Shown here: positions 1 through 64,000 of the stretch, one piece after another
Numbering within the stretch: the stretch's first letter is position 1
How the letters are laid out: the number at the start of each line of letters is the position of its first letter
DNA from: Cymbomonas tetramitiformis
Lineage: Eukaryota; Chlorophyta; Pyramimonadophyceae; Pyramimonadales; Pyramimonadaceae
DNA: 64,000 bases
Assembly (NCBI GenBank): GCA_001247695.2
Contig: LGRX02027214.1
Location: 124,001-188,000, forward strand
Direction of reading: 5' to 3'
Made by a program: the position numbers and the translations under genes
The notes under the pieces: model-generated
What the model saw: only the letters and a program-made list of their open reading frames with translations
Told to the model about the DNA's origin: nothing
The model's database searches: none

Positions 1-1262
1 TTCCTAAAAAAGAGAACAGGGAGTGCGTCACTATTGATGTTGTTATGGATTTGTCCGGCTTTTTGTATGGGGCACATCTAATGTTATCTCGCGAGGTATT
101 GACAGAAGGACTCGCTCCTGACGAGATTGAGGTTTTCGATAGCAGGATACACGAGCAACAGAAGTTGTCCACTTATGGCCTTGTGACTATTAACGAGAGT
201 GGGGTTCAAACAGGCACGACCCTTTTGGAGCGATACAAGATGTTGGATCAGGAATTGAGTGCTCGCAACGTGGAGCGTCCTGTTGTCGAGATGACAGATA
301 ATCACGACAGTAGGTACGACGAGGACGTGATGTCTTTTTGTGAAAGTAAAGGGATAGTTCAGTGGAGTGAAAAAGCCAACACTTCCGGAAAGTTCCAAGC
401 ATTGGATCAAGTGAATAGGAAGTTGCATCAGGAGATTGAGAAAGCAGTCCGCGAGTTTAAGTTGGTTCGCTTGATGCAGCTCAAACTTATTCGGCCTACC
501 GTTGATATCAGTGACATATCTGTGGGTATGACCGACTTTGTGCGTATTTTCTGCAGTATATGGTTTTCTTGGTGCACCCCTATGGACAGAATAACTGCTT
601 TTCGTCGCGTCGGTATTTTTCAGAATGCCTTGGCTCCTGATCAGATTGATAGGACGAATTTCATATATCAACCTGAGGAAAAAACGACCCTCCAGGCACC
701 GCCCGACGTTGCGAACTTTTCAGGCTCCCCAGAGGGCCTACGAAAGGGGTCAGCAGAGTATCACAAGCGAAAATATGAGGCTATGAGAGAGCTTGCTAGG
801 AAGTGGCAAAAATATGAGACCTCTCCAGTTGAGCAGGGCATTTTGACTCCGGATGTTCTGCCTCCGCTTCCCCCGAAGCCGAGCAAGGGGAGGCTTTCTG
901 ATAAGAACGGTAGTTTCCAGTTCAATAATATCTTGTCTTTGAAACGGCAGAAGAAAGCGGAGCACGAGGCCCACAGACTGCAAGCCGAGTTCGCATCACT
1001 CCAGAGGGATCTTGCACGTGAACACCGTGAGGCGCACATTGCCGAAGCTGCTGCCGCCAAGGCTCAAGCTGCAGCTGAGTTGAGTTCAGCTTTTGATAAG
1101 TGTGGTAACGGGTGCAAGTGTAACTTGTTTGTGAATATGAAACCCGTGAGCTGTTGGGTTTCTAAGTTCAAGAAGTGTCCGATCTGCAATGAGATTAAGA
1201 AATCAAAGTGTGCCAAGGCAGAATGTAAGAGGCAGATAGTTGCTAGGGGTCCGGAATAGACT
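1..1262 (+). CDS. DDE-superfamily transposase, C-terminal part, cut by the window edge
   Basis: The reading frame is open from the left edge, so the methionine at 45 is probably internal. The last 404 residues are visible. Seen: an aspartate in an IDVVMDLSG-like strand next to the edge, then VVEMTDNHDSRYDEDV at about residues 80-95 and KANTSGKFQALDQVNRKLH at about 109-127. This layout (D-N-H-S/D-R, then N-T-S-x-x-x-Q-A-L-D-Q) is what pogo/Tigger-like DDE transposases show around their second and third catalytic regions. The C-terminus has a lysine-rich, Ala/Glu-rich coiled coil (about 305-345) and a cysteine-rich tail with ten cysteines that could bind zinc. Known of the family: DNA cut-and-paste. 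Inferred: the element may be recent, because this stretch has no internal stop. The N-terminal DNA-binding region lies outside the window. Confidence 0.6.
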
Positions 1263-2739
1263 TATTTTTACATAACATACGGTATATTATTATTTTTGAA
1301 CAATATAGAGCTCTCCATATCACTTCCTGCTTGTTTTTCTTGCCATATTGCCTGCTCTGGAACTCGGCCTATAGGGTTCCCCTGCTTTTGATACCCTCAC
1401 TTATGTTGCATGCTATAATTATTATCATTTTGCATTTCTCATCCCCCATGTGTAAAAATAACTAAAGAAGACTCATGTCCCGACAATATGCGCTATCGCG
1501 CGCGCGATTGCGCGAAATATCGGGTCAACGCGCGCCGAATCGCGCGGCCTTACATATAGGGTTCCCCCCACTGTACGATTTGAAGAACTTACACGCACCG
1601 CTGGAGCCCGGCCGCCGTAGATCCGTTAACACGGTCAGAGGAACAAACACAATCCTAAGCGAATGAGAATGCCGAGTGAACAAATGTAGATATAATGTTG
1701 ACGAGAACGCAGGAGCAACAAAAAACAAGAAAATACGTTTAACCAACAATGCCAAAAACCCAAAAGAAAAATGCTGGAAGTAATGAGCGCAGTGAAGTAC
1801 TAATAGCGCCGCCAAAATCAACCGCTGCGGCTGCGAGAAGTGTGAGAAAATGAAGGTATATACCGCGAGGCTTGCTGCTCAAATAACTTGCGTTTGAAAG
1901 TTCTCGTCAAGTGAGCTCACCCTACCTATATCAGCCAATGATATGCCAACGCAACGCAGCGCACACCCCGGTCCCCGGACCCGCAAATCGGGATCTGTCG
2001 AATCTCGATTCTTTGTCCTCGTTCGACTGCGACACAGAATGCACATCGTCACGTGACACGACTGCAACTATCACATGCCACACAGACTAGAAGTCGTCAC
2101 ATGTCGTAATTACTGGTACGAAAGTAATTTATGTTATCATTCAAAAAACGTGCATAAAGCTCAAACTTTTTTTTTTTGCAAATTTAGTTTTCGCACAAAT
2201 TTAAGTTACATCAAACTCTATACATCCATACCATAACATTCACTTTTCCAAAACATTTTATTGACGGGTGGTATACGAAGAATACTTTACTACGACTTGC
2301 GTTGGAATCCCCATGGCTCTAGTCACGAGAGGTGTCCTAGCAAGCTAAGCCACCTCGTGTCCGGTTGGTGGCGTATATTGCCTCTACTCCCGTGCTTTTC
2401 GATATCAGCCTTAACACTGTAATCGCTGCATATTCCATAACGCTGATCGCATGCGGCTTCCAGCCGACTCACCGAAGGTGCCAACATCCTTATTACAGCG
2501 AAGCCCGCTCAATTGTGATATGGGCATCTCGATATGAGATATGTCTCGTGTCTGGGCTGCGACGACCCGATGTTGAAACCGACTTCAAGTGTGAGGGAAG
2601 TACCGTATGGCGTGGCGGCATTCGTCAAATATACGTTGCATAAAAACTATTCGATCGAAACACTTTGTCATGTAATCGAATCGGTTTGGTCGGACGATGC
2701 CGTGTTTGAAAAACATGTTTGTCTTAAATATGTAACATA
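1263..2739. other. AT-rich spacer without a supported gene
   Basis: Only short chance ORFs are present. A cluster of CGCG-type words lies at 1494-1550, and a run of nine or more T residues near 2167. No splice-consistent coding exon was found. It may include the 3' end of the transposase element, but no terminal repeat could be paired. Confidence 0.4.
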
Positions 2740-2754
2740 TATATAATACGTTAT

Positions 2755-4790
2755 ATGCTGAGTTATGTGTCCATCATACAGTACACGCATTGCTGGAAGC
2801 ACATCGCGATTGGGCGCTCGTGGAAGTTGACGCCCGGAATGCCTTCAACGCGGTTTCTCGACGTTGAGTTTTTGAGGCAGTGGCTGTCAATTTCCTGGAC
2901 TGTGTGGAGTGACAGAATGTTGGTATCGGCAGGCAGCCAACCTTGGGTGGAGGGACGAGGATGGTAAATTTGATTGGCTGTCGTCCGAGGAGGGGACACA
3001 GCAAGGAGACCCGTTGTGACATTTTCTTTTTGCAGCACCTTTTGCAGCCTATGCTTGATACAATCTTAGAAGCACATCCCGCGTGATGTGGCTGTGATTA
3101 TATTCCTGGACGACGTTCGGTTGATTGGTCCTCCTGAGCTGGCACGGGCTGCTTATGACACACTTCGGCAGGGCATGTTTGACATCGGGCCGGATTGCAA
3201 CGTGATGAAAAGTAAGATTCTCTCCCCCTCCGGAGAATGCCCCGAGCTTTCAGGTGTTGTTGATAACAATGGCGTCCCTGTATACCAGGAGCTGCTTTGG
3301 CCTCGGAGGGGACTAAGGTGTTGGGAGTACCCGTTGGAGGTGATGCTTTCGTGTCCGAGGAATGCGGTACGATGGCAGTCTCAGCCGCATCGTCGGTCGT
3401 TCCGCTGCTGAATGCTCCCCAAGCGTAACTATTGTTGTTGCGTTTCTATGCCCATCGGATTTTTTTGCATTTGCATGCGTGGTGTGCGTCTCGATCTTCT
3501 TCAATTGGGTGCTCGTTACACTTCGACGAGGCAGTGCAGCGCAGCTTACGGCGGATTCTGGGATGCCCCGTTGCCGTTGAACGAGGAGTCGGTGGTCATC
3601 CGAGTCCTACGGCCTGGGGAGCGGGGGTCTCATCCACCCAACGAACGGCTGTCATTGGCAGGGTGGGTGATCATGCGTAGGTTCTTGGGGTCAGGTGTGC
3701 GCTCGTATGCGGCTTGGGGTGTCAGCCTTGGAGGACGAGTGCGGCCTCCCTCCAGTCTTTGCAGTCACGGAGACGGTTTGGCGGCGGGAAGGTTGGAACA
3801 AAGCCTGCATTCCTCACTACATGCGGTTGGCACGTCCGCGCACAACCGGTTGAGGCCCGGAGACGCGGAGAGATGATAATCCCTTCCCGTCAGTGGGTTG
3901 GCCTGAGTTGGATTCAGAGCATGGGTCGGTGGGCTAGTCTCTTTGCGCAGCGTGCCCAAAATTAAGTTGCAGAAGAACCTTTCTGCGGTCTTGAACGGAT
4001 CCGACTGGCTTGGTTTATTTCACTTGCCTCTTGAGCTCGGTTGCTTTATTTAATGTACCTTTCCCAACGTGGCGCCACTGCTCACTTGGCACCCATCCCG
4101 CGCGTCGCCTTCTTTTCGGCTTCCACCCACTCAGGCAGTTGTCGCCTTGGCGTTGCAATTGGGTGCCCCGTTCCATCATTCTAGCTGGCGTGCATACATG
4201 TGTATGTGGTGCTTACATTGACCCCTTTGGCTACCGCTACCTTGTCTGTAGCCGGCGTGGATGGGCTATCGCGGCACATCATGCAGTTCGTGATGGGTTG
4301 GCATCTAAGCTGCAGCAAGTTTGATCCAGCCTTTGTCATCACGGAGGATCGCAATCATGATGGGTATTCGCTTGATTGGAAACCCGACATCACAGTGCTC
4401 AACCTCGATGGACGCGGCAGACGACATATCGTGATTGGCGTGAGCCTTCCCTTCACTTGGTGTGCCTCGTATGTGGACCCGGCTGCTCGGGAGCCGCTGC
4501 GGGCTGCGGCGGTACATGAGCGCGCCAAGAGGGCATTGTGCGGAGCAATCTGGACTCACACGCTTGTGCCTTGTTTTGCGATGGAGTGTTTTGGAGGTTT
4601 GGGGAAACGTCGGCGCGGAAGTTCTTCGACAGTTGTGTACAGCGCGGGCAATTATTCAAGGACGAGGAGGATGCAACATGGATCACGCGGAGCTTTTCGA
4701 CATATTGGTTGCAGCGGATAGTGGTTGCCTTGCACGGCTCGCAGGGCTACGGAATTTCTTGCAGGGCTAGTCATTACTATCCGCATTGGT
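2755..4790 (+). pseudogene. Non-LTR retrotransposon reverse transcriptase with C-terminal zinc/nuclease region, broken
   Basis: Reverse-transcriptase landmarks appear in order but in different frames. ALVEVDARNAFNAVSR (about 2810-2860) is motif A. SSEEGTQQGDPL followed by a stop (about 2980-3015) is motif B. VIIFLDDVRLIGPPE (about 3090-3140) is motif C, carrying LDD. Around 3300-3410 the TKVLGVPVG region follows. Further down, CVCGAYIDPFGYRYLVCSRRG (4198-4260) with HH-AVRDGLA looks like the zinc-binding segment these elements carry after the RT. DWKPDITVLNLDG with IVIGVSLPF (about 4375-4450) resembles the PD-(D/E)XK-like nuclease of R2-type elements. Several frameshifts and stops show it is dead. 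The family (a LINE with a restriction-like endonuclease) is inferred from this order; the exact clade is not resolved. Confidence 0.65.
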
Positions 4791-5284
4791 GAACGCCGGG
4801 AATTTGCATGATTTTTACATTAATCACTCACCGTTAAGAAAACCGTATATTCCAGGTCAGCCAGCTTTTCGCATCGAGTTGGGTACCCCCCCGCGCCGGC
4901 CTATGGATAGTGGACCGCGATCTCGTGAGCCAGCCAGCGAATTCCATAACCATCCACGTGGACACCTTCCATAGCCAGCCCTATTTCTTAAGGTTTTCAA
5001 TTTCCGAGAAAATGGACCCTGAGAGCCGTGCGCAACTTAAAAAAGCAAGAATTAGATGACGACATCCTCTCTGAAACAGACTATCAGGACCTTAAACCTT
5101 TAAGACCCGTTTTGTTCAAAAAAAACATGAAAATCGTCAAATATACCATATTTGTCAATTTTCCCAGCAAAACTTTCTTAGTTTAAGAAATGCCTCTCCA
5201 GCTAGGCAGCCAGCGGCCATTTTCCTTATTTCAGGCCATCTCATAAGTCGGAAAATCCAGCCAGCTTTTCTCATCGAGTTGGGC
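4791..5284. other. Spacer with a short duplicated word
   Basis: No gene seen. The words CCAGCCAGCTTTTCGCATCG (from about 4857) and CCAGCCAGCTTTTCTCATCG (from about 5258) are near-identical direct copies, so the tract is probably the tail of a repeat family. Confidence 0.35.
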
Positions 5285-5477
5285 ATCCTAAACGTCATTT
5301 CTTCTAGAAACATTCTTCTTATCTCAATGCCATACCACGATGACCAAGTCTTCCTCACCACATCTGCTATCTCCGAGCAGACATCACGCGCGAGGTCTGC
5401 CATGCCCGTCACGTCTGTCACGCCTGCCACCAGCTGAACAACCCCAGCTTCGGTACCACGAGAAGCCGGCGTTTGTT
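5285..5477. repeat. Dispersed repeat, copy 1 (partner at 19757-19949)
   Basis: About 190 bp, beginning GCATCCTAAACGTCATTTC and ending GAAGCCGGCGTTTGTTACA, recur nearly unchanged and in the same orientation at 19757-19949. Flanking sequence differs on both sides. The minus strand gives a short open frame with the words DVVRKTWSSWY in both copies, but I see no other coding evidence. Confidence 0.8.
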
Positions 5478-5771
5478 ACAGCTGTCGCAAACGCGTGCAT
5501 ATGATGGGACAAATACGGACAGTCCCGAGCGATATCAATGTTCACATATGTATCTGGCATGGTCTCAACATACACATAGGTTCGTAATAATCAATGTATA
5601 CTCCAGCATGGCAAGTGATCTTAGAGCTACAAATTTTTTGAAATTCTGATATTCTGAAATAACATGCAAGGCTCTCATATGCAAGCCCAAATTTCTCACA
5701 TCCCCCATCTGTAGCTGCTGCCTGCAGTAGCACAGCCCTAAATATGGGCTTGTTCGGCATACTGCGTCGTG

Positions 5772-6538
5772 TCACCATCTGCCATAAACCTGCCCAAGCT
5801 GAAGGTGAACACACCAATACCATCCGTCTTCACCACCTTGTAACATGCTGGCTTTCACCAGAGGATTCTTAAATACCAAGACCCACATACACCTGCGACC
5901 AATGGGTCCATGTTCCAGATGTCCAATCACATGCAGACGTCCGGCCTTACTCAGTCGCCTGAAGTAGGCTGCTCTGCTCTCTGTCATATCTGTCAAATAA
6001 TAAGAGGGAACATGTACACATGCCACCACACGACTGACCATAACTGCCAGTGGAAACGCTATATCCAGCGCAGCAAACCAAGGAGACGTTATCACTGCGT
6101 CACAGACACCATACTTCTCCTTCCAAATGCGATAGTTGCCCGACTGAAGTGCATCACGAGCCTCAGACCAGCCCAATTGAGGGTTCCAATCATTGTCCAT
6201 GAACCTCAAGTGCGACCACTGCTCCATCATCACCTCACTGATGACTCCAGTCCCCGCCCATGGGTCCCACATGCCATCAATGGACTTCAGTCCACCTCTG
6301 TCGCCAAGCGTCTCACCTCTGAAGGCACAGTGATGATAAGCTCCAGGCCCCACTGTAGTGCGCTAGCCTCGCGCACCTGAGCTCTTGTCATATGTCTCAA
6401 TTCTCCTCGCTTCTCAATTTCTTCTTCAGCCAAAGCAGGCACTAAAGGTGCATTCCTCAATTGTCTCGCTTTTGTCTTCTGCTCCCGATACTTCTTGCTC
6501 AGTACAGTTCGGTGCCCTTTATTCCAGTGTCCAGGCAT
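5772..6538 (-). pseudogene. Methyltransferase-like domain of a retroelement polyprotein
   Basis: The minus strand encodes two overlapping frames. The first (6287-6538) ends in TRAQVREASALQWGLELI. The second (5772-6353) contains DPWAGTGVIS, a glycine-rich motif I like that of SAM-dependent methyltransferases, then CDAVITSPWFA (about 6080-6110), equivalent to the catalytic (D/N/S)PP(Y/F)-type motif IV with one proline changed to W. The frame shift between the two, and the lack of an upstream start, indicate a decayed copy. It lies 3' of the PHD finger on the same strand, and both seem to be parts of one element. I infer an N6-adenine-type enzyme; the substrate is not known. Most likely not functional. 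Confidence 0.5.
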
Positions 6539-6762
6539 ATTATGAATATCCTCACTATCTCAGAGAGCTTGTCCTGCCTGCCCCAATCCACCTGATATTG
6601 CATGTGGAGGAACAGGTCCTTCTCCTCCAACAATATGTCCCTGGAAGAAAGGGCTTGCCATGGCTGGGACCTGTTTCCCTTCACCACGCGACGAGGACCT
6701 ACATCTGCTGGATGGCAGCAGACGCGTGTCTGAGGACAACTTCTCGTTCAACTGTTGTTCTT

Positions 6763-7500
6763 TCATCCCCAGTCGGTCCTCCAAAACGCGAGAGGTCGTA
6801 TCTTCGACTGCTGGGTCAGCACCTTGGCGTTGGCAGCTTGCATCCCCGTGCCTGAGCACCTGGGACATAGCCACTCGCCCTCTGGAACCTCTGATAATGC
6901 TGGGATGAGGCACCATAAATGATACCCTCTGTTGCACGCGTCGCACGACAACATCTCCGCTTCCCCGTCAGCTTTCCTGCACACTTCACATGCAAAGTGT
7001 TTGCTGGGCACGGCTGCGCTGCAGTCATACTGATCTTTGACCTGCAGATGGCACGGTGCGATACTCTGCACGGTGCTCTTCTCCTTGAGTTTGGCGGCGT
7101 CCTCGGGCACCACCACACCATCCCGCTGTATCTTCACCGACTTGAGGATGGCTGGCTTGGTACGCCACTTCCATACCACTGCGAGGCTTCTGTCTGATGC
7201 ACACGAAGTCTCCCACCTTGAACTGATGTGGCCTGGGTTCATACCCAACACCCCTTCTGCCTTCATAATGTAGGGTATCTCGAATTCTCGATGCTGGGCA
7301 ACCTCAAGACTGCAGCCTGCATGAATTGTACCATCAGTCGCCTCACCACGCACCTGCGCTCTCTGCAACAGTGCTGAATATATCAGCTGGACTGTATATT
7401 CGGTGAGACATATAATCAGAATAGATAGCCCTTGAGAATACTCAGTCTTCCCGTTATATGTTCGGGGTCTAGGGTTCCGGGACCGGTGACAGTCATACAC
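6763..7500 (-). pseudogene. Retroelement pol fragment with a PHD finger
   Basis: A 245-residue frame carries CEVCRKADGEAEMLSCDACN, then RGYHLWCLIPAL and EVPEGEWLCPRC near 6850-7000: C-x2-C, C-x2-C, H-x2-C and C-x2-C in PHD-finger spacing. Upstream text (VVVPEDAAKLKEK, IAPCHLQVKDQYD) reads as a linker. The alternative frame at 7025-7216 holds VGDFVCIRQKPRSG, a phrase usual near the end of retroelement integrases, so the coding path changes frame around 7190. PHD fingers normally read histone H3 tails; in a retroelement this would suggest chromatin targeting of integration, which is inference. The frame changes mark it as decayed. Confidence 0.6.
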
Positions 7501-7790
7501 CCTAACTATAGGAATGACAGTCGGGGCGTCACTTCCAGCACACCAACTAGGGTGGTGGCTGGCAAACTAGGTGGTCACGGAACTGAAACAAACACCTACT
7601 CAGCTTCGGTGGAAATAAGCATCCTACAGGAGAACCTGTCCTTTCTGGCAGGGTAACTCCTGAAACTAGCAGTCAGTGAGGCATACTGCAGAATACAGAT
7701 ACAGTTAAAACCCTAAATTAAGCCCATCTTGGGGTAACCTGAACCAACAGCATCACAATCTGGAGGCAGGCTAATCCAATCCCGTCAACT
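7501..7790. other. Spacer, nothing recognised
   Basis: No coding frame with support. It lies between the pol/PHD remnant and the Gag-like remnant on the same strand, and may be internal to one element. Confidence 0.3.
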
Positions 7791-9540
7791 CTAGCCACGT
7801 TGAGAGTGCCCGGGAGAGCCGGTGCCTCTGTTACAGCGCCCAGGAGAGCTGGTACCACTGTTTGGCAAATCATGCGTAGAGCAAAATGAGAAAGTTGAGA
7901 AAGTGCCGATGTTTCTGTAGTCAGTTGCACCGGGTGCAACCAGTCGGGTCCTGCGCTCGATTGCTGAAGAAGACGCATCCTCGTCCAACTCGCCCCAGGC
8001 GGGTGGCGCATAGATCGGCGACGGTGGAGCACCACCCGGCGAAGGCGGCACGGTAACGATCGGAGCGGCTTCGGGCGGTTGCGAGGGACCCGGGTACCAC
8101 GTCCAAAGGGTGCCGAGATAACCTCCATGGTCGTTGGGGTACCACCCCTCCGGCCGCCAATAGAGCGCCGGCGGGACGGCCGTGGGCTTCAGCACACCAG
8201 CACCACCGACCTCGTCGCCGGTGTGCTCCGGTGTTGCTGATGATGCTTGCGCGGAGTGACCTTGGGAAGGCATGGCAGTTGCACAAACAACGAAAAGCAA
8301 GCAGACTGCGAGAGATGTGAGGGCGGAGAACCCAAAACCCATTGGCGGTCTGCCGCACCCCAACCAAGGCTTGCCGCGGTGTCGGAAGACCCTCGTCGTC
8401 TTCTCCGGAGTCGTCTGCTGCCACGGAAACCGAATCCACGGACGCAACGGCCCCCATGCTGTGCATCGCGAGGGTCGGCTCCGGTCCCGTTAGGTCCAAG
8501 CTGACCGCGAATTTTTCCGTGAAGGACACGTGCGGCTCGTGTGCGTGCAACGCGCTGACGGGGTATAACCCCTCGTCGGACACCACCGACTGCGGAGCGG
8601 AGGGCGGTGCTGGCGGCGGTGGTACGCCACCTTCCCCGAAGGCTTCCCACGGAAGGTCTGCGGGAAGTTGCCGTGCTCGGGAAGAGGCTTCGCTGCGAAG
8701 CGGATTCCGTCACCATGTCCACCTCGTCCGATGGCGTTCTTCTTGTCGTTGCGGGTCGTGAAGCCCTTCGTGTCGTCGATACGGTTGTGAAGGGCTTTGA
8801 TCTTTTTCTTCATATCGAAGAGCTGGTCGCGGAGCTCGTTGAAGACGGTCTTGTTTTCGCCGTCGCTCTGCTCAGTCAGGGTGAGGGCGGAGTACGTGCG
8901 CGCAGCAGGCGGGACGTGCGAATCCGTCCCGTTTTGTGCGTAGCACTCACGGGTCCATTGCTGAATGGTGGCAAGGGACTCCGCCGCACGTTGGTCGTGC
9001 AGCAAAAGCCGGTTGACAACCGGGGCATAGAAGACCGGGTCGAGTGACTTGATGAACATGGACTTGACCTCCGTGTCGTCGAGGGTGCTCTTCCGTCGAG
9101 CAGACCGAAGAGCGGCGTTGAAGGCGGCGATAGTCCGCGACGGGTCGAACTGGTTGATCTTGATGGCCAGAAGGTCTGCGGTGCCCTGAAAGGGTCCGCC
9201 GGAATCCAGAAGCATCCTGGCGATCTCCAGCAACACCCGTTTCCCATCAAACGGGTGTGCCTCCGCCGAAGACTCCATCCAGTCTGCCGCGGGCGACACC
9301 GGAGCGATAATGTACTCAAGTGTTGAGAACAACAGCTTGTTCGCCTCAGCGCGGACGGTCAGGGTGGCATTCTCCAGGTCGAACAGGGAAGAAAACGCGT
9401 CCTCCTCAGTGACGAAAATGTCCCGTAGCGCCAGGACCAGACGGGCGAAGACGGAGCCGACGTTCGACTCCGTACCGTTAAAACGCCCATGTTTGTCGTC
9501 GTACACCTTCTTGATGACGAGCTTGCTTGCTGGAGAGTTG
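7791..9540 (-). pseudogene. Gag-like polyprotein of a retrotransposon, frameshifted
   Basis: The minus frame entering at about 9540 runs through ADWMESSAEAHPFDGKRVLL, LLAIKINQFDPSRTIAAFN and FIKSLDPVFYAPVVNRLLL. This helical layout resembles capsid (Gag) proteins of LTR retrotransposons. A glutamine/lysine-rich segment follows (DQLFDMKKKIKALHNRIDD). Near 8610 the natural-looking path jumps to another frame (VSDEGLYPVSALHAHEPHVS), and near 8430 again to a frame with a hydrophobic stretch (SLAVCLLFVVCATAM) and proline-rich text. No CCHC knuckle, protease or RT was found attached. The frame at its 5' end overlaps, in antisense, the DUF4216-like fragment that starts near 9541, so the retroelement seems to have inserted into that older element. 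Confidence 0.55.
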
Positions 9541-9810
9541 TACACCTTACTCAAGTGCGATTGGCTTGCAAAGCCGACCGAGAAACAGATCAAGGCCTAC
9601 CGTCTACGAAACTCCATTCTCGGCCCGGATGATTTGACTAGGACGGTCTACACCTTCAACCCGCACGTTGACCCAGCAGCCTTTGAGCACAAGGAGCCAT
9701 TCATATTACCCAATCGAGTAGAACAACAAGTTGTTATTGTGCCACATCCGTGCATGGAGACCGCCGTTATTCTCGACCCAACGGCCGACTTCTTTGAGTG
9801 CATAGGATGA
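9541..9810 (+). pseudogene. DUF4216-like fragment of a CACTA-type transposon protein
   Basis: From 9541 the plus frame reads LLKCDWLAKPTEKQ, then FEHKEPFILPNRVEQQVVIV and HPCMETAVILDPTADFFE before a stop at about 9808. The same layout is found at 18598-18949, where identical words (HPCMETAV-LDP-ADFFE) occur. The pattern K-C-x-W, then EPFIL-x(6)-QQV, then a terminal V-(I/V)-L strand fits the DUF4216 domain that accompanies plant CACTA transposases; this match is from memory. The N-terminal part is missing, replaced by antisense Gag sequence, so this is a truncated remnant. Confidence 0.5.
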
Positions 9811-9828
9811 CATTAGAATGTTAAATGT

Positions 9829-10947
9829 GTGATAATGACATGCTAACACTGACGTGCTATCGGCGTCCTAAGAACATGCTAGCGACATACTAACGTCCCT
9901 ACCTTTCCGAGGAATTCCGCTCGCTTACCACCTGACCCGAATCGCATCATACTCCGTGGCATATCCTTCCCCTGCCCTTCTAATCACCATATAACATGTT
10001 CCTGGTGATCTACGCACCCCCACATGCCTCACCACTCACTACCCCTCAAGTTGGCGCGAACACATGCTTAAGGCGCAGTGGCGTTAGCATGCCTTTAGCA
10101 TGTCTGATGTGTGATAATGACATGCTAACACTGACGTGCTATCGGCGTCCTAAGAACATGCTAGCGACATACTAACGTCCCTACCTTTCCGAGGAATTCC
10201 GCTCGCTTACCACCTGACCCGAATCGCATCATACTCCGTGGCATATCCTTCCCCTGCCCTTCTAATCACCATATAACATGTTCCTGGTGATCTACGCACC
10301 CCCACATGCCTCACCACTCACTACCCCTCAAGTTGGCGCGAACGCATGCTTAAGGCGCAGTGGCGTTAGCATGCCTTTAGCATGTGTGGTGTGTGATAAT
10401 GACATGCTAACACTGACGTGCTATCGGCGTCCTAAGAACATGCTAGCGACATACTAACGTCCCTACCTTTCCGAGGAATTCCGCTCGCTTACCACCTGAC
10501 CCGAATCGCATCATACTCCGTGGCATATCCTTCCCCTGCCCTTCTAATCACCATATAACATGTTCCTGGTGATCTACGCACCCCCACATGCCTCACCACT
10601 CACTACCCCTCAAGTTGGCGCGAACACATGCTTAAGGCGCAGTGGCGTTAGCATGCCTTTAGCATGTCTGGTGTGTGATAATGACATGCTAACACTGACG
10701 TGCTATCGGCGTCCTAAGAACATGCTAGCGACATACTAACGTCCCTACCTTTCCGAGGAACTCCGCTCGCTTACCACCTGACCCGAATCGCATCATACTC
10801 CGTGGCATATCCTTCCCCTGCCCTTCTAATCACCATATAACATGTTCCTGGTGATCTACGCACCCCCACTGCCTCACCACTCACTACCCCTCAAGTTGGC
10901 GCGAACACATGCTTAAGGCGCAGTGGCGTTAGCATGCCTTTAGCATG
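9829..10947. repeat. 282-bp tandem satellite, four copies
   Basis: The word GTGATAATGACATGCTAACA starts at 9829, 10111, 10393 and 10675, exactly 282 bp apart each time. Copies differ by only a few bases (for example one base lost near 10869). Each copy contains the words CATGCTAA and TTAGCATG in opposite orientations near its ends. No ORF of note spans the array. Confidence 0.95.
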
Positions 10948-11090
10948 GAATTGCTAACACACCTATGGGGCTTTAGCATGCCGTTAGCACGCATGCTAAC
11001 ACCTATCTGGCGTTAGCATGTCATAGCATGTCCATGGCACGCGTTTAGCATGTCGTTAGCAGCATACTAACGTTTTCCAGGACCGTAGGG
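10948..11090. repeat. TTAGCATG/CATGCTAA-rich tail of the satellite
   Basis: After the fourth satellite copy, TTAGCATG-like words and their reverse complements recur about ten times in 140 bp (for example GCTTTAGCATGCCGTTAGCA). They look like the degenerate edge or the ancestral short unit of the 282-bp array. Confidence 0.6.
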
Positions 11091-11985
11091 TTGGCGGCCC
11101 GCTCGTCGAAGGACTCCTTCGCTAGACGTCTGACCTAGTCGAGGAACATCGCTCCCGCTGATTGGACGGCCGGTGCAGTCGCAACCGTAGGAGTGGCTGG
11201 TGTGGTTGCATGTCTGGCTGCGACATCGTCGAAAATGATAACTAGTGAGCGGCGTGCGGCTGCAGTGTGCGATCTCGTAGAAGTACCCATGACGAAATGA
11301 CTACTGTACCACCTGCCTGCTTCTATAAATATTTAGGTCACATTCTATCGTTCTGACAGCATTCGAAATACGCGCTGTAATTAACCCGATTATAAAAACA
11401 ACTCGAGCCCTTCGTGTTTTCTGATTGGCCTACGCGTTCACGCGACCTTGCGAGTCATGTCGCTTCGACGTACATAAAACTGAATGCTGCCTCACTTCAC
11501 GACACTCGTCGGTTTATAAGTGTTTTACTCCCCTCCAGTCCCTCACAAGCGTCCTGATCAACGATCCCAGTGACTTGCTTGCGGTTTCGACGGTCTCGTG
11601 CGTCGTCCTCGTGACCTCTTGAATGAGCCCCGGGGCATTCCGAAGCCGGCTCGATGACCCTGCCAGTCATTTTCTGCCAGTCGGATATAAATCAAGCGAA
11701 GGTAAGGAAACATAACCAAAAGTACGCATTAATAACCAAAGGTAACCAGAAGTAAGGGAAAACCTATTCCTAGTGCATGACGAAGTCCCTCGACACCACG
11801 ATTAACTCGGCATCGTGACTAGGCAAGATCTGACGTTCCTATCCTCCTCGCTTGAATTTTGCCAACTTTTACCAGGCGGCATCCATCGTCCATTTGAGAC
11901 AGTTCGAGTCGATCGGAGCTTCGCTATGGCCATTTCAAAATTTGCCAACTTTTACCATGGCCCACTTTTACGAGCGGGTCAGATT
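11091..11985. other. Spacer without a supported gene
   Basis: Short frames only. Words such as AACCAAAGGTAACCAGAAGTA near 11730 are locally repetitive. No splice-consistent coding exon seen. Confidence 0.3.
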
Positions 11986-13275
11986 AGTGTGGTGCACAGA
12001 GTGCCCCTGGATCCACCCAGACCTGAACGTACAGAAGGATAGAAGCCATGTAGAGAGTGTCACAGATACTGGTGATACGGACCAAAGTTGCCTTCCCACG
12101 CGGAGTTTCCCCGAGCGAATCAGCTAGACCAGCTAGGCCAGTACACAGAGTGTCCCTGGATTCACAAGCAGCTTGATTGCTCGCAGATACGTCCAAAGTG
12201 CCAGAACCATACTACCAACGCAGAACGAGGATAAGAAGGAGTTCCCGGGGCAGTTCCTAAGGCCTGAAGGGAATTTGAAGTGAATGCCCAAGTTCTCCGA
12301 AGTCAAACGAGGCTCAGATAACCAACAACAGTGAGCAAGTTCAAGCCAGTGTGCTGGGCACCCCTGGGTAGACCGGACACCTCACACAGCATGACTGAAA
12401 TAACACCACGGCCATGCCGAGTATGCTGAATCAGCAGTGAATGAAGAAGGTCTGCACAACAGAGCTAAGCTGAGCCAGTGCACAGAGTGCCCCTGGATTC
12501 ACAAAGCTGTTGCTCATCCAGAAAAATAGCAGGTGTCATAAGTGCTCGCTGTTAATTAAGATAACCAAGAAGAGAAGTTACACAGCAGAGCTTAAGCTAA
12601 GCCAGTTCACGGAGTACTGTACCCCTGGATTCGCAAAGCCGCTGCTCATCAAGGAGGATAACAAGTACGTACTGGTATACCATTAGCGTTTCTCCGTAAA
12701 TAATATCCAAGGGAAGAAGCTATACAGCAGAGCTTAAGCCAAGCCAGTGTACGGAGTACCCCTGGATTCGCAAAGCCACTGCTCATCAAGAAAGGTAAAC
12801 GGTGTCATAGGTGCCTCACCGTAAGTCCAAAGTCAACAAAAGTCGCCGAAGACACGAAGAAAGGCTGTATGCTAATTCGCCGATAAATCCAAGATAACCA
12901 ACGGTAATCAAGCTAAGCCAGTGTACAGAGTACCCCTGGATTCACTAGACACCGTTGCCAGAGTGGTCTCCACTGTGTTCATAATATACAGAGTTAATCC
13001 GCTCGCTCTATTCCACGCTGATGCCGCTGCTAATTGCCTTCTAGTGGCACACCCGCTTAAAAATAGGCCAGTACACCAAGGGTGTCCCTGGATTCACCGT
13101 CAAACAAGGTGGCCAAGCTAGAGAGCCCGCAGGATAAGAAGCCGCTCATTAAGCTGGGCATTAGCTGCTGATCCGCTGTCGCCGTTGCTACGAGTCTGCC
13201 CGTGTGTAACCACCGCACAATAATAAAGGGAAAATGATCCGCCAGTACACCAAGGGTGTCCTTGGAGTCACCTAT
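11986..13275. repeat. Irregular array of eight boxes (CCAGTGTACAGAGTACCCC type)
   Basis: A 25-30 bp box, best copy CCAGTGTACAGAGTACCCC followed by TGGATTCAC, recurs near 11993, 12135, 12476, 12603, 12745, 12915, 13067 and 13238. Spacing is mostly 127-171 bp with one larger gap. It is often preceded by AGCTAAGC or AGCCAAGC. Sequence between boxes is poorly conserved. It reads as an eroded tandem array with monomers near 150 bp, or as a set of related regulatory or transposon ends. Confidence 0.75.
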
Positions 13276-13619
13276 CTCCCGAATCTGCTCTTCTTGACTG
13301 CTGCCAACTTGTCGCCAAAGAAGTTCTCACTTCTGAATTCGTACCGAAATAAAAGTCGCTCCGCGCAGGACATTATTGTTTTGAAAAAGAATGAAAACAG
13401 CAGTATATAATATTCACCAAAAGATAGTAAAACCACCAAAAGTACGAATTATTGTACAAAACTGTGAGCAGAGCTGTCTTAGCAATCTAGCACTAGGCAC
13501 GCGAACAACCACCTAGCACTTGCGAAGGCAAAACAATAATGAGTCCACTAGTCCTGACCTGCGGTCAGAGCCTACTTATTCTCAAGTCACTGTCCCCTAC
13601 AAATTTTGGAAACCCCAGT

Positions 13620-14475
13620 GCATATGTACCCGGCATGTACCGGGGACGTGTACCCAACGTGTACCCAGCGTGTACCCAACGTGTACCCAACGTGTACCCA
13701 GCGTGTACCCAACGTGTACGAAAACAGTAAAAAACGGGGTCTGGTACATGTTGGGTACACGTGTACTCTACCTTGTACCTACGTGTACTTGCTCGCGGCG
13801 CGGCATATGTACCCGGCATGTACCCGCGACAGGGTACATGCTGGGTGCATGCGTCTGTGTATGTACCTTTTGCCGCCTGCGCATGTACCCGGCGTGTACG
13901 CATGTACGGGTACATGTGTACCGCATATGTACTCAGGTTACCGTTGGATGTTACCGTTGGATGTTACCGTTGGGTCACCCGGGGTACATGGTAGGTACAT
14001 ATGTACTTAGGCCAGGTACATATGTACTTATTGATATAAACATGCCTGGTGCGCACGTACCCAACATGTACCCACGCATCAGGTACATGCCGGGTATGCG
14101 TGTACGCAGGTCAGGTACATATGTACGTAAGCCAGGTGCATATGTACTTATTGATATTAACATGACTGGTGCATATGCACCCCGCATGTACATTTGAGTG
14201 AGGTACATGCCGGGTACGCATGTACGCAAACCAGGTACATATGTACTTATTGATACTAACATGACTGGTGCATACGTACCCCATATGCACGTGTATATCG
14301 GTGCATTATTAGTACACATGTACCAAGCGTGTACGAGCCTCCCATACATATGTACCCAACATGTACGTGCGTATGCATTAGTACGCTATAGGTGCATGTG
14401 TACTCGAAAAGGGTACACATGCACGCAATGGTGGGTACAACTCTGGTGCGCGTGTACGAGGCCTATCTATATGCA
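13620..14475. repeat. GTAC-dyad island 1
   Basis: The core GTAC occurs dozens of times, mostly in GGTACATATGTAC-, GTACACGTGTAC- and CATGTACCC-type dyads. An exact 11-bp tandem (CGTGTACCCAA or CGTGTACCCAG) runs from about 13647 to 13720. A larger unit with ATGTACTTATTGATA and AACATG recurs near 14021, 14143 and 14242. Long frames on both strands here are products of the repeat (all rich in Tyr-Pro-Thr-Cys). Confidence 0.9.
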
Positions 14476-15087
14476 CAATATCACAAGAGGATTGCGAAAA
14501 TGTGTGCTACTTACATTAAGTGTGTTCACAATGCATATGCTATGCGAAGGCTAGCACATCACGCATACGCATGGAACACTCGAGCATGTTTAATACAATC
14601 ATATTAATACGATAGTGTAGCTAGCTAGGCACGATGGGATACAATTGGGACTACTCATCTCTATCCTACCAATACGCAAAATAACGTTCTATTCGTACGA
14701 TTTCTAGTTCCAACACTACGATTGTAAACAATCTATCAACCTAGCACGCTCGAAGGGAAGCTTGAAGCTCATGAAGTACTCGAGGCGGTCGATTTTCTCC
14801 ATTTAGGGTTTCTCCAAAACAGCCGATCTGAAAAGTAAAGCAAAGAACCAACACTTAGTAAAAAGCGGAAAACGCATCAAAGATTCCCTTGTGCAAAACA
14901 TAACTAGCAACCTAGGAACCTCAAAGAAGCGCGAATGTAAACGCGAGATGATGGTGGAAAAATTGATTTCACCACTCGAATATTTTCAGCGATCTGAAAA
15001 ACAAAAACAACCAAGTAACGTTTAGTAAAGATGAAAGATAATATAAGTGAAAAACGAAATTAACGAGGGAAACTGAAAAGGAGAGGT

Positions 15088-15155
15088 GGAGTGAGTTGGA
15101 TTTGAACCAACTATTTCGAGTGCAAAGGACTCGCGGGAATCTTCCCGTTCACTCC
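15088..15155 (-). tRNA. tRNA-like sequence, anticodon position TTT, atypical
   Basis: Read on the minus strand, GGAGTGA pairs with TCACTCC (7-bp acceptor stem). CGAGT pairs with ACTCG around the loop CCTTTGC. GTTGG pairs with CCAAC around TTCAAAT, a canonical T loop. A 5-nt variable region AAATA lies between. Against a working tRNA: the D arm is reduced to GGGAAGATTCCC, total length is only 68 nt, and position 33 is C, not the nearly invariant T. The anticodon would read TTT (Lys). I take it as a tRNA pseudogene, an organelle-derived fragment or a tRNA-related SINE head. Confidence 0.35.
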
Positions 15156-15229
15156 AAGTCAAAGTTCCGCGCATGCCAAGGATGAGCGCGCTAAGCACAC
15201 ACAAAATAATACATATACATATAAAAAAC

Positions 15230-15875
15230 ATGCACTACAAACCTGTGACATATTGCAGCGAGCAAGAATGAGAAATATCATAACATGCAACCCGCTGGCG
15301 AGGCCACCACACGCTGCTGCACACTGCTGGACGGTGAAATGTGAAGCGTTGACGGCTGTACCGGTGAGTTTGAACTTTTACAGTATTCTGCAAAAATGCC
15401 TACAGTGGACACCTTGACTTCCCGTTGCGCGTTGGGGGGCGTGAGAAGTCACAGCACGTCCTCGTCACGCGAGCACGATCGACGATAACGATGACGATGA
15501 CGAATTCTGCGAAACGTGTGCCATGCCATGCGATGCCATCGGACGATTGGAGATGGAATAATCCACCGCATGACGCTCGCGCTCGCGGGTTGGGGATCGC
15601 AGGCACGCAGGTCACGTACGTATCGATCGCGATCGTCATCGATTATTCCACCCCACCGCTCTACTCGGGCGGTCATCCTAATTGAGGTACGATTTTCTCT
15701 CTCTGTTCCTTTTTTTTTTTTGTGCAACACGTTTGCCCATTTTTCGTGCAACTAAAATGTTTTTCGGGCTCGTCGTGCACTCGATTATTTTTTGCGCTCG
15801 TCGTGCGCTTTAAAATGAGGCCAACTTGTTTTTGGGGGGTTTGGTGACTTTTTTTGCGTTTTGGTGATTTTCGCT
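15230..15875. other. Spacer, nothing recognised
   Basis: No supported exon. Contains a T-run near 15708-15721 and alternating CGAT-type words (15478-15500, 15615-15645), which make open frames on both strands without coding character. Confidence 0.3.
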
Positions 15876-15879
15876 CGGG

Positions 15880-16425
15880 TACACGTGCGCCTGGGTTGTA
15901 CCTGAAGCTGTCGGGAAAAGTGTAAATTGTACTCGCATGCACTTGCATATACCAAGCCTGAGTACATATGTTATTTCTGCACCCCAGTTTGGCTTCATTC
16001 TTGTACTTGCTCGCGGCGGATTTTAGTGACGGGATGGTTCATGTATACCCTAATTGTACCCAGCATCCGCCGCGAGCAAGTACACAAAAGTACAAGAATG
16101 AAGCCAAACTGGGGTGCAGAAATAACATATGTACCCAGAAATTACGTTTGGGTACATGCAAGAACATTATTTGGGTACTGATAAGGTCCCAATGTACCAG
16201 AAACGTACGGTGATAGTACATATGCAGTACACATGTTTTCGTCCATGCGTACATGCCGGATACACGTGTACCTTTATCTTGTACCCAACGTGTACTTGCT
16301 CGCGGCGCGGCATGCGTACCCGGCATGTACCGGTCGCCGGGTACATGTCAAGTGCATGTGTCCGTGTATGTACCTTATGCCGCCTAATACATGTTCGGTA
16401 CGTATGTACCCGCAATGTCTTCCCG
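15880..16425. repeat. GTAC-dyad island 2
   Basis: Same character as island 1. About 120 bp from ACTTGCTCGCGGCGCGGCAT (near 16292) is homologous to the segment starting near 13787, showing that islands share longer units and not only the GTAC core. Confidence 0.85.
15963..16134. repeat. Long inverted repeat inside GTAC island 2
   Basis: The left arm, about 58 bp from GTACATATGTTATTTCTGCA (15963), is matched in reverse complement by the right arm ending GCAGAAATAACATATGTAC (16134). The right arm has an extra ACACAAAAGT-type insertion of about 11 nt. The loop between the arms is about 45 bp. It could form a strong cruciform or hairpin. Confidence 0.85.
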
Positions 16426-16589
16426 TATGCAGATCCATGCGACATGGGCAGGAGCGTCGGGGACGCCCTCGGTATCTTCGCCCGGCCCCGGCGCATGCAT
16501 GGCGACAACACGGTCGACAACGACCCGTTCACGACACCGACGATGTCGATGCAAGGTGCGTTCTTCCCTTCATAAAGTAATACGTGCAT

Positions 16590-16885
16590 CCCGGGTACGC
16601 GTGCACCTTACCGTTCTTCAGTTGGTACATGGCCGGTGTGACGTCGGTACATACGTACCGGACACTTACGCATGAAGGTGAAACGAAATATGCCGGAAAT
16701 TCTTGCTTATGGTCACAATGTGCGCCGGAGGCCCTGCCAAAATTTTTATTTTGCGTGGGCGCGTCGTGTGGGAATGCCTTAGTGGGAGAATGTGTCCGCA
16801 TTCACCGTACACGCGCGGTACACATGTACCCACGTCGTACCATTGTGATTATTCCCGGGTGCATGTGTACCGGTAATGTACCGAC
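16590..16885. repeat. GTAC-dyad island 3, sparse
   Basis: Several GGTACATACGTACC- and CACATGTACC-type words. A possible coding stretch just before it (about 16430-16557) reads DPCDMGRSVGDALGIFARPR and ends in a good donor, AAG|GTGCGT, so the islands may sit in introns of a transposon-derived gene; the exon is too isolated to call. Confidence 0.5.
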
Positions 16886-17078
16886 TGACTGTGCTTCGCA
16901 GGAACGTGCGTGGCGAGCGTCGTGTACCTCAACAATCCGACCTAAACCACTGGGTCGTGGCGGGGGACCACGTGCACGTGGCCGCCGCCTTCACGTGGAC
17001 GCGGCTTTATTACGATCAACCATATAGCCGATTATAATCAACCACGAAACTAATGAACATAAACTGAATTCCCATGGC

Positions 17079-17890
17079 ATGTACGAACGACAGAAGAGGA
17101 CGGCAGCAATGAACCGCTGCATATATATACTTAAACAAAAGAATACATGGTACACTGATAGCAATATTAGGATTACATTCCCACTCGGCAAGTTTGCACG
17201 ACATTACCACGATATGCAGGCGAACCCTACCGAAACCCTACAAATTAAAGACACAAATGACTTCACACAGCCCCATATACAGAGAGGGGCAGGAAAAACC
17301 TTTAGGGAATGGCTCAGGAGGGTAGGGAGACACGCTACACAAAGTATGAGGGCGAACTGCCGACACTCGACCACAAGCGAATTCCCAAAAATGCTCTACG
17401 TAAAAGTAAAAAAAATTGGAAAACACACCGAAACACCCCAAATGTTTTGCACAACTAGGGGACGACATACAAAAAATGATGCCCGCCAAGGAAATGATAT
17501 TAGGGGCGTTACATATATGGATTTAGGGCAATGTAACGCTGTAACCATAAACTCGACAACAACGAAAACACTACAGCGACACCCGAGATGGACAAGACAG
17601 GCCCAAAATAAGCACCCCAACCAACCAAATGACGCACTACCACCCAGCCACTTAAAACGGAACTACTATAGTACAAAGGCGAACCCTAAAATAACCCTAA
17701 CAACGAGGGACGCAAATGCACGCGCACGGCACGACATGACGGGAAAGACGTTAGGAAACTTCAGGGAATGGCTCTGGAGAGCAAGGAGAAGGGACACACA
17801 AAATACTGGAGCAAACTACCAACATTCGACCACAAGCGAATTCCTAAAAATGCTCTACGTAAAAATAAAAAAATCGGAAATTGCGGGTGC
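17079..17890 (+). repeat. Diverged direct duplication (about 200 bp, offset 466 bp) in a long open frame
   Basis: Segments 17215-17415 and 17681-17880 are homologous: both begin GCGAACCCTA and share CGACCACAAGCGAATTCC and AATGCTCTACGTAAAA. The plus frame is open for 319 codons across both, so the predicted product carries two copies of a motif (FREWL, then HSTTSEF-KMLYVK). The frame is lysine/threonine-rich with no recognisable domain. I cannot decide between a hypothetical protein and an AT-rich repeat that lacks stops by chance. Confidence 0.5.
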
Positions 17891-18560
17891 ACGTGTACCC
17901 ACCATGTACCATAGGTCAGTACGTGTGCACCCGGTCGCAACCGTTTCCAGTGCTGGCCCGGTACACGTGTATTTAGCCTGCACCCGTAATGCAGTGCACG
18001 CGCGGTACATACGTCCCCGGCATTTCCGTAGTGCTTAGGCGCCATGTGTTGTTTGCAGACGGCGCACCTTCAGGTCAAAGGCACCGAAGACCGCCAAGTA
18101 CAAGGTGCACATCGACCAGGACCCCATCCCATGGTTGGGAAGACAATACACAGATAGAGTATGAACGCGCTCTACTCGAAGGTTGCCCTCCTCGATGCCG
18201 CAAGTTCAATCGAGTGCAAGTGGGTACGATGAAGTTCCGGACCGCATCCATGGACAAAAAGTTCAAGACAGTGCAATGTTACTTCCGATCCTTTTACGTC
18301 GAGAGGGTGAGGACGAAAGGTCGCGAGCAAACAAAGGAACAAACAGACCGGTGAGTACACAATCATGTACCACCAGTACCCGTACACCCTCGGTACATAC
18401 ACACCTAGCATGGGAACGCGTGGGTACATGTGTACCCGTGATGGCGTTATGTTGGGTACGTCCCGGGTACACATGTACCAGTGTACAGTAGTGTGCAGGC
18501 CGAACATGCACGAGCCGAGCGGTGCGAGACTGATTTGATATCGATGTGATGGTACATACG
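17885..18560. repeat. GTAC-dyad island 4, overlapping the DUF4216-like gene
   Basis: GTAC words cluster just upstream of the gene (17885-18020) and again within its intron (18351-18560), for example CATGTGTACCCGTG and GGTACACATGTACC. The exon between them has almost none. Confidence 0.75.
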
Positions 18561-18949
18561 TGCTTGATGTCGGGAGGGGGGGATGCTTATATTCCAGGTT
18601 CGGCCGGGTGGATGCCATCTATCGAGTGGAGCTTGGAGGAAGACCGTACGTGTTTGTCAAGGTTTCGTGGCTCAAGAAGCCAACTAAAGCTTTAACGGCC
18701 GCTTTGCGTGCGAGGCATTCCATCATAGGAGCGGATAGTGTTTCAAACTGCTTCTACGTATTGGACCCAGAGAATCCGGCCACTGAATTCGATCGAAAAG
18801 AACCGTTTATGCTTGCCGAGGAGATTGCTTCTCAAGTGGTGATTCGAAAACATCCTTGCATGGAAACCGCGGTGGTCTTGGATCCGCTAGCCGACTTCTT
18901 TGAGCAGATTGTCCGAGATGAAAATCCCAGTGACAATGAGGCATGGTAG
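18059..18949 (+). CDS. DUF4216-like transposon-derived protein, two or more exons
   Basis: Exon 18059-18350 starts after TTGTTTGCAG. Its best-supported part reads IEYERALLEG, then FRTASMDKKFKTVQCYFRSFYV. It ends at donor CCG|GTGAGT in phase 2. Exon 18598-18949 starts after TATTCCAG, supplies the missing base, and continues FGRVDAIYRVELGGRPYVF, VKVSWLKKPT, FDRKEPFMLAEE and HPCMETAVVLDPLADFFEQI to a stop. The intron (18351-18597) is itself GTAC-rich. The order (linker, yG-x-V/I strand, VSW, EPF-x-L, terminal VVLDP) is that of DUF4216 proteins linked to CACTA transposases. A second plausible frame at 18065-18160 (PKTAKYKVHIDQDPIPWLG) suggests a frameshift in the first exon, so it may be a pseudogene. 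No transposase core was found upstream. Confidence 0.5.
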
Positions 18950-19009
18950 ATAAACATAGGTAAATGTAATTGTATATAATGATCGTTTTTGTTATGGTGA
19001 ATTGTTAAA

Positions 19010-19610
19010 TTGACACATGGTACATTATCGGTACACGTGCACGCCATATATAACACGCGTGGGGTAACTATGTACCCAAGTCGTACTAAGCGGGTGCGTT
19101 CACATGTACCCAGCATGCCCTCGTCTGCCATTTGGTACATGTCTGGTACATGTGTACGAGAAACCATGTACCCAGCACGTACTCAGCATATACTATATGG
19201 TACACGTTAGGTGCATGTGTACGGGGGACCATGTACTCGGCATGTACCTACAGGTACCCGCCTGGTGCATGCTGGGTACATGTGTACGGAGTCGATTGCG
19301 TACACATGCACGCCGCATGCACCTATTTCTTACTTGTGTACCCGTCGACGGGTGCACGTGGGTACACGTAGGTACACGCCAGTCCTGTTTTTCGGGTGTC
19401 CATTTATGAAGGTATAACTCAATAGTTTGCATCGAAACTTGTCAAGGATGTCTTAGTCACTTATGGCCTTGACATATATGTGAAAATATTGCACTTTTTT
19501 ACAACTCGGATTTTCACTGAGTTTTGGGCCCCAAGTGGGGAGTGGGCAGGTACATATGTACGTTGTCCAAGTACATGGGAGGTACATGCTTGGTACATGT
19601 CGGGTACAGG
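19010..19610. repeat. GTAC-dyad island 5, downstream of the DUF4216-like gene
   Basis: Words such as GGTACATGTGTACG and GGGTACACGTAGGTACACG recur through 19010-19390, with a few more at 19550-19610. Together with the islands upstream and in the intron, they bracket the gene. Confidence 0.8.
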
Positions 19611-19756
19611 TGTCCTAAATTTGTAGGGGTCACATCTGTAAAACTGTAACAGACTTCCGCTCTAAGATCTTCATCCACCAATAGAATGCTACTATTCTTT
19701 GCCAGCTTCAATGATGTTACGGTATCCCATCTTCTGGCTGACACGTCAGTGGCAGC

Positions 19757-19949
19757 ATCCTAAACGTCATTTCTTCTAGAAACATTCTTCTTATCTCAAT
19801 GTCATACCACGATGACCAAGTCTTCCTCACCACATCTGCTATCTCCGAGCAATCATCACGCGCGAGGTCTGTCATGCCTGTCAGGTCTGTCACGCCTGTC
19901 ACCAGCTGAACAACCCCGGCTTCGGTACCACGAGAAGCCGGCGTTTGTT
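19757..19949. repeat. Dispersed repeat, copy 2 (partner at 5285-5477)
   Basis: Same orientation and nearly the same sequence as 5285-5477 over about 190 bp. The ends coincide (GCATCCTAAACGTC to GGCGTTTGTTACA), so this is a bounded unit of a dispersed family, not a chance fragment. Confidence 0.8.
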
Positions 19950-20024
19950 ACAACCTTACAATAAAGTGTCTGATACCTCTTTATACTACGTTATATGATT
20001 AGGATTTATATATAGGATGGGGAG

Positions 20025-20041
20025 ATGTGTGTGTGTGTGTC
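20025..20041. repeat. (GT)n microsatellite
   Basis: About eight GT units directly in the sequence, in otherwise unremarkable spacer. Confidence 0.8.
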
Positions 20042-20339
20042 TTTGTCCATTTTCTGGAGGTAGGGAGTAATAGATGCACCTTCGGTGCGTTAAACCGGAT
20101 TAAACCCAACTCGGTCGTTTCAGGTCCAAACCCAATGGGGCCGTCTCAGGTCAAAACCTAAAGAGGATTCGTGTTTAATTCATCCTAGGTCGCACGTCCC
20201 GCCAAAAGCCAATGATACATGCAAATTCCGTTACTTCCTTTTGGGGGAGATGTGCTCGATCGTTCGCAAGCTTGTCAGCCCGACAATTATTTCGTCGGCA
20301 ATGCACTCCCATCCCGGGCAGGGGATAATTGCCTATTAC

Positions 20340-20970
20340 CCGCAGCTTAAGGTGGGTTAAGCCACCTTAACTTAAAGGTCTCATGGGGGCTTCTTCGGCG
20401 GTCGGTGCTTTCAAAATTTGGAGACCTATATCTTCAAGATCTTGAGCTGCTCTTTCTGCAGTGTCTTATCAAAAGTTTGATCCGAGGTCATCTTGACCCT
20501 CAAAATCTCGGTTGAAGTAGGGTGGGTATTTCCCAATTTTCCTTAAGATGGCTTAAGCCACCTTAAGCTAATTAGCTCACCGGGGGCTTCCTCTAAGACG
20601 CTTTCAAAATTTGGAGACCTATGTTGTCAAGATCTCGAGCTGCTCTTTCTGCAGTGTCTTGCCAAAAGTTTGATCCGAGGTCATCTTGACCCTCAAAATC
20701 TCGGTTGAAGTAGCATGGGTATGCAAAAACAGGGAAAATCGCTTAAATTTTACTAAATGTTGCACCCTCTTGGATACTTCCCAGAATTGCTCACCGGGAA
20801 CTACTTGCGCTCGCCTAATAGTGCACATAGTGTGTAAAAGAAGACAATGTCGCCGTCATTTTGAGCTAAAAAATCTAGCTTCCGGTACCGATAGCTCCCG
20901 TAAAAATTGAAAACGTTAAGGTGGCTTAAGCCACCCTAAATCGCTGTTAGGGTGGCTTAAGCCACCCGAA
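20340..20970. repeat. Recurrent palindrome GGTGGCTTAAGCCACC
   Basis: The 16-bp perfect palindrome occurs near 20920 and 20951. Near-perfect forms lie near 20343 (GGTGGGTTAAGCCACC) and 20548 (GATGGCTTAAGCCACC). They alternate with the CTTTCAAAATTTGGAGACC repeat. Confidence 0.75.
20407..20713. repeat. Two copies of a roughly 115-bp repeat (third copy at 22836-22957)
   Basis: CTTTCAAAATTTGGAGACCT to CTCGGTTGAAGTAG occurs at 20407-20520 and 20590-20713, and in more diverged form at 22836-22957. The third copy is interrupted at GAAGTAG by the TIR element 22958-23750. Confidence 0.85.
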
Positions 20971-21054
20971 GGGTAATAGCCAATAATGTGTCAACTACAA
21001 ATGGGTCCCGACCTTCGCGCCCCTACCGGGTTTTGGCCACCCACGTACGCGGCA

Positions 21055-21860
21055 ACATGGAAAGTTTGTCGCCACCCGGGGAAGGGGTGGGGGGTGTTGT
21101 CGCCAGGGGCTTTTATTGTCGCCATTGAGTAAATTTGTCGCCATGACCAAAAAATCTCTATGTAGGGATAATTTGTCGCCATGTAACAAAAAGTCCCTAA
21201 TACGTACTATTTGTCCCTATGAAAAGGGAAATCCGTGGCGACAAAAAGTCGCTAGTAAAGACAGCGTGTCGCCACTAGGTATGCACGCGCATATGCGGGA
21301 ATTCAGTTCCGTGCAAAATTAAAGGGTATCCTCATATTTCTCACGAAGCTAGTAAGTAACGTCAAACAGTTAACTTTATTCACGGAAGATAGTAGGGCAA
21401 GCCGTTAGGTTACTGACGGTAAGCCAGTCATCTAATTATTACTTGCAATTTCAAACAGTCGTAAACGTCCGGTAGACAGTCATCACTAAATTATCACTTA
21501 CTAAATAAAACAACAAACGCGGTAAGACAGCAACAACGAATTATAACTTACAAATTAAAACAGTAAATGACCGGTAGACAGTTTCGTTAAATTATGGGTT
21601 TATTTTGGTATGCGCGTACGGTGGGTAAATGCCGAATATGGTAGCATGCGGACACCCTCTCCCTTTGTCGCCATAATGTGTTTTTGTCACCATGCAGAAT
21701 TTTGGGGCTGGCTGCAGAACTTTCGGCTGGATGCAGAATTTCCCAAGAAAAATATTATCCGAACCCTTAGAAATGCCGTTTCATTTCTTGCCGTGTCATT
21801 TTTTCTCAGGAAATTCCGCATCTGGAACCGTCTCCATTTTGTCGCCATGGAGGAGGAGGG
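21055..21860. repeat. Scattered TTGTCGCCA words
   Basis: TTTGTCGCCA or TTGTCGCCA (or TGGCGACAA) appears about nine times between 21066 and 21850, most in the first 220 bp, with irregular spacing. Sequence between copies is not repeated. Confidence 0.6.
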
Positions 21861-21944
21861 GGGTTCGCCGTGCGAACTTTGGGCGATTTTGGAAATTTGC
21901 CCATAGGTAAATGATGATATTTTCCCCCTACTCAACTGCCATTA

Positions 21945-22105
21945 ACATTATTTGCCTACGCGCAGACTACCATTAATAAATCTTTTGTCTGAGACGCGCA
22001 GACTACCATTAAATATAATTTGCCTACGCGCAGACTACCATTACGGTACATCATTCGCCTATACGCGCATACTGTTACCATATTCGGCATTTGCCTACGC
22101 GCATA
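21945..22105. repeat. CTACGCGCAGACTACCATTA repeats
   Basis: The 20-bp word CTACGCGCAGACTACCATTA, or a close variant, occurs about five times at 30-50 bp spacing, joined by TTTGCC-type AT-rich linkers. Confidence 0.7.
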
Positions 22106-22529
22106 CTAAAACAGCCCCTTAAATAGTTAAATTGTAACTTACAAACTCTAAGAGTAAACCATCTAAGGTGCGTGTGTAGACTCGCAGGAGCAGTCCGGCA
22201 ACCGGCAGTGTGCCTGCACAATTGAACCCAAGCCGACAGACCAGCTGTGCGGACGTCGCCCTCAAAATTAGACCTCGACCGAGCGCAAAGAATGTGTTAA
22301 AACCGCCCAAATCGTAGCTGTCCATAGCAACCATTAGATTAAAACCCCGTAAGTCGCAGAGACTAAAATCAACTGTCTTAAAAAGCACTTATCTCAGCTA
22401 ATAAAAATCTGCGACAAATCACGCCGATACAATCAACCAGCGCGGAGCGTCATGAAGCAAAAAGAAATATGTTAACAAAGTCTCTCATTCGAGAAACATG
22501 GGACCCGGTACAAAACCAAGTCGTTTTTG

Positions 22530-22765
22530 TGCACTATATCGTGGGGTACCAAGATATCGTGGGACTTGACCACGATATTGTGTACCAGTTCGCACGATAT
22601 CATGGAGTTGACCACGATATCGTGTACCAATCCCATTATATCGTGGGATTGGTACACGCTATCGCGTGGAACTGGTCCACGATATTGTGTACCAGGTCCA
22701 CGATATCGTGAGATTGGTACACGCTATCGTGTACCATCACTTCCACGATATCGTAAAACTGCTAC
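22530..22765. repeat. Cluster of CACGATATCGTG-type palindromes
   Basis: About ten copies of ACGATATCGTG-like palindromes (variants ATTATATCGTGG, ACGCTATCGCGT) in 230 bp, often followed by GTACC or GGTAC. Neighbouring copies are arranged head to head, so larger hairpins are possible. Confidence 0.8.
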
Positions 22766-22957
22766 GCTATTGTATATATTAAACTATTTACTAACTCGGC
22801 GTAAAGAGCTGGTCGGGGCCAGCTCGCTCAAAGGTCCTTTGAAAATCTGGAGACCTATCGTTGTCAAGTTCTTCAGTTGATCTATGATCTTTCTCCAATG
22901 TCATGTCAACATTCTGATCCGAAGACATCTTGACCCTCAAAATATCGATTGAAGTAG

Positions 22958-23750
22958 AATCGGTCATCTGAAATCAGTGGAACGCTCAGATGCAACGGTG
23001 CCGTGGGATCGAAAATTCAGGGTTTCGGCGTCAAGGTATCAATTTTCGTGGCCGCAAAAACGAAAAGTTGCGCCCGGAGTCTTTTCAGACCTACTGATAT
23101 GCTTCTAAGGAAGCATACTCGGTTGTTGTTTACTAACAAGAACTGAGCCAATCCCGCAGATCGGGCGAGATTTGACTCGCTCACACCCCTGAACGCTCAA
23201 TCGAGCATCCGCTATTCCCCGACTGCCCTTGAGGTATGTCAGATGAGCGCAATCGATGCGTACGAATCTCAACATCCCAAAGCCGTTCTTATTATTACTT
23301 TGTTAATGCGGCTAGCGAGGCGAACGTTAGGGAGGCGAATCCCTTTGCGAATCCATTTTTGCGTGAAAACGCATATCCCGCAACCGGGTGCGAGTTGGCC
23401 CCTTGCGTGGAATCTGAAAATGAGAAAAATGCGTTAGCGGATCCTCAGATTGTTGGCACCTACTTGGTACCAACAGTCTTAGGAACATGATTATAATTAT
23501 GCATGCTCATGCTTAGTATCATAGTCTTTTGCGCAATATACACGGTCAAACAGGCAGTGGGACTCCTCCCGTAAGTTTTGCAAACAAAAAACGATAAACG
23601 CTAACGCTGCGAAGAAAAACCATAACGGGAAAATATCGAACCACTGGGATTTGCGAGCTGCAATTTTCCGCGTTTCTGAGCCGTTCGCCAAAATCGAGCT
23701 CCGTTGCCTCAAAAGGGGCCGATTCGTTCCACTATTTCAGATGACCGATT
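22958..23750. mobile_element. 793-bp TIR DNA transposon, non-autonomous
   Basis: The left end AATCGGTCATCTGAAATCAG (22958) is matched in inverse orientation by the right end CTATTTCAGATGACCGATT (to 23750); the inverted match runs about 25 bp with one gap. GTAG stands directly on both sides (22954-22957 and 23751-23754), fitting a 4-bp target duplication. The host site is a third copy of the repeat at 20590-20713, whose uninterrupted text GAAGTAGCATGGG shows what the empty site looked like. Inside are only short frames (84 and 71 codons) and no transposase. The superfamily is not assigned. Confidence 0.8.
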
Positions 23751-24223
23751 GTAGCATACACGGGTCACATGCAGTATTAGCTAATACGGCTTAAGTAATA
23801 ACGCACCGAAATTAGGGGTTGAGGAAACGAATATTTCGACAAGATTCAATCATTCCTCGACAATGCTCGATAAGGGGCCGCTCCCTGACGATACAATGGA
23901 AGTGGACCTCCGACATTTACAAGCTTGGCTTTATGTCACTTACCTTATCTTATCTTACTTACTTACTTAGTCAATCAGCAGCAGCAGCAGCAGGAGCAAA
24001 GCTCGAATCCCAACCGGCGACGCAGTTGAGTTCTCGATCTCACGATCGCCAGACGCTAACGATGACAATGCCACTGCATTCGCGTGCATTTACCTGCGAC
24101 GCCACCCATGCGCTATGGCATGGCATGTTGGGACGCAAATTGGAAAGTACTGTCGCACACATGATCCTACGGTCAGATGGCCTAGTGGAGATCTCATATT
24201 GAGATCGATAATGCCTAGTATGC

Positions 24224-24242
24224 TATATATATATATATATAG
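24224..24242. repeat. (AT)n microsatellite
   Basis: An uninterrupted TATATA run of about 18 bp followed by AGTGAAACCC, in spacer without a gene (23751-25020 shows no supported exon). Confidence 0.85.
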
Positions 24243-25022
24243 TGAAACCCTAATTTTGCGAGCTGTTAGAAAAATGATTGAGATATGGTTCGCATTGACA
24301 AGACCCCAACACCACCGTGACATCTTCGCGTGTCCCATCGCCCACCATAGCTGGAAAATGTGCAAGTGTGGGCGCATGCCCTCATTAAACCCCCCCATTT
24401 TCATTCAATGCCCGCCGCAGGCGAATTTAATTAAAATGGAATATTATCTTTTAAGATTTCATCGAATCCCTTAAGGGAATTAAAACATATTCTCTGAGCA
24501 CAGTTTGAGGCCATGAAAAAAAAATACGAGTCCCATTATGATTTTGCATTTACCAATTTCTAAAATGTTACAACAAATCACTTTTCATCATCTTCACCTT
24601 CCATAAATGCGAGCATATACTATCATCTTTAAGCACGCGATAAATCGCTTCGGACACCGTGTGCACTTTGGCGCGGTTATCGCTCGTGGTGAAATGCCAA
24701 CTCGGCCCATATATCAAAGCGACGATGGTTCAAAGCTGCACAGCTAAATAAATCTGACTTATGAGGAGCTGGTACGTTCCAGTGGATTCCACTTTCCTGG
24801 CTGACCGTGAATCTTGACTCAAATGGCGCCCCCGCCAGTCGCGTGCTTGTCAACGATTGAGCCCATACCCGCCCTCAACAACAGCGTCTTGTTGGGGTTT
24901 CAAAGCACAGCGTTGGAAGAGATAAATCCAATCATGCACATCTGAATACAAAAATGGGTCAGTCAACATATTTGCCACTACTGCAGTCCCACTCATATAA
25001 AGCCACCTAGTCGCACAAAGCT

Positions 25023-25280
25023 AGGTATGGCAAACGCGAAGTCAAAAAGTGCTCGGTAAACGCAAAACTCTTTTATTGGCTTATCATATCCGCGGGAACA
25101 TTGTAGATGTATAGGAACTCGTCCGCACAAAAATGGATGCGCAACAAGGAAGTTATGCTCGATACACTTCACAATTCACCCATACGTAACCATACTTAAG
25201 AAAAAGTTTAAATCGCCCATATCTTAAGTTATAGAAACTGCGTTTACCGAGCACTTTCTGACCTCGCGTTTGCCATACCT
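25023..25280. mobile_element. 258-bp MITE-like palindromic element
   Basis: The first 46 bp (AGGTATGGCAAACGCGA, then GTGCTCGGTAAACGCA) are repeated in inverse orientation at the right end (TGCGTTTACCGAGCAC, then TCGCGTTTGCCATACCT) with only three or four mismatches. No ORF. A clear target duplication is not visible. Confidence 0.8.
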
Positions 25281-26730
25281 TGAAATGCGGTTACCAAGCG
25301 TTGCTGGATCAGTTGATGCTGCTCCCGCAAGACTTCAAATACTGCAAACGAAGAAACACCTGTTCGGGCCCATTAAAAAACTCGTCGTAACCAGCTTTCC
25401 TCATCTTACGGTTTGCTAGGCAATAATTGGAAAAGCTGTTGTAAATCAAATGCAAGCTCCGCTCTGAGTCCAAAAAACGTTAGGAAGTGTGCCAAGACCA
25501 TGCGATCACCTCTCTCGTCTCGTCGTCCGACACATCCTGACATGAGAAATTGGCCGAATCCGTCTTTGTCGGGCCCTGCGGACCGAATCCCTTACTTTCG
25601 GTAAAATCTGTCATTTTCGGGCCCTGTGGGCACCGAAAGTCGGCCCTACGGGCCGCATCCGTCATTTTCGGGGCCCTACGCCCCCCCTTAAATGGGGCCC
25701 TTCAGGCCGGTACTCCACTGAACGTGACCCTGTGGGCCGAAATCCCTTGTTTTGTCTTTTGCCGAAATCCCTGATTTCTTGGCGCATACCAAGTATGCGC
25801 CCTCAAGCACTTTTCCCTACTAGGTCGCCCACGAGGTCGAAAATCGTGTCTCGCGATATCGTGTACTACGATCCCACAAGGTTTTAGACAAAAATGATGA
25901 CGAGAGCCACGTCACCCGAGAGACGGTGCGCGTGCGTATGGTTAATGTGTAAAAAAAAGATGCAGGGCTCCACGCACGCTGCGTGCGCGCCCATATGCCT
26001 CTCACGAGCGGAACTAGCAGCCGTTGCAACCTGTAGCAAAAACAAGAGTGAGAGTGGAACATACAACACGTGAATATATATATATGCTCGTGTGGTGCGA
26101 GAAACTAAAGAAGGATACGTAGCTTTCACAAGAAAATGTACACGCAGGTGTGTTGCCGTCAAGAAGACACTTGGAATGGAATGAAAAGCGATCGCCACAC
26201 GTCATGCGAATCTTATAGACTGCTGCTGCGGCTCGTTCGTGTCGAATGGAATCTAACGATTTCGTCGCATCCCGATCAGAACAGATTCTGATAGGCACTT
26301 CGTTCATCTTAAGCGCAGCTCAGAAACTCAGACTGCGGCCGGCACTCGGTACTCCTACGGACTCGGACTGTCATCACTGTCGAACCATCACTGTTAGGAC
26401 GGATACCTTGTAGGCCTGTCGTGGCCAGGGGCCTGCACCGGGACTCGTCCCGATCAGGGCTACTTGCACAGTAGATCTTAGCACATCGCCTCCATACGTG
26501 GGGAGTGATGACTGTTCGACGAGGGAGCGTACACACTATTCATAAGTTAACAACAAACAGTTGCAAGCTAACCCTACTCCGCTACTGTGGTAACAGAGAA
26601 AGTAGGCTCCGACAACCGAAATTCAAAGCATAAAATATTGCAGGAGCAATACCAATATGTGAAATGATTAAAGCAAATTGAAGTAGATAAAACTGACCTC
26701 AGATTTCGTAGATGTTTTAATTAGACCCAC
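25281..26730. other. Spacer with GGGCCCT-rich short repeats
   Basis: Between 25568 and 25740, words like TCGGGCCCTGYGG and CCGAATCC recur five or six times. No coding exon is supported across the rest. Confidence 0.4.
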
Positions 26731-26734
26731 CGCT

Positions 26735-27400
26735 GTGCCGTACGCCAGTCAACAACGAGACCAGTGTAAACCCAGACATGCTAAGGGGTGCTGTGGGTGG
26801 GAATATCCATACCACCATACCAAAAGAATGTCGCACCACATCCGCCCGGTGCCACACCGCCAGCTGGAGGGTCACTCCCCCACAGCAACCGCATGCTGCA
26901 ACACCTACCGTCTCACCTGTTGCCGTCAGTACCTCATGGTTGAGAGCCTATACACTTGAGTACATGTTGTACACGTCGCCCTGATCGGTGGGCGGGATCC
27001 CCCCTCCGAAACCACCGCAGGAACCATCTCGCACACCGCACCTGCTGGCTCGACCAAACACACCCCAAAGGAGATGTCGCCCAATCCGACGTCAAATCCC
27101 TGGTCCACCTGGCCTCCAGGCGCAAATGTGGCGTATACTCCTCCACCTGTCGGAAGGGATGCAAAATGGCCGCCGTCGGGGCAGGGGCCACCGCTTGTGG
27201 GTCGTGGCGCCGAATCCTCCATCCGCGGCACGTGTCTAACCACCTGGGAAGCACATACTGCCGCCTGCAGTGCGTGCATGATCTGCCACCTGCAAAGCAC
27301 TTGCCATCGCATGTTCCGTCCCAGATACCTCCACTACCGGCGAGCCCAAGTTTGGGGCGCGCTACGATAGTTGGACTCGCCCCTTGTTCTATATAACGGC
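26735..27400. other. Proline/glycine-rich open region, strand undecided
   Basis: Both strands are open for 100 or more codons (plus: NPWSTWPPGANVAYTPPPVG; minus: DSAPRPTSGGPCPDGGHFAS). No domain, no start context and no splice-consistent neighbour could be found. It may be an exon of an unseen gene or a Gag-like remnant. Confidence 0.2.
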
Positions 27401-27762
27401 GGCCTGCTTTGCAGTGTTACTGCATCGCAGGACTTTACTTACTGTCAGCGTAAACGTTTTATCATTACTATGATTCTAATAGCCGAACATGCTTGTGTAT
27501 ACGACCTGTGTGTGGGCGACGGAGACTCAAGGTGGCGAGGCAGAACCCTTATCGCCTTAAGTGGCCCATATGATGTCTTTGACGTCACCGACCGCACAAC
27601 TGCGCCTTGGAAGTGTACTGGCTTGCAGATAATCAGAAAATGTCGATTGGGATCAAACTAGGCTACAGACCAGCCACAAACCACTTTTGCCGGTTCACGA
27701 CCGTTTCCAAAATTTGACTGTTCTCTTTCTACCGTTTCCACTAAATATTGAGACATGCACTC

Positions 27763-27825
27763 CCATGGTTTAAAATCTAAATATACGAGAAAGCATGGTT
27801 TAAAATCTAAATATACGAGAAAGCA
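27763..27825. repeat. 30-bp exact tandem duplication
   Basis: The unit starting GCATGGTTTAAAATCTAAAT and ending ACGAGAAA is present twice with no mismatch. It lies 3' of the minus-strand gene that ends at 27979. Confidence 0.85.
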
Positions 27826-27978
27826 CCATCTCGGAATAACACGTTCGCATCACTAGGAAAAGTAAATATTAGTCTATCGTTGCAGTCAAAGATTCCGGCC
27901 ATTTAATGAGGCAGTCACACTATGATGAGACTATGATGAGACAGTACAACTGCGTTGAGAGAAGTAAATAACACACTT

Positions 27979-30650
27979 TCACAATTCATACATACTTTCA
28001 TCTATGACTGCCACTGGAGTGCAGTTTGGAAATGCGTATTTGTTCCCTTTCCGCCATCCATTCCCAGACATCTGCACACAATCTTTGCGGAAGCAGTAAG
28101 GTATTGAAAATAGTATCCGAGTCAGGACACATACATGTTCTGCATCACCAAACTTCTTGAGAACAGCAGTGATCGCTGATTGCAACACCAGCAAGGGCTT
28201 ATAACTCGCATATTTTGGTTAACTAAGATCCCCTTTAATGAGAGAGCAGCACAATCGCCTGATATGTACTTTTCCTCAGGTGGGTGGGTGTCAAGGCCTA
28301 TGGAACCTTGCAAATCGACGTGACACTCCAAACACTGCAGGGCACCAAATGGCATAAATACAGATGCAACAAATTGTGGCAACATATGATGAAAGATTTC
28401 TTATGCAAGATCCTTCCTGTATCAAATCACTTACCACGCAACGGATGATAACTCTTCTCGCACCTCGCAGCTTGCTCTCCCTCGGTACCTTCACATCGCT
28501 CTGTATACACACGCAGTAGCAAAATGCACACAGACCGAAGTCAGCCTGAAGCTGACCACGAAGGATGAGAAGAGCGATCGGGAACTGGGAAAGTTGTTGA
28601 AACAAGGGCTCGGGACAGTCATACCGCTTCCGAGGCCAGCAGGTGACAAAAGAAGCCCTGGCCACCGACGCTGGACATCGGCCTTCCGAGTATGTACCTG
28701 CCCAAATCGCCCGTGATCCTGTGATTTCTGAGTTCCTGTGGTCGGAGCAACCACCATGGCAGATGATTTCTAAGCCCCCCCTCCAGATAACAGCTGCCCA
28801 CATAGACGAAGTACTTCCACACGGTTGAGCACGCGCGCTTAACGCACAGTGCCACGTGTTCAGCCATGTTTCAGCAGCAGGCAAATCATAGAGCTTAAGG
28901 CTGTGAAGCAGACGTGAATAATGTTAAGAAGATACAACGTCTACCTTAGGGTAGTCTTGCACCTATCCGAATCAAGTGGGCCGATACAGATGTGTCGGAG
29001 CACTCACTCTGTCTCGCCGTCGTAAATGGAGAACAATCGCACATTATTGCCAGCGTCCAGCACCACGGCTACTGCTTTGTAAGCAGTCAACTGTGGCAGT
29101 TATGGTACAGGAATCAGGGATCAGCATCCGAAATTATTACCATTACATTGGTGTTGAGGGAGAACCGGGCAACCCCACACTTTAAGCAGCACATGGGCAG
29201 CATCTGCAGGGTGAAAAGCTGCGAGGCCTGGTTTAATAAAGATGGGCCCTCATCTTCCCGCAGCGCATCGCACTGCTTCTACTTTTCTCGGCCCTCTCCA
29301 AAAGCTCAACACAGCGCTCACGGCAGGAGTTGCTGAAACGTGAACTGGAGGAGGGTGAAAGCCAGAATGACCGCGCACTACAGGATCCCATGAGCGGTTG
29401 ACAAATGAAGAGAGCAGAGACGGTCGCCGAAGCATAAAGCACCTTCCGGGCAAATACGCGGTTGAAGCCGAGTTCCTCTTGGGCACTCATGCGCATCACT
29501 TCCACACTTCGGTTGGATACTGCCGACTGGGGCCGCCTTGTAGGCCGCACTCCAGCGCTCACCAGAAGACTGTCACAGGGATGGCCATCGCTTCGAATGT
29601 GCCCGCTCTGCTGGAGGCTGCTCCGCACACAATCTAAAGTTTGACGGTGATTTTCCACCTCCTGAAACTCCTGCTTAGTTCGCAAGAAAACATTTCCCCG
29701 TCAAATGAAAAACGCTGCAATATCTCCCATCTAAACGCAAAAGCAATTGGATGGGATGCATGCCTAGCGCCCCGCCGGAAAGCTACTTTCTCACGTTTAC
29801 AAGATATCTCTCGCTTCCCTCCTTCCCCCTTCCCTCCGTTCGAGTCAGCCGGTTTCAAACGAAAATGCGCGGTCAGGTACGTGGAGCCACGGCGCGGCAT
29901 AGCCTCCTGTGCGAACAACAAAAAAAATGTTCAGGGGTACTAACGTCTAGTCAAGGCACGCCCTATGTGCAAGGTACCATAATAGTTTGTAATAGGCAGG
30001 CGGAGAATCGTGTGCACTGTGCCCCGGCTGCGCCTCGCATAGCCATAGGCGCAAGTGAAGTTTACCAGAGCTGCGAGAGCATCCTGCAGGGCTTGAAGCT
30101 TTTGGCAGCGCTCTACGGTTTTGTGAGTTCTCTCTGTCATAACCTGTTGAAGGGAACAACCAACTTCTTAGTGGAGTGACAAAATAAACATCTCTTCTAT
30201 GGTATGGTATTAACAGGGGAGTTCTGTAAGCGATTGAAATTCTGAAGCGCGAATGCATACTATTGGAGAGTACATCGCACATTGAAATGACGCTCCTCTG
30301 TCTGTCGAGTCTCCGCTTCTTGGTCATCCAAAATGCTTCTCTGTTGAAGTTCAGAAGCTCAAGTTAGTACTCCCTGAAACGCATGTCCTTCATACAACAA
30401 CCATAAACATTCATAGCATAAACTCGACAGCTACAACAGAGTTATTTTTATTGAGTACCCAAAGCACTGCTTTTTCAATATCTGAAGAGCAATTGCGATA
30501 TCCTTGCCGAGGTAGCCCTAGTAGCTTGAACTACGTCTATGCAGTTCTGCAAAGTTGCTCCAGAACTAAAGAAATGAGACTCACCTGTACACGCAAGCTC
30601 TTACGAGAAGTTGCTCGGCGACGGCTGGATGATGCCCTGGTTTTGGACAT
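27979..30650 (-). CDS. Unrecognised multi-exon coiled-coil protein with a SIYDG-type region
   Basis: Exons whose phases agree, 5' to 3' on the minus strand: 30585-30650 (MSKTRASSSRRRATSRKSLR, donor CAG|GTGAGT), 30281-30340, 30066-30143, 29443-29670, 29008-29090, 28625-28793, 28435-28584 (donor GTG|GTAAGT), 28224-28334, 27979-28197. Each is bounded by AG and GT. The joined frame gives about 390 residues, though an exon between 29443 and 29090 may be missed. The N-terminus is Arg/Ser-rich. Residues 23-145 are charged and helical (ERTHKTVERCQKLQALQDAL). Then comes AVVLDAGNNVRLFSIYDGET, followed later by GGQGFFCHLL and ARRVIIRCVCLE. This order weakly recalls a roughly 100-residue algal module with SIYDG-TEY, GGFYVY and PRA-LRC words; function unknown. 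The last intron would be only 26 nt, so a frameshift there is the alternative. Cytoplasmic or ciliary location is a guess. Confidence 0.55.
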
Positions 30651-31378
30651 AATGCGTGCGCGAGTATCTAAACCGACTTCGCTTTCCTCTTTTGAAGGCA
30701 CAAACCTCTATCCCAGGTCGAATTCAGAAAATGAGTGCCCAGTTCGAGTTGAGCTTTCCTACATATTCTCACGCGATTCGAAAGCCTGCTGGTAGCTCAA
30801 TATGGATACTTAGCTCTCGGAAGTAGCTAAAATCGCTTCGTCACGTAAGTACCAACGCGTCCAGACTCTGCAAACGTTGAGTGTTGCACAATGAGTAGAA
30901 GAGGTCGAGATCTTTGGAAATACGCTAGATATTGGAAATTCAGACAACGACCCACCCGCTGCTGATAATTGAGAATATTTCAGCACAACGAACTACCCCA
31001 ACCAACTGAACTGCATGGTTGATGACGATAACGGGTGAGATGTTTCACAACGACAAGTCCGAAGTCGAAGTGATACCGTAAACCAGGGCACGGCAGGAAC
31101 AGTCTGCTTCTTCGAGTCGGGCTCTAATAACTCTTGGTCGAGTTTCCACACAGCAATCTCAAGCTCTCAACAGGTGAACAGCCAACAGCTGGCGTGGCGA
31201 CAGCTGAAAAGCTACGGTTTCCTACGGTAACACCGTTTATGTTCTCGTTGTATGAAATCCTGATGTGTCACAGTATTGGTATTAACGTCGCGCAGGAGCA
31301 AGCTCGCGTCGCGTCGCGTCGCGTCGGTTGTGTCGAGCTCCTTCCAGAGGCGAGAGTTCAGATTCGAGACAGGTTTTG
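30651..31378. other. Spacer upstream of the minus-strand coiled-coil gene
   Basis: Contains the presumed promoter of that gene, but no motif could be assigned. A GTCGC tandem (GTCGCGTCGCGTCGCGTCG near 31306-31326) is present. No supported exon. Confidence 0.3.
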
Positions 31379-31483
31379 GTTACTCTCGTCCCCAGAGTTT
31401 AGACGAGCCGCGCTTCGCGCGGCTACCCGCGATTCGATTCGAGGGCTGCGTTACTTGATGATTGTGGAGCTCGTCTAAACTCT
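31379..31483. mobile_element. Small structured element A, copy 1 (105 bp)
   Basis: Identical to 33269-33373. An outer stem AGAGTTTAGACGAG pairs with CTCGTCTAAACTCT. Inside, GCCGCGC-TTC-GCGCGGC forms a second perfect hairpin. No ORF. It reads as a very short MITE or a folded RNA gene copy. Copy 1 directly abuts element B, sharing ACTCT. Confidence 0.75.
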
Positions 31484-31567
31484 CCGGACGCCCATAAGCT
31501 CAATCTGCGTTACAAACCCTAAGTAATATTCGCGCTATTTCGGTCCGGAGACTCGGGTTCCAGAGTA
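31479..31567. mobile_element. Small element B, copy 1 (89 bp)
   Basis: Starts ACTCTCCGGACGCCC and ends GTCCGGAGACTC-x(8)-AGAGTA. CTCCGGAC and GTCCGGAG are inverted near the two ends. Same sequence at 36318-36406. No ORF. Confidence 0.75.
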
Positions 31568-31635
31568 GGTTTTGGTGGTCCGCATAATTTTACGAAAGTG
31601 ATGACATTTTCGTAATTGAAGAAATAATTGTTTAA

Positions 31636-32697
31636 CTCTATGACGGTCGAGTTTTTCCCGAAAATCGATACCGTTTTTGACTTAGTCGCGTAGACCTCCC
31701 ACGAGTGCGAGCCACGGGCTGTCACCCCACTATTCCGCCACCACTCTACCCCCCACCCCTCCGGGTAATTTTGGGGATGTCCTGTGGTGCATTTGAGTAC
31801 CTCGCACGCCCTTAGACCTCAAGGGAATCACTCCAGAGCGGCCCATCTGCTCACCCACCCACCACACCGAGGACCCCCTGTGGACCTCTATGACTAACCC
31901 CCGAAATTCCTGCAAAAGTTTTGCAGGCTCTTCTCGCCCCCCTTAGCCCCCCGGCGTGCAAATTACCCCAAGGTACCTACTTGACCCCTGTGCACCGAAA
32001 TATGGCCATTGGGCCTACGCTACAGCTCGCACAATGCAGCTGAATCACTACCCCTGGGCTTCCCTCCAGAATTGGAGGGCAAACCGTCATAGAGATATCG
32101 GGGGCCAGTCACCTTTAATTTCAAGGGGTCTACGGCCACCCCAGGGCCCAAGGGGGGTCGACTGGACCTCCACAGGGCTTAGTAGATAAGTTATGATGAT
32201 TTCCTACCGGGGATGCCGATTTTGAAGTTGGGTCGATATCTCTATGACGGTCGAGTTTTTCCCGAAAATCGATACCGTTTTTGACTTAGTCGCGTAGACC
32301 TCCCACGAGTGCGAGCCACGGGCTGTCACCCCACTATTCTGCCACCACTCTACCCCCCACCCCTCCGGGTAATTTTGGGGATGTCCTGTGGTGCATTTGA
32401 GTACCTCGCACGCCCTTAGACCTCAAGGGAATCACTCCAGAGCGGCCCATCTGCTCACCCACCCACCACACTGAGGACCCCCTGTGGACCTCTATGACTA
32501 ACCCCCGAAATTCCTGCAAAAGTTTTGCAGGCTCTTCTCGCCCCCCTTAGCCCCCCGGCGTGCAAATTACCCCAAGGTACCTACTTGACCCCTGTGCACC
32601 GAAATATGGCCATTGGGCCTACGCTACAGCTCGCACAATGCAGCTGAATCACTACCCCTGGGCTTCCCTCCAGATTGGAGGGCAAACCGTCATAGAG
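31636..32697. mobile_element. Composite of two TIR elements in direct orientation, TTAA-flanked
   Basis: Copy 1 (31636-32094, 459 bp) and copy 2 (32240-32697, 458 bp) are nearly identical; one difference is GAATTGGAG versus GATTGGAG. Each begins CTCTATGACGGT and ends ACCGTCATAGAG, a 12-bp terminal inverted repeat. TTAA stands directly left of copy 1 (31632-31635) and directly right of copy 2 (32698-32701). The 145-bp middle segment (32095-32239) is bordered by ATAT on both sides. No transposase frame is present. TTAA target duplication is the rule for piggyBac-type elements, so a non-autonomous piggyBac-related origin is inferred. Confidence 0.75.
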
Positions 32698-32701
32698 TTA
32701 A

Positions 32702-33268
32702 AATATGGAAGCTGGCATAAACATCACTTTAGTTCGGAAAGAAAGGCCCCCTGTGATTTTTTATTTAAAAAAATAAAATCAATTCCGCGGAGGGCAGCAG
32801 GCGGAGCGACTTGCAAAGAGTGACATGCCATGCCACCGCACCGCACCGCACCGCATCGCACTGGTCACAGGTGTCATGTCACAGTGTCACATCCGTCGCG
32901 TGGACAGAAAACGAGTTTAGATCCATCGCATGGCAACTGGGTTCTCCACGTAATGGAATCACTGTGAATCTCCACTCGACGGTTATTTCCAAATTCCAAG
33001 ATTCCAACCGAATAATGGATGCATAGTATCAAGTATGAGGAGGACGAGGTGCTATAAATTAGCCCCAATATGTTCTGACGATGACGTGAGGGAGCGTCAT
33101 CGTCAGCGACCACGGCAGCGGGCCACGTGCCGCTGCCGTGCAAGTCGAAGTGTGGGCCCGGCGCCATATTTAGCAGGAACACGACCGAGACGACGCATAT
33201 TTAATGTCATGTCATTCGTTGTGAGCTTGTGACGACAACCCACAACATCGACACGCGAGCGTCTGACA
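32702..33268. other. Spacer with a CCGCA tandem
   Basis: A run of CACCGCACCGCACCGCA lies near 32828-32852. No supported exon. Confidence 0.35.
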
Positions 33269-33373
33269 GTTACTCTCGTCCCCAGAGTTTAGACGAGCCG
33301 CGCTTCGCGCGGCTACCCGCGATTCGATTCGAGGGCTGCGTTACTTGATGATTGTGGAGCTCGTCTAAACTCT
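33269..33373. mobile_element. Small structured element A, copy 2 (105 bp)
   Basis: Matches 31379-31483 base for base as far as I can read. Flanks differ (CTGACA on the left, GGTCTTTC on the right), so the unit is bounded by GTTACTCTCGTCCCC and AAACTCT. Confidence 0.75.
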
Positions 33374-33649
33374 GGTCTTTCTCGTCAAAAGCCAGAATTT
33401 AGACGATAAATGTCTACCTTTTTCTTACGGACCTCGGCAGTCGGCAGCTCAACAACGTATTTCGCTCCCGACTGGCTCATGATGCCGATATGTTTATGGT
33501 CTGAGAGTTGAATATTTTGTTAATAATATCAGTAACTTTTGTTTTATGCGGCGAGGCCTCACTGCAACCTCAAGGACGTCAGCTTAAGCGCGTAGGCTTC
33601 TCGAAGATTGCGATACTTAATTCACGTGAACGTCATCTTCGCTAGTTCG

Positions 33650-34850
33650 TTGCATGAGCTATGGCGCTCGGAACCGAGCAAATGAAACTGATTTGGAAAG
33701 GTATTGCACTCCTCTTTTGGTTTCCGTGTTCTATGTTGGACCTAGGGCGGATGTTTGTTTGTTATTCACGTGTGAACGTAGAGCAGGCGCAGGCTCCGCT
33801 GTTCCTTGGGCATCTTTGATGTTTCATAGCATGAGCTACAGATGTCGGAACCGTACAATTCGAAAAGTTTTCGGCAGCTAAGAGTGCCCCCTTTCAGTTT
33901 AACTTGCGTACGTTAGCCCTAGGGCGGATGTTTGTGAGTTATTCTAACCACGGTTTGTGGCTGGCTTGTGCATTGCAGATAATTGGCCATCTTAGATATT
34001 TCTTCGAGGGAGCTATAGAGCTCGGAACCGAGCAAATGAAACTGTTTTGGAAAGGTATTGCACTCCTCCTTTAGGTCCCGTGGCGTATTGGAGCCCTAGG
34101 GCGGATGTTTGTTTGTTATTCACGCGTGAACATTGAGCAGCCGCAGGATCCGCTGTTCCTAGGGCATCTTTAATATTTCATAGCATGAGCTACAGATGTC
34201 GGAACCGAGCAAATCAAAAAGTTTTCGGCAGCTAAGAGTGCCCCCTTTCAGTTTAACTTGCGTACGTTAGCCCTAGGGCGGATGTTTGTGAGTTATTCTA
34301 ACCACGGTTTGTGGCTGGCTTGTGCATTGCAGATAATTGGCCATCTTAGATATTTCTTCGAGGGAGCTATAGAGCTCGGAACCGAGCAAATGAAACTGTT
34401 TTGGAAAGGTATTGCACTCCTCTTTTAGGTCCCGTGGCGTATTGGAGCCCTAGGGCGGATGTTTGTTTGTTATTCACGCATGAAAATTGAGCAGCCGCAG
34501 GATCCGCTGTTCCTAGGGCATCTTTAATATTTCATAGCATGAGCTACAGATGTCGGAACCGAGCAAATCAAAAAGTTTTCGGCAGCTAAGAGTGCCCCCT
34601 TTCAGTTTAACTTGCGTACGTTAGCCCTAGGGCGGATGTTTGTGAGTTATTCTAACCACGGTTTGTGGCTGGCTTGTGCATTGCAGATAATTGGTCATCT
34701 TAGATATTTCTTCGAGGGAGCTATAGAGCTCGGAACCGAGCAAATGAAACTCTTTTGGAAAGGTATTGCACTCCTCTTTTAGGTCCCGTGGCGTATTGAA
34801 GCCCTAGGGCGGATGTTTGTTTGTTATACACGCGTGTACATTGAGTTGGC
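33650..34850. repeat. 354-bp higher-order satellite made of roughly 177-bp monomers
   Basis: AGCTAT-x-G-CTCGGAACCG recurs at 33657, 34011, 34365 and 34719 (354 bp apart). The word CCTAGGGCGGATGTTTG occurs at 33741, 33918 and 34095 and onward, at about 177 bp. So two diverged monomers alternate in a dimeric unit repeated about 3.4 times. No ORF runs through it. Confidence 0.9.
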
Positions 34851-35039
34851 GTGTGCATTGCACAAAATAGGGTTTCGAAGCTCCTTCCTCAAGGGAGCTA
34901 TGCAACTCGGATGAGGAGCAAGCGGTGAAGTTTTAAAAAGGTAATTCACTTCTCTTCACTTTCTTTGGCCTATGTGGGCCTTGGGGGAGATGGCAAAGTG
35001 TTGTTTTGATGTGTAGCGCAAAGCACGTGAGGCCATGCA

Positions 35040-36317
35040 TACGCCTTTTAGATAGGGTTTTCAGACCCCACCCTTTCGAGGGGATCACTGTGTGACATCA
35101 TAAAACGGAGCACATAGGTATGTAGAGCCGGGTGTGAGGAAAAGGGGGCACTTTTCAAAAGTGAATTTGCCTTTCTTATGCTCCTATGGCGCCCATTCTT
35201 AGGGTAGTGGGTAGGGTTCGCATAGGGCGGGACGTGAGCTCCTGCATCGCAGGGTTTCAGACCCCCCCTGTCGGGGGTATCACTGTATGACATCATAAAA
35301 CGGAGCATATAGCTATGTAGAGCCGGGTGTGAGGAAAAGGGGGCACTTTTCAAAAGTGAATTTGCCTTTCTCATGCTCCTATGGCGCCCATTCTTAGGGT
35401 AGTGGGTAGGGTTCGCATAGGGCGGGACCTGAGCTCCTGCATCGCAGGGTTTCAGACCCCCCCTGTCGGGGGTATCACTTTGTGACATCATAAAACGGGG
35501 CACATAGCTATGTAGAGCCGGGTGTGAGGAAAAGGGGGCACTTTTCAAAAGTGAATTTGCCTTTCCTATGCTCCTATGGCGCCCATTCTTAGGGTAGTGG
35601 GTAGGGTTCGCATAGGGCGGGACGTGTGCTCCTTTATCGCAAGGTTTCAGACCCCCCTGTCGGGGGGGTCACTTTGTGACATCATAAAACGGGGCACATA
35701 GCTATGTAGAGCCGGGTGTGAGGAAAAGGGGGCACTTTTCAAAAGTGAATTTGCCTTTCCTATGCTCCTATGGCGCCCATTCTTAGGGTAGTGGGTAGGG
35801 TTCGCATAGGGCGGGACCTGAGCTCCTGCATCGCAGGGTTTCAGACCCCCCCTGTCGGGGGTATCACTTTGTGACATCACAAAACGGAGCACATAGCTAT
35901 GTAGAGACGGGTGTGAGGAAAAGGGGGCACTTTTCAATAGTGAATTTGCCTTTCTCATGCTCCTATGGCGCCCATTCTTAGGGTAGTGGGTAGGGTTCGC
36001 ATAGGGCGGGACCTGAGCTCCTGCATCTCAGGGTTTCAGACCCCCCTGTCGGGGGGGTCACTTTGTGACATCATAAAACGGGGCACATAGCTATGTAGAG
36101 CCGGGTGTGAGGAAAAGGGGGCACTTTTCAAAAGTGAATTTGCCTTTCCTATGCTCCTATGGCGCCCATTCTTAGGGTAGTGGGTAGGGTTTGCATAGGG
36201 CGGGACGTGAGCTCCTGCATCGCAGGGTTTCAGACCCCACCTGTCGGGGGTATCACTTTGTGACATCACAAAACGGAGCACATAGCTATGTAGAGCCGGG
36301 TGTGAGGAAAAGGGGGC
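35040..36317. repeat. 195-bp tandem satellite, about 6.5 copies
   Basis: GAGCCGGGTGTGAGGAAAAG (one copy GAGACGGG) starts at 35124, 35320, 35515, 35709, 35904, 36098 and 36293. Each copy contains CACTTTTCAAAAGTG, a 15-bp near-perfect palindrome, and poly-C/poly-G words that vary in length. The minus strand is open over stretches because 195 is a multiple of three; the apparent proteins are copies of one 65-residue repeat and break wherever a copy is 194 or 196 bp. Confidence 0.9.
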
Positions 36318-36406
36318 ACTCTCCGGACGCCCATAAGCTCAATCTGCGTTACAAACCCTAAGTAATATTCGCGCTATTTCGGTCCGGAGACTCGGGTTCC
36401 AGAGTA
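36318..36406. mobile_element. Small element B, copy 2 (89 bp), interrupting the 195-bp satellite
   Basis: The satellite text GGGGGCACTTTTC is broken after GGGGGCACT by this element, and the satellite does not resume after it. Either the insertion coincides with the array edge or the array was cut there. Confidence 0.75.
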
Positions 36407-36879
36407 AATTAGAGCCCTGGCCCCGCCCAATAATCGCACGCTCGATCGCTTCGGCTGCGCGCTTCAGAGAGTGACACAGAGTTGTCGCTGTCGCTGTCGC
36501 TGTCGCCCGTACGTGGCACGACTCGTTGTCGACGTGTTCGCAATCCCTGGTGCACTAGTCATCGATCGGGAGTATCTGAGATTGTAAATTCGTTGTCTGA
36601 AAACGTGTTCAATGTTCTGCCGTTGGATACCCAACCAGCTATGAGTAAACACGAGAGATCTGATCGTGCAGGCACTTTTCACAACATCTACGTGGCATTT
36701 GTTGTTTGATTTTCAAATCATAATCAATTGTTTTCACCTGCTTGCGAAACACTGGCCTATGTGAGACGACCAGGCATCAAGGGCTTTCTTTTCAATTTGG
36801 TAGATACACACATTTACTGTTGCATCTTGTAGACGCGCCTGTCTTTGGACCAATATTACATATACATATATCTGACAGA

Positions 36880-39800
36880 ATGGGAGCACTTAATATCGTT
36901 TCCCTACATGCCACACGTGCGGTGTGCCCCTGCTCTTCGAGCACAAAACGGCGATCCATTGAGATACGCTCCGCGAACCCAACGCGGCTCGTCGCCTTCA
37001 GACGTTTGGGCAGACAGATGCAGCCTTCGCAGTTATCTAAGCTCCAGTACTCAATCAGGGTGTCGTCGAATTCACGCTCAGCGCAGGTTATCAAAGCAGA
37101 CGGCTCCAAACAAAAATACAGGTGACTCTCGGCCGAGGACCGTTGCGTCACCATGTTCCCATGAGGGACAACAGATAATGGCGTGCAGTGCGAGACCGGG
37201 GCGACGTGTTGCACGCTTAAACAGTAGTCGAATAACTTTCTGAACTTCGCGATTAATAGCGCGCCTGGTCGAGTTGGCAACAAACACTTACATGCGTATC
37301 TTTCGTGTGCGCTCAGCGGCGACACGCGGCTGCGGAGCGAGGCCCAGGCGCCCTTCAGGTTCGTCAAAAACAAACCGTTGAAAACTACTGGTTTAATACT
37401 TCCAGGGCAAGTTATTTAGTTATTTATGCCTTTGCTGCGTGCCTCTGCGCGTTCCCCGCCTCGGGCAACCAGCAGACTCGGGAACGCAGGGCCGCTCACA
37501 CCGTCTCACCGCGCCCTGGCGCCATGTCTGGAAGCTCTCCACACGTCCTAGTCCAGCACACCGCAAACTATTTACCTACAGTGTATGACTCGTGAACAGT
37601 AAAGCGTGACTCTCACTTTGTTTTCGACGGCGCTCGTTGTTAAAAATTCGAGTCGGTGTTGTTCGGCGTAGCCGACGTTACGACTCTCAAACCTTGCCTC
37701 CCGCTTTTCGTCCGGTTGCAGGAGTTGTGCCCAGAGGTGCGTGTAGCTCACAACCCTATGTGGTTTCGCAGAACGTTTCGGCTTTTCGTGTTCGGTGGGC
37801 TGGCAGCGGCCGCTGGGCTAGGGACAGCTTTCGCTGTCATCAGGCTGGTAAGATTTCCTATCGTGCTTGTCGTACGTTGCACAGCTTGCCCGAGCGAACA
37901 GACGGAGGCTATTCTCACCTGCCAAGAAAAGAGGGACGCTATATTCACCTTCCGAGGCTTCTTGCTTCTGTCTTCGAGACTCAACGCCTCGACACCCTCG
38001 ATACGGGTTTGGCCGCGTGTCCGAAAGTTGGCATTTTGCGCGGCATGCGTTGACGTCATGACTGGCATGCGTTCACCGTCGCGTCCACCTTGAGCCGAAG
38101 CTCAAGTCGTGCCACGTGGCCTTCGAGCGGACTGATGCTGCAATTCGGGATGCGTATTATGCCATTCTCTACGGGCTTCGGGCACTGTATGCGAAGATGC
38201 ACATGCATGGGGACTTGTCACTAGTCATCTTGTGGCGAACACACAAGCAGTCAAGTTCTTGTCATGCTGCGAAGCTAACGCGCGCGCGCGCCTTCCTGTT
38301 CTCACCGCACTCTGAAATGAGCTACCGCACGAGCGCTTTCTCCTTCCCCGCTAGCCTTCGGTGCCGAGTCACTGACTGTTTTCGAGCCGCGGTGAGACTG
38401 ACAGGTGGCAGCCCTCGGAGGTGCGCCAAACGCAGTCGACCTGCCGACTGGACTTAAGGTTCGTAGGGAGCTTCCGTGCCGACTACTCTCTTAGGCAGGC
38501 GGCCGTCAACATAGGCGAGGTCGGCTGCCCCCTAGTCAGGCTGGTGGAACCCGTTCGGTTACAGCATGACTGAGGGGTAGGGTTGGAAACCCTACACCTC
38601 TTACTGTCAACAACGCCAGCCTTTGTGTTTCACGGATGCACTTTCTATCGAACCGCACTTGCGCTTGCCTGCATCAAGTTGCTGTGGACCGGCCCTTCTT
38701 TTAGCTGCAGAGGGGCCGCCTTCGCCGAATGCACAATTGCATCTTAACACAACACACAAATTTGTACCTTGCACGTCCCATGTGTACATGCTATTGCAAC
38801 CGGTGCACCCGTGCTCTCGCACGTCACGCATATGCATGCTGTCATAACGCATTTATGGGAACGCATTTATGGGCAAGCTAGTACTAGCATGCGCCTCATG
38901 TCACACGGGCATGCCCTGGAAAGATGTCATCTGCTCTCTGTTTGAAATCGAGCTTGGTTCGGTTTTTCACAAGATGCCGTGGAATGCAGGATCTGGGGAT
39001 TGATGTTACTGCCTTAGCCGGATGTCTCCTGGTGATGAAGAGGGATAATGAAGCAAAGGAGAAAGCGGTATCCCCCAACCTGTTCTACCAGTCACAGCCG
39101 CACTCTGTGCTGCTGCATGACGTCATCGCGACTCCTATCTATGTCAGGCGGTGTGCTCTCCGCTGTGCCTAGCGGACAGAAGAGTCCGGTGAGCTGTCAG
39201 TGGTGCTCACTGAAGCGAAGATAACGAAGATGCCCTCCATCGACTCCTGGAGCATGCGTAGACTTGAGGGGCGCAGCATGCATCTAAAGGTAATTTTGAA
39301 GGCTGTGGAGGTGTGCGCGATGCTCCCTTGTGATCAGATGCAACGGATATCACGGGAGGAGAATCTGGCGAAGCTCAAGGTTTCCAGCCTGCCCGCCTGT
39401 GTTTGCTCCCCAAATAAGTGGAACCGGCCTGCTAACCTGACCTGCCAAACTGATACGCCGGGTGGGGACTACCACGCTTCGGCCTTCCTAGGGTTTTGCA
39501 TCCCTCCAACACCTCTGTATCTTGAAGATGCCATGCGGTATTTGCAGTTCCTGGATATCCCTAGCCCGCCTCCGGCACTCCGAGCCACGAAATTCAAATC
39601 ACGGCAGCCGAATGCATCCCCACATGACATAGCATGAGCCCTAGTTGCTTATTGACCCACGTGGTGGGGCCCGGAGTTCCTGTGTTAGGGAGTGCTTCAG
39701 CAATTGATGGGTTCCAAGCGGGTATAATTGGAATTTGAATTTGTTCAAGCTGCTCAACTTGTGCGCCGCCAGGTGGAGCTTCCCAACGGGCGCATGGTGA

Positions 39801-41784
39801 ACCTCGGACAGCTGCGCAACTTCGCGCGCCCGGTGATTGTGGCGGGCTCGGGGGAGCAAGTTGAGCAGTTCATGCAGGCACGCTGCGCCCCACAAAGCCG
39901 CGGCGGCCCAAAGAAACCCTCGCGATGATCAGGGCACGCATGGCCGAAACGGTGAAAGGGTTCCATCGCATTCGCAGGGGATCCAACAAATTTGCGACAA
40001 TTTTGCTTGTTAACTTTTGTAGCGTGTTTTTTCGTGGTGGGAGAGGAGCCAGGGCCAGCTCCTCGTGGAGGCGTACGACTTGATGTGAACGCGGAGCTAG
40101 CATGGAGCCTGCCGAGTCATTCAGGCTATCCATGTGTCACCACACTGCTCAGCAGCCTATTTCAATTGTCATCTCACTCCTCAGTGGTTATCACATATCT
40201 TAGTCCACGGTTCAAGTCATATCAAATCGTTCTGTGGCCTTTTTCGAGTGTGGTCACCAAGCTCACTGGGATACTAAAGTCCCATCAGTCATCCTACAAT
40301 GCGAATTCAGCACGGGGGCGGCCATCCGCAAGCCACCGGCTCATCCCGAGAAAAAGCCACTCTTATCGGTGTGGTGACAGTGATTCTCAGGCCCAATGAA
40401 TGAGAGCGGGTTCTCTATAACTAACTGCCTAGCTGTAGTTGTATGCTTGCTCTGCGTTGGCGGTGTAGACCCTTGGCCCAGTGGCTTGAGAGGCCTGGGG
40501 CGGCTTGTCCAGTGGGCGCACCGTGTAGGCCCTTGGCCCAGTGGCTTGAGAGGCCTGGGGCGGCTTGTCCAGTGGGCGCACAGTGTAGGCCCTTGGCCCA
40601 GTGGCTTGAGAGGCCTGGTGCGGCTTGTCCAGTGGGCGCACAGTGTAGACCCTTGGCCCAGTGGCTTGAGAGGCCTGGTGCGGCTTGTCCAGTGGGCGCA
40701 CCGTGTAGGCCCTTGGCCCAGTGGCTTGAGAGGCCTGGTGCGGCTTGTCCAGTGGGCGCACAGTGTAGGCCCTTGGCCCAGTGGCTTGAGAGGCCTGGTG
40801 CGGCTTGTCCAGTGGGCGCACCGTGTAGGCCCTTGGCCCAGTGGCTTGAGAGGCCTGGTGCGGCTTGTCCAGTGGGCGCACGGTGTAGGCATCCTCCTCT
40901 GACCTGTGGCGCACGCGTGCAGGCGTCGGAGCCGGTGCGTAAGGAGCTCATGGAGCGCGGAGTGATGACCATCCCTGTGGCTCTGGACGGCACTACACCT
41001 GAGCTGCCACCGCTGGAGAAAGGCGAGGAGCGGTGGAGGGCATCTCCCGTGGTACAGCCCCTTAGAGAGGCTTTCTACTTGCTGGTGTCAACAGCTCACT
41101 GAATCAGTTGTCACTTCATGCATGCCAGTACATGCCAGTTGTGTGGCGGTATCTTTGGGTGAAGGATTTGATTGCATCGACGGGAAGGCATGAGTAGGGG
41201 ACGCATACTGATGATGAGCGTGGTCGCCCCTTGATGTGTGGGAGCGTTGAATTGTGCTTGCAGCGGATGGACGCGTGGCTGAAATGGCTCGATGAGCAAA
41301 AGGAGGCAGCAAAGCTCGGAGCAGATCAGCCTGTGTATCTCTCTTTGCGCATGGACGGGCGTGTGCGAGGCAGTGGTGAGTCCTCGGTCTTGCAGTTTGT
41401 CCGGGAGGTCATTTTGGGTGGGTTCAGGCCGAGGACTATGGGCCAGCTGCATCACTGCCTTCAGGCACAAGCATGTGTGCAGCACTTTTCACTTTACTTT
41501 CTCATCTCGCACCTCCGTGATTGATGTGCTCATACGCATGGGCTCCTAGCATGGCATTCACGTCAATATCTTGACACTTGACCGAAATCATGGTGAATTG
41601 GATGCGGTGTGATTGAATTACGGTATTGCGGCACGTTTTGTCGTTGCTGACTCGTTGCTCACCTGGAATATGAGCAGGGAAAGGATGCCCTCCCTGGGAA
41701 AGACTGGCGGTGCAACTGCCGAAAACCGATGGTATCTGGAAAGGATTAGGTGATGGGTTTGACGGTTTTGTTGGTGAGCAATGA
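36880..41784 (+). CDS. LPA1: LPA1-like photosystem II assembly protein (chloroplast), 9 exons read
   Basis: Exons with agreeing phases: 37722-37847, 38405-38458, 38990-39067, 39338-39379, 39773-39877, 40923-41051, 41264-41375 and 41678-41784, giving 250 residues and a TGA stop. Seen in order: PEVRVAHNPMWFRR, then membrane segment LFVFGGLAAAAGLGTAFAVI; DLGIDVTALAGCLLV, a second hydrophobic segment; RISREENLAKLK; NLGQLRNFARPVIVAGSG; RKELMERGVMTIPVAL; VYLSLRMDGRVRGSG; and a C-terminus PPWERLAVQLPK-x-DGIWKGL. From memory this is the C-terminal half of LPA1 (LOW PSII ACCUMULATION 1), a thylakoid protein aiding D1 insertion. Exon 36880-37121 starts MGALNIVSLHATRAV, is Ser/Arg-rich like a transit peptide and ends at CAG|GTGACT. 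Its phase 2 end does not fit the exon at 37722, so at least one joining exon (possibly with the TPR part) is unread. The intron after 39877 uses a GC donor. Confidence 0.7.
40463..40882. repeat. Intronic minisatellite, 7 x 60 bp
   Basis: The unit GTGTAGGCCCTTGGCCCAG, continuing to GTCCAGTGGGCGCACC, is repeated seven times with only A/G, C/A and G/T changes. It lies wholly inside the 39878-40922 intron of the LPA1-like gene. All six frames are nearly stop-free, which produces large spurious ORFs on both strands. Confidence 0.95.
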
Positions 41785-42319
41785 TCATGCGCTTCGGTAT
41801 TAGCAGATAATGACAAATAATATAAGATGATGTTACAGATTATTCACTGAACCGCTTACATGGCCTGATCGTTGGTATGCTCTCAATTACGCAGCAAGCA
41901 TGGACCATTGTAAAGCTATGATTGCGCAACAGTGAAACAAAGAGCCCTATTGCTGCCTATACAATTGCTTACTGTGTTAGGCCATAGCTTCGTTTGTATT
42001 TATTACCAGAGAATGATGAGGTGCTCTGCACAAAGATAAATTTGTGATGCTGCATTACCGTGAGGAGGGAATAGTGATATCGAAGTTTATCTGTGTAAAA
42101 TTAGTTTTCGTCTGTGAGCATCCTAGGGCGTGTCATGGAACATCATCAAATGGCATATGATATATCACAAGTTGCTCCAGCTTACAGCTTAGACAGGTTT
42201 TTTCAGAGCAGACATGCGGAGACATTCTCATGTCTTGCTTGGAACTAGAGTTATGGTTGCCCCTTTGCGAGCTGCTTTTTCTGTATTTCCACAGTCGATG
42301 AATTGCTCCCTGTGGCTGA

Positions 42320-44268
42320 TTTGCCACATATAGGGAAAAAGTCTTTTGGGGGAAGAATTTGAGAGCCATTTGGGAAGAATTTTGACATTGGTCATTTTTG
42401 GGAATAATTTTGACAATGGCTCGTGCGTGACGCACGCGACGTATATTCATGCGCATGAGTGTGTGGCACACTGGACAATTCAAGTTGAAATCTGATTTCC
42501 CTCTCTTGTGACAGTCGAGTGACACTCTCAGTCCTCATAACATTTTGCCATGAGTATAAATCGTACAATAGACAAAATACCATACATATTTATAAACATT
42601 TTACGATTCCAGGAAGATAGCTTCCAGGTCATGTTAGCCTGTGGTCTGGATGACCAATAACCAAAAGTCTTGCGGGAATCATTTTTTTCCAGCCAATAAT
42701 CTGGCCGCGATGTAGTGAATATACCAAAGGTTTATATTCACCAAAACATTGGTTGGTGAAATGTATTTTTTATATTTTCCATTCGTATATCCGTGATGGT
42801 ATGATGACGTGTCTAGCCTCCGTCACGTGCTCACGTCGAACAAACTGTCACTGTCCGCTCAGATGTTTTCTCTCAGACCTCTACCTCACGCTGCTGGACA
42901 GTGACTTACGTAACCCCGTAAGTCGCTTTCCAGCAGCGTGAGGTAGAGGTCTGAGTTACGTAAGTCACTGTCCAGCAGCAGCGTGAGGTAGAGGTCTGAG
43001 AGATAGACCTCAAGCATCGAAACTTAGCATACTTATTGTTGGGCGTGTTAGGAACAACATATTTTTTGCGCGCGCGAGATCCGTGCACATTATGCGATCT
43101 GGGACGCCGCACAAGGGAGGGGGTCATTGGGTAGCATCGAGTGAAAGGCTCGACATACGCACCGCATGAAAGCATCATGCATAGCACAAGCGTACCACGC
43201 ATATCATATACGCATAGCAAACACTTTATTTGAGCATCTGCGTGACAGCGCGCTCGCAGCCCTAGCAAAAACGCAGATGTCCACCGCGTCCACGTTTCCG
43301 CTAGGGTTTCGTCCCTCATCCGCGCGCTCGCTTGCAAGCAAGCATGCGCAGCGGATGAGGGAACCGTTTACCAAAATATTATCTCACATGTGTTATCTTT
43401 CAACATTGATTCGTACAGTCTGAACGGCCAACCACAAATCTCGCTAAGGGCCGGCGCGTGCATGTGGGTATAGTGAGCGGGATTTTAGGTTTTACGCGAC
43501 TTCCAAAAGTAGCGAAAGCGGTGATCATTCTCCACGATGCGGATACCCACGGACTCAGTATAAATCTGGGATAATATTATATAGGAATAAGTTACTTAGA
43601 TGAACACATAATCTTAGAAATCTTCGCCTGGCTGTACGGGGTCTCACTGCGAGGGAGAGCGTGTTCCGCGTTAAGTTGAAATTGCATAGTTAACAAATAG
43701 CATATGTACATCGCAAAATGCTCAAAGCGACATCTGCTGTAAAATGGGACAGTGACACTGCGAGCATCATACGTATGACGCGAGGTGAATCTGTCAAAAA
43801 CCAACCAAATCTTTTGCGTCTCAAAATGACATACCGTACAAAAAAACAGTCATATGCCTTACACCCCATTGTGCCGCACCCCACTTCGACTTCTTCGCGG
43901 GTACGCACGATTGAATGCAGATATTGTTACATTTTCAGTTCACGGTGAAGATGAATGAATTTACATTCCCAACGTTTCTCTCGGGACTAATGTATCACGT
44001 AATGTATCCAATATGTGAATGCTATAGCGAGAGTTGGCTATAGCGAGAGTTGGCCGTTGCGTTGCGTTGGACCTTTTCAGACTGGTATGGCCAGTATAAA
44101 TTCCACCGTATCCGCGGCGACTCATGCGCGTCAGTGTCACGTATAAGCACACGCACGCATGAGTCAGTTCTCATAATTCTTCTAAAAAAGAACCAATGTC
44201 AAAATTCTTCCCAAATGGCTCTAAAATTCTTCCCCCAAAAACTCCGAGCCCCACATACAGTAAGCGAG
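42320..44268. mobile_element. Roughly 1.9-kb non-autonomous element with diverged TIRs of about 100-150 bp
   Basis: The left end (CTTTTGGGGGAAGAATTTGA, then GGGAAGAATTTTGACATTGG, 42345-42400) is matched in reverse complement by 44180-44245 (CCAATGTCAAAATTCTTCCC, then AAATTCTTCCCCCAAAAAC). Similarity continues inward through CATGCGTG/CACGCACG words to about 42465 and 44120. Outer ends are near CCACATATAGG and CCCACATACAG. No transposase frame. The interior includes the 42870-43001 palindrome and ordinary AT-rich sequence. Confidence 0.6.
42870..43001. repeat. Triple-armed palindrome
   Basis: Arm 1 (CTCTCAGACCTCTACCTCAC, to about 42913) is followed by its inverse at 42917-42953, and then by a second, fuller inverse at 42954-43001 ending GTGAGGTAGAGGTCTGAGAG. 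Arm 1 can pair with either right arm. The second right arm differs only by one extra CTG/CAG unit. Confidence 0.85.
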
Positions 44269-44755
44269 ACTCTGCAGTCCAGAATGCATATGTTAAGTTT
44301 TACCTTGTATTTGTTCCCTGTGTACAATTGCACACACGAAGAGTTCCACTTTCCGCACTTGGGATATTATATAAATTTGGAATTACATTATACATTCCAC
44401 AATAAACACCATCTGTACAGCAGTGTGGGGAACCCTACAGGCTCGCGCGATATCGATCGCGAAGGATATGATTTATATTTGTTAGTGAGTTGGCTTTGAC
44501 TTATTTGTATAGAAAATCATGGCATTTCTATACATAGCCACCAATGTTCACGCGCGACTGGATATGAGTGTGTTCAGAGGGGGAGCCATATTGTCAAAGA
44601 GGGATGCAGACGTCACCGATACCCTATATCACCCAAACGACGTATCCAAACGAGATCTTCGATCGTCCCAATGCATACATCTGGGGGCATTTCACTATAT
44701 GCGCTCCTTCCGCGACGCCAGTTCGGAATATTAAGATCGCTGTTATAAAAAAACA

Positions 44756-45433
44756 ATGAGCAACCCGCATCATGGAAACTCCGAAGTCAATACGAATCGG
44801 AGTGTACTTTTGCACTTTTGCATTGAAGGATGGCGCCTAGCGGATATACGATCAAAAAATTCAGCAGAATCGCAGAAACTGATGGCTGAACCCAAGGCGA
44901 GAGACGATGGAATGAAGGCGTGTGAGCACATGAAATACCGTAAGGTGCCGCCGAAGGATGACTTGGATTTCAACTTCGAAGCGGCGCTGAAGACGCAGGT
45001 ATTCAGTCACCAAAAGCTGAATCTGGACAAGAAGAACCCGCATTGGGCTGCTTGGTCTATCTCGGTGCAATCGCACTCTTTGTGGAAACAACTTGAACGA
45101 GGTGCTGCTGTTTATTTTATGAATCCCTTCTCGACATTATTGTTATTTGCTCTTAGCTTTTTGCAGCATCTAACGATTTGGTATTTCATGTGTCCGCATT
45201 CAGTGATGGAGGCCCACAATATAGGGCTGCTAGATGGCGGTGACCCGGACGAAAATGACGACACGGAGACGACCACCGCCACGGTTGGGGCATCTCGCAA
45301 AAAGCCGAAGAAACGTCCGAGCGGTATCCCGACCGGCACAGTTGACCTCAACGCACCAACGATCAAGCAGCCTAAATTTGACCCCAAGCAGGCAAATATC
45401 AACATCCGTCAAAATTTGAATCCGATTACCTAA
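44756..45433 (+). CDS. Hypothetical protein with basic C-terminal stretch, two exons likely
   Basis: An open frame starting MSNPHHGNSEVNTNRSVLL runs to a stop at 45433. A consistent intron (45102-45203, 102 nt) removes a hydrophobic read-through: donor CGAG|GTGCTG, acceptor GCATTCAG|TGATGG, joining LWKQLER to VMEAHNIGLLDGG in frame. The spliced product would be 191 residues. It has an acidic/threonine-rich patch (DPDENDDTETTTATVG), then a lysine-rich cluster (SRKKPKKRPSG) that could be a nuclear signal or a microtubule/RNA contact, and a tail QANINIRQNLNPIT. The start is uncertain; earlier exons may exist. No family recognised. It converges on the TTLL3-like gene, whose stop lies 226 bp away on the other strand. 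Confidence 0.5.
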   Translation: MSNPHHGNSEVNTNRSVLLHFCIEGWRLADIRSKNSAESQKLMAEPKARDDGMKACEHMKYRKVPPKDDLDFNFEAALKTQVFSHQKLNLDKKNPHWAAWSISVQSHSLWKQLERGAAVYFMNPFSTLLLFALSFLQHLTIWYFMCPHSVMEAHNIGLLDGGDPDENDDTETTTATVGASRKKPKKRPSGIPTGTVDLNAPTIKQPKFDPKQANINIRQNLNPIT

Positions 45434-45658
45434 GTCACCTGACTGACATTCGCTGTAGCAGATCCATCTCTGTCTGCAGCAGTGGTTAAAATACAGGAGT
45501 TCTTCTGTGCAAATTGTTCTTATTATTTCTGTACCAATCTAACTGGTCCCCACCATGGTTGGTTGCACATCCTCAATATCGCCCCGCTGGCAAACATAAT
45601 TATGACAATTCAAACAGGAAATAAAAACAGTGCGCGTACATATATTGTACAAAAAATT

Positions 45659-48600
45659 TCAGTTCATCTTATCAATTTCAATGCTTTGCAACACCTCAGG
45701 TCGGCCAAGACGAACCCATGGAATGTGATTTTTCTTCTTGGCAAATTTATCTGGTGTGTAATCAAGAATCTTCCGAAGAGTCTGCTCCTGCAACTTTCCT
45801 GAGAAATCCGATGTGTCAGCACATTCCATGGCGTTGTGCTCAGCGAGTGGATTATCCATATCACATATTTCATGCACGCTCATCCGCGAACCCGCTGGTG
45901 GACACTGTTGTTCCTCTGCGTCAACAACGTGATTCTCAGTGGACTTGTCTTTCTTCTTCTTCTTACTGGCCACTGGAATATTCGGCCTGGCAGTGTTCAT
46001 GTACGGATTTACCGAGTCCTGACTTACTTTCGCCTTCTTCTTCTTACTCGCTGACGCAGCAATGCTTTGCCCAGTGCACACCAGATTTGAGTGGAGAATA
46101 TTCATCGGCTTTGAAACATATACATCATTCCTGCCAGAGGTGGCATCCAGCAGCCGCAAACCAAAATCAAGCAGATGCAGTTGTAAAGGACAGGCACACC
46201 ATTTCATTGGTACATTCCGCGCAGCGCAGGAAATTGCTGCAGACATCGCAGAAATCGTGGGCGTGTCTACGAGTGCGACTGCCGAGTGGCTGCCGGCAGT
46301 GAGAGTATCATTGGAAAAGTGATCATTGAGGGATTGCAGTGTGTGAGCGAGGCACGCACTTATACATGCATTCCCAGCCTCCCGTGTCGAAGTCGTCGAG
46401 GCAGTCACTCTGATCGCCATCTGCACGGTGGCGAGCGCGCTCCTCCGGGAGATCCACCATCACCTTCACAAAGTCCTCCATCATGCTTGTGCACAGCCTC
46501 TCCGTGACCGGCGTGCTGTGCTCCAGGGAGGGGCTGCAGTTGATCTCGATCAACCACACCTTAAAATCACTATCAATACAGAAATCGTAGCCGTACAGCT
46601 CACACGAGCCTCGGCGAGCCTCAACCTCGGCCTGGTCCCACACATCCCCACACCCACATCACCCCTGCCGCCATCAGTTGCTGTCCATCATGCGCACGTC
46701 CAGCATTGACAGCATCCGTTCAGCAAAGCAGCGCCTCTGCTCGATTACCTGCGACACGTCCACCCAGACGCCAGCTTGCATGCTCACAAAATCGAGCGCG
46801 AGATGAATTGCGATGCTTCAGAATTGATCACATCCTTTGACCTCAGAACTCTGAACCCAGGGGACGCCTTGCTGAGGGGGGACACAGGAAGGAAGGGTCC
46901 AAGGCACGCACCTGCGCACACTCCATCGTCATCTTGACAATAGAGCGCATGTCAGCGTTCACTTTGCTCCAAATCGCATTCGCCTCCGCCTCGCCATAGT
47001 TTCTTTGCAGGTAGCGGACAAACTGCTGCACCTCCCACATATTACCTGCAGAATCGGACACATCCACACGGCTCCCCGGCAGGTCACGCCCCCCTCCAAT
47101 TAAGACGTTGCATCGGAGCGGCCCTCAGGCCTCCGCCGAACCGATGCTTTTGCCATGGCACAGACAACGAGCAGCCGCAACCTCGGTGCATGCCTCCACT
47201 ACCGCGCCTCCACACTCCGGCGCGGGCCTCCCTGAGGCACAAGCCCGCAGCCAACAATCCAGGGCAACAGTAGCACACGAAGGTGGCGCGGCAAGGGGCG
47301 AACCTTCGCCCATGCCCTCTTCATCAAATTTGTCGCTGTACTTCGCGATGGAATTGTTGGAAAGGTGCTGAAAGTTGTTGTCCACGTCGGTCAGAGTGAA
47401 GTCCTCCGCGCAGAATCTCAAGTAGCACTCGTCGTAGAACCACACCGTCAGCGGGTTCCAGTTCGTCACCTGCAATACCCGTCATAGACCCACCCCATCA
47501 ATCGACTCCACGTTGCCACCTGTCCTAGAGCCACACCGCCAGTTGGCCCCAATATGTCCTCTGCTCCTCCTCTCACACGCCCAATCGCCAGAGCCGGCCC
47601 TTAAAAGCCCCAAGTGATGACCCGGGGATTTGCACGCCGGTGGACATCCACACCACGGGTGCCGGTGACTACGCATGGTGGACATCCACACTACGGGTGC
47701 CGGCGACAACACATGCGCCCATCTCCTCCACACAGCCGTCGCTTCTCACCGCAGGAGTTCCAGTGCAACATGTATTACCACATGTGGTCCCAGGGCGCAG
47801 ACTGAACCGATGGAGAAGGCCGAAGGCTCAAGATAGAGTGGGACTGGACACCCACCAGCACCCACTGGCGAATGTCAAACTTGCGGCCGAAGAGGATCAG
47901 CGGGTGTTCCATGTATTTCTGGATGATCCAATGGTCGTCCTCTGGAGTCTCCTCCCCGATGTAGTGCATGATCATGTCCAGCTGGTTGTACAGCTTGATG
48001 CCTCGCCCGCGCGACTTTCCCGCCGGCTTCAGCACCCACACATTTTTGGCACCTGGGCAGCGGCGGCCCCACTTCCCCTCTGCCTCACTGGCGTGGCAAG
48101 CCGGCACTCCGTCAAAACGAGCCCCTGGAAGGATGCGTAATGAGGATTGATGAGCGGCGGGTGAGGCTGCCGCTCGTTTCACTCAACACCTGTGCAACCC
48201 ACTCGTCCGACTTGGGCCAGCCGGGTCACATCAGGCAGAGCACCTAAAACCTCCTCCAACTGTGCACCGATGGTACGGCGGCAGAAGGCGTGTACGCTAA
48301 TGGCCGGGAACTCACCGTCGATGGAGGCAGACTGCGGGGAGCGCGCTTTGAGCTCGGTCAGCGCCGTCTCAATCTCCTCGGTCATGCTCAGGCTGAGGGG
48401 GACCAGTCCTTCGATCGGTTCAGTTGCCACCTGCATCCCGGGAACTTGGGTGCTGAGTCATCATCGCCCCAGCCCAGGTCAAGTCATCATGGCCTCGCGT
48501 AACGGCATCCTCTCGAACCACGCGGCCAGCGTGCCCTGCCGCCGCTGGATACAGCTGTCCTCCGAACGATATTGCACATGGCGAAGCGCTCACCTGTCCG

Positions 48601-51600
48601 AAGGTGCTGCGGACCCTCGTGGGCAGCCTGGCAGGGGCATCGGATATCGAGGGCCTGGCTGCCGGCGCCGCCGCATCCAACCCGGTGGGGCCCTCGATCT
48701 CCAGCCCATCCTGCGGCCCACTGCTGGGCTGCTCCGCGGCGCTCCCTGGCTTGTACGCCAGCACGCTGCGCAGCCCATAGCCAATGCTGGGGGCCGGCGT
48801 CTCCGCGCGGCTCAGCGCTGCGGCGTCCTCTTCCGCTGCTCCGGGGCATTCCGCAGCACCTGCCGGGTGCTCAGCTCTCTCTGCGGCATCCGCGCCCGCC
48901 GCCTCCTTGGTTCGGTCTCGCTCCTCCTTGCCTGCGTCCTCCGCGCCGCTGCCTTCCCCTGCCTCACCACCTCCCCCCTCGCTCGAAGCGCCCCCTCCCT
49001 GCCCGACGTCCCTGGGTGGTAATGCGGCCCCACCAGCGCCTGCCTCGCTGCTATGGTCATCTGGCGAGTCCGCCCCGTCCGTGCTGCCACAGCCCTCGCT
49101 TCCCTGCGCACCCGTCTCCTCTTCTGCGTTGCTGCTCGCCCTGTTTGCTTCCATGTCGCCGTCCGATGCCGGCATTTCTCGCTCATCCACGGCTGACATC
49201 GCCGTCACGTCCATCTTTCCAGGCGCCTCATCCACAGCTGGCATCTCTGCTGCCTCCGTCCCTGCAGGCGCCTCGTCTGCGGTGGCCGGTCCCACCTCAT
49301 CCCCATGGCTGCTGCGCTCTGCCAAATTTGCCACCACCAATCTGCCAGCCTCCGCGTCCTCCTCGCTCTCCGGCGCCGCAGGCCGGGTCCCCGCACCCTC
49401 CGCCGCATCACCTTCACCAGGGACCACGCTCCCGGTATCTGCCGCTGTGTGCAGCTCACCTCCGGCATCCTTGTCCTCCACCGCGTCAACTTCAGAGCCT
49501 AGCCCAGGAGTGCACATCCCTTCCGCGCTGTTGCCATCGGGCTCCCGGCCGTCAGCATCCGCCTGCTCCGGAGATGAGCCCTGCCATCCCCCCAAAGCGC
49601 TCCCACAGCCCTTGCAAGCAGCTCAGCCCGTGCTCACAGGGCAAACTTGCTCAGTCCGCTTCTTACTCACGCCTAATCTCTCCATTCCAGGCCACCTACC
49701 AGCAGCACCATGGACCCCGGAGACACAGCGCAGGGGGTTGACCACACGCCTCAGGACCCCTCGACGCACCTGCGCCTCCACGCGGAGGTAGCTGGGCTGG
49801 AAGCCAGGGACGGGATGCGGGATGCCCTCGAGTCCAGCGCGGAAGCACGAGCAGCTGAGCAGAGTGCACCACTGCTTGTCGCTCAAGTTCGGGAGCTCCG
49901 GGCACAGCCCCTCCCCGTGGCCGTCGCCCTCCTCCTCCACCAAGTACTTGAGGAACCGCAGCCGCACCTGCTCCCCCCCGGCAGGCGCCCGCGCCGGTGT
50001 GCAACGGTCGCCTCCCCCCCGCAGGACGGCCCACCCCACACTACCAGCATGCAACATGCAGCACGGGCAGAGCGCTGGGCGCGCAACAGCAGGGCGCCTC
50101 CGACAAGGCCTCTCCGTCAAGCTTTTGCTCGCCAGACAAGGATATCAGGAGCAGGGGCGCAGAAGGCCGCACGGGCGACACCTGGCACACTTCAAGCGCA
50201 AGCCCGACCGCCTCGGCGCTGTTGACCCCCTGCGCACCCCCGACAGCTCCCCCACATTCCGGTTGATTTGCGTGAAGAGCTGTTGGTGCTTTGCCTGAGG
50301 CAGCCTATCCTGCGTGAGCGCTATGGGAGGCGGTTCGTTTCTAGCAGCAAGGGCGCCCCTGTGACGAAGCTGCGGGTGGACCCTACACCCCGCTGAGCAT
50401 ATGATATATATATATATATATATATACAACGTTGTATACATATATTGCTACGCCAATGCGAATTCGCCACCACTTAAGACGTCACCTTGCAGTGGCATGG
50501 CGCTACAGGGCGTGAGGGGCTACGGGGGTAAGCTCCGAGGGGGGGAAGCGGCGGCGGGCTCACCTTCGGGTGGATGCCCCCGTCGAGGAGGGCGCGCTTG
50601 AGGATGCTCTCCGCGGCGCACCACCGGAAGTCCGTGACGAACGCGGCGAAGTCTGCCGGGTCGTTCAGGTTGTAGCAGCGGGGGAACATGCTCCAAGGGT
50701 CCTGGTCACTGAACCACCGCAACTGCGTGCGCAGGCTGTTGAGCAAGCCCGCCTTGGTGGTCAGGCAGTTGGCCACATTCTCGAAGTGGTTCACGATTTG
50801 GTGCGGCGCGAGGCGGCGGTAGCCGATGTCGCGGGCCCTCAGGGACCACTTCAGATCCCAGAACACGCTCTCAGAGTCTTTGTTCTCATACCAGCCTGCC
50901 GCACACGCCAAGCTCCCTGGTCACTCGCCCCTGCGCTCATCCTCTGCCCACTCGCGCGCTCGATGCAAACCCTGCACCCCCCTTGACAGTGTACCAGATC
51001 AAATTCCCTGGAGGATCGGGGGTTGGGGGCGTGCCTGCGGTGGTGAAGTGCAGATGGATGGGCCAGTGGGTAGGGGGCACGAGGGGGGTCTCACCTCGCG
51101 CCTTGAGGGCCTTCCGGAGGTCCTCGTAGCAGCCCGAGATGGCGAAGACTTTCGCCGCGAGCGGAAGCTTGTGGCGCGCCTTCCATGCCGAGTACTCCAG
51201 GTCGAAGTTCGCTGTAGGATCATAGGGGCTGGGGTTTGGGTACTTGAACTTCGGGGTGGCCTCCTCCAGCGGTGGCCCCACCTCCGGCCTCGTGCTTGGC
51301 GGCTTTGACAGAATCTCTTTCAGCTTGCTCTCCACCTTGGGCGCCAACCGTCGTTGCCTCTCTTCCTCGTCCTTTCGCCTGTGTCTCTCACCACAGCCCC
51401 TTCCAGAGCCTTCATCAGACGCCCAGCTCGCCTATGCGCAGCTGCACCATTCTGGCGGAGATTCGTCCGTAAATGGGGCGCCGGTACAGCACCGCTACCA
51501 AATCTGATGAGCTGTGGGCTGAGCCGGAGTAGCCCGGCTCTTGGGCAGAGGCATAGGCACCTCCAGCGCAGCTGTGGGCTGAGCCGGAGTAGCCCGGCTC

Positions 51601-53036
51601 TTGGGCAGAGGCATAGGCACCTCCAGCGCAGCTGTGGGCTGAGCCGGAGTAGCCCGGCTCTTGGGCAGAGGCATAGGCACCTCCAGCGCGGCTGTGGGCT
51701 GAGCCGGAGTAGCCCGGCTCTTGGGCAGAGGCATAGGCACCTCCAGCGCAGCTGTGGGCTGAGCCGGAGTAGCCCGGCTCTTGGGCAGAGGCATAGGCAC
51801 CTCCAGCGCAGCTGTGGGCTGAGCCGGAGTAGCCCGGCTCTTGGGCAGAGGCATAGGCACCTCCAGCGCGGCTGTGGGCTGAGCCGGAGTAGCCCGGCTC
51901 TTGGGCAGAGGCATAGGCACCTCCAGCGCGGCTGTGGGCTGAGGGGTGCAACCGTCGTGCGGTGAGGGGTGAAACGGCAACGGGGTGTCGGGCTTCACAC
52001 CTGATATCATCGAGTTCCTGCTGCCGCTCGCGCTGAAGCTGCCGACGCACCTTCTCCTGCTCACGCGCGCCCTCACACATCAGCAAGATGCGCTGGCGCA
52101 GCTTCTCCCGCTGCGCCGCCGCGAGCGCCTCGCGGTCTTCGCGGGACTGCTCCTTGTTCTGCCGCTGGCTCGCCATGTCGTTCAGCGTGTGCATCTGTGC
52201 CTCGAGGAGCCGAGCAGACGCTGCCCGCGCTGCCGCTCGTGCCTCCAGTCGCTCCCTGTGCCCGGCAAGCCGCCGGGATGCACCCCGCCTCCCCTCACGC
52301 GGCTGCGGGCTCTCCCTCCAGCGGGTGACCTCCACCAGAAAGTAAAAGAGACCCCCTTTTTCGGGGTGTGTGGCCTATAGCCCCCTTGGCTTATTGTGAC
52401 CTCCACCAGAAAGTAAAAGAGACCCCCTTTTCTGGGGTGTGTGGCCTATAGCCCCCTTGGCTTATTGTGACCTCCACCATCAAAGCAAGGTGCTGCGATG
52501 TGGCAGTGCACCGCGTCAGGCTCGCCGTGCAGCTGAAAACTCCGAAGTGGCTCGTCCCCCGTGTCATCGAGTGTTGCCGGGGAGTGGGGGTTAGAAGGGA
52601 AGATGATCAGAAGGGGGCTGGGAAGGGTTGAGGACTGAGCGCATGGGGGGCAAGAAGATCAGGGAGAGAGCGCCACGGAGTGCCGCCTGTGAGGCTCATC
52701 TGCGCCTGCGCGGGATTCGAGCGAAGCCTCTCCGAGGCACTGACATCCCTCTCACTCCTGGGTCTGTCGAGGGGCGCGGCACGTAGAGGGTCAGCACCTG
52801 GTGCAGGGCCGGTCGGGATCGAGCTCGGGGGTTGGTTCGATTTCGTGTTCAGGATCCTTGCTTCGCCGCCAGTAGTCGTACACGCGTGGGTCGGAGAAGA
52901 CGCGGCTCGCCACGGCGGGCTTCTCGCGTGGCATGTAGGCGCCGAGCATCTGTGCGTACGGGCTGGCATCAAGCTTTCTCAAGGCAGCGCTGGACTTCTT
53001 TTCTCTGCGTGGGCGATTTACCGAAATGTCCACATC
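45659..53036 (-). CDS. TTLL3: Tubulin glycylase, TTLL3/TTLL8-like, 12-13 exons
   Basis: Exons, 5' to 3', phases agreeing: 52001-52329, 51095-51378, 50564-50895, 50238-50294, 49770-49967, 48594-49610, 48316-48430, 47856-48052, 47304-47469, 46912-47045, 46360-46625, 45659-46130, about 1188 residues. Exon 52791-53036 may precede them. Order: Gln/Arg-rich coiled coil; KVFAISGCYEDLRKALKARG with FPRCYNLNDPADFAAFVTDF (TTLL3-type N-terminal module); a 339-residue Ala/Glu/Asp-rich insert; then the ATP-grasp core: NVWVLKPAGKSRGRG, WIIQKYMEHPLILFGRKFD, IRQWVLV-TNWNPLTVWFY, NNSIAKYSDKF, CELYGYDF and VWLIEINCSPSLEHSTPVT (the E-x-N binding Mg-ATP). KSRGRG and LVTNWNPL are typical of TTLL3/8, which add the first glycine to tubulin side chains in cilia. 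The C-terminal exon adds two lysine clusters (SKKKKAK, SKKKKKDK). No catalytic motif is missing. The acidic and N-terminal exon limits are least certain. Confidence 0.88.
47638..47718. repeat. 39-40 bp direct duplication in a TTLL3 intron
   Basis: GGTGGACATCCACACCACGG and GGTGGACATCCACACTACGG begin two adjacent copies, each continuing GTGCCGG-GAC. It lies in the intron 47470-47855. Confidence 0.8.
50405..50425. repeat. (AT)n microsatellite in a TTLL3 intron
   Basis: A TATATATA run of about 20 bp within the intron 50295-50563. It also generates an Ile/Tyr-alternating spurious frame. Confidence 0.85.
51511..51948. repeat. Intronic minisatellite, 7 x 60 bp plus a partial copy
   Basis: The unit beginning GCTGTGGGCTGAGCCGGAGT and ending CACCTCCAGCGC is repeated at 51511, 51571, 51631, 51691, 51751, 51811 and 51871, with an 18-bp partial copy at 51931. 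It lies wholly in the TTLL3 intron 51379-52000. The minus frame reads through it as a 20-residue repeat, but the flanking exons join in frame only if the 622-nt intron is removed. Confidence 0.95.
52327..52475. repeat. Roughly 71-bp tandem duplication next to a TTLL3 exon
   Basis: GTGACCTCCACCAGAAAGTA to CCCTTGGCTTATT is present twice, followed by a partial third start (GTGACCTCCACCAT). Each copy supplies, on the minus strand, a pyrimidine tract ending TTTCTGGTGGAG|GTCAC, so the splice acceptor of exon 52001-52329 has a duplicated twin about 71 nt upstream. Confidence 0.85.
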
Positions 53037-53297
53037 CTGTGTTCCAAGACGACCTCACGAGCGGCTCAGGCGGAGCTTCCGGCAGTGCTCGGGAACATCG
53101 TAAGAGTCAACGTTTACGCGGCAGACGAGGTAACGGATAGTCGACAGTCATGCGGCAACCGACGTGTGGAAGGTGTCAAAATTCAGATGAGGTGAAGGAT
53201 CGGCCATCAAGGCACCCTAGGGACAGGAAGGTGACACTACTCGACCCTTCCAGTGGTGGCAAGGAAACTGGATGTCATCGATCCGGCCCGCGGCTAG

Positions 53298-53640
53298 CTA
53301 CGAGGTGACGCGATAGGGTCGGCAGGCGTAGAAAAGGATGACGAAACTTGCCACAAACACGGAGTCGTTCCAACCGCCGCCGCGATTGAGGAAACGTTCC
53401 TCGCTCCCCGGCTTCATGGCGTCGCTCTCCAGACGTATGGACGAGGTGGACTGCGCGCGGCGAGTTTTCGCGCTGGACGCCCCGCGCCCATCCTCCGAGG
53501 AAGTAGGCTTGTCCGTTGGGGAAAAGTCCGCAACTGTGTCCCAGACTTTGTCCTTGCCAGCGCGTGCGACAACCACCGCAGCGCGACCCGACCCCGCGGC
53601 CTGCAGGGGCGTGCAGCTCAGAGCGACGTGAACAGAGGTG
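53298..53640 (-). CDS. Hypothetical protein, C-terminal exon with terminal membrane segment
   Basis: The minus frame reads KDKVWDTVADFSPTDKPTSS, STSSIRLESDAMKPGSEER, FLNRGGGWNDSVFVASFVIL and FYACRPYRVTS before a TAG. Composition is regular and the last 20 residues form a single hydrophobic segment with a short basic tail, like a tail-anchored protein. No start or upstream exon could be tied in (53693-54040 on the same strand is another candidate frame). It ends about 260 bp upstream of the TTLL3 candidate first exon. Family unknown. Confidence 0.3.
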
Positions 53641-54040
53641 GCCGCGACATGCCATAGCACTAGCTTGCATTGCACCGAAACGAAATTGTGCCTCATCCTC
53701 GGGTCGACTTGTCAAAAATAGGGTAGAATCCCTTGTCTCTGGTCTTCGCAGGGCTAAACCAAAACCAAAGGCAAATCCACAGTCTACAAGCTGGGTTCGC
53801 TCCGACAAGCGCTATCCTTAGCTGCTCGACTAAACTTCGGGCGGATGTGTGGCTAGGAATTCGCGGGACGTTCAGCAGAGACGTGGGGCATACCACGTGT
53901 TTTTCACGAGAAGGGACTGCCAAGGCGTCCTCGGAAGGCAGCGAGTTATGCCGCCGAAGCGCGGATAGACTCGCGTTAGCTTGCCTTCCCCGCGAGCTTT
54001 TCCTGTAAACATCGAGTGAAGAGCCGAAAATCAGCAACAA

Positions 54041-55272
54041 AGAGGACGTTCAACATTGAATAACCCGCATGTTTTTAGCGCGATAATGTAGACGAGGCTA
54101 ATGGTAATCTGCCGCTTGTGAGGGCCGCTGCGCAAGTGACTTGCAACACGCGTAGGGCTGGGAGGCACCGTAAAGATTGCTGTAACGGATTGTTCTCAAG
54201 CGTCGACAAAGTGCTTGCTTGATGCGAGCTCATGATTGTGAGGTGAACTACTTTGTCGCTTAGCTCGACAAGGTCATTTATATACGTCAAACATATGGAT
54301 TGTCGGGTGCTTGCAGCAAGAAGCCCAGAAAGCACGGAAGGATTCGGGGGGTGTTAGATGGCAGTACATCAATAAACGCTTATCACACCTAGCGACGTTG
54401 CAAAAGCTCAGGTTATGGAGGCACCGAGGCGCAAACACTCCAGAGAAACGCTTGCAACCTTTCACGTTGCCCTTAGCAGCTTGCGAATGTGTGCCACAAA
54501 TCGAAGAATAGTTCCGTGCGCAAGCGTAGCAGTTGTCGCCATATGCAAGTTTCACTGTTGCGAGCTCTTGTATTCTTACACACTTCTGTATACTCTTGTG
54601 ATATGTCAAGTTGAAGTTGTTAAACGTCGTAATTTAGTCGTTCCCGCAACGAAAATCGTCCTCGCTGCTCGCCAGTCTCATTCAGCTGCGTGCCTGCCGG
54701 TGCGCTCAGTAAAGTACTGTAGACAGTGCAGTAACAGTTGAACAGTTCAACAGTCCGAGTCGAGTGAGGGTCATCAGACTGACACTCACACACGACGCTA
54801 CGCCCCTCTCGTCTGCACACGACAGACACTGTGTCACGCTCGACTGTTCAACTGTCGCTGCGCTGTCGCTGTGCCTGTCGTGTGGCATGGCATATGGCAT
54901 GGCATGGCATGGCATGGCATGCGATGGCATGGCATGCGATGGCATGGCATGGCAGTCGCGGTCGCGGTCGGGTCAGTCCACAAACAGAAACTGGAAACTC
55001 AAACGTTAACAATTACAGTGGGACACTGTCGTGTGACACTGTACAGTTGTCGCTGTCGTCTCTCTCTCGCGTCGCGTCGGTCTCTCGTCTCGCGTCGGTC
55101 TGTCTCTCGTCTCACAACATAGAACATTACCTCGAGGTACCCATTGAATATGTGAATATCCTTTGAATATGTTATTTTTCTGGAAGATTTTGAACCTTCG
55201 CTTTTTCAGTAGGCGCGAGAGTAACCCGCAGTAAACGACGAATATGAAGACCTTCTGATAGCCTGGGTTCAA
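54041..55272. other. Spacer upstream of the MAP10-like gene, with GGCAT repeats
   Basis: The words GGCATGGCAT and GCGATGGCATGGCAT form a short tandem at 54886-54953, and TGTCGCTGTCGCTG-type words lie near 54847-54870 and 55040-55060. No supported exon. A promoter for the gene at 55273 is expected here but no element can be named. Confidence 0.4.
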
Positions 55273-58200
55273 ATGGACAGCTTGTACTCCCTCGAAGTTC
55301 TTGTCACAAACGTCAAGCTTTCCGTCGATCTTCCATGCCAACATGAGAGTATTCCGACTTTAACTGTGGCGGTACGCCTTCTCGACTTTCCAGTTCTGTT
55401 GATTCACGGCGAACGTGAAAAAAACTCGAAAGTACACACGATAATTCCAAAGGGTGACTACTCGTTCAACTCCGGAAAGTCGTGTTTGTTCAAAGCCAAC
55501 TTCGCGGATCTGGACAAGCAGCTCAAGGAGGTCCGTGCACCGTTAACGGATTGTCCTCGCTTTAAAACTTCAGTGCTTTAGATGATCCCCCTCGGTGTGA
55601 AGTTCAGCATTCCCGATGAAATAACTCGGCACTGTCTTGTTGTGGGGCCCGTTCTCCGTCGCGGCGCGGTGCGTCATAAATGATTGTTGCGGTTTCTCGC
55701 CGTCGCGGGCTGCTTGGCTTCATTGTACTCGTATTAATCTGCGATTGAGTTTTGTTGTGACGAATCTGAACTCCGCATTTGGCCCTGGGATATGGTGTGT
55801 CTTCTGCCCTCGGAGCGAAGGTCAATGCCGTCGCTTGGCCATCATAGATTACACCTCAGGTATCAGCGGGACGCATGTCTCACTCGATGCGCTGGTAGAC
55901 CAAGGTCCATGCTAGTAATTTTGCCTTGTAAGTCTCGTCGTGAGTCGTTCGTTGTGCGAGGTGTTGCAGACGCCTTTGTTTATTGTCCTCACTGATGCGA
56001 CGCTCACGAAGCGGACCAAGGTACACGGGAGCGGCTCCGTGGCCTTATGCAGCCCTGCAGATCGCACCGATAGTAGCAGAACCGCGAAGCAGCAACAGTT
56101 CTGGCCGCCGACTGGCGGCTATCTTAAGGAAACGGTCACGCTTTACAGCCTAATGGGGCATCGTATTGGCACTTTGGGGCTGTACGTGAGACTGTCTTGC
56201 CGTGGACAGGCCATGTTGTCCCACTTTACCCACACGCTAGAGGTGCCGTCAGTGCAGGTCGTACATCTGATCGCCCGCCGTCGCCGTTGCCTGAGTTCCT
56301 TTTCTACGTTTCACATCGCGTCTTCCAAGCTCGCATGGCGTGCTGGAGGGGGCTTGCCTGCTTGCGTGGCTTTCGTCTCCGGACAACCTTCCGTCGTGTG
56401 CATGAGCGGCTGAGGCAAAGTTCATGACGCACGGATGGATCCATTCATGTACGCTGTGTTCACGAACGTCTGCCAGTCAAAATCGCTAATAGCCGTTCAG
56501 CGCACGTCGTAGGAATTTCTAGCGAGAGGGCTGTGAAGTTTGTTCAGCCTCAGACGGGGGCGTCGGCCAGGATCGCGCGAGCGCTCATGTGCCTGCTGCT
56601 GCGTCGACCAACTCGGGAGCTCCGCCAGAGACGGACAAGCACGGAACTTTGCAAGAGGAGGGAGTGAGAACGATGGGAGAGCGGAAGCCGGGGAGCTTCG
56701 CGTCTCCAGCAGTCACTTTTGCGGAACCGCGTGACGTGGAGGACACGCAGCTGCCAGGTGTGTGTCGCCTGATCGCTGCGTGCTGCACCTGCATGCAGGT
56801 TGCGGACATGCACCATCTCGATGTTACAAGACCTGTGTTGATACTCGCCAGGTGTGTCGCCTGATTGCTACGTGCTGCATCTGCATGCACATCGCGGACA
56901 TGCACCTTTGCGATGTTACAAAACCTGTGTTGATACTCTGCAGGTGCCCCACCTGACGCTCCCAACATCAGCGGACAGCCATATGCCATGGGCTCCATGG
57001 CAGGCCTGCAGCCACGCATGCCCCAACAAGTCGGTATGGACTCTCCCGGCTCGGCACATCTCCTGACCAGTCGACTCCAAGCCTTCGCCGGTTCTTTGCG
57101 AAGGTGGCGGCTACTTTGTACATAGAAAATGCATGAGCACGAGACGATTTCTATTCTTGCCTTGCAAATCTCTCTTGCTACAGTGCTTGCAAATCGTACC
57201 CTCATCTCTTTTCTCCGTTTTCTTCTCACGCTCAGGATCACTCTCTGGCCCTCTGGCCGAGTGAGGGTCCCTTGCCGGCTTAGTCCGCGCAAGGAACTCA
57301 TCGCCGTGCAAGTCCTCGAACACAACCGTGAGAAAGAGTTCTCAGGGTGACGAGTGGCACCGCACAACCGGCTCCTAGCCTCTCCTCTTCATATCATCGC
57401 CTCTCCCCTCGCTCAGCCCCAGTGCCTCCATATGCGCGATCATGGCCTCAGCCAGAAACTGATCGCCGTGGATCTCTTTGATGCGTCACCGCTCGTGCCT
57501 ACACATGGCTTTGGGTCCTGCACTGAAACTGTCAGCGGATTGTGTCGCTTGGTTAAGATAATAGCCGACGACCACCAGCACGCCTTGTCGCCGCCCGCGC
57601 TTACCTCACATGCATTCATCCCTGGGGCTACATTTGCGGCCCCCCCTCCATCTCGTGGTGTGTGAGGTCTCCAGGCCCAGGGGCGGCATCTTGTCAGCAG
57701 GGCATGCATCTTGTCTTGTCAGCACGGCATGCATCTTGTCTTGTCAGCAGGGCATGCATCTTGTCTCGCCAGCAGGGCATGCATCTTGTCTTGTCAGCAC
57801 GGCATGCATCTTGTCTTGCCAGCAGGGCATCATCTTGTCTTGTCAGCAGGGCATGCATCTTGTCTTGTCAGCAGGGCATCATCTTGTCTTGCCAGCAGGG
57901 CATGCATCTTGTCTTGCCAGCAGGGCATGCATCTTGTCTTGTCAGCAGGGCGTGCATCTTGTCTTGTCAGCATCGTGTCTTGCCAGCAGGGCATCATCTT
58001 GTCTTGCCAGCATGCATCTTGTCTTGTCAGCAGGGCGTGCATCTTGTGTCTTGTCAGCAGGGCATGCATCGTGTCTTGCCAGCAGGGCATGCATCTTGTC
58101 TCGCCAGCAGGGCATGCATCTTGTCATGTCAGCAGGGCATGGATCTTGTTTTGTCAGCAGGGCATGCATATTTAGTTGTCAGCAGGGCATGCATCTTGTC

Positions 58201-59110
58201 TTGTCAGCAGGGCATGCATCTTGTCTTGCCAGCAGGGCATGCATCTTGTCTTGTCAGCAGGGCATGCATCTTGTTTTGCCAGCAGCGCATGCATCTTGTC
58301 TTGCCAGCAGGGCATGCATCTTGTCTTACCAGCAGGGCATGCATCTTGTCTTGCCAGCAGGGCATGCATCTTGTCTTGTCAGCAGGGCATGCATCTTGTC
58401 TTGTCAGCAGGGCATGCATCTTGTCTCGCCAGCAGGGCATGCATCTTGTCTTGCCAGCAGGGCATGCATCTTGTCTTGTCAGCAGGGCATGCATCTTGTC
58501 TTGCCAGCAGGGCATGCATCTTGTTTTGCCAGCAGGGCATGCATCTTGTCTTGCCAGCAGGGCATGCATCTTGTCTTGCCAGCAGGGCATGCATCTTGTC
58601 TTACCAGCAGGGCATGCATATTGTCTTGTGAGCAGGGCATGCATCTTGTCTTGTCAGCAGGGCCCTCGCTGGCACTCTCATTCTGCGCATCCACCATCTC
58701 CATGCGTGGGCCTGCTAGCAAGCCGTGAGCCAGCACTGTTAGATGGCCTTCGTCGGATACAGCTGGTGGTTTTAGTGTGGTGTAGATGGTGTTTCCAAGG
58801 TCGAGCTGCTTGAGCCTTCGTTCAACCCTTCGGAGCTTCACCAACTTACTCCGATCCAAATTTCAGGTAGCATTTCGGGAGGATCATTTAGATCTGACTG
58901 CGGTATTTACTGTTTTTACCACCGGATGTGGTGGCAGGGGCGGTGCATCCCAAGCCAACTGGTCATCAACCTCCGCCTTTGTACTTCGCGCATGACAGCG
59001 ACAGCGATGACGAAGAGGCCGCCATTTATGACACGTATGTGCTCCCGCGCTCCACGCCGCCGCGCACTGCTCCTTGCAATGACCACTGCTGTGGCCATCA
59101 TCTGCAACAT
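55273..59110 (+). CDS. MAP10: MAP10-like microtubule-associated protein, several exons, 3' end open
   Basis: Exon 55273-55530: MDSLYSLEVLVTNVKLSVDL, TVAVRLLDFPVLLI and FNSGKSCLFKANFADLDKQL. Exon 55970-56242 (phase 0): TPLFIVLTDATLTKRTKVHG, then VTLYSLMGHRIGTLGLYVRL and SCRGQAMLSHF. The order LEVLV, F-RLLDFP-LL, GKSCLF, TPL-x-x-L, and G-x-IG-x-L-x-RLS matches the N-terminal C2-like region of MAP10 (KIAA1383) as I remember it; that protein binds tubulin and stabilises microtubules at spindle and midbody. Exon 56571-56757 (APPETDKHGTLQEEGVR) joins, phase 1, to 56944 onward (APPDAPNISGQPYAMGSMAG), which is open to a stop at 57125. A further exon from 58938 (KPTGHQPPPLYFAHDSDSDD) has the right phase and a Pro-Pro-Pro-Leu motif. 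How far the transcript extends is not settled; see the 60.3-63.6 kb entry. Confidence 0.62.
56758..56943 (+). repeat. Tandemly duplicated intron, each copy GT...AG
   Basis: Copy 1, 56758-56851 (94 bp), starts GTGTGTGTCGCCTGATCG and ends TGATACTCGCCAG. Copy 2, 56852-56943 (92 bp), starts GTGTGTCGCCTGATTG and ends TGATACTCTGCAG. They are about 85-90% alike. The exon phase works whether the pair is removed as one 186-nt intron or as two successive introns. Confidence 0.85.
57672..58665. repeat. 25-bp minisatellite, about 40 copies
   Basis: The unit is GGGCATGCATCTTGTCTTGT followed by CAGCA. Copies vary by T/C (TTGTC or TTGCC) and by occasional deletions (GGCATCATC, CAGCATCGTG). It probably lies in an intron between the MAP10-like exons at 56944 and 58938. 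All frames are stop-free, creating large spurious ORFs rich in ACILSCQQGM on the plus strand. Confidence 0.95.
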
Positions 59111-59119
59111 GTTAGGAGT

Positions 59120-59410
59120 CGGTGGATGCCACATCCTTGTCAGCCGCATGCCATTGGCCGATGCCACATCTCTGTCAGCCGCATGCCATTGGTCGATGTC
59201 ACATCTCCGTCGGCCGCATGCCATTGTTGGATGCCACATCTCTGTCGGCCGCATGCCATTGGTGGATGCCACATCTCCGCCGGCCGCATGCCATTGTTGG
59301 ATGCCACATCTCTGTCGGCCGCATGCCATTGGTGGATGCCACATCTCTGTCGGCCGCATGCCGTTGGTGGATGTCACATCTCTGTGAGCCGCATGCCATT
59401 GGCGGATGAC
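59120..59410. repeat. 35-bp minisatellite, about 8 copies
   Basis: The unit GCATGCCATTGGTGGATGCC followed by ACATCTCTGTCGGCC is repeated about eight times with point changes. It follows directly on the probable MAP10-like exon at 58938 and is likely intronic. Confidence 0.95.
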
Positions 59411-59788
59411 GCACGGATGGCATATCCCTGTAATGCAGGTTTTGCAGCCATCACGTGCGTGCCAGCCTGGCGCAGCAAGTTCCCCCACTCTGGAGTAACT
59501 CCGCCTGGACGCTTGCTTGCACGGCCTGAGCTGCATGAGGGGAGCACAGAGGGTGCGGCATTAAGTCACACAGCTGCCTGGAGCCGAGCACAGCCAGTGG
59601 GGGATGCCAATGGACGTTGTGCCACCGCCGGGGTGAGCCCGCATCTTGCTGCAGCAGGTTGCGCCCCGACGAGATGTGAGGTGCCACAGGCTAGATCAAA
59701 CATGCGCCGACGGGTGGGACATGGGTGGAGGGGACACGTGTGCTATGTGAAGGCATACGGAGGGCCATGCCACTGTGGGGTTGCCCAG

Positions 59789-59941
59789 GATGACAGGGAA
59801 CGAGCCATTGCCGCACCTGATGGCTGAGGGGCGGTCAGGGATGACAGGGGACGAGCCATTGCCGCACCTGATGGCTGAGGGGCGGTCAGGGATGACAAGG
59901 GACGAGCCATTGCCGCACCTGATGGCTGAGGGGCGGTCAGG
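59789..59941. repeat. 51-bp minisatellite, 3 copies
   Basis: GATGACAGGGAACGAGCCAT, continuing to GGGGCGGTCAGG, starts at 59789, 59840 and 59891. 51 is a multiple of three, so the frames remain open across it. Confidence 0.95.
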
Positions 59942-61809
59942 GATGAGGGCGGGAATGGCAACAGGCACGGCTCCGCACAAGTGGCACGGGGTCCCGGTCA
60001 TGCCGCAAGTGCTACAAAGCCAACAGGCCGCAGCGCAGATGGCGACCTGCTTCTGATGGAGAATGGCGAGCTGCAGCTTCTGCGCCCCTCCGAAAGGTGC
60101 CACACTGGGGCGAGCGCCACGTGGGCAAGTCCGCCCCGTGCGCATCTCTCTGCAGCTGGGCTGTGGGCTTCATGCGCACCTCTTCGGCAGCTTGGCAGTT
60201 TCCTCCCCTGCGCATTTTTCGGGGCTCTTTGACGTGATGATATGGAGCTTGTAGGCAACGGAGTCCGTCGATGCATGGAGGGTGTTAGTGAGGCACGAAG
60301 GGCCGCGGTTACAGGGCCAGCACGCTGGCAAAGCTACACGAAGCGCTGAGGGCTGCACAGCAGAAACGGCTACAGGAGGTGGCGCCCCAGGTGCTTGCCG
60401 TCTGACGCCCCCCAACTCCGCCTGACACTGTGTGGCGTCATCCCCCTCACGGCGCTCTGAGTGCGGATTGGTGGAAGCCTCGGAGCTCCCCGTGAAGCAC
60501 GGAATCTTTTGATGGAATCAAATGTGGTAATCTCGTCGCAGACTATGTTCTAGGTGTGCAGTGTCGATGCCGGTGGCGCGGAACAATCTCGTGGGGGGGA
60601 ATCCGGGCGGGTTGCTCGCCTGAGAATCGACGGAGGCGGCGCGGCATCTTTCAATCGTTGCGTCCTGCAAAGAACCTCGCCTCACCCGTGAAGTTAACAC
60701 GTGTGAAGCAAGACGCTACGCACGGAGTCGGTCTGGCGTAGGCGTAAGGAGGAAGCTGGTATGCGGCGCTCATGGGGGGGCGCGGGAGCAGGTGCAGGGG
60801 GGCGTTGAGGAACCCGAGGCCAAACCTCGCACGGATCGGCACAGCTCTGGTGTGGGCAGCGTGGTGGCGGCGCTTGTGACAGAACTCAGCGAGTTGTGCG
60901 ACCTGCAGGGGAGAGCACCCGTGCTTCCGGCGGGCCGCGGCCGCCCTGCCCATGTGCACTCCGCCGCGAGGCCCTCCACGGCGCATGACCCCCCTCGAGC
61001 CAAATCCTCCGCCCTGCATCGCAGTACGCCTCCGGCTCTCCCCTCTGCAATCTGGCGTTGGCTCGGGGACCAACCCTTGGTGCACCCTGCCTTCTGCATG
61101 TGCGATGGCTGCTGTTCCGCGGACGTGACAGCAAACCACTCGATCGAGAATTGATGTTGACCAGTACTTTAGAGTCGATTTTGTCCTCGCCCTTCTTCTC
61201 AACTTTTGAGGCCGCCATGTGGTATGCATCGCCACACATCCCCAACCGTTCGCTTCCCCCTGGCAGCCTTTGCTCGTCTGGGATGGGTGAACGTATGTAT
61301 CTCTGGCTGCGCCATCTCCCAATGCATGCCTCCGAGCCGTGGACCTTGACAAGGCCCTGGGGGTGGGGTGGCGGCATTGGCGATAGATTCAGTTGCCCTG
61401 CCCAACCAACACCATGTTGCCGGTAGGAGTTGTGTCGAGCGTCGGTGGTGGTGGCGGGGGTGCGAGCTCCAGGCGCCAGGCGCAGGAGCTCCCGAGCCGC
61501 CCCTCAGGACCCCTTCGATGCCCCCGTGCGCGTGCCGATCCCAACTCACCCGTCTGCGGCTGCAGCTAGTGATGACTCGCCGCCGTCGTCGTTCACTGCG
61601 GAAACGCCGTACACCGAGATGCCGCGGGTGTACCAAGCCAAGTCTCCAGAGCCGTTGCCACCGCTCGACCAAGCGCGACCCTCCAGCGACCCGTCGCCCT
61701 CTCGCCGCAGCCCATCGCCGACGCCGCCACCACAGGTCCAGGCCCAATCCTCCCACAGACTCGCTGCGCTGACGGGGCACACTCGGACGCATCAGCAAGA
61801 GCCGCAAAC

Positions 61810-62472
61810 ACCACGACTGACAGCGCATGTGTTGCATACATCACGACCCACAGCGCATGTGCCACATACATCACGACCCACAGCGCATGTGCCACATACA
61901 TCACGACTGAGAGCGCATTTGTCAAACAAATTGTGACAACCGCGATGTGTTACGTACATCACAACCTACAGTGCACGTTACACATATATCACGAATTTCG
62001 CCACATGTTTCACATAATAGTATTAACCTATAGGGCATGTGGCACATACACCACGATCCACAGCGCATGTGCCGCATACATCACAACCTACAGCGCATGT
62101 GTTACGTACATCACGACCTCCACAGCATGTGGCATATACATCATGATTTTCACCGCATGCTTCACATACATTACAACTTACAGTGCATGTGTCACATACA
62201 TCACGACCCGTAGCGCGTGAGTCACAGATATCACGACTTTCACCGCATATATCACATACATCACGACTCCCACTGCATGTGCCACATGCATAACGACCTA
62301 CAGTCCATGTGTCACATACATCACGACCCACAGCGCATTTGTCAGTCCCATGCATCTAGAGCCACAATGCATGTGTCAGATACATCACAACCCACAGCGC
62401 GCGTGTCTCAAACATCACGACCGTCAGTGCGTTTGTCGCATGCATCACGACCTTCACGGCATGTGTCACATA
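61810..62472. repeat. 30-bp degenerate minisatellite, about 22 copies
   Basis: The consensus is CACATACATCACGACCCACA followed by GCGCATGTGT. Copies diverge by 10-30% and a few are shortened. The array ends at CATGTGTCACATAATTATG. Probably intronic or intergenic on the plus strand. Confidence 0.9.
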
Positions 62473-62846
62473 ATTATGAAAAGGAAGCAAGCCGGAGGAG
62501 GGGGGCGTTTGGCACCTGGGAGCCTCAGCAGCGATCTGCAAACACGAGATGTCGCTTTCTTACTTCGAAAGCAAAACTGAGTCCGCACGGCCCAACAGGC
62601 CAAGGATTGCTGACATCCAACGGTCAAGGATCGCTGACATCCAGTCTGAACTTGATCGGATGGTCCTATGACCTGATGACTGGTTCGATCGGACAAAACA
62701 GCGATGCCCGTCACATAAACCACGAGGCCTCAAAAAGGGCCACACGATCAAAACACGTTATCCAACGGCATTGGAGGCCAACTTGGGATTCAGACCCGAA
62801 ACTTGGAATTTAGGGTCCCAAGGGGCTGAGTCGGACTCTAGCTTCC

Positions 62847-62955
62847 GCAACGCATGGCCGGTACAGCGGGCGCTTCCCTACAGTGTCAGATTTGTTCGCA
62901 AAGCACCGCGTTGCTGCAACGCATGGCCGGTACAGCGGGCGCTTCCGTACAGTGT
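62847..62955. repeat. 40-bp direct repeat, two copies 69 bp apart
   Basis: GCAACGCATGGCCGGTACAG, continuing GCGGGCGCTTCC-TACAGTGT, occurs at 62847-62886 and 62916-62955 with one mismatch. The 69-bp spacing keeps the frame. Confidence 0.9.
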
Positions 62956-63620
62956 GTGAGACGGTGCCGATGCAATGTTGCGTGCCATCGTCGGTATCAA
63001 GATGATGGCGGATTGGTGCAGAGGCGGGGGAGGCTTTATGGAGAAGGGCATCACTGCAGTGTGGCTGACTCTGGGCGCACGATCATGGGGTCCGGGTTGC
63101 CCAGGCCACCAACCAGGGCTCCAGGCCTGTATCGCCTCGAGTTCAGGAGCACCTCGCAGATGGTGCGAGCCCCCTTTGAGCCCCCTTGTCCCTCCAACAG
63201 GAGGCGGGCCTGTCGGAAGGGGGGAGCCGGTGCAAGTCCACAGCACCACTCATCCGTTCTGAGGGGGACATCGACATCGCCCGACATGAAGCGGGGCAAG
63301 GTGGTGGTCACTCGATGGTCCGAGCTCCCTGGCTGACGCTGGCCTGCTCGGTGCATCGTGCTACAGGGAAGTCGAATCGCAGTCTGAGCCTGAAGAAGAC
63401 GTCGCGCAGCCCCTCGCCTCACGCCGCCTCACACTCCCCCAAGCCTCCTTCCCCCCAGGCCACCCTTCCCACCCCCAAACCAGCCTCACCAAAGCGGTCG
63501 ACTTCGCCGAAGACCCCTGGAGGTGACCTGCCTCTCCATGTCCCACCCGGTCATGTTCTGTGCGGCCATGCTCCTGCTGGACGCTCCCTTGAACAATCGG
63601 CTCGCTCATGTTAACCGACC

Positions 63621-64000
63621 CCCCTCCGGGTGCCGGGAGCGTGTGCAGGATCCTTGGTTAAGCCCGCCGGCGTCACCGACCTCAGGATGTCCAATCTGGC
63701 ATGCACCCTGTATCCGACCCCCCTTGATAGGGAACCCCGTGATGAAGTCTGCACGCGGCGGCTCGCCTGCGATCCCGAAAGCGTGCCCGAGGGCGGCCAT
63801 TGGAGGGCACAGCAGCTTGGTTCTATCTTGCTGTATGGTGGGGTTTTTCCACGAACGACAGCCGGGCCTCCATGTTATTCCTGTGCACGCGTGTGAGGCT
63901 GATGACACCGATGCCCGCGGAGCCTGACCCTCGCTCGAACCACGAACCCTGCGGCGCACCGCGCAGGGGGGAAGGACTCCCCTCATGACTCCCCTCATGA
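63621..64000. other. Right-edge region, unresolved
   Basis: Both strands stay open over 88-130 codons, with GC-rich text and no recognisable motif. It may continue the plus-strand gene beyond the window. Confidence 0.2.

Follow-up and report, generated by a model that had tools for sequence, protein, structure and literature searches.

The element and its GTAC islands

Within the window, that is, the whole 64,000-nt stretch of Cymbomonas tetramitiformis DNA that we analysed, positions 13595-19628 hold a complete transposon of 6,034 bp with terminal inverted repeats CCCTACAAATTT and a 3-bp GTC target-site duplication. It carries islands rich in the tetranucleotide GTAC and two exons of a residual gene:

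13592..13594, no strand: target-site duplication GTC, left copy, seen in the sequence
13595..13606, +: left terminal inverted repeat CCCTACAAATTT; the element's initial 20 bases agree with the right end at 18 positions
13614..14475, no strand: left subterminal island 1, 53 GTAC; 11-bp tandem at 13646-13719 and 120-bp unit from 13993
13778..13878, +: block shared with 16285-16385, 85% over 101 nt (~137 nt by BLAST between copies)
15861..16420, no strand: island 2, 25 GTAC; includes the block at 16285-16385
16556..16902, no strand: island 3, 10 GTAC, flanked on either side by a stretch with splice-like borders
17881..18059, no strand: island 4, 5 GTAC; matches the stretch after the DUF4218-like exon in locus L073
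18060..18350, +: exon 1, N-terminal DUF4216-like part; donor GTGAGT, frame shifted relative to P0002
18351..18597, +: island 5, the filling of the intron, 12 GTAC in 247 nt
18598..18949, +: exon 2, C-terminal DUF4216-like part; at most 95% identity to Cymbomonas proteins
18950..19420, no strand: right subterminal island 6, 21 GTAC
19537..19628, no strand: right end island 7, 6 GTAC
19617..19628, -: right terminal inverted repeat CCCTACAAATTT, read on the minus strand, seen in the sequence
19629..19631, no strand: target-site duplication GTC, right copy, seen in the sequence

The two splice-bordered stretches around island 3 may be exons. The bounded element with its inverted repeats and target-site duplication had been missed by the initial annotation. 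A search of the window against Rfam at gathering thresholds returned no match.

GTAC occurs 144 times in the element, compared with 40.6 ± 5.7 (maximum 60) in 500 dinucleotide-preserving shuffles, and the remainder of the window has 157 copies where 139 are expected under a first-order Markov model. The window has 32 GTRCRYRYGYAC dyads, every one of them within the element, the shuffles of which contain 0.14 on average and 3 at most. The islands described in the initial annotation are therefore real when their density is checked against shuffled sequence; the clustering stands, but we count seven clusters instead of the five claimed. That the islands largely avoid the exons is borne out by counts of two GTAC in exon 1 and one in exon 2, and both the shared block of about 120 bp and the word CTTGCTCGCGGCG are genuine. 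The proposed spread of the islands as segments also holds, since the 11-bp tandem, the 120-bp unit and the shared blocks show duplication. The intron is particularly dense, its 12 sites comparing with a shuffle mean of 0.93 and being reached in none of 2000 shuffles, and island 2 contains a 51-nt inverted repeat (15958-16008/16088-16138).

More than half of the GTAC sites (79 of 144) lie in the asymmetric context TGTACC, which had been overlooked. Islands 1, 6 and 7 have sites in both orientations, so that both ends possess direct and inverted short subterminal repeats, and the half-sites appear to lean to opposite strands at the left and right ends. GTAC words are frequently spaced at 11 bp; the single tandem as the source of this peak was ruled out, because 29 of the 35 pairs are left once 13645-13720 is removed.

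Copies in the genome and apparent constraint on the GTAC cores

Copies of both ends are numerous: the best 40 scored of 944 left-end candidates are 97-100% identical, and the 40 full-length right-end matches among 389 candidates 96-100%. Alignment to the element begins at position 13595 in all but one of 30 loci (the window's among them), the exception being L011 at 13596; the flanking sequence differs in all 17 loci compared. Among 20 further copies fetched, each of the 15 with both ends seen has a matching 3-bp duplication, and 14 different triplets are represented. The islands stay with the element in the copies compared, all 30 left ends having 54-55 GTAC and all 36 right ends 24-28 (window included in both). 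One deletion derivative (L022) of 1,736 bp, with a TTG/TTG duplication, has lost all internal islands. We take the GTAC-rich islands to be, most likely, docking sites built into an abundant, recently active transposon of Cymbomonas; the recent movement of its copies we infer.

The window together with 29 left ends, and with 35 right ends, was used to ask where variants shared between copies fall. In the end islands such variants occupy 7 of 328 GTAC core columns versus 85 of 1001 others (p = 2.5e-5), the separate figures being 0/212 versus 19/645 at the left end (p 0.0061) and 7/116 versus 66/356 at the right (p 0.00098). CpG-driven variation as the cause was ruled out, since the avoidance persists when CpG-capable columns are dropped (p 0.025 left, 0.026 right). 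GTAC has the lowest shared-variant rate of the 23 four-letter words covering at least 80 island columns. Core diversity is 0.0083 versus 0.0354 in island 2, 0.0148 versus 0.0290 in island 3 and 0 versus 0.088 in island 7 (16 copies), whereas the cores of intron island 5 are not conserved (0.0496 versus 0.0351). This intron is retained in 15 aligned copies, 5 of which have 7 sites instead of 12. Because shared variants avoid the cores, the end islands look functional. Nonetheless, a mutation cold spot at GTAC may, instead of selection, explain the spared cores, because singletons are few (26 in total) and biased likewise: 3/328 in cores versus 23/1001 elsewhere, the same direction at a non-significant p of 0.17.

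The residual gene and families with other words

The name DUF4216 is given by position after a DUF4218-like exon and by family resemblance, because Pfam has no DUF4216 match for the exon at E 1 or for the spliced proteins at E 10. Of the DUF4216-like transposon-derived gene in the initial annotation, the transposon origin is upheld and the domain label is kept on those two grounds. The protein P0001 joins the DUF4216-like part of exon 2 to a DUF4218-like part; it has no match in Pfam, DUF4218 included, and six relatives match DUF4218 below the Pfam cut-off, with E values from 7e-6 to 0.003. A DUF4218-like exon lies close upstream of the right-end match in at least 10 of 40 right-end contigs, the distance from its end to the match (window 18990 onward) being 1,124-1,126 bp in nine and 1,695 bp in one. 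Within the sequence covered next to its right end, the GTAC family shows DUF4218-like and DUF4216-like exons. Transposase_21 genes are many in this genome, with at least 150 matches among the best 150 scored of 1,984 candidates. We read the copy in the window as non-autonomous: having kept its ends and the last two exons of the transposase gene, it would need fuller copies to supply the enzyme. Among shared codon changes in exon 2, synonymous and non-synonymous ones number 8 each, where 28:72 is the neutral ratio, which is no more than suggestive of coding constraint, and the predicted structure of the DUF4216-like protein has a mean pLDDT of 44.

Other TNP2 or DUF4216-like loci of the same genome have other words, several of them spaced 11 bp apart and placed in introns. 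At the TNP2 locus L072, where Transposase_21 (E 3.8e-22) and DUF4218 (E 3.7e-9) are both above Pfam cut-offs, the exons (1,947 bp) contain none of the 48 CATAGG words, 11-bp spacing occurs in 19 pairs (1.1 expected), and words occur in all four gaps between recognised exons, many at 11-bp steps. L071 (Transposase_21, E 4e-21) has 30 GGAAGA/GAAGAC matches, all of them outside its 720 bp of exon. When words were learned from sequence outside introns, they predicted the DUF4216 intron at three of five loci and failed at two (L042, 130/1000; L048, none); L047 shows a mild excess of its learned words in exons as well (0.038 versus 0.014; 18/300). For each word tried, L042 and L048 have at most one 11-bp pair. 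Eight open reading frames neighbouring the elements of L042, L047 and L048 gave a single chance-level Pfam match (IBR_1, E 0.2).

Possible role of the arrays

Based on these observations, we propose, with a probability of about 0.72, that the islands constitute a DNA-binding array private to one CACTA/EnSpm-like (TNP2-type) transposon family in C. tetramitiformis. By analogy, the best reading is that the arrays serve a putative element-encoded protein, like the TNPA sites of Spm or the VANC motifs of VANDALs. Bound at the ends, this candidate protein would pair the two termini so that the element can transpose; where it binds flanks and introns, it may form a coat over the element, which is what TnpA and VANC reportedly do in relieving silencing. 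Of the three options put forward in the initial annotation, a transposase-type subterminal array fits well with the exact ends, the 3-bp duplications, the cores spared by propagated variants and the opposite-strand half-sites.

VANDALs are Mutator-like elements, whereas the element described here is CACTA-like. In CACTA/En-Spm transposons, such as maize Spm/En and soybean Tgm, subterminal repeats are bound by TNPA (PMC2613891; PMC8978399). The Cymbomonas element resembles them in its 3-bp duplications, in numerous subterminal repeats, direct as well as inverted, at either end, in the putative order of a DUF4218-like exon and then a DUF4216-like part (labelled by position) in fuller copies, in TNP2-type genes within the same genome, in repeat words that differ between families of one genome and in internal deletion derivatives that retain the ends. 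It differs in its terminal pentamer CCCTA, a left island of about 860 bp, a green-algal host, many exact 11-bp steps and arrays that extend into the residual gene's intron and, for L072, into all four gaps between the transposase-gene exons. CCCTA is one letter apart from CACTA, and because the ends read CCCTACAAATTT we use the term CACTA-like for the element and stop short of assigning it to the superfamily.

The Arabidopsis VANC/VANDAL anti-silencing system (PMC5735166; PMC10398659) offers a second parallel, namely a short private motif that accumulates in non-coding parts, including introns and ends, and differs between related families. In Cymbomonas such placement is found in the GTAC family, in three of five introns across loci and in L072. 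It is possible, though we lean against it, that the arrays serve anti-silencing by VANC/TnpA-like coating and not transposition as such: words fill flanks and, at several loci, introns while being rare or absent in exons, as reported for VANC21 (PMC5735166), and activation of Spm by TnpA with demethylation is cited in PMC10398659. Against this reading, core conservation is seen in island 2 and at the ends, whereas the DUF4216 intron tested lacks it. Neutral expansion of a chance short word by slippage and local duplication, with no binding role, draws on the same duplications that spread the segments, but we regard it as unlikely given that shared variants spare the GTAC cores and fall elsewhere in the island, that either strand carries the word, in the interior as well as at the two ends, and that other families have different words.

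The word-rich stretches of introns might also be nested or captured element ends, debris of a nested insertion, as the repeated block of islands 1 and 2 and the inverted repeat at 15958-16138 would allow. This we find quite unlikely, considering the exon-avoiding words, many of them 11-bp-stepped, in every exon gap of L072 and the terminal repeat itself: its sole internal near-match (at most two mismatches) is at 17236-17247, and the window as a whole has six such matches, a chance-level number (4.3 expected). GTAC is the core of plant and algal SBP sites, for example those of Chlamydomonas CRR1, and the plant consensus is TNCGTACAA. With 144 such cores, the element could be seen as carrying a landing array or decoy for a host SBP-domain (CRR1-like) transcription factor, as the initial annotation also suggested. 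We rejected this as the leading reading and hold it very improbable: TNCGTACAA and CGTACAA are both absent from 13595-19628, the commonest flanks are T and C, and a GTAC-specific host factor leaves the similarly placed non-GTAC words of other families unexplained.

The problem of how a transposon's DNA-binding protein and the words it targets stay matched as both evolve has been known mainly from Spm and VANDAL. Among the open-licence papers listed, no title or abstract opening dealt with these Cymbomonas arrays or with CACTA intron arrays. Here, a single genome has many near-identical copies together with several sister families using different private words, some in an intron at the same gene position, which makes comparison direct and allows the origin and diversification of site arrays to be addressed. 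Setting shared against private variants, in turn, offers a means of mapping, from sequence alone, the array positions that a transposon needs. It is a tentative thought, and one we would not yet favour, that whole elements are coated: the putative protein of each Cymbomonas CACTA-like family would have its private word at 11-bp (one-helical-turn) steps across much of the non-coding DNA, transposase introns included, and would both pair the ends and shield the element from host silencing, while new families would arise by paired switching of protein and word. If true, TNP2 transposons in an early-branching green alga would have reached a VANC-like solution. The 11-bp steps themselves predict cooperative binding on one helix face.

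Boundaries of the element and its GTAC islands

Based on sequence reading and copy comparison, window 13595-19628 is a bounded transposable element, CACTA/EnSpm-like, with the following ends.

13595-19628: terminal inverted repeats, CCCTACAAATTT at the left end and AAATTTGTAGGG at the right end, perfect over 12 bases
Both flanks of 13595-19628: target-site duplication GTC, 3 bp, in the window sequence

Left and right ends match at 18 of the 20 outermost bases. When we searched the 851.7-Mb Cymbomonas assembly, the left 900 bp gave at least 40 matches of 97-100% identity (best 40 scored of 944 candidates) and the right end at least 40 full-length matches of 96-100% identity (best 40 scored of 389 candidates). 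Of the 30 cut-out loci, the window's own counted, 29 have their homology to the element beginning at window 13595; in the remaining one, L011, it begins one base later. Both ends are visible in 15 of 20 copies taken as stretches of 7.2-8 kb, all 15 having matching 3-bp duplications (14 different triplets); in the other five the right end was not seen within that stretch. Copies L022, L028 and L041 have lost internal sequence, and L022 (1,736 bp, duplication TTG/TTG) keeps the end islands alone.

The element holds 144 GTAC sites against 40.6 ± 5.7 in shuffled sequence, and 32 dyads against 0.14, which confirms the GTAC islands described in the initial annotation. Its claim of clustering around the gene and in the intron also stands; the number of clusters is seven rather than five, located at the two ends, in the interior and in the intron between exons 1 and 2. 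The commonest site context is the asymmetric TGTACC (79/144). Spacing peaks at 8 bp (the dyad) and 11 bp, and 29 of 35 11-bp pairs are left after removal of the obvious tandem. TGTACC and GGTACA number 17 and 13 in the left island, and 5 and 12 at the right end, an apparent strand preference of the kind that mirrored ends would show.

Directly left of the element, at window 12000-13300, CCTGGATTC words are repeated, partly within direct repeats of 57 nt and 43 nt. ATATCGTG occurs 12 times in window 19629-30000. Window 22501-22900 contains repeats with CCACGATATCGTGG-like words, perhaps an array of another family; a 21-bp tandem lies at 22638-22731, and GTAC is slightly raised (8) at 22501-23000.

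The residual gene and fuller copies

18060-18350: exon 1, covered by P0002
18598-18949: exon 2 (last exon), covered by P0002 and also in P0001
15085-15155, minus strand: tRNA-Lys-like gene within the element, predicted by ARAGORN
17296-17422 and 17756-17880: segment poor in GTAC, present as two internal copies ~82% alike

Exon 2 shows up to 95% identity with proteins of the phago-mixotrophic prasinophyte Cymbomonas tetramitiformis. P0001, a related Cymbomonas protein like P0002, consists of exon 2 and an upstream part, relatives of which match DUF4218 under the Pfam cut-off. This DUF4218-like exon lies upstream of the right-end match in at least 10 of the 40 right-end contigs (best 150 of 5,358 exon candidates); the distance from its end to that match, which starts at the equivalent of window 18990, is 1,124-1,126 bp in nine contigs and 1,695 bp in one. 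L073, a locus from a contig with this exon, has the exon-intron-exon block as in the window, with 19 GTAC (null 4.8, maximum 13). These fuller copies suggest that the window copy is a rearranged, non-autonomous family member; comparison with L073 by eye places its break near 17877. Pfam gave no DUF4216 match for the window gene, so the label "DUF4216-like" denotes position and family resemblance only. The described domain order is TAD, Transposase_21, DUF4218, DUF4216 (PMC8978399).

Fifteen of 16 aligned copies have the same tRNA-Lys-like gene sequence; the sixteenth differs by one substitution. Since the loop base preceding the anticodon is C, the gene may be a passenger or a relic of tRNA origin.

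Site use and a predicted binding protein

The copies of a transposon serve as their own control: single-copy changes should mostly postdate insertion, while changes common to several copies should mostly have passed through transposition. Among 30 left and 36 right ends, the window counted, shared changes affect 7 of 328 GTAC-core columns against 85 of 1001 in the remaining island (p = 2.5e-5), and singletons point in the same direction (3/328 against 23/1001, p = 0.17), in a sample of few singletons, of copies that are best matches to the window and of related copies that are non-independent. With columns able to hold CpG dropped, the end-wise tests give p 0.025 and 0.026. Twenty-three four-letter words span 80 or more island columns, and GTAC has the lowest shared-change rate of them all. 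In a 16-copy alignment, the core-versus-rest difference is present in interior island 2, weak in interior island 3 and not seen in the intron island, which has 7 sites rather than 12 in 5 of the 15 copies keeping it.

It had been proposed that the islands could be a landing array for SBP factors. TNCGTACAA is the plant SBP consensus, and CRR1 is an SBP-domain factor; neither this consensus nor CGTACAA occurs in the element, which speaks against such an array. The islands are real, strongly non-random and in kind explained as a private site array of a CACTA-like transposon. The best-supported reading of the sequence is that the element would encode a word-specific DNA-binding protein, with putative sites at the element ends required for mobility, a requirement that the shared-variant test supports. 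More tentatively, the same predicted protein may have sites across introns and flanks. TNPA recognises Spm subterminal repeats, which are cis-determinants (PMC2613891), and Spm demethylation has been linked to TnpA (as cited in PMC10398659). VANC21 is located in the non-coding DNA of introns, intergenic stretches and termini, and the motifs of VANC6 targets differ (PMC5735166). Either mobility or anti-silencing may be the dominant role here. What appears novel is the host, the extent, the intron placement and the 11-bp packing. The Cymbomonas genome paper assigns 5.2% of the assembly to DNA transposons; CACTA and EnSpm were not found when its main text was searched for these terms (PMC10675990).

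Sister families and their words

An exon 2 profile matches window 9190-9807 (E 5e-29) and two other loci of the genome, L032 (1e-33) and L048 (6.5e-33); it was not significant in L042 (0.039) and left L047 unmatched. Judged by eye, the two-exon pattern is also found in L042 and L047. The DNA around these exons carries words other than GTAC, as follows.

Near the L032 exon: CATCCTAACG
Window 9800-11100, word array: CATGCTAA
Near the L047 exon: CTATGGAA/CCATAGGG
Near the L048 exon: GAAGAC
Near the L042 exon: CTTGGA

Words were learned outside introns and exons, and their coverage of the DUF4216 intron was compared with chance. Coverage is above chance in three of five loci (window, L032 and L047, 0/1000 each) and not in L042 (130/1000) or L048 (none), where 300 bases ahead of the exon served as intron since no donor was identified. 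In the same five-locus test, depletion of learned words in exons was not beyond chance; in L047 they are slightly over-represented in exons (18/300), and the more specific CCCTRYG has no exon match there.

Two Transposase_21 loci, L071 and L072, were examined among 150 listed places. L072 carries Transposase_21 and DUF4218, both above Pfam cut-offs. With exon limits set by peptide reading, which is biased towards word avoidance near borders, none of 48 CATAGG words in L072 falls within 1,947 bp of recognisable exon, all four gaps between recognisable exons contain the word, and none of 30 GGAAGA/GAAGAC matches in L071 falls within 720 bp of exon. Pairs at 11 bp number 19 against 1.1 expected for CATAGG in L072, 3-4 in L071, and at most one in L048 and L042 for the words tried.

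Window 9190-9807 is an exon of a second DUF4216-like family; after it comes the CATGCTAA array, which includes four 11-bp pairs and a 282-bp tandem repeat. A minus-strand, retroelement-like ORF overlaps the upstream side of this second family. The L042 intron (reverse complement ~1150-1383) is rich in TCCGG/CCGGA dyads, which are not the commonest L042 word and are possibly a separate private word.
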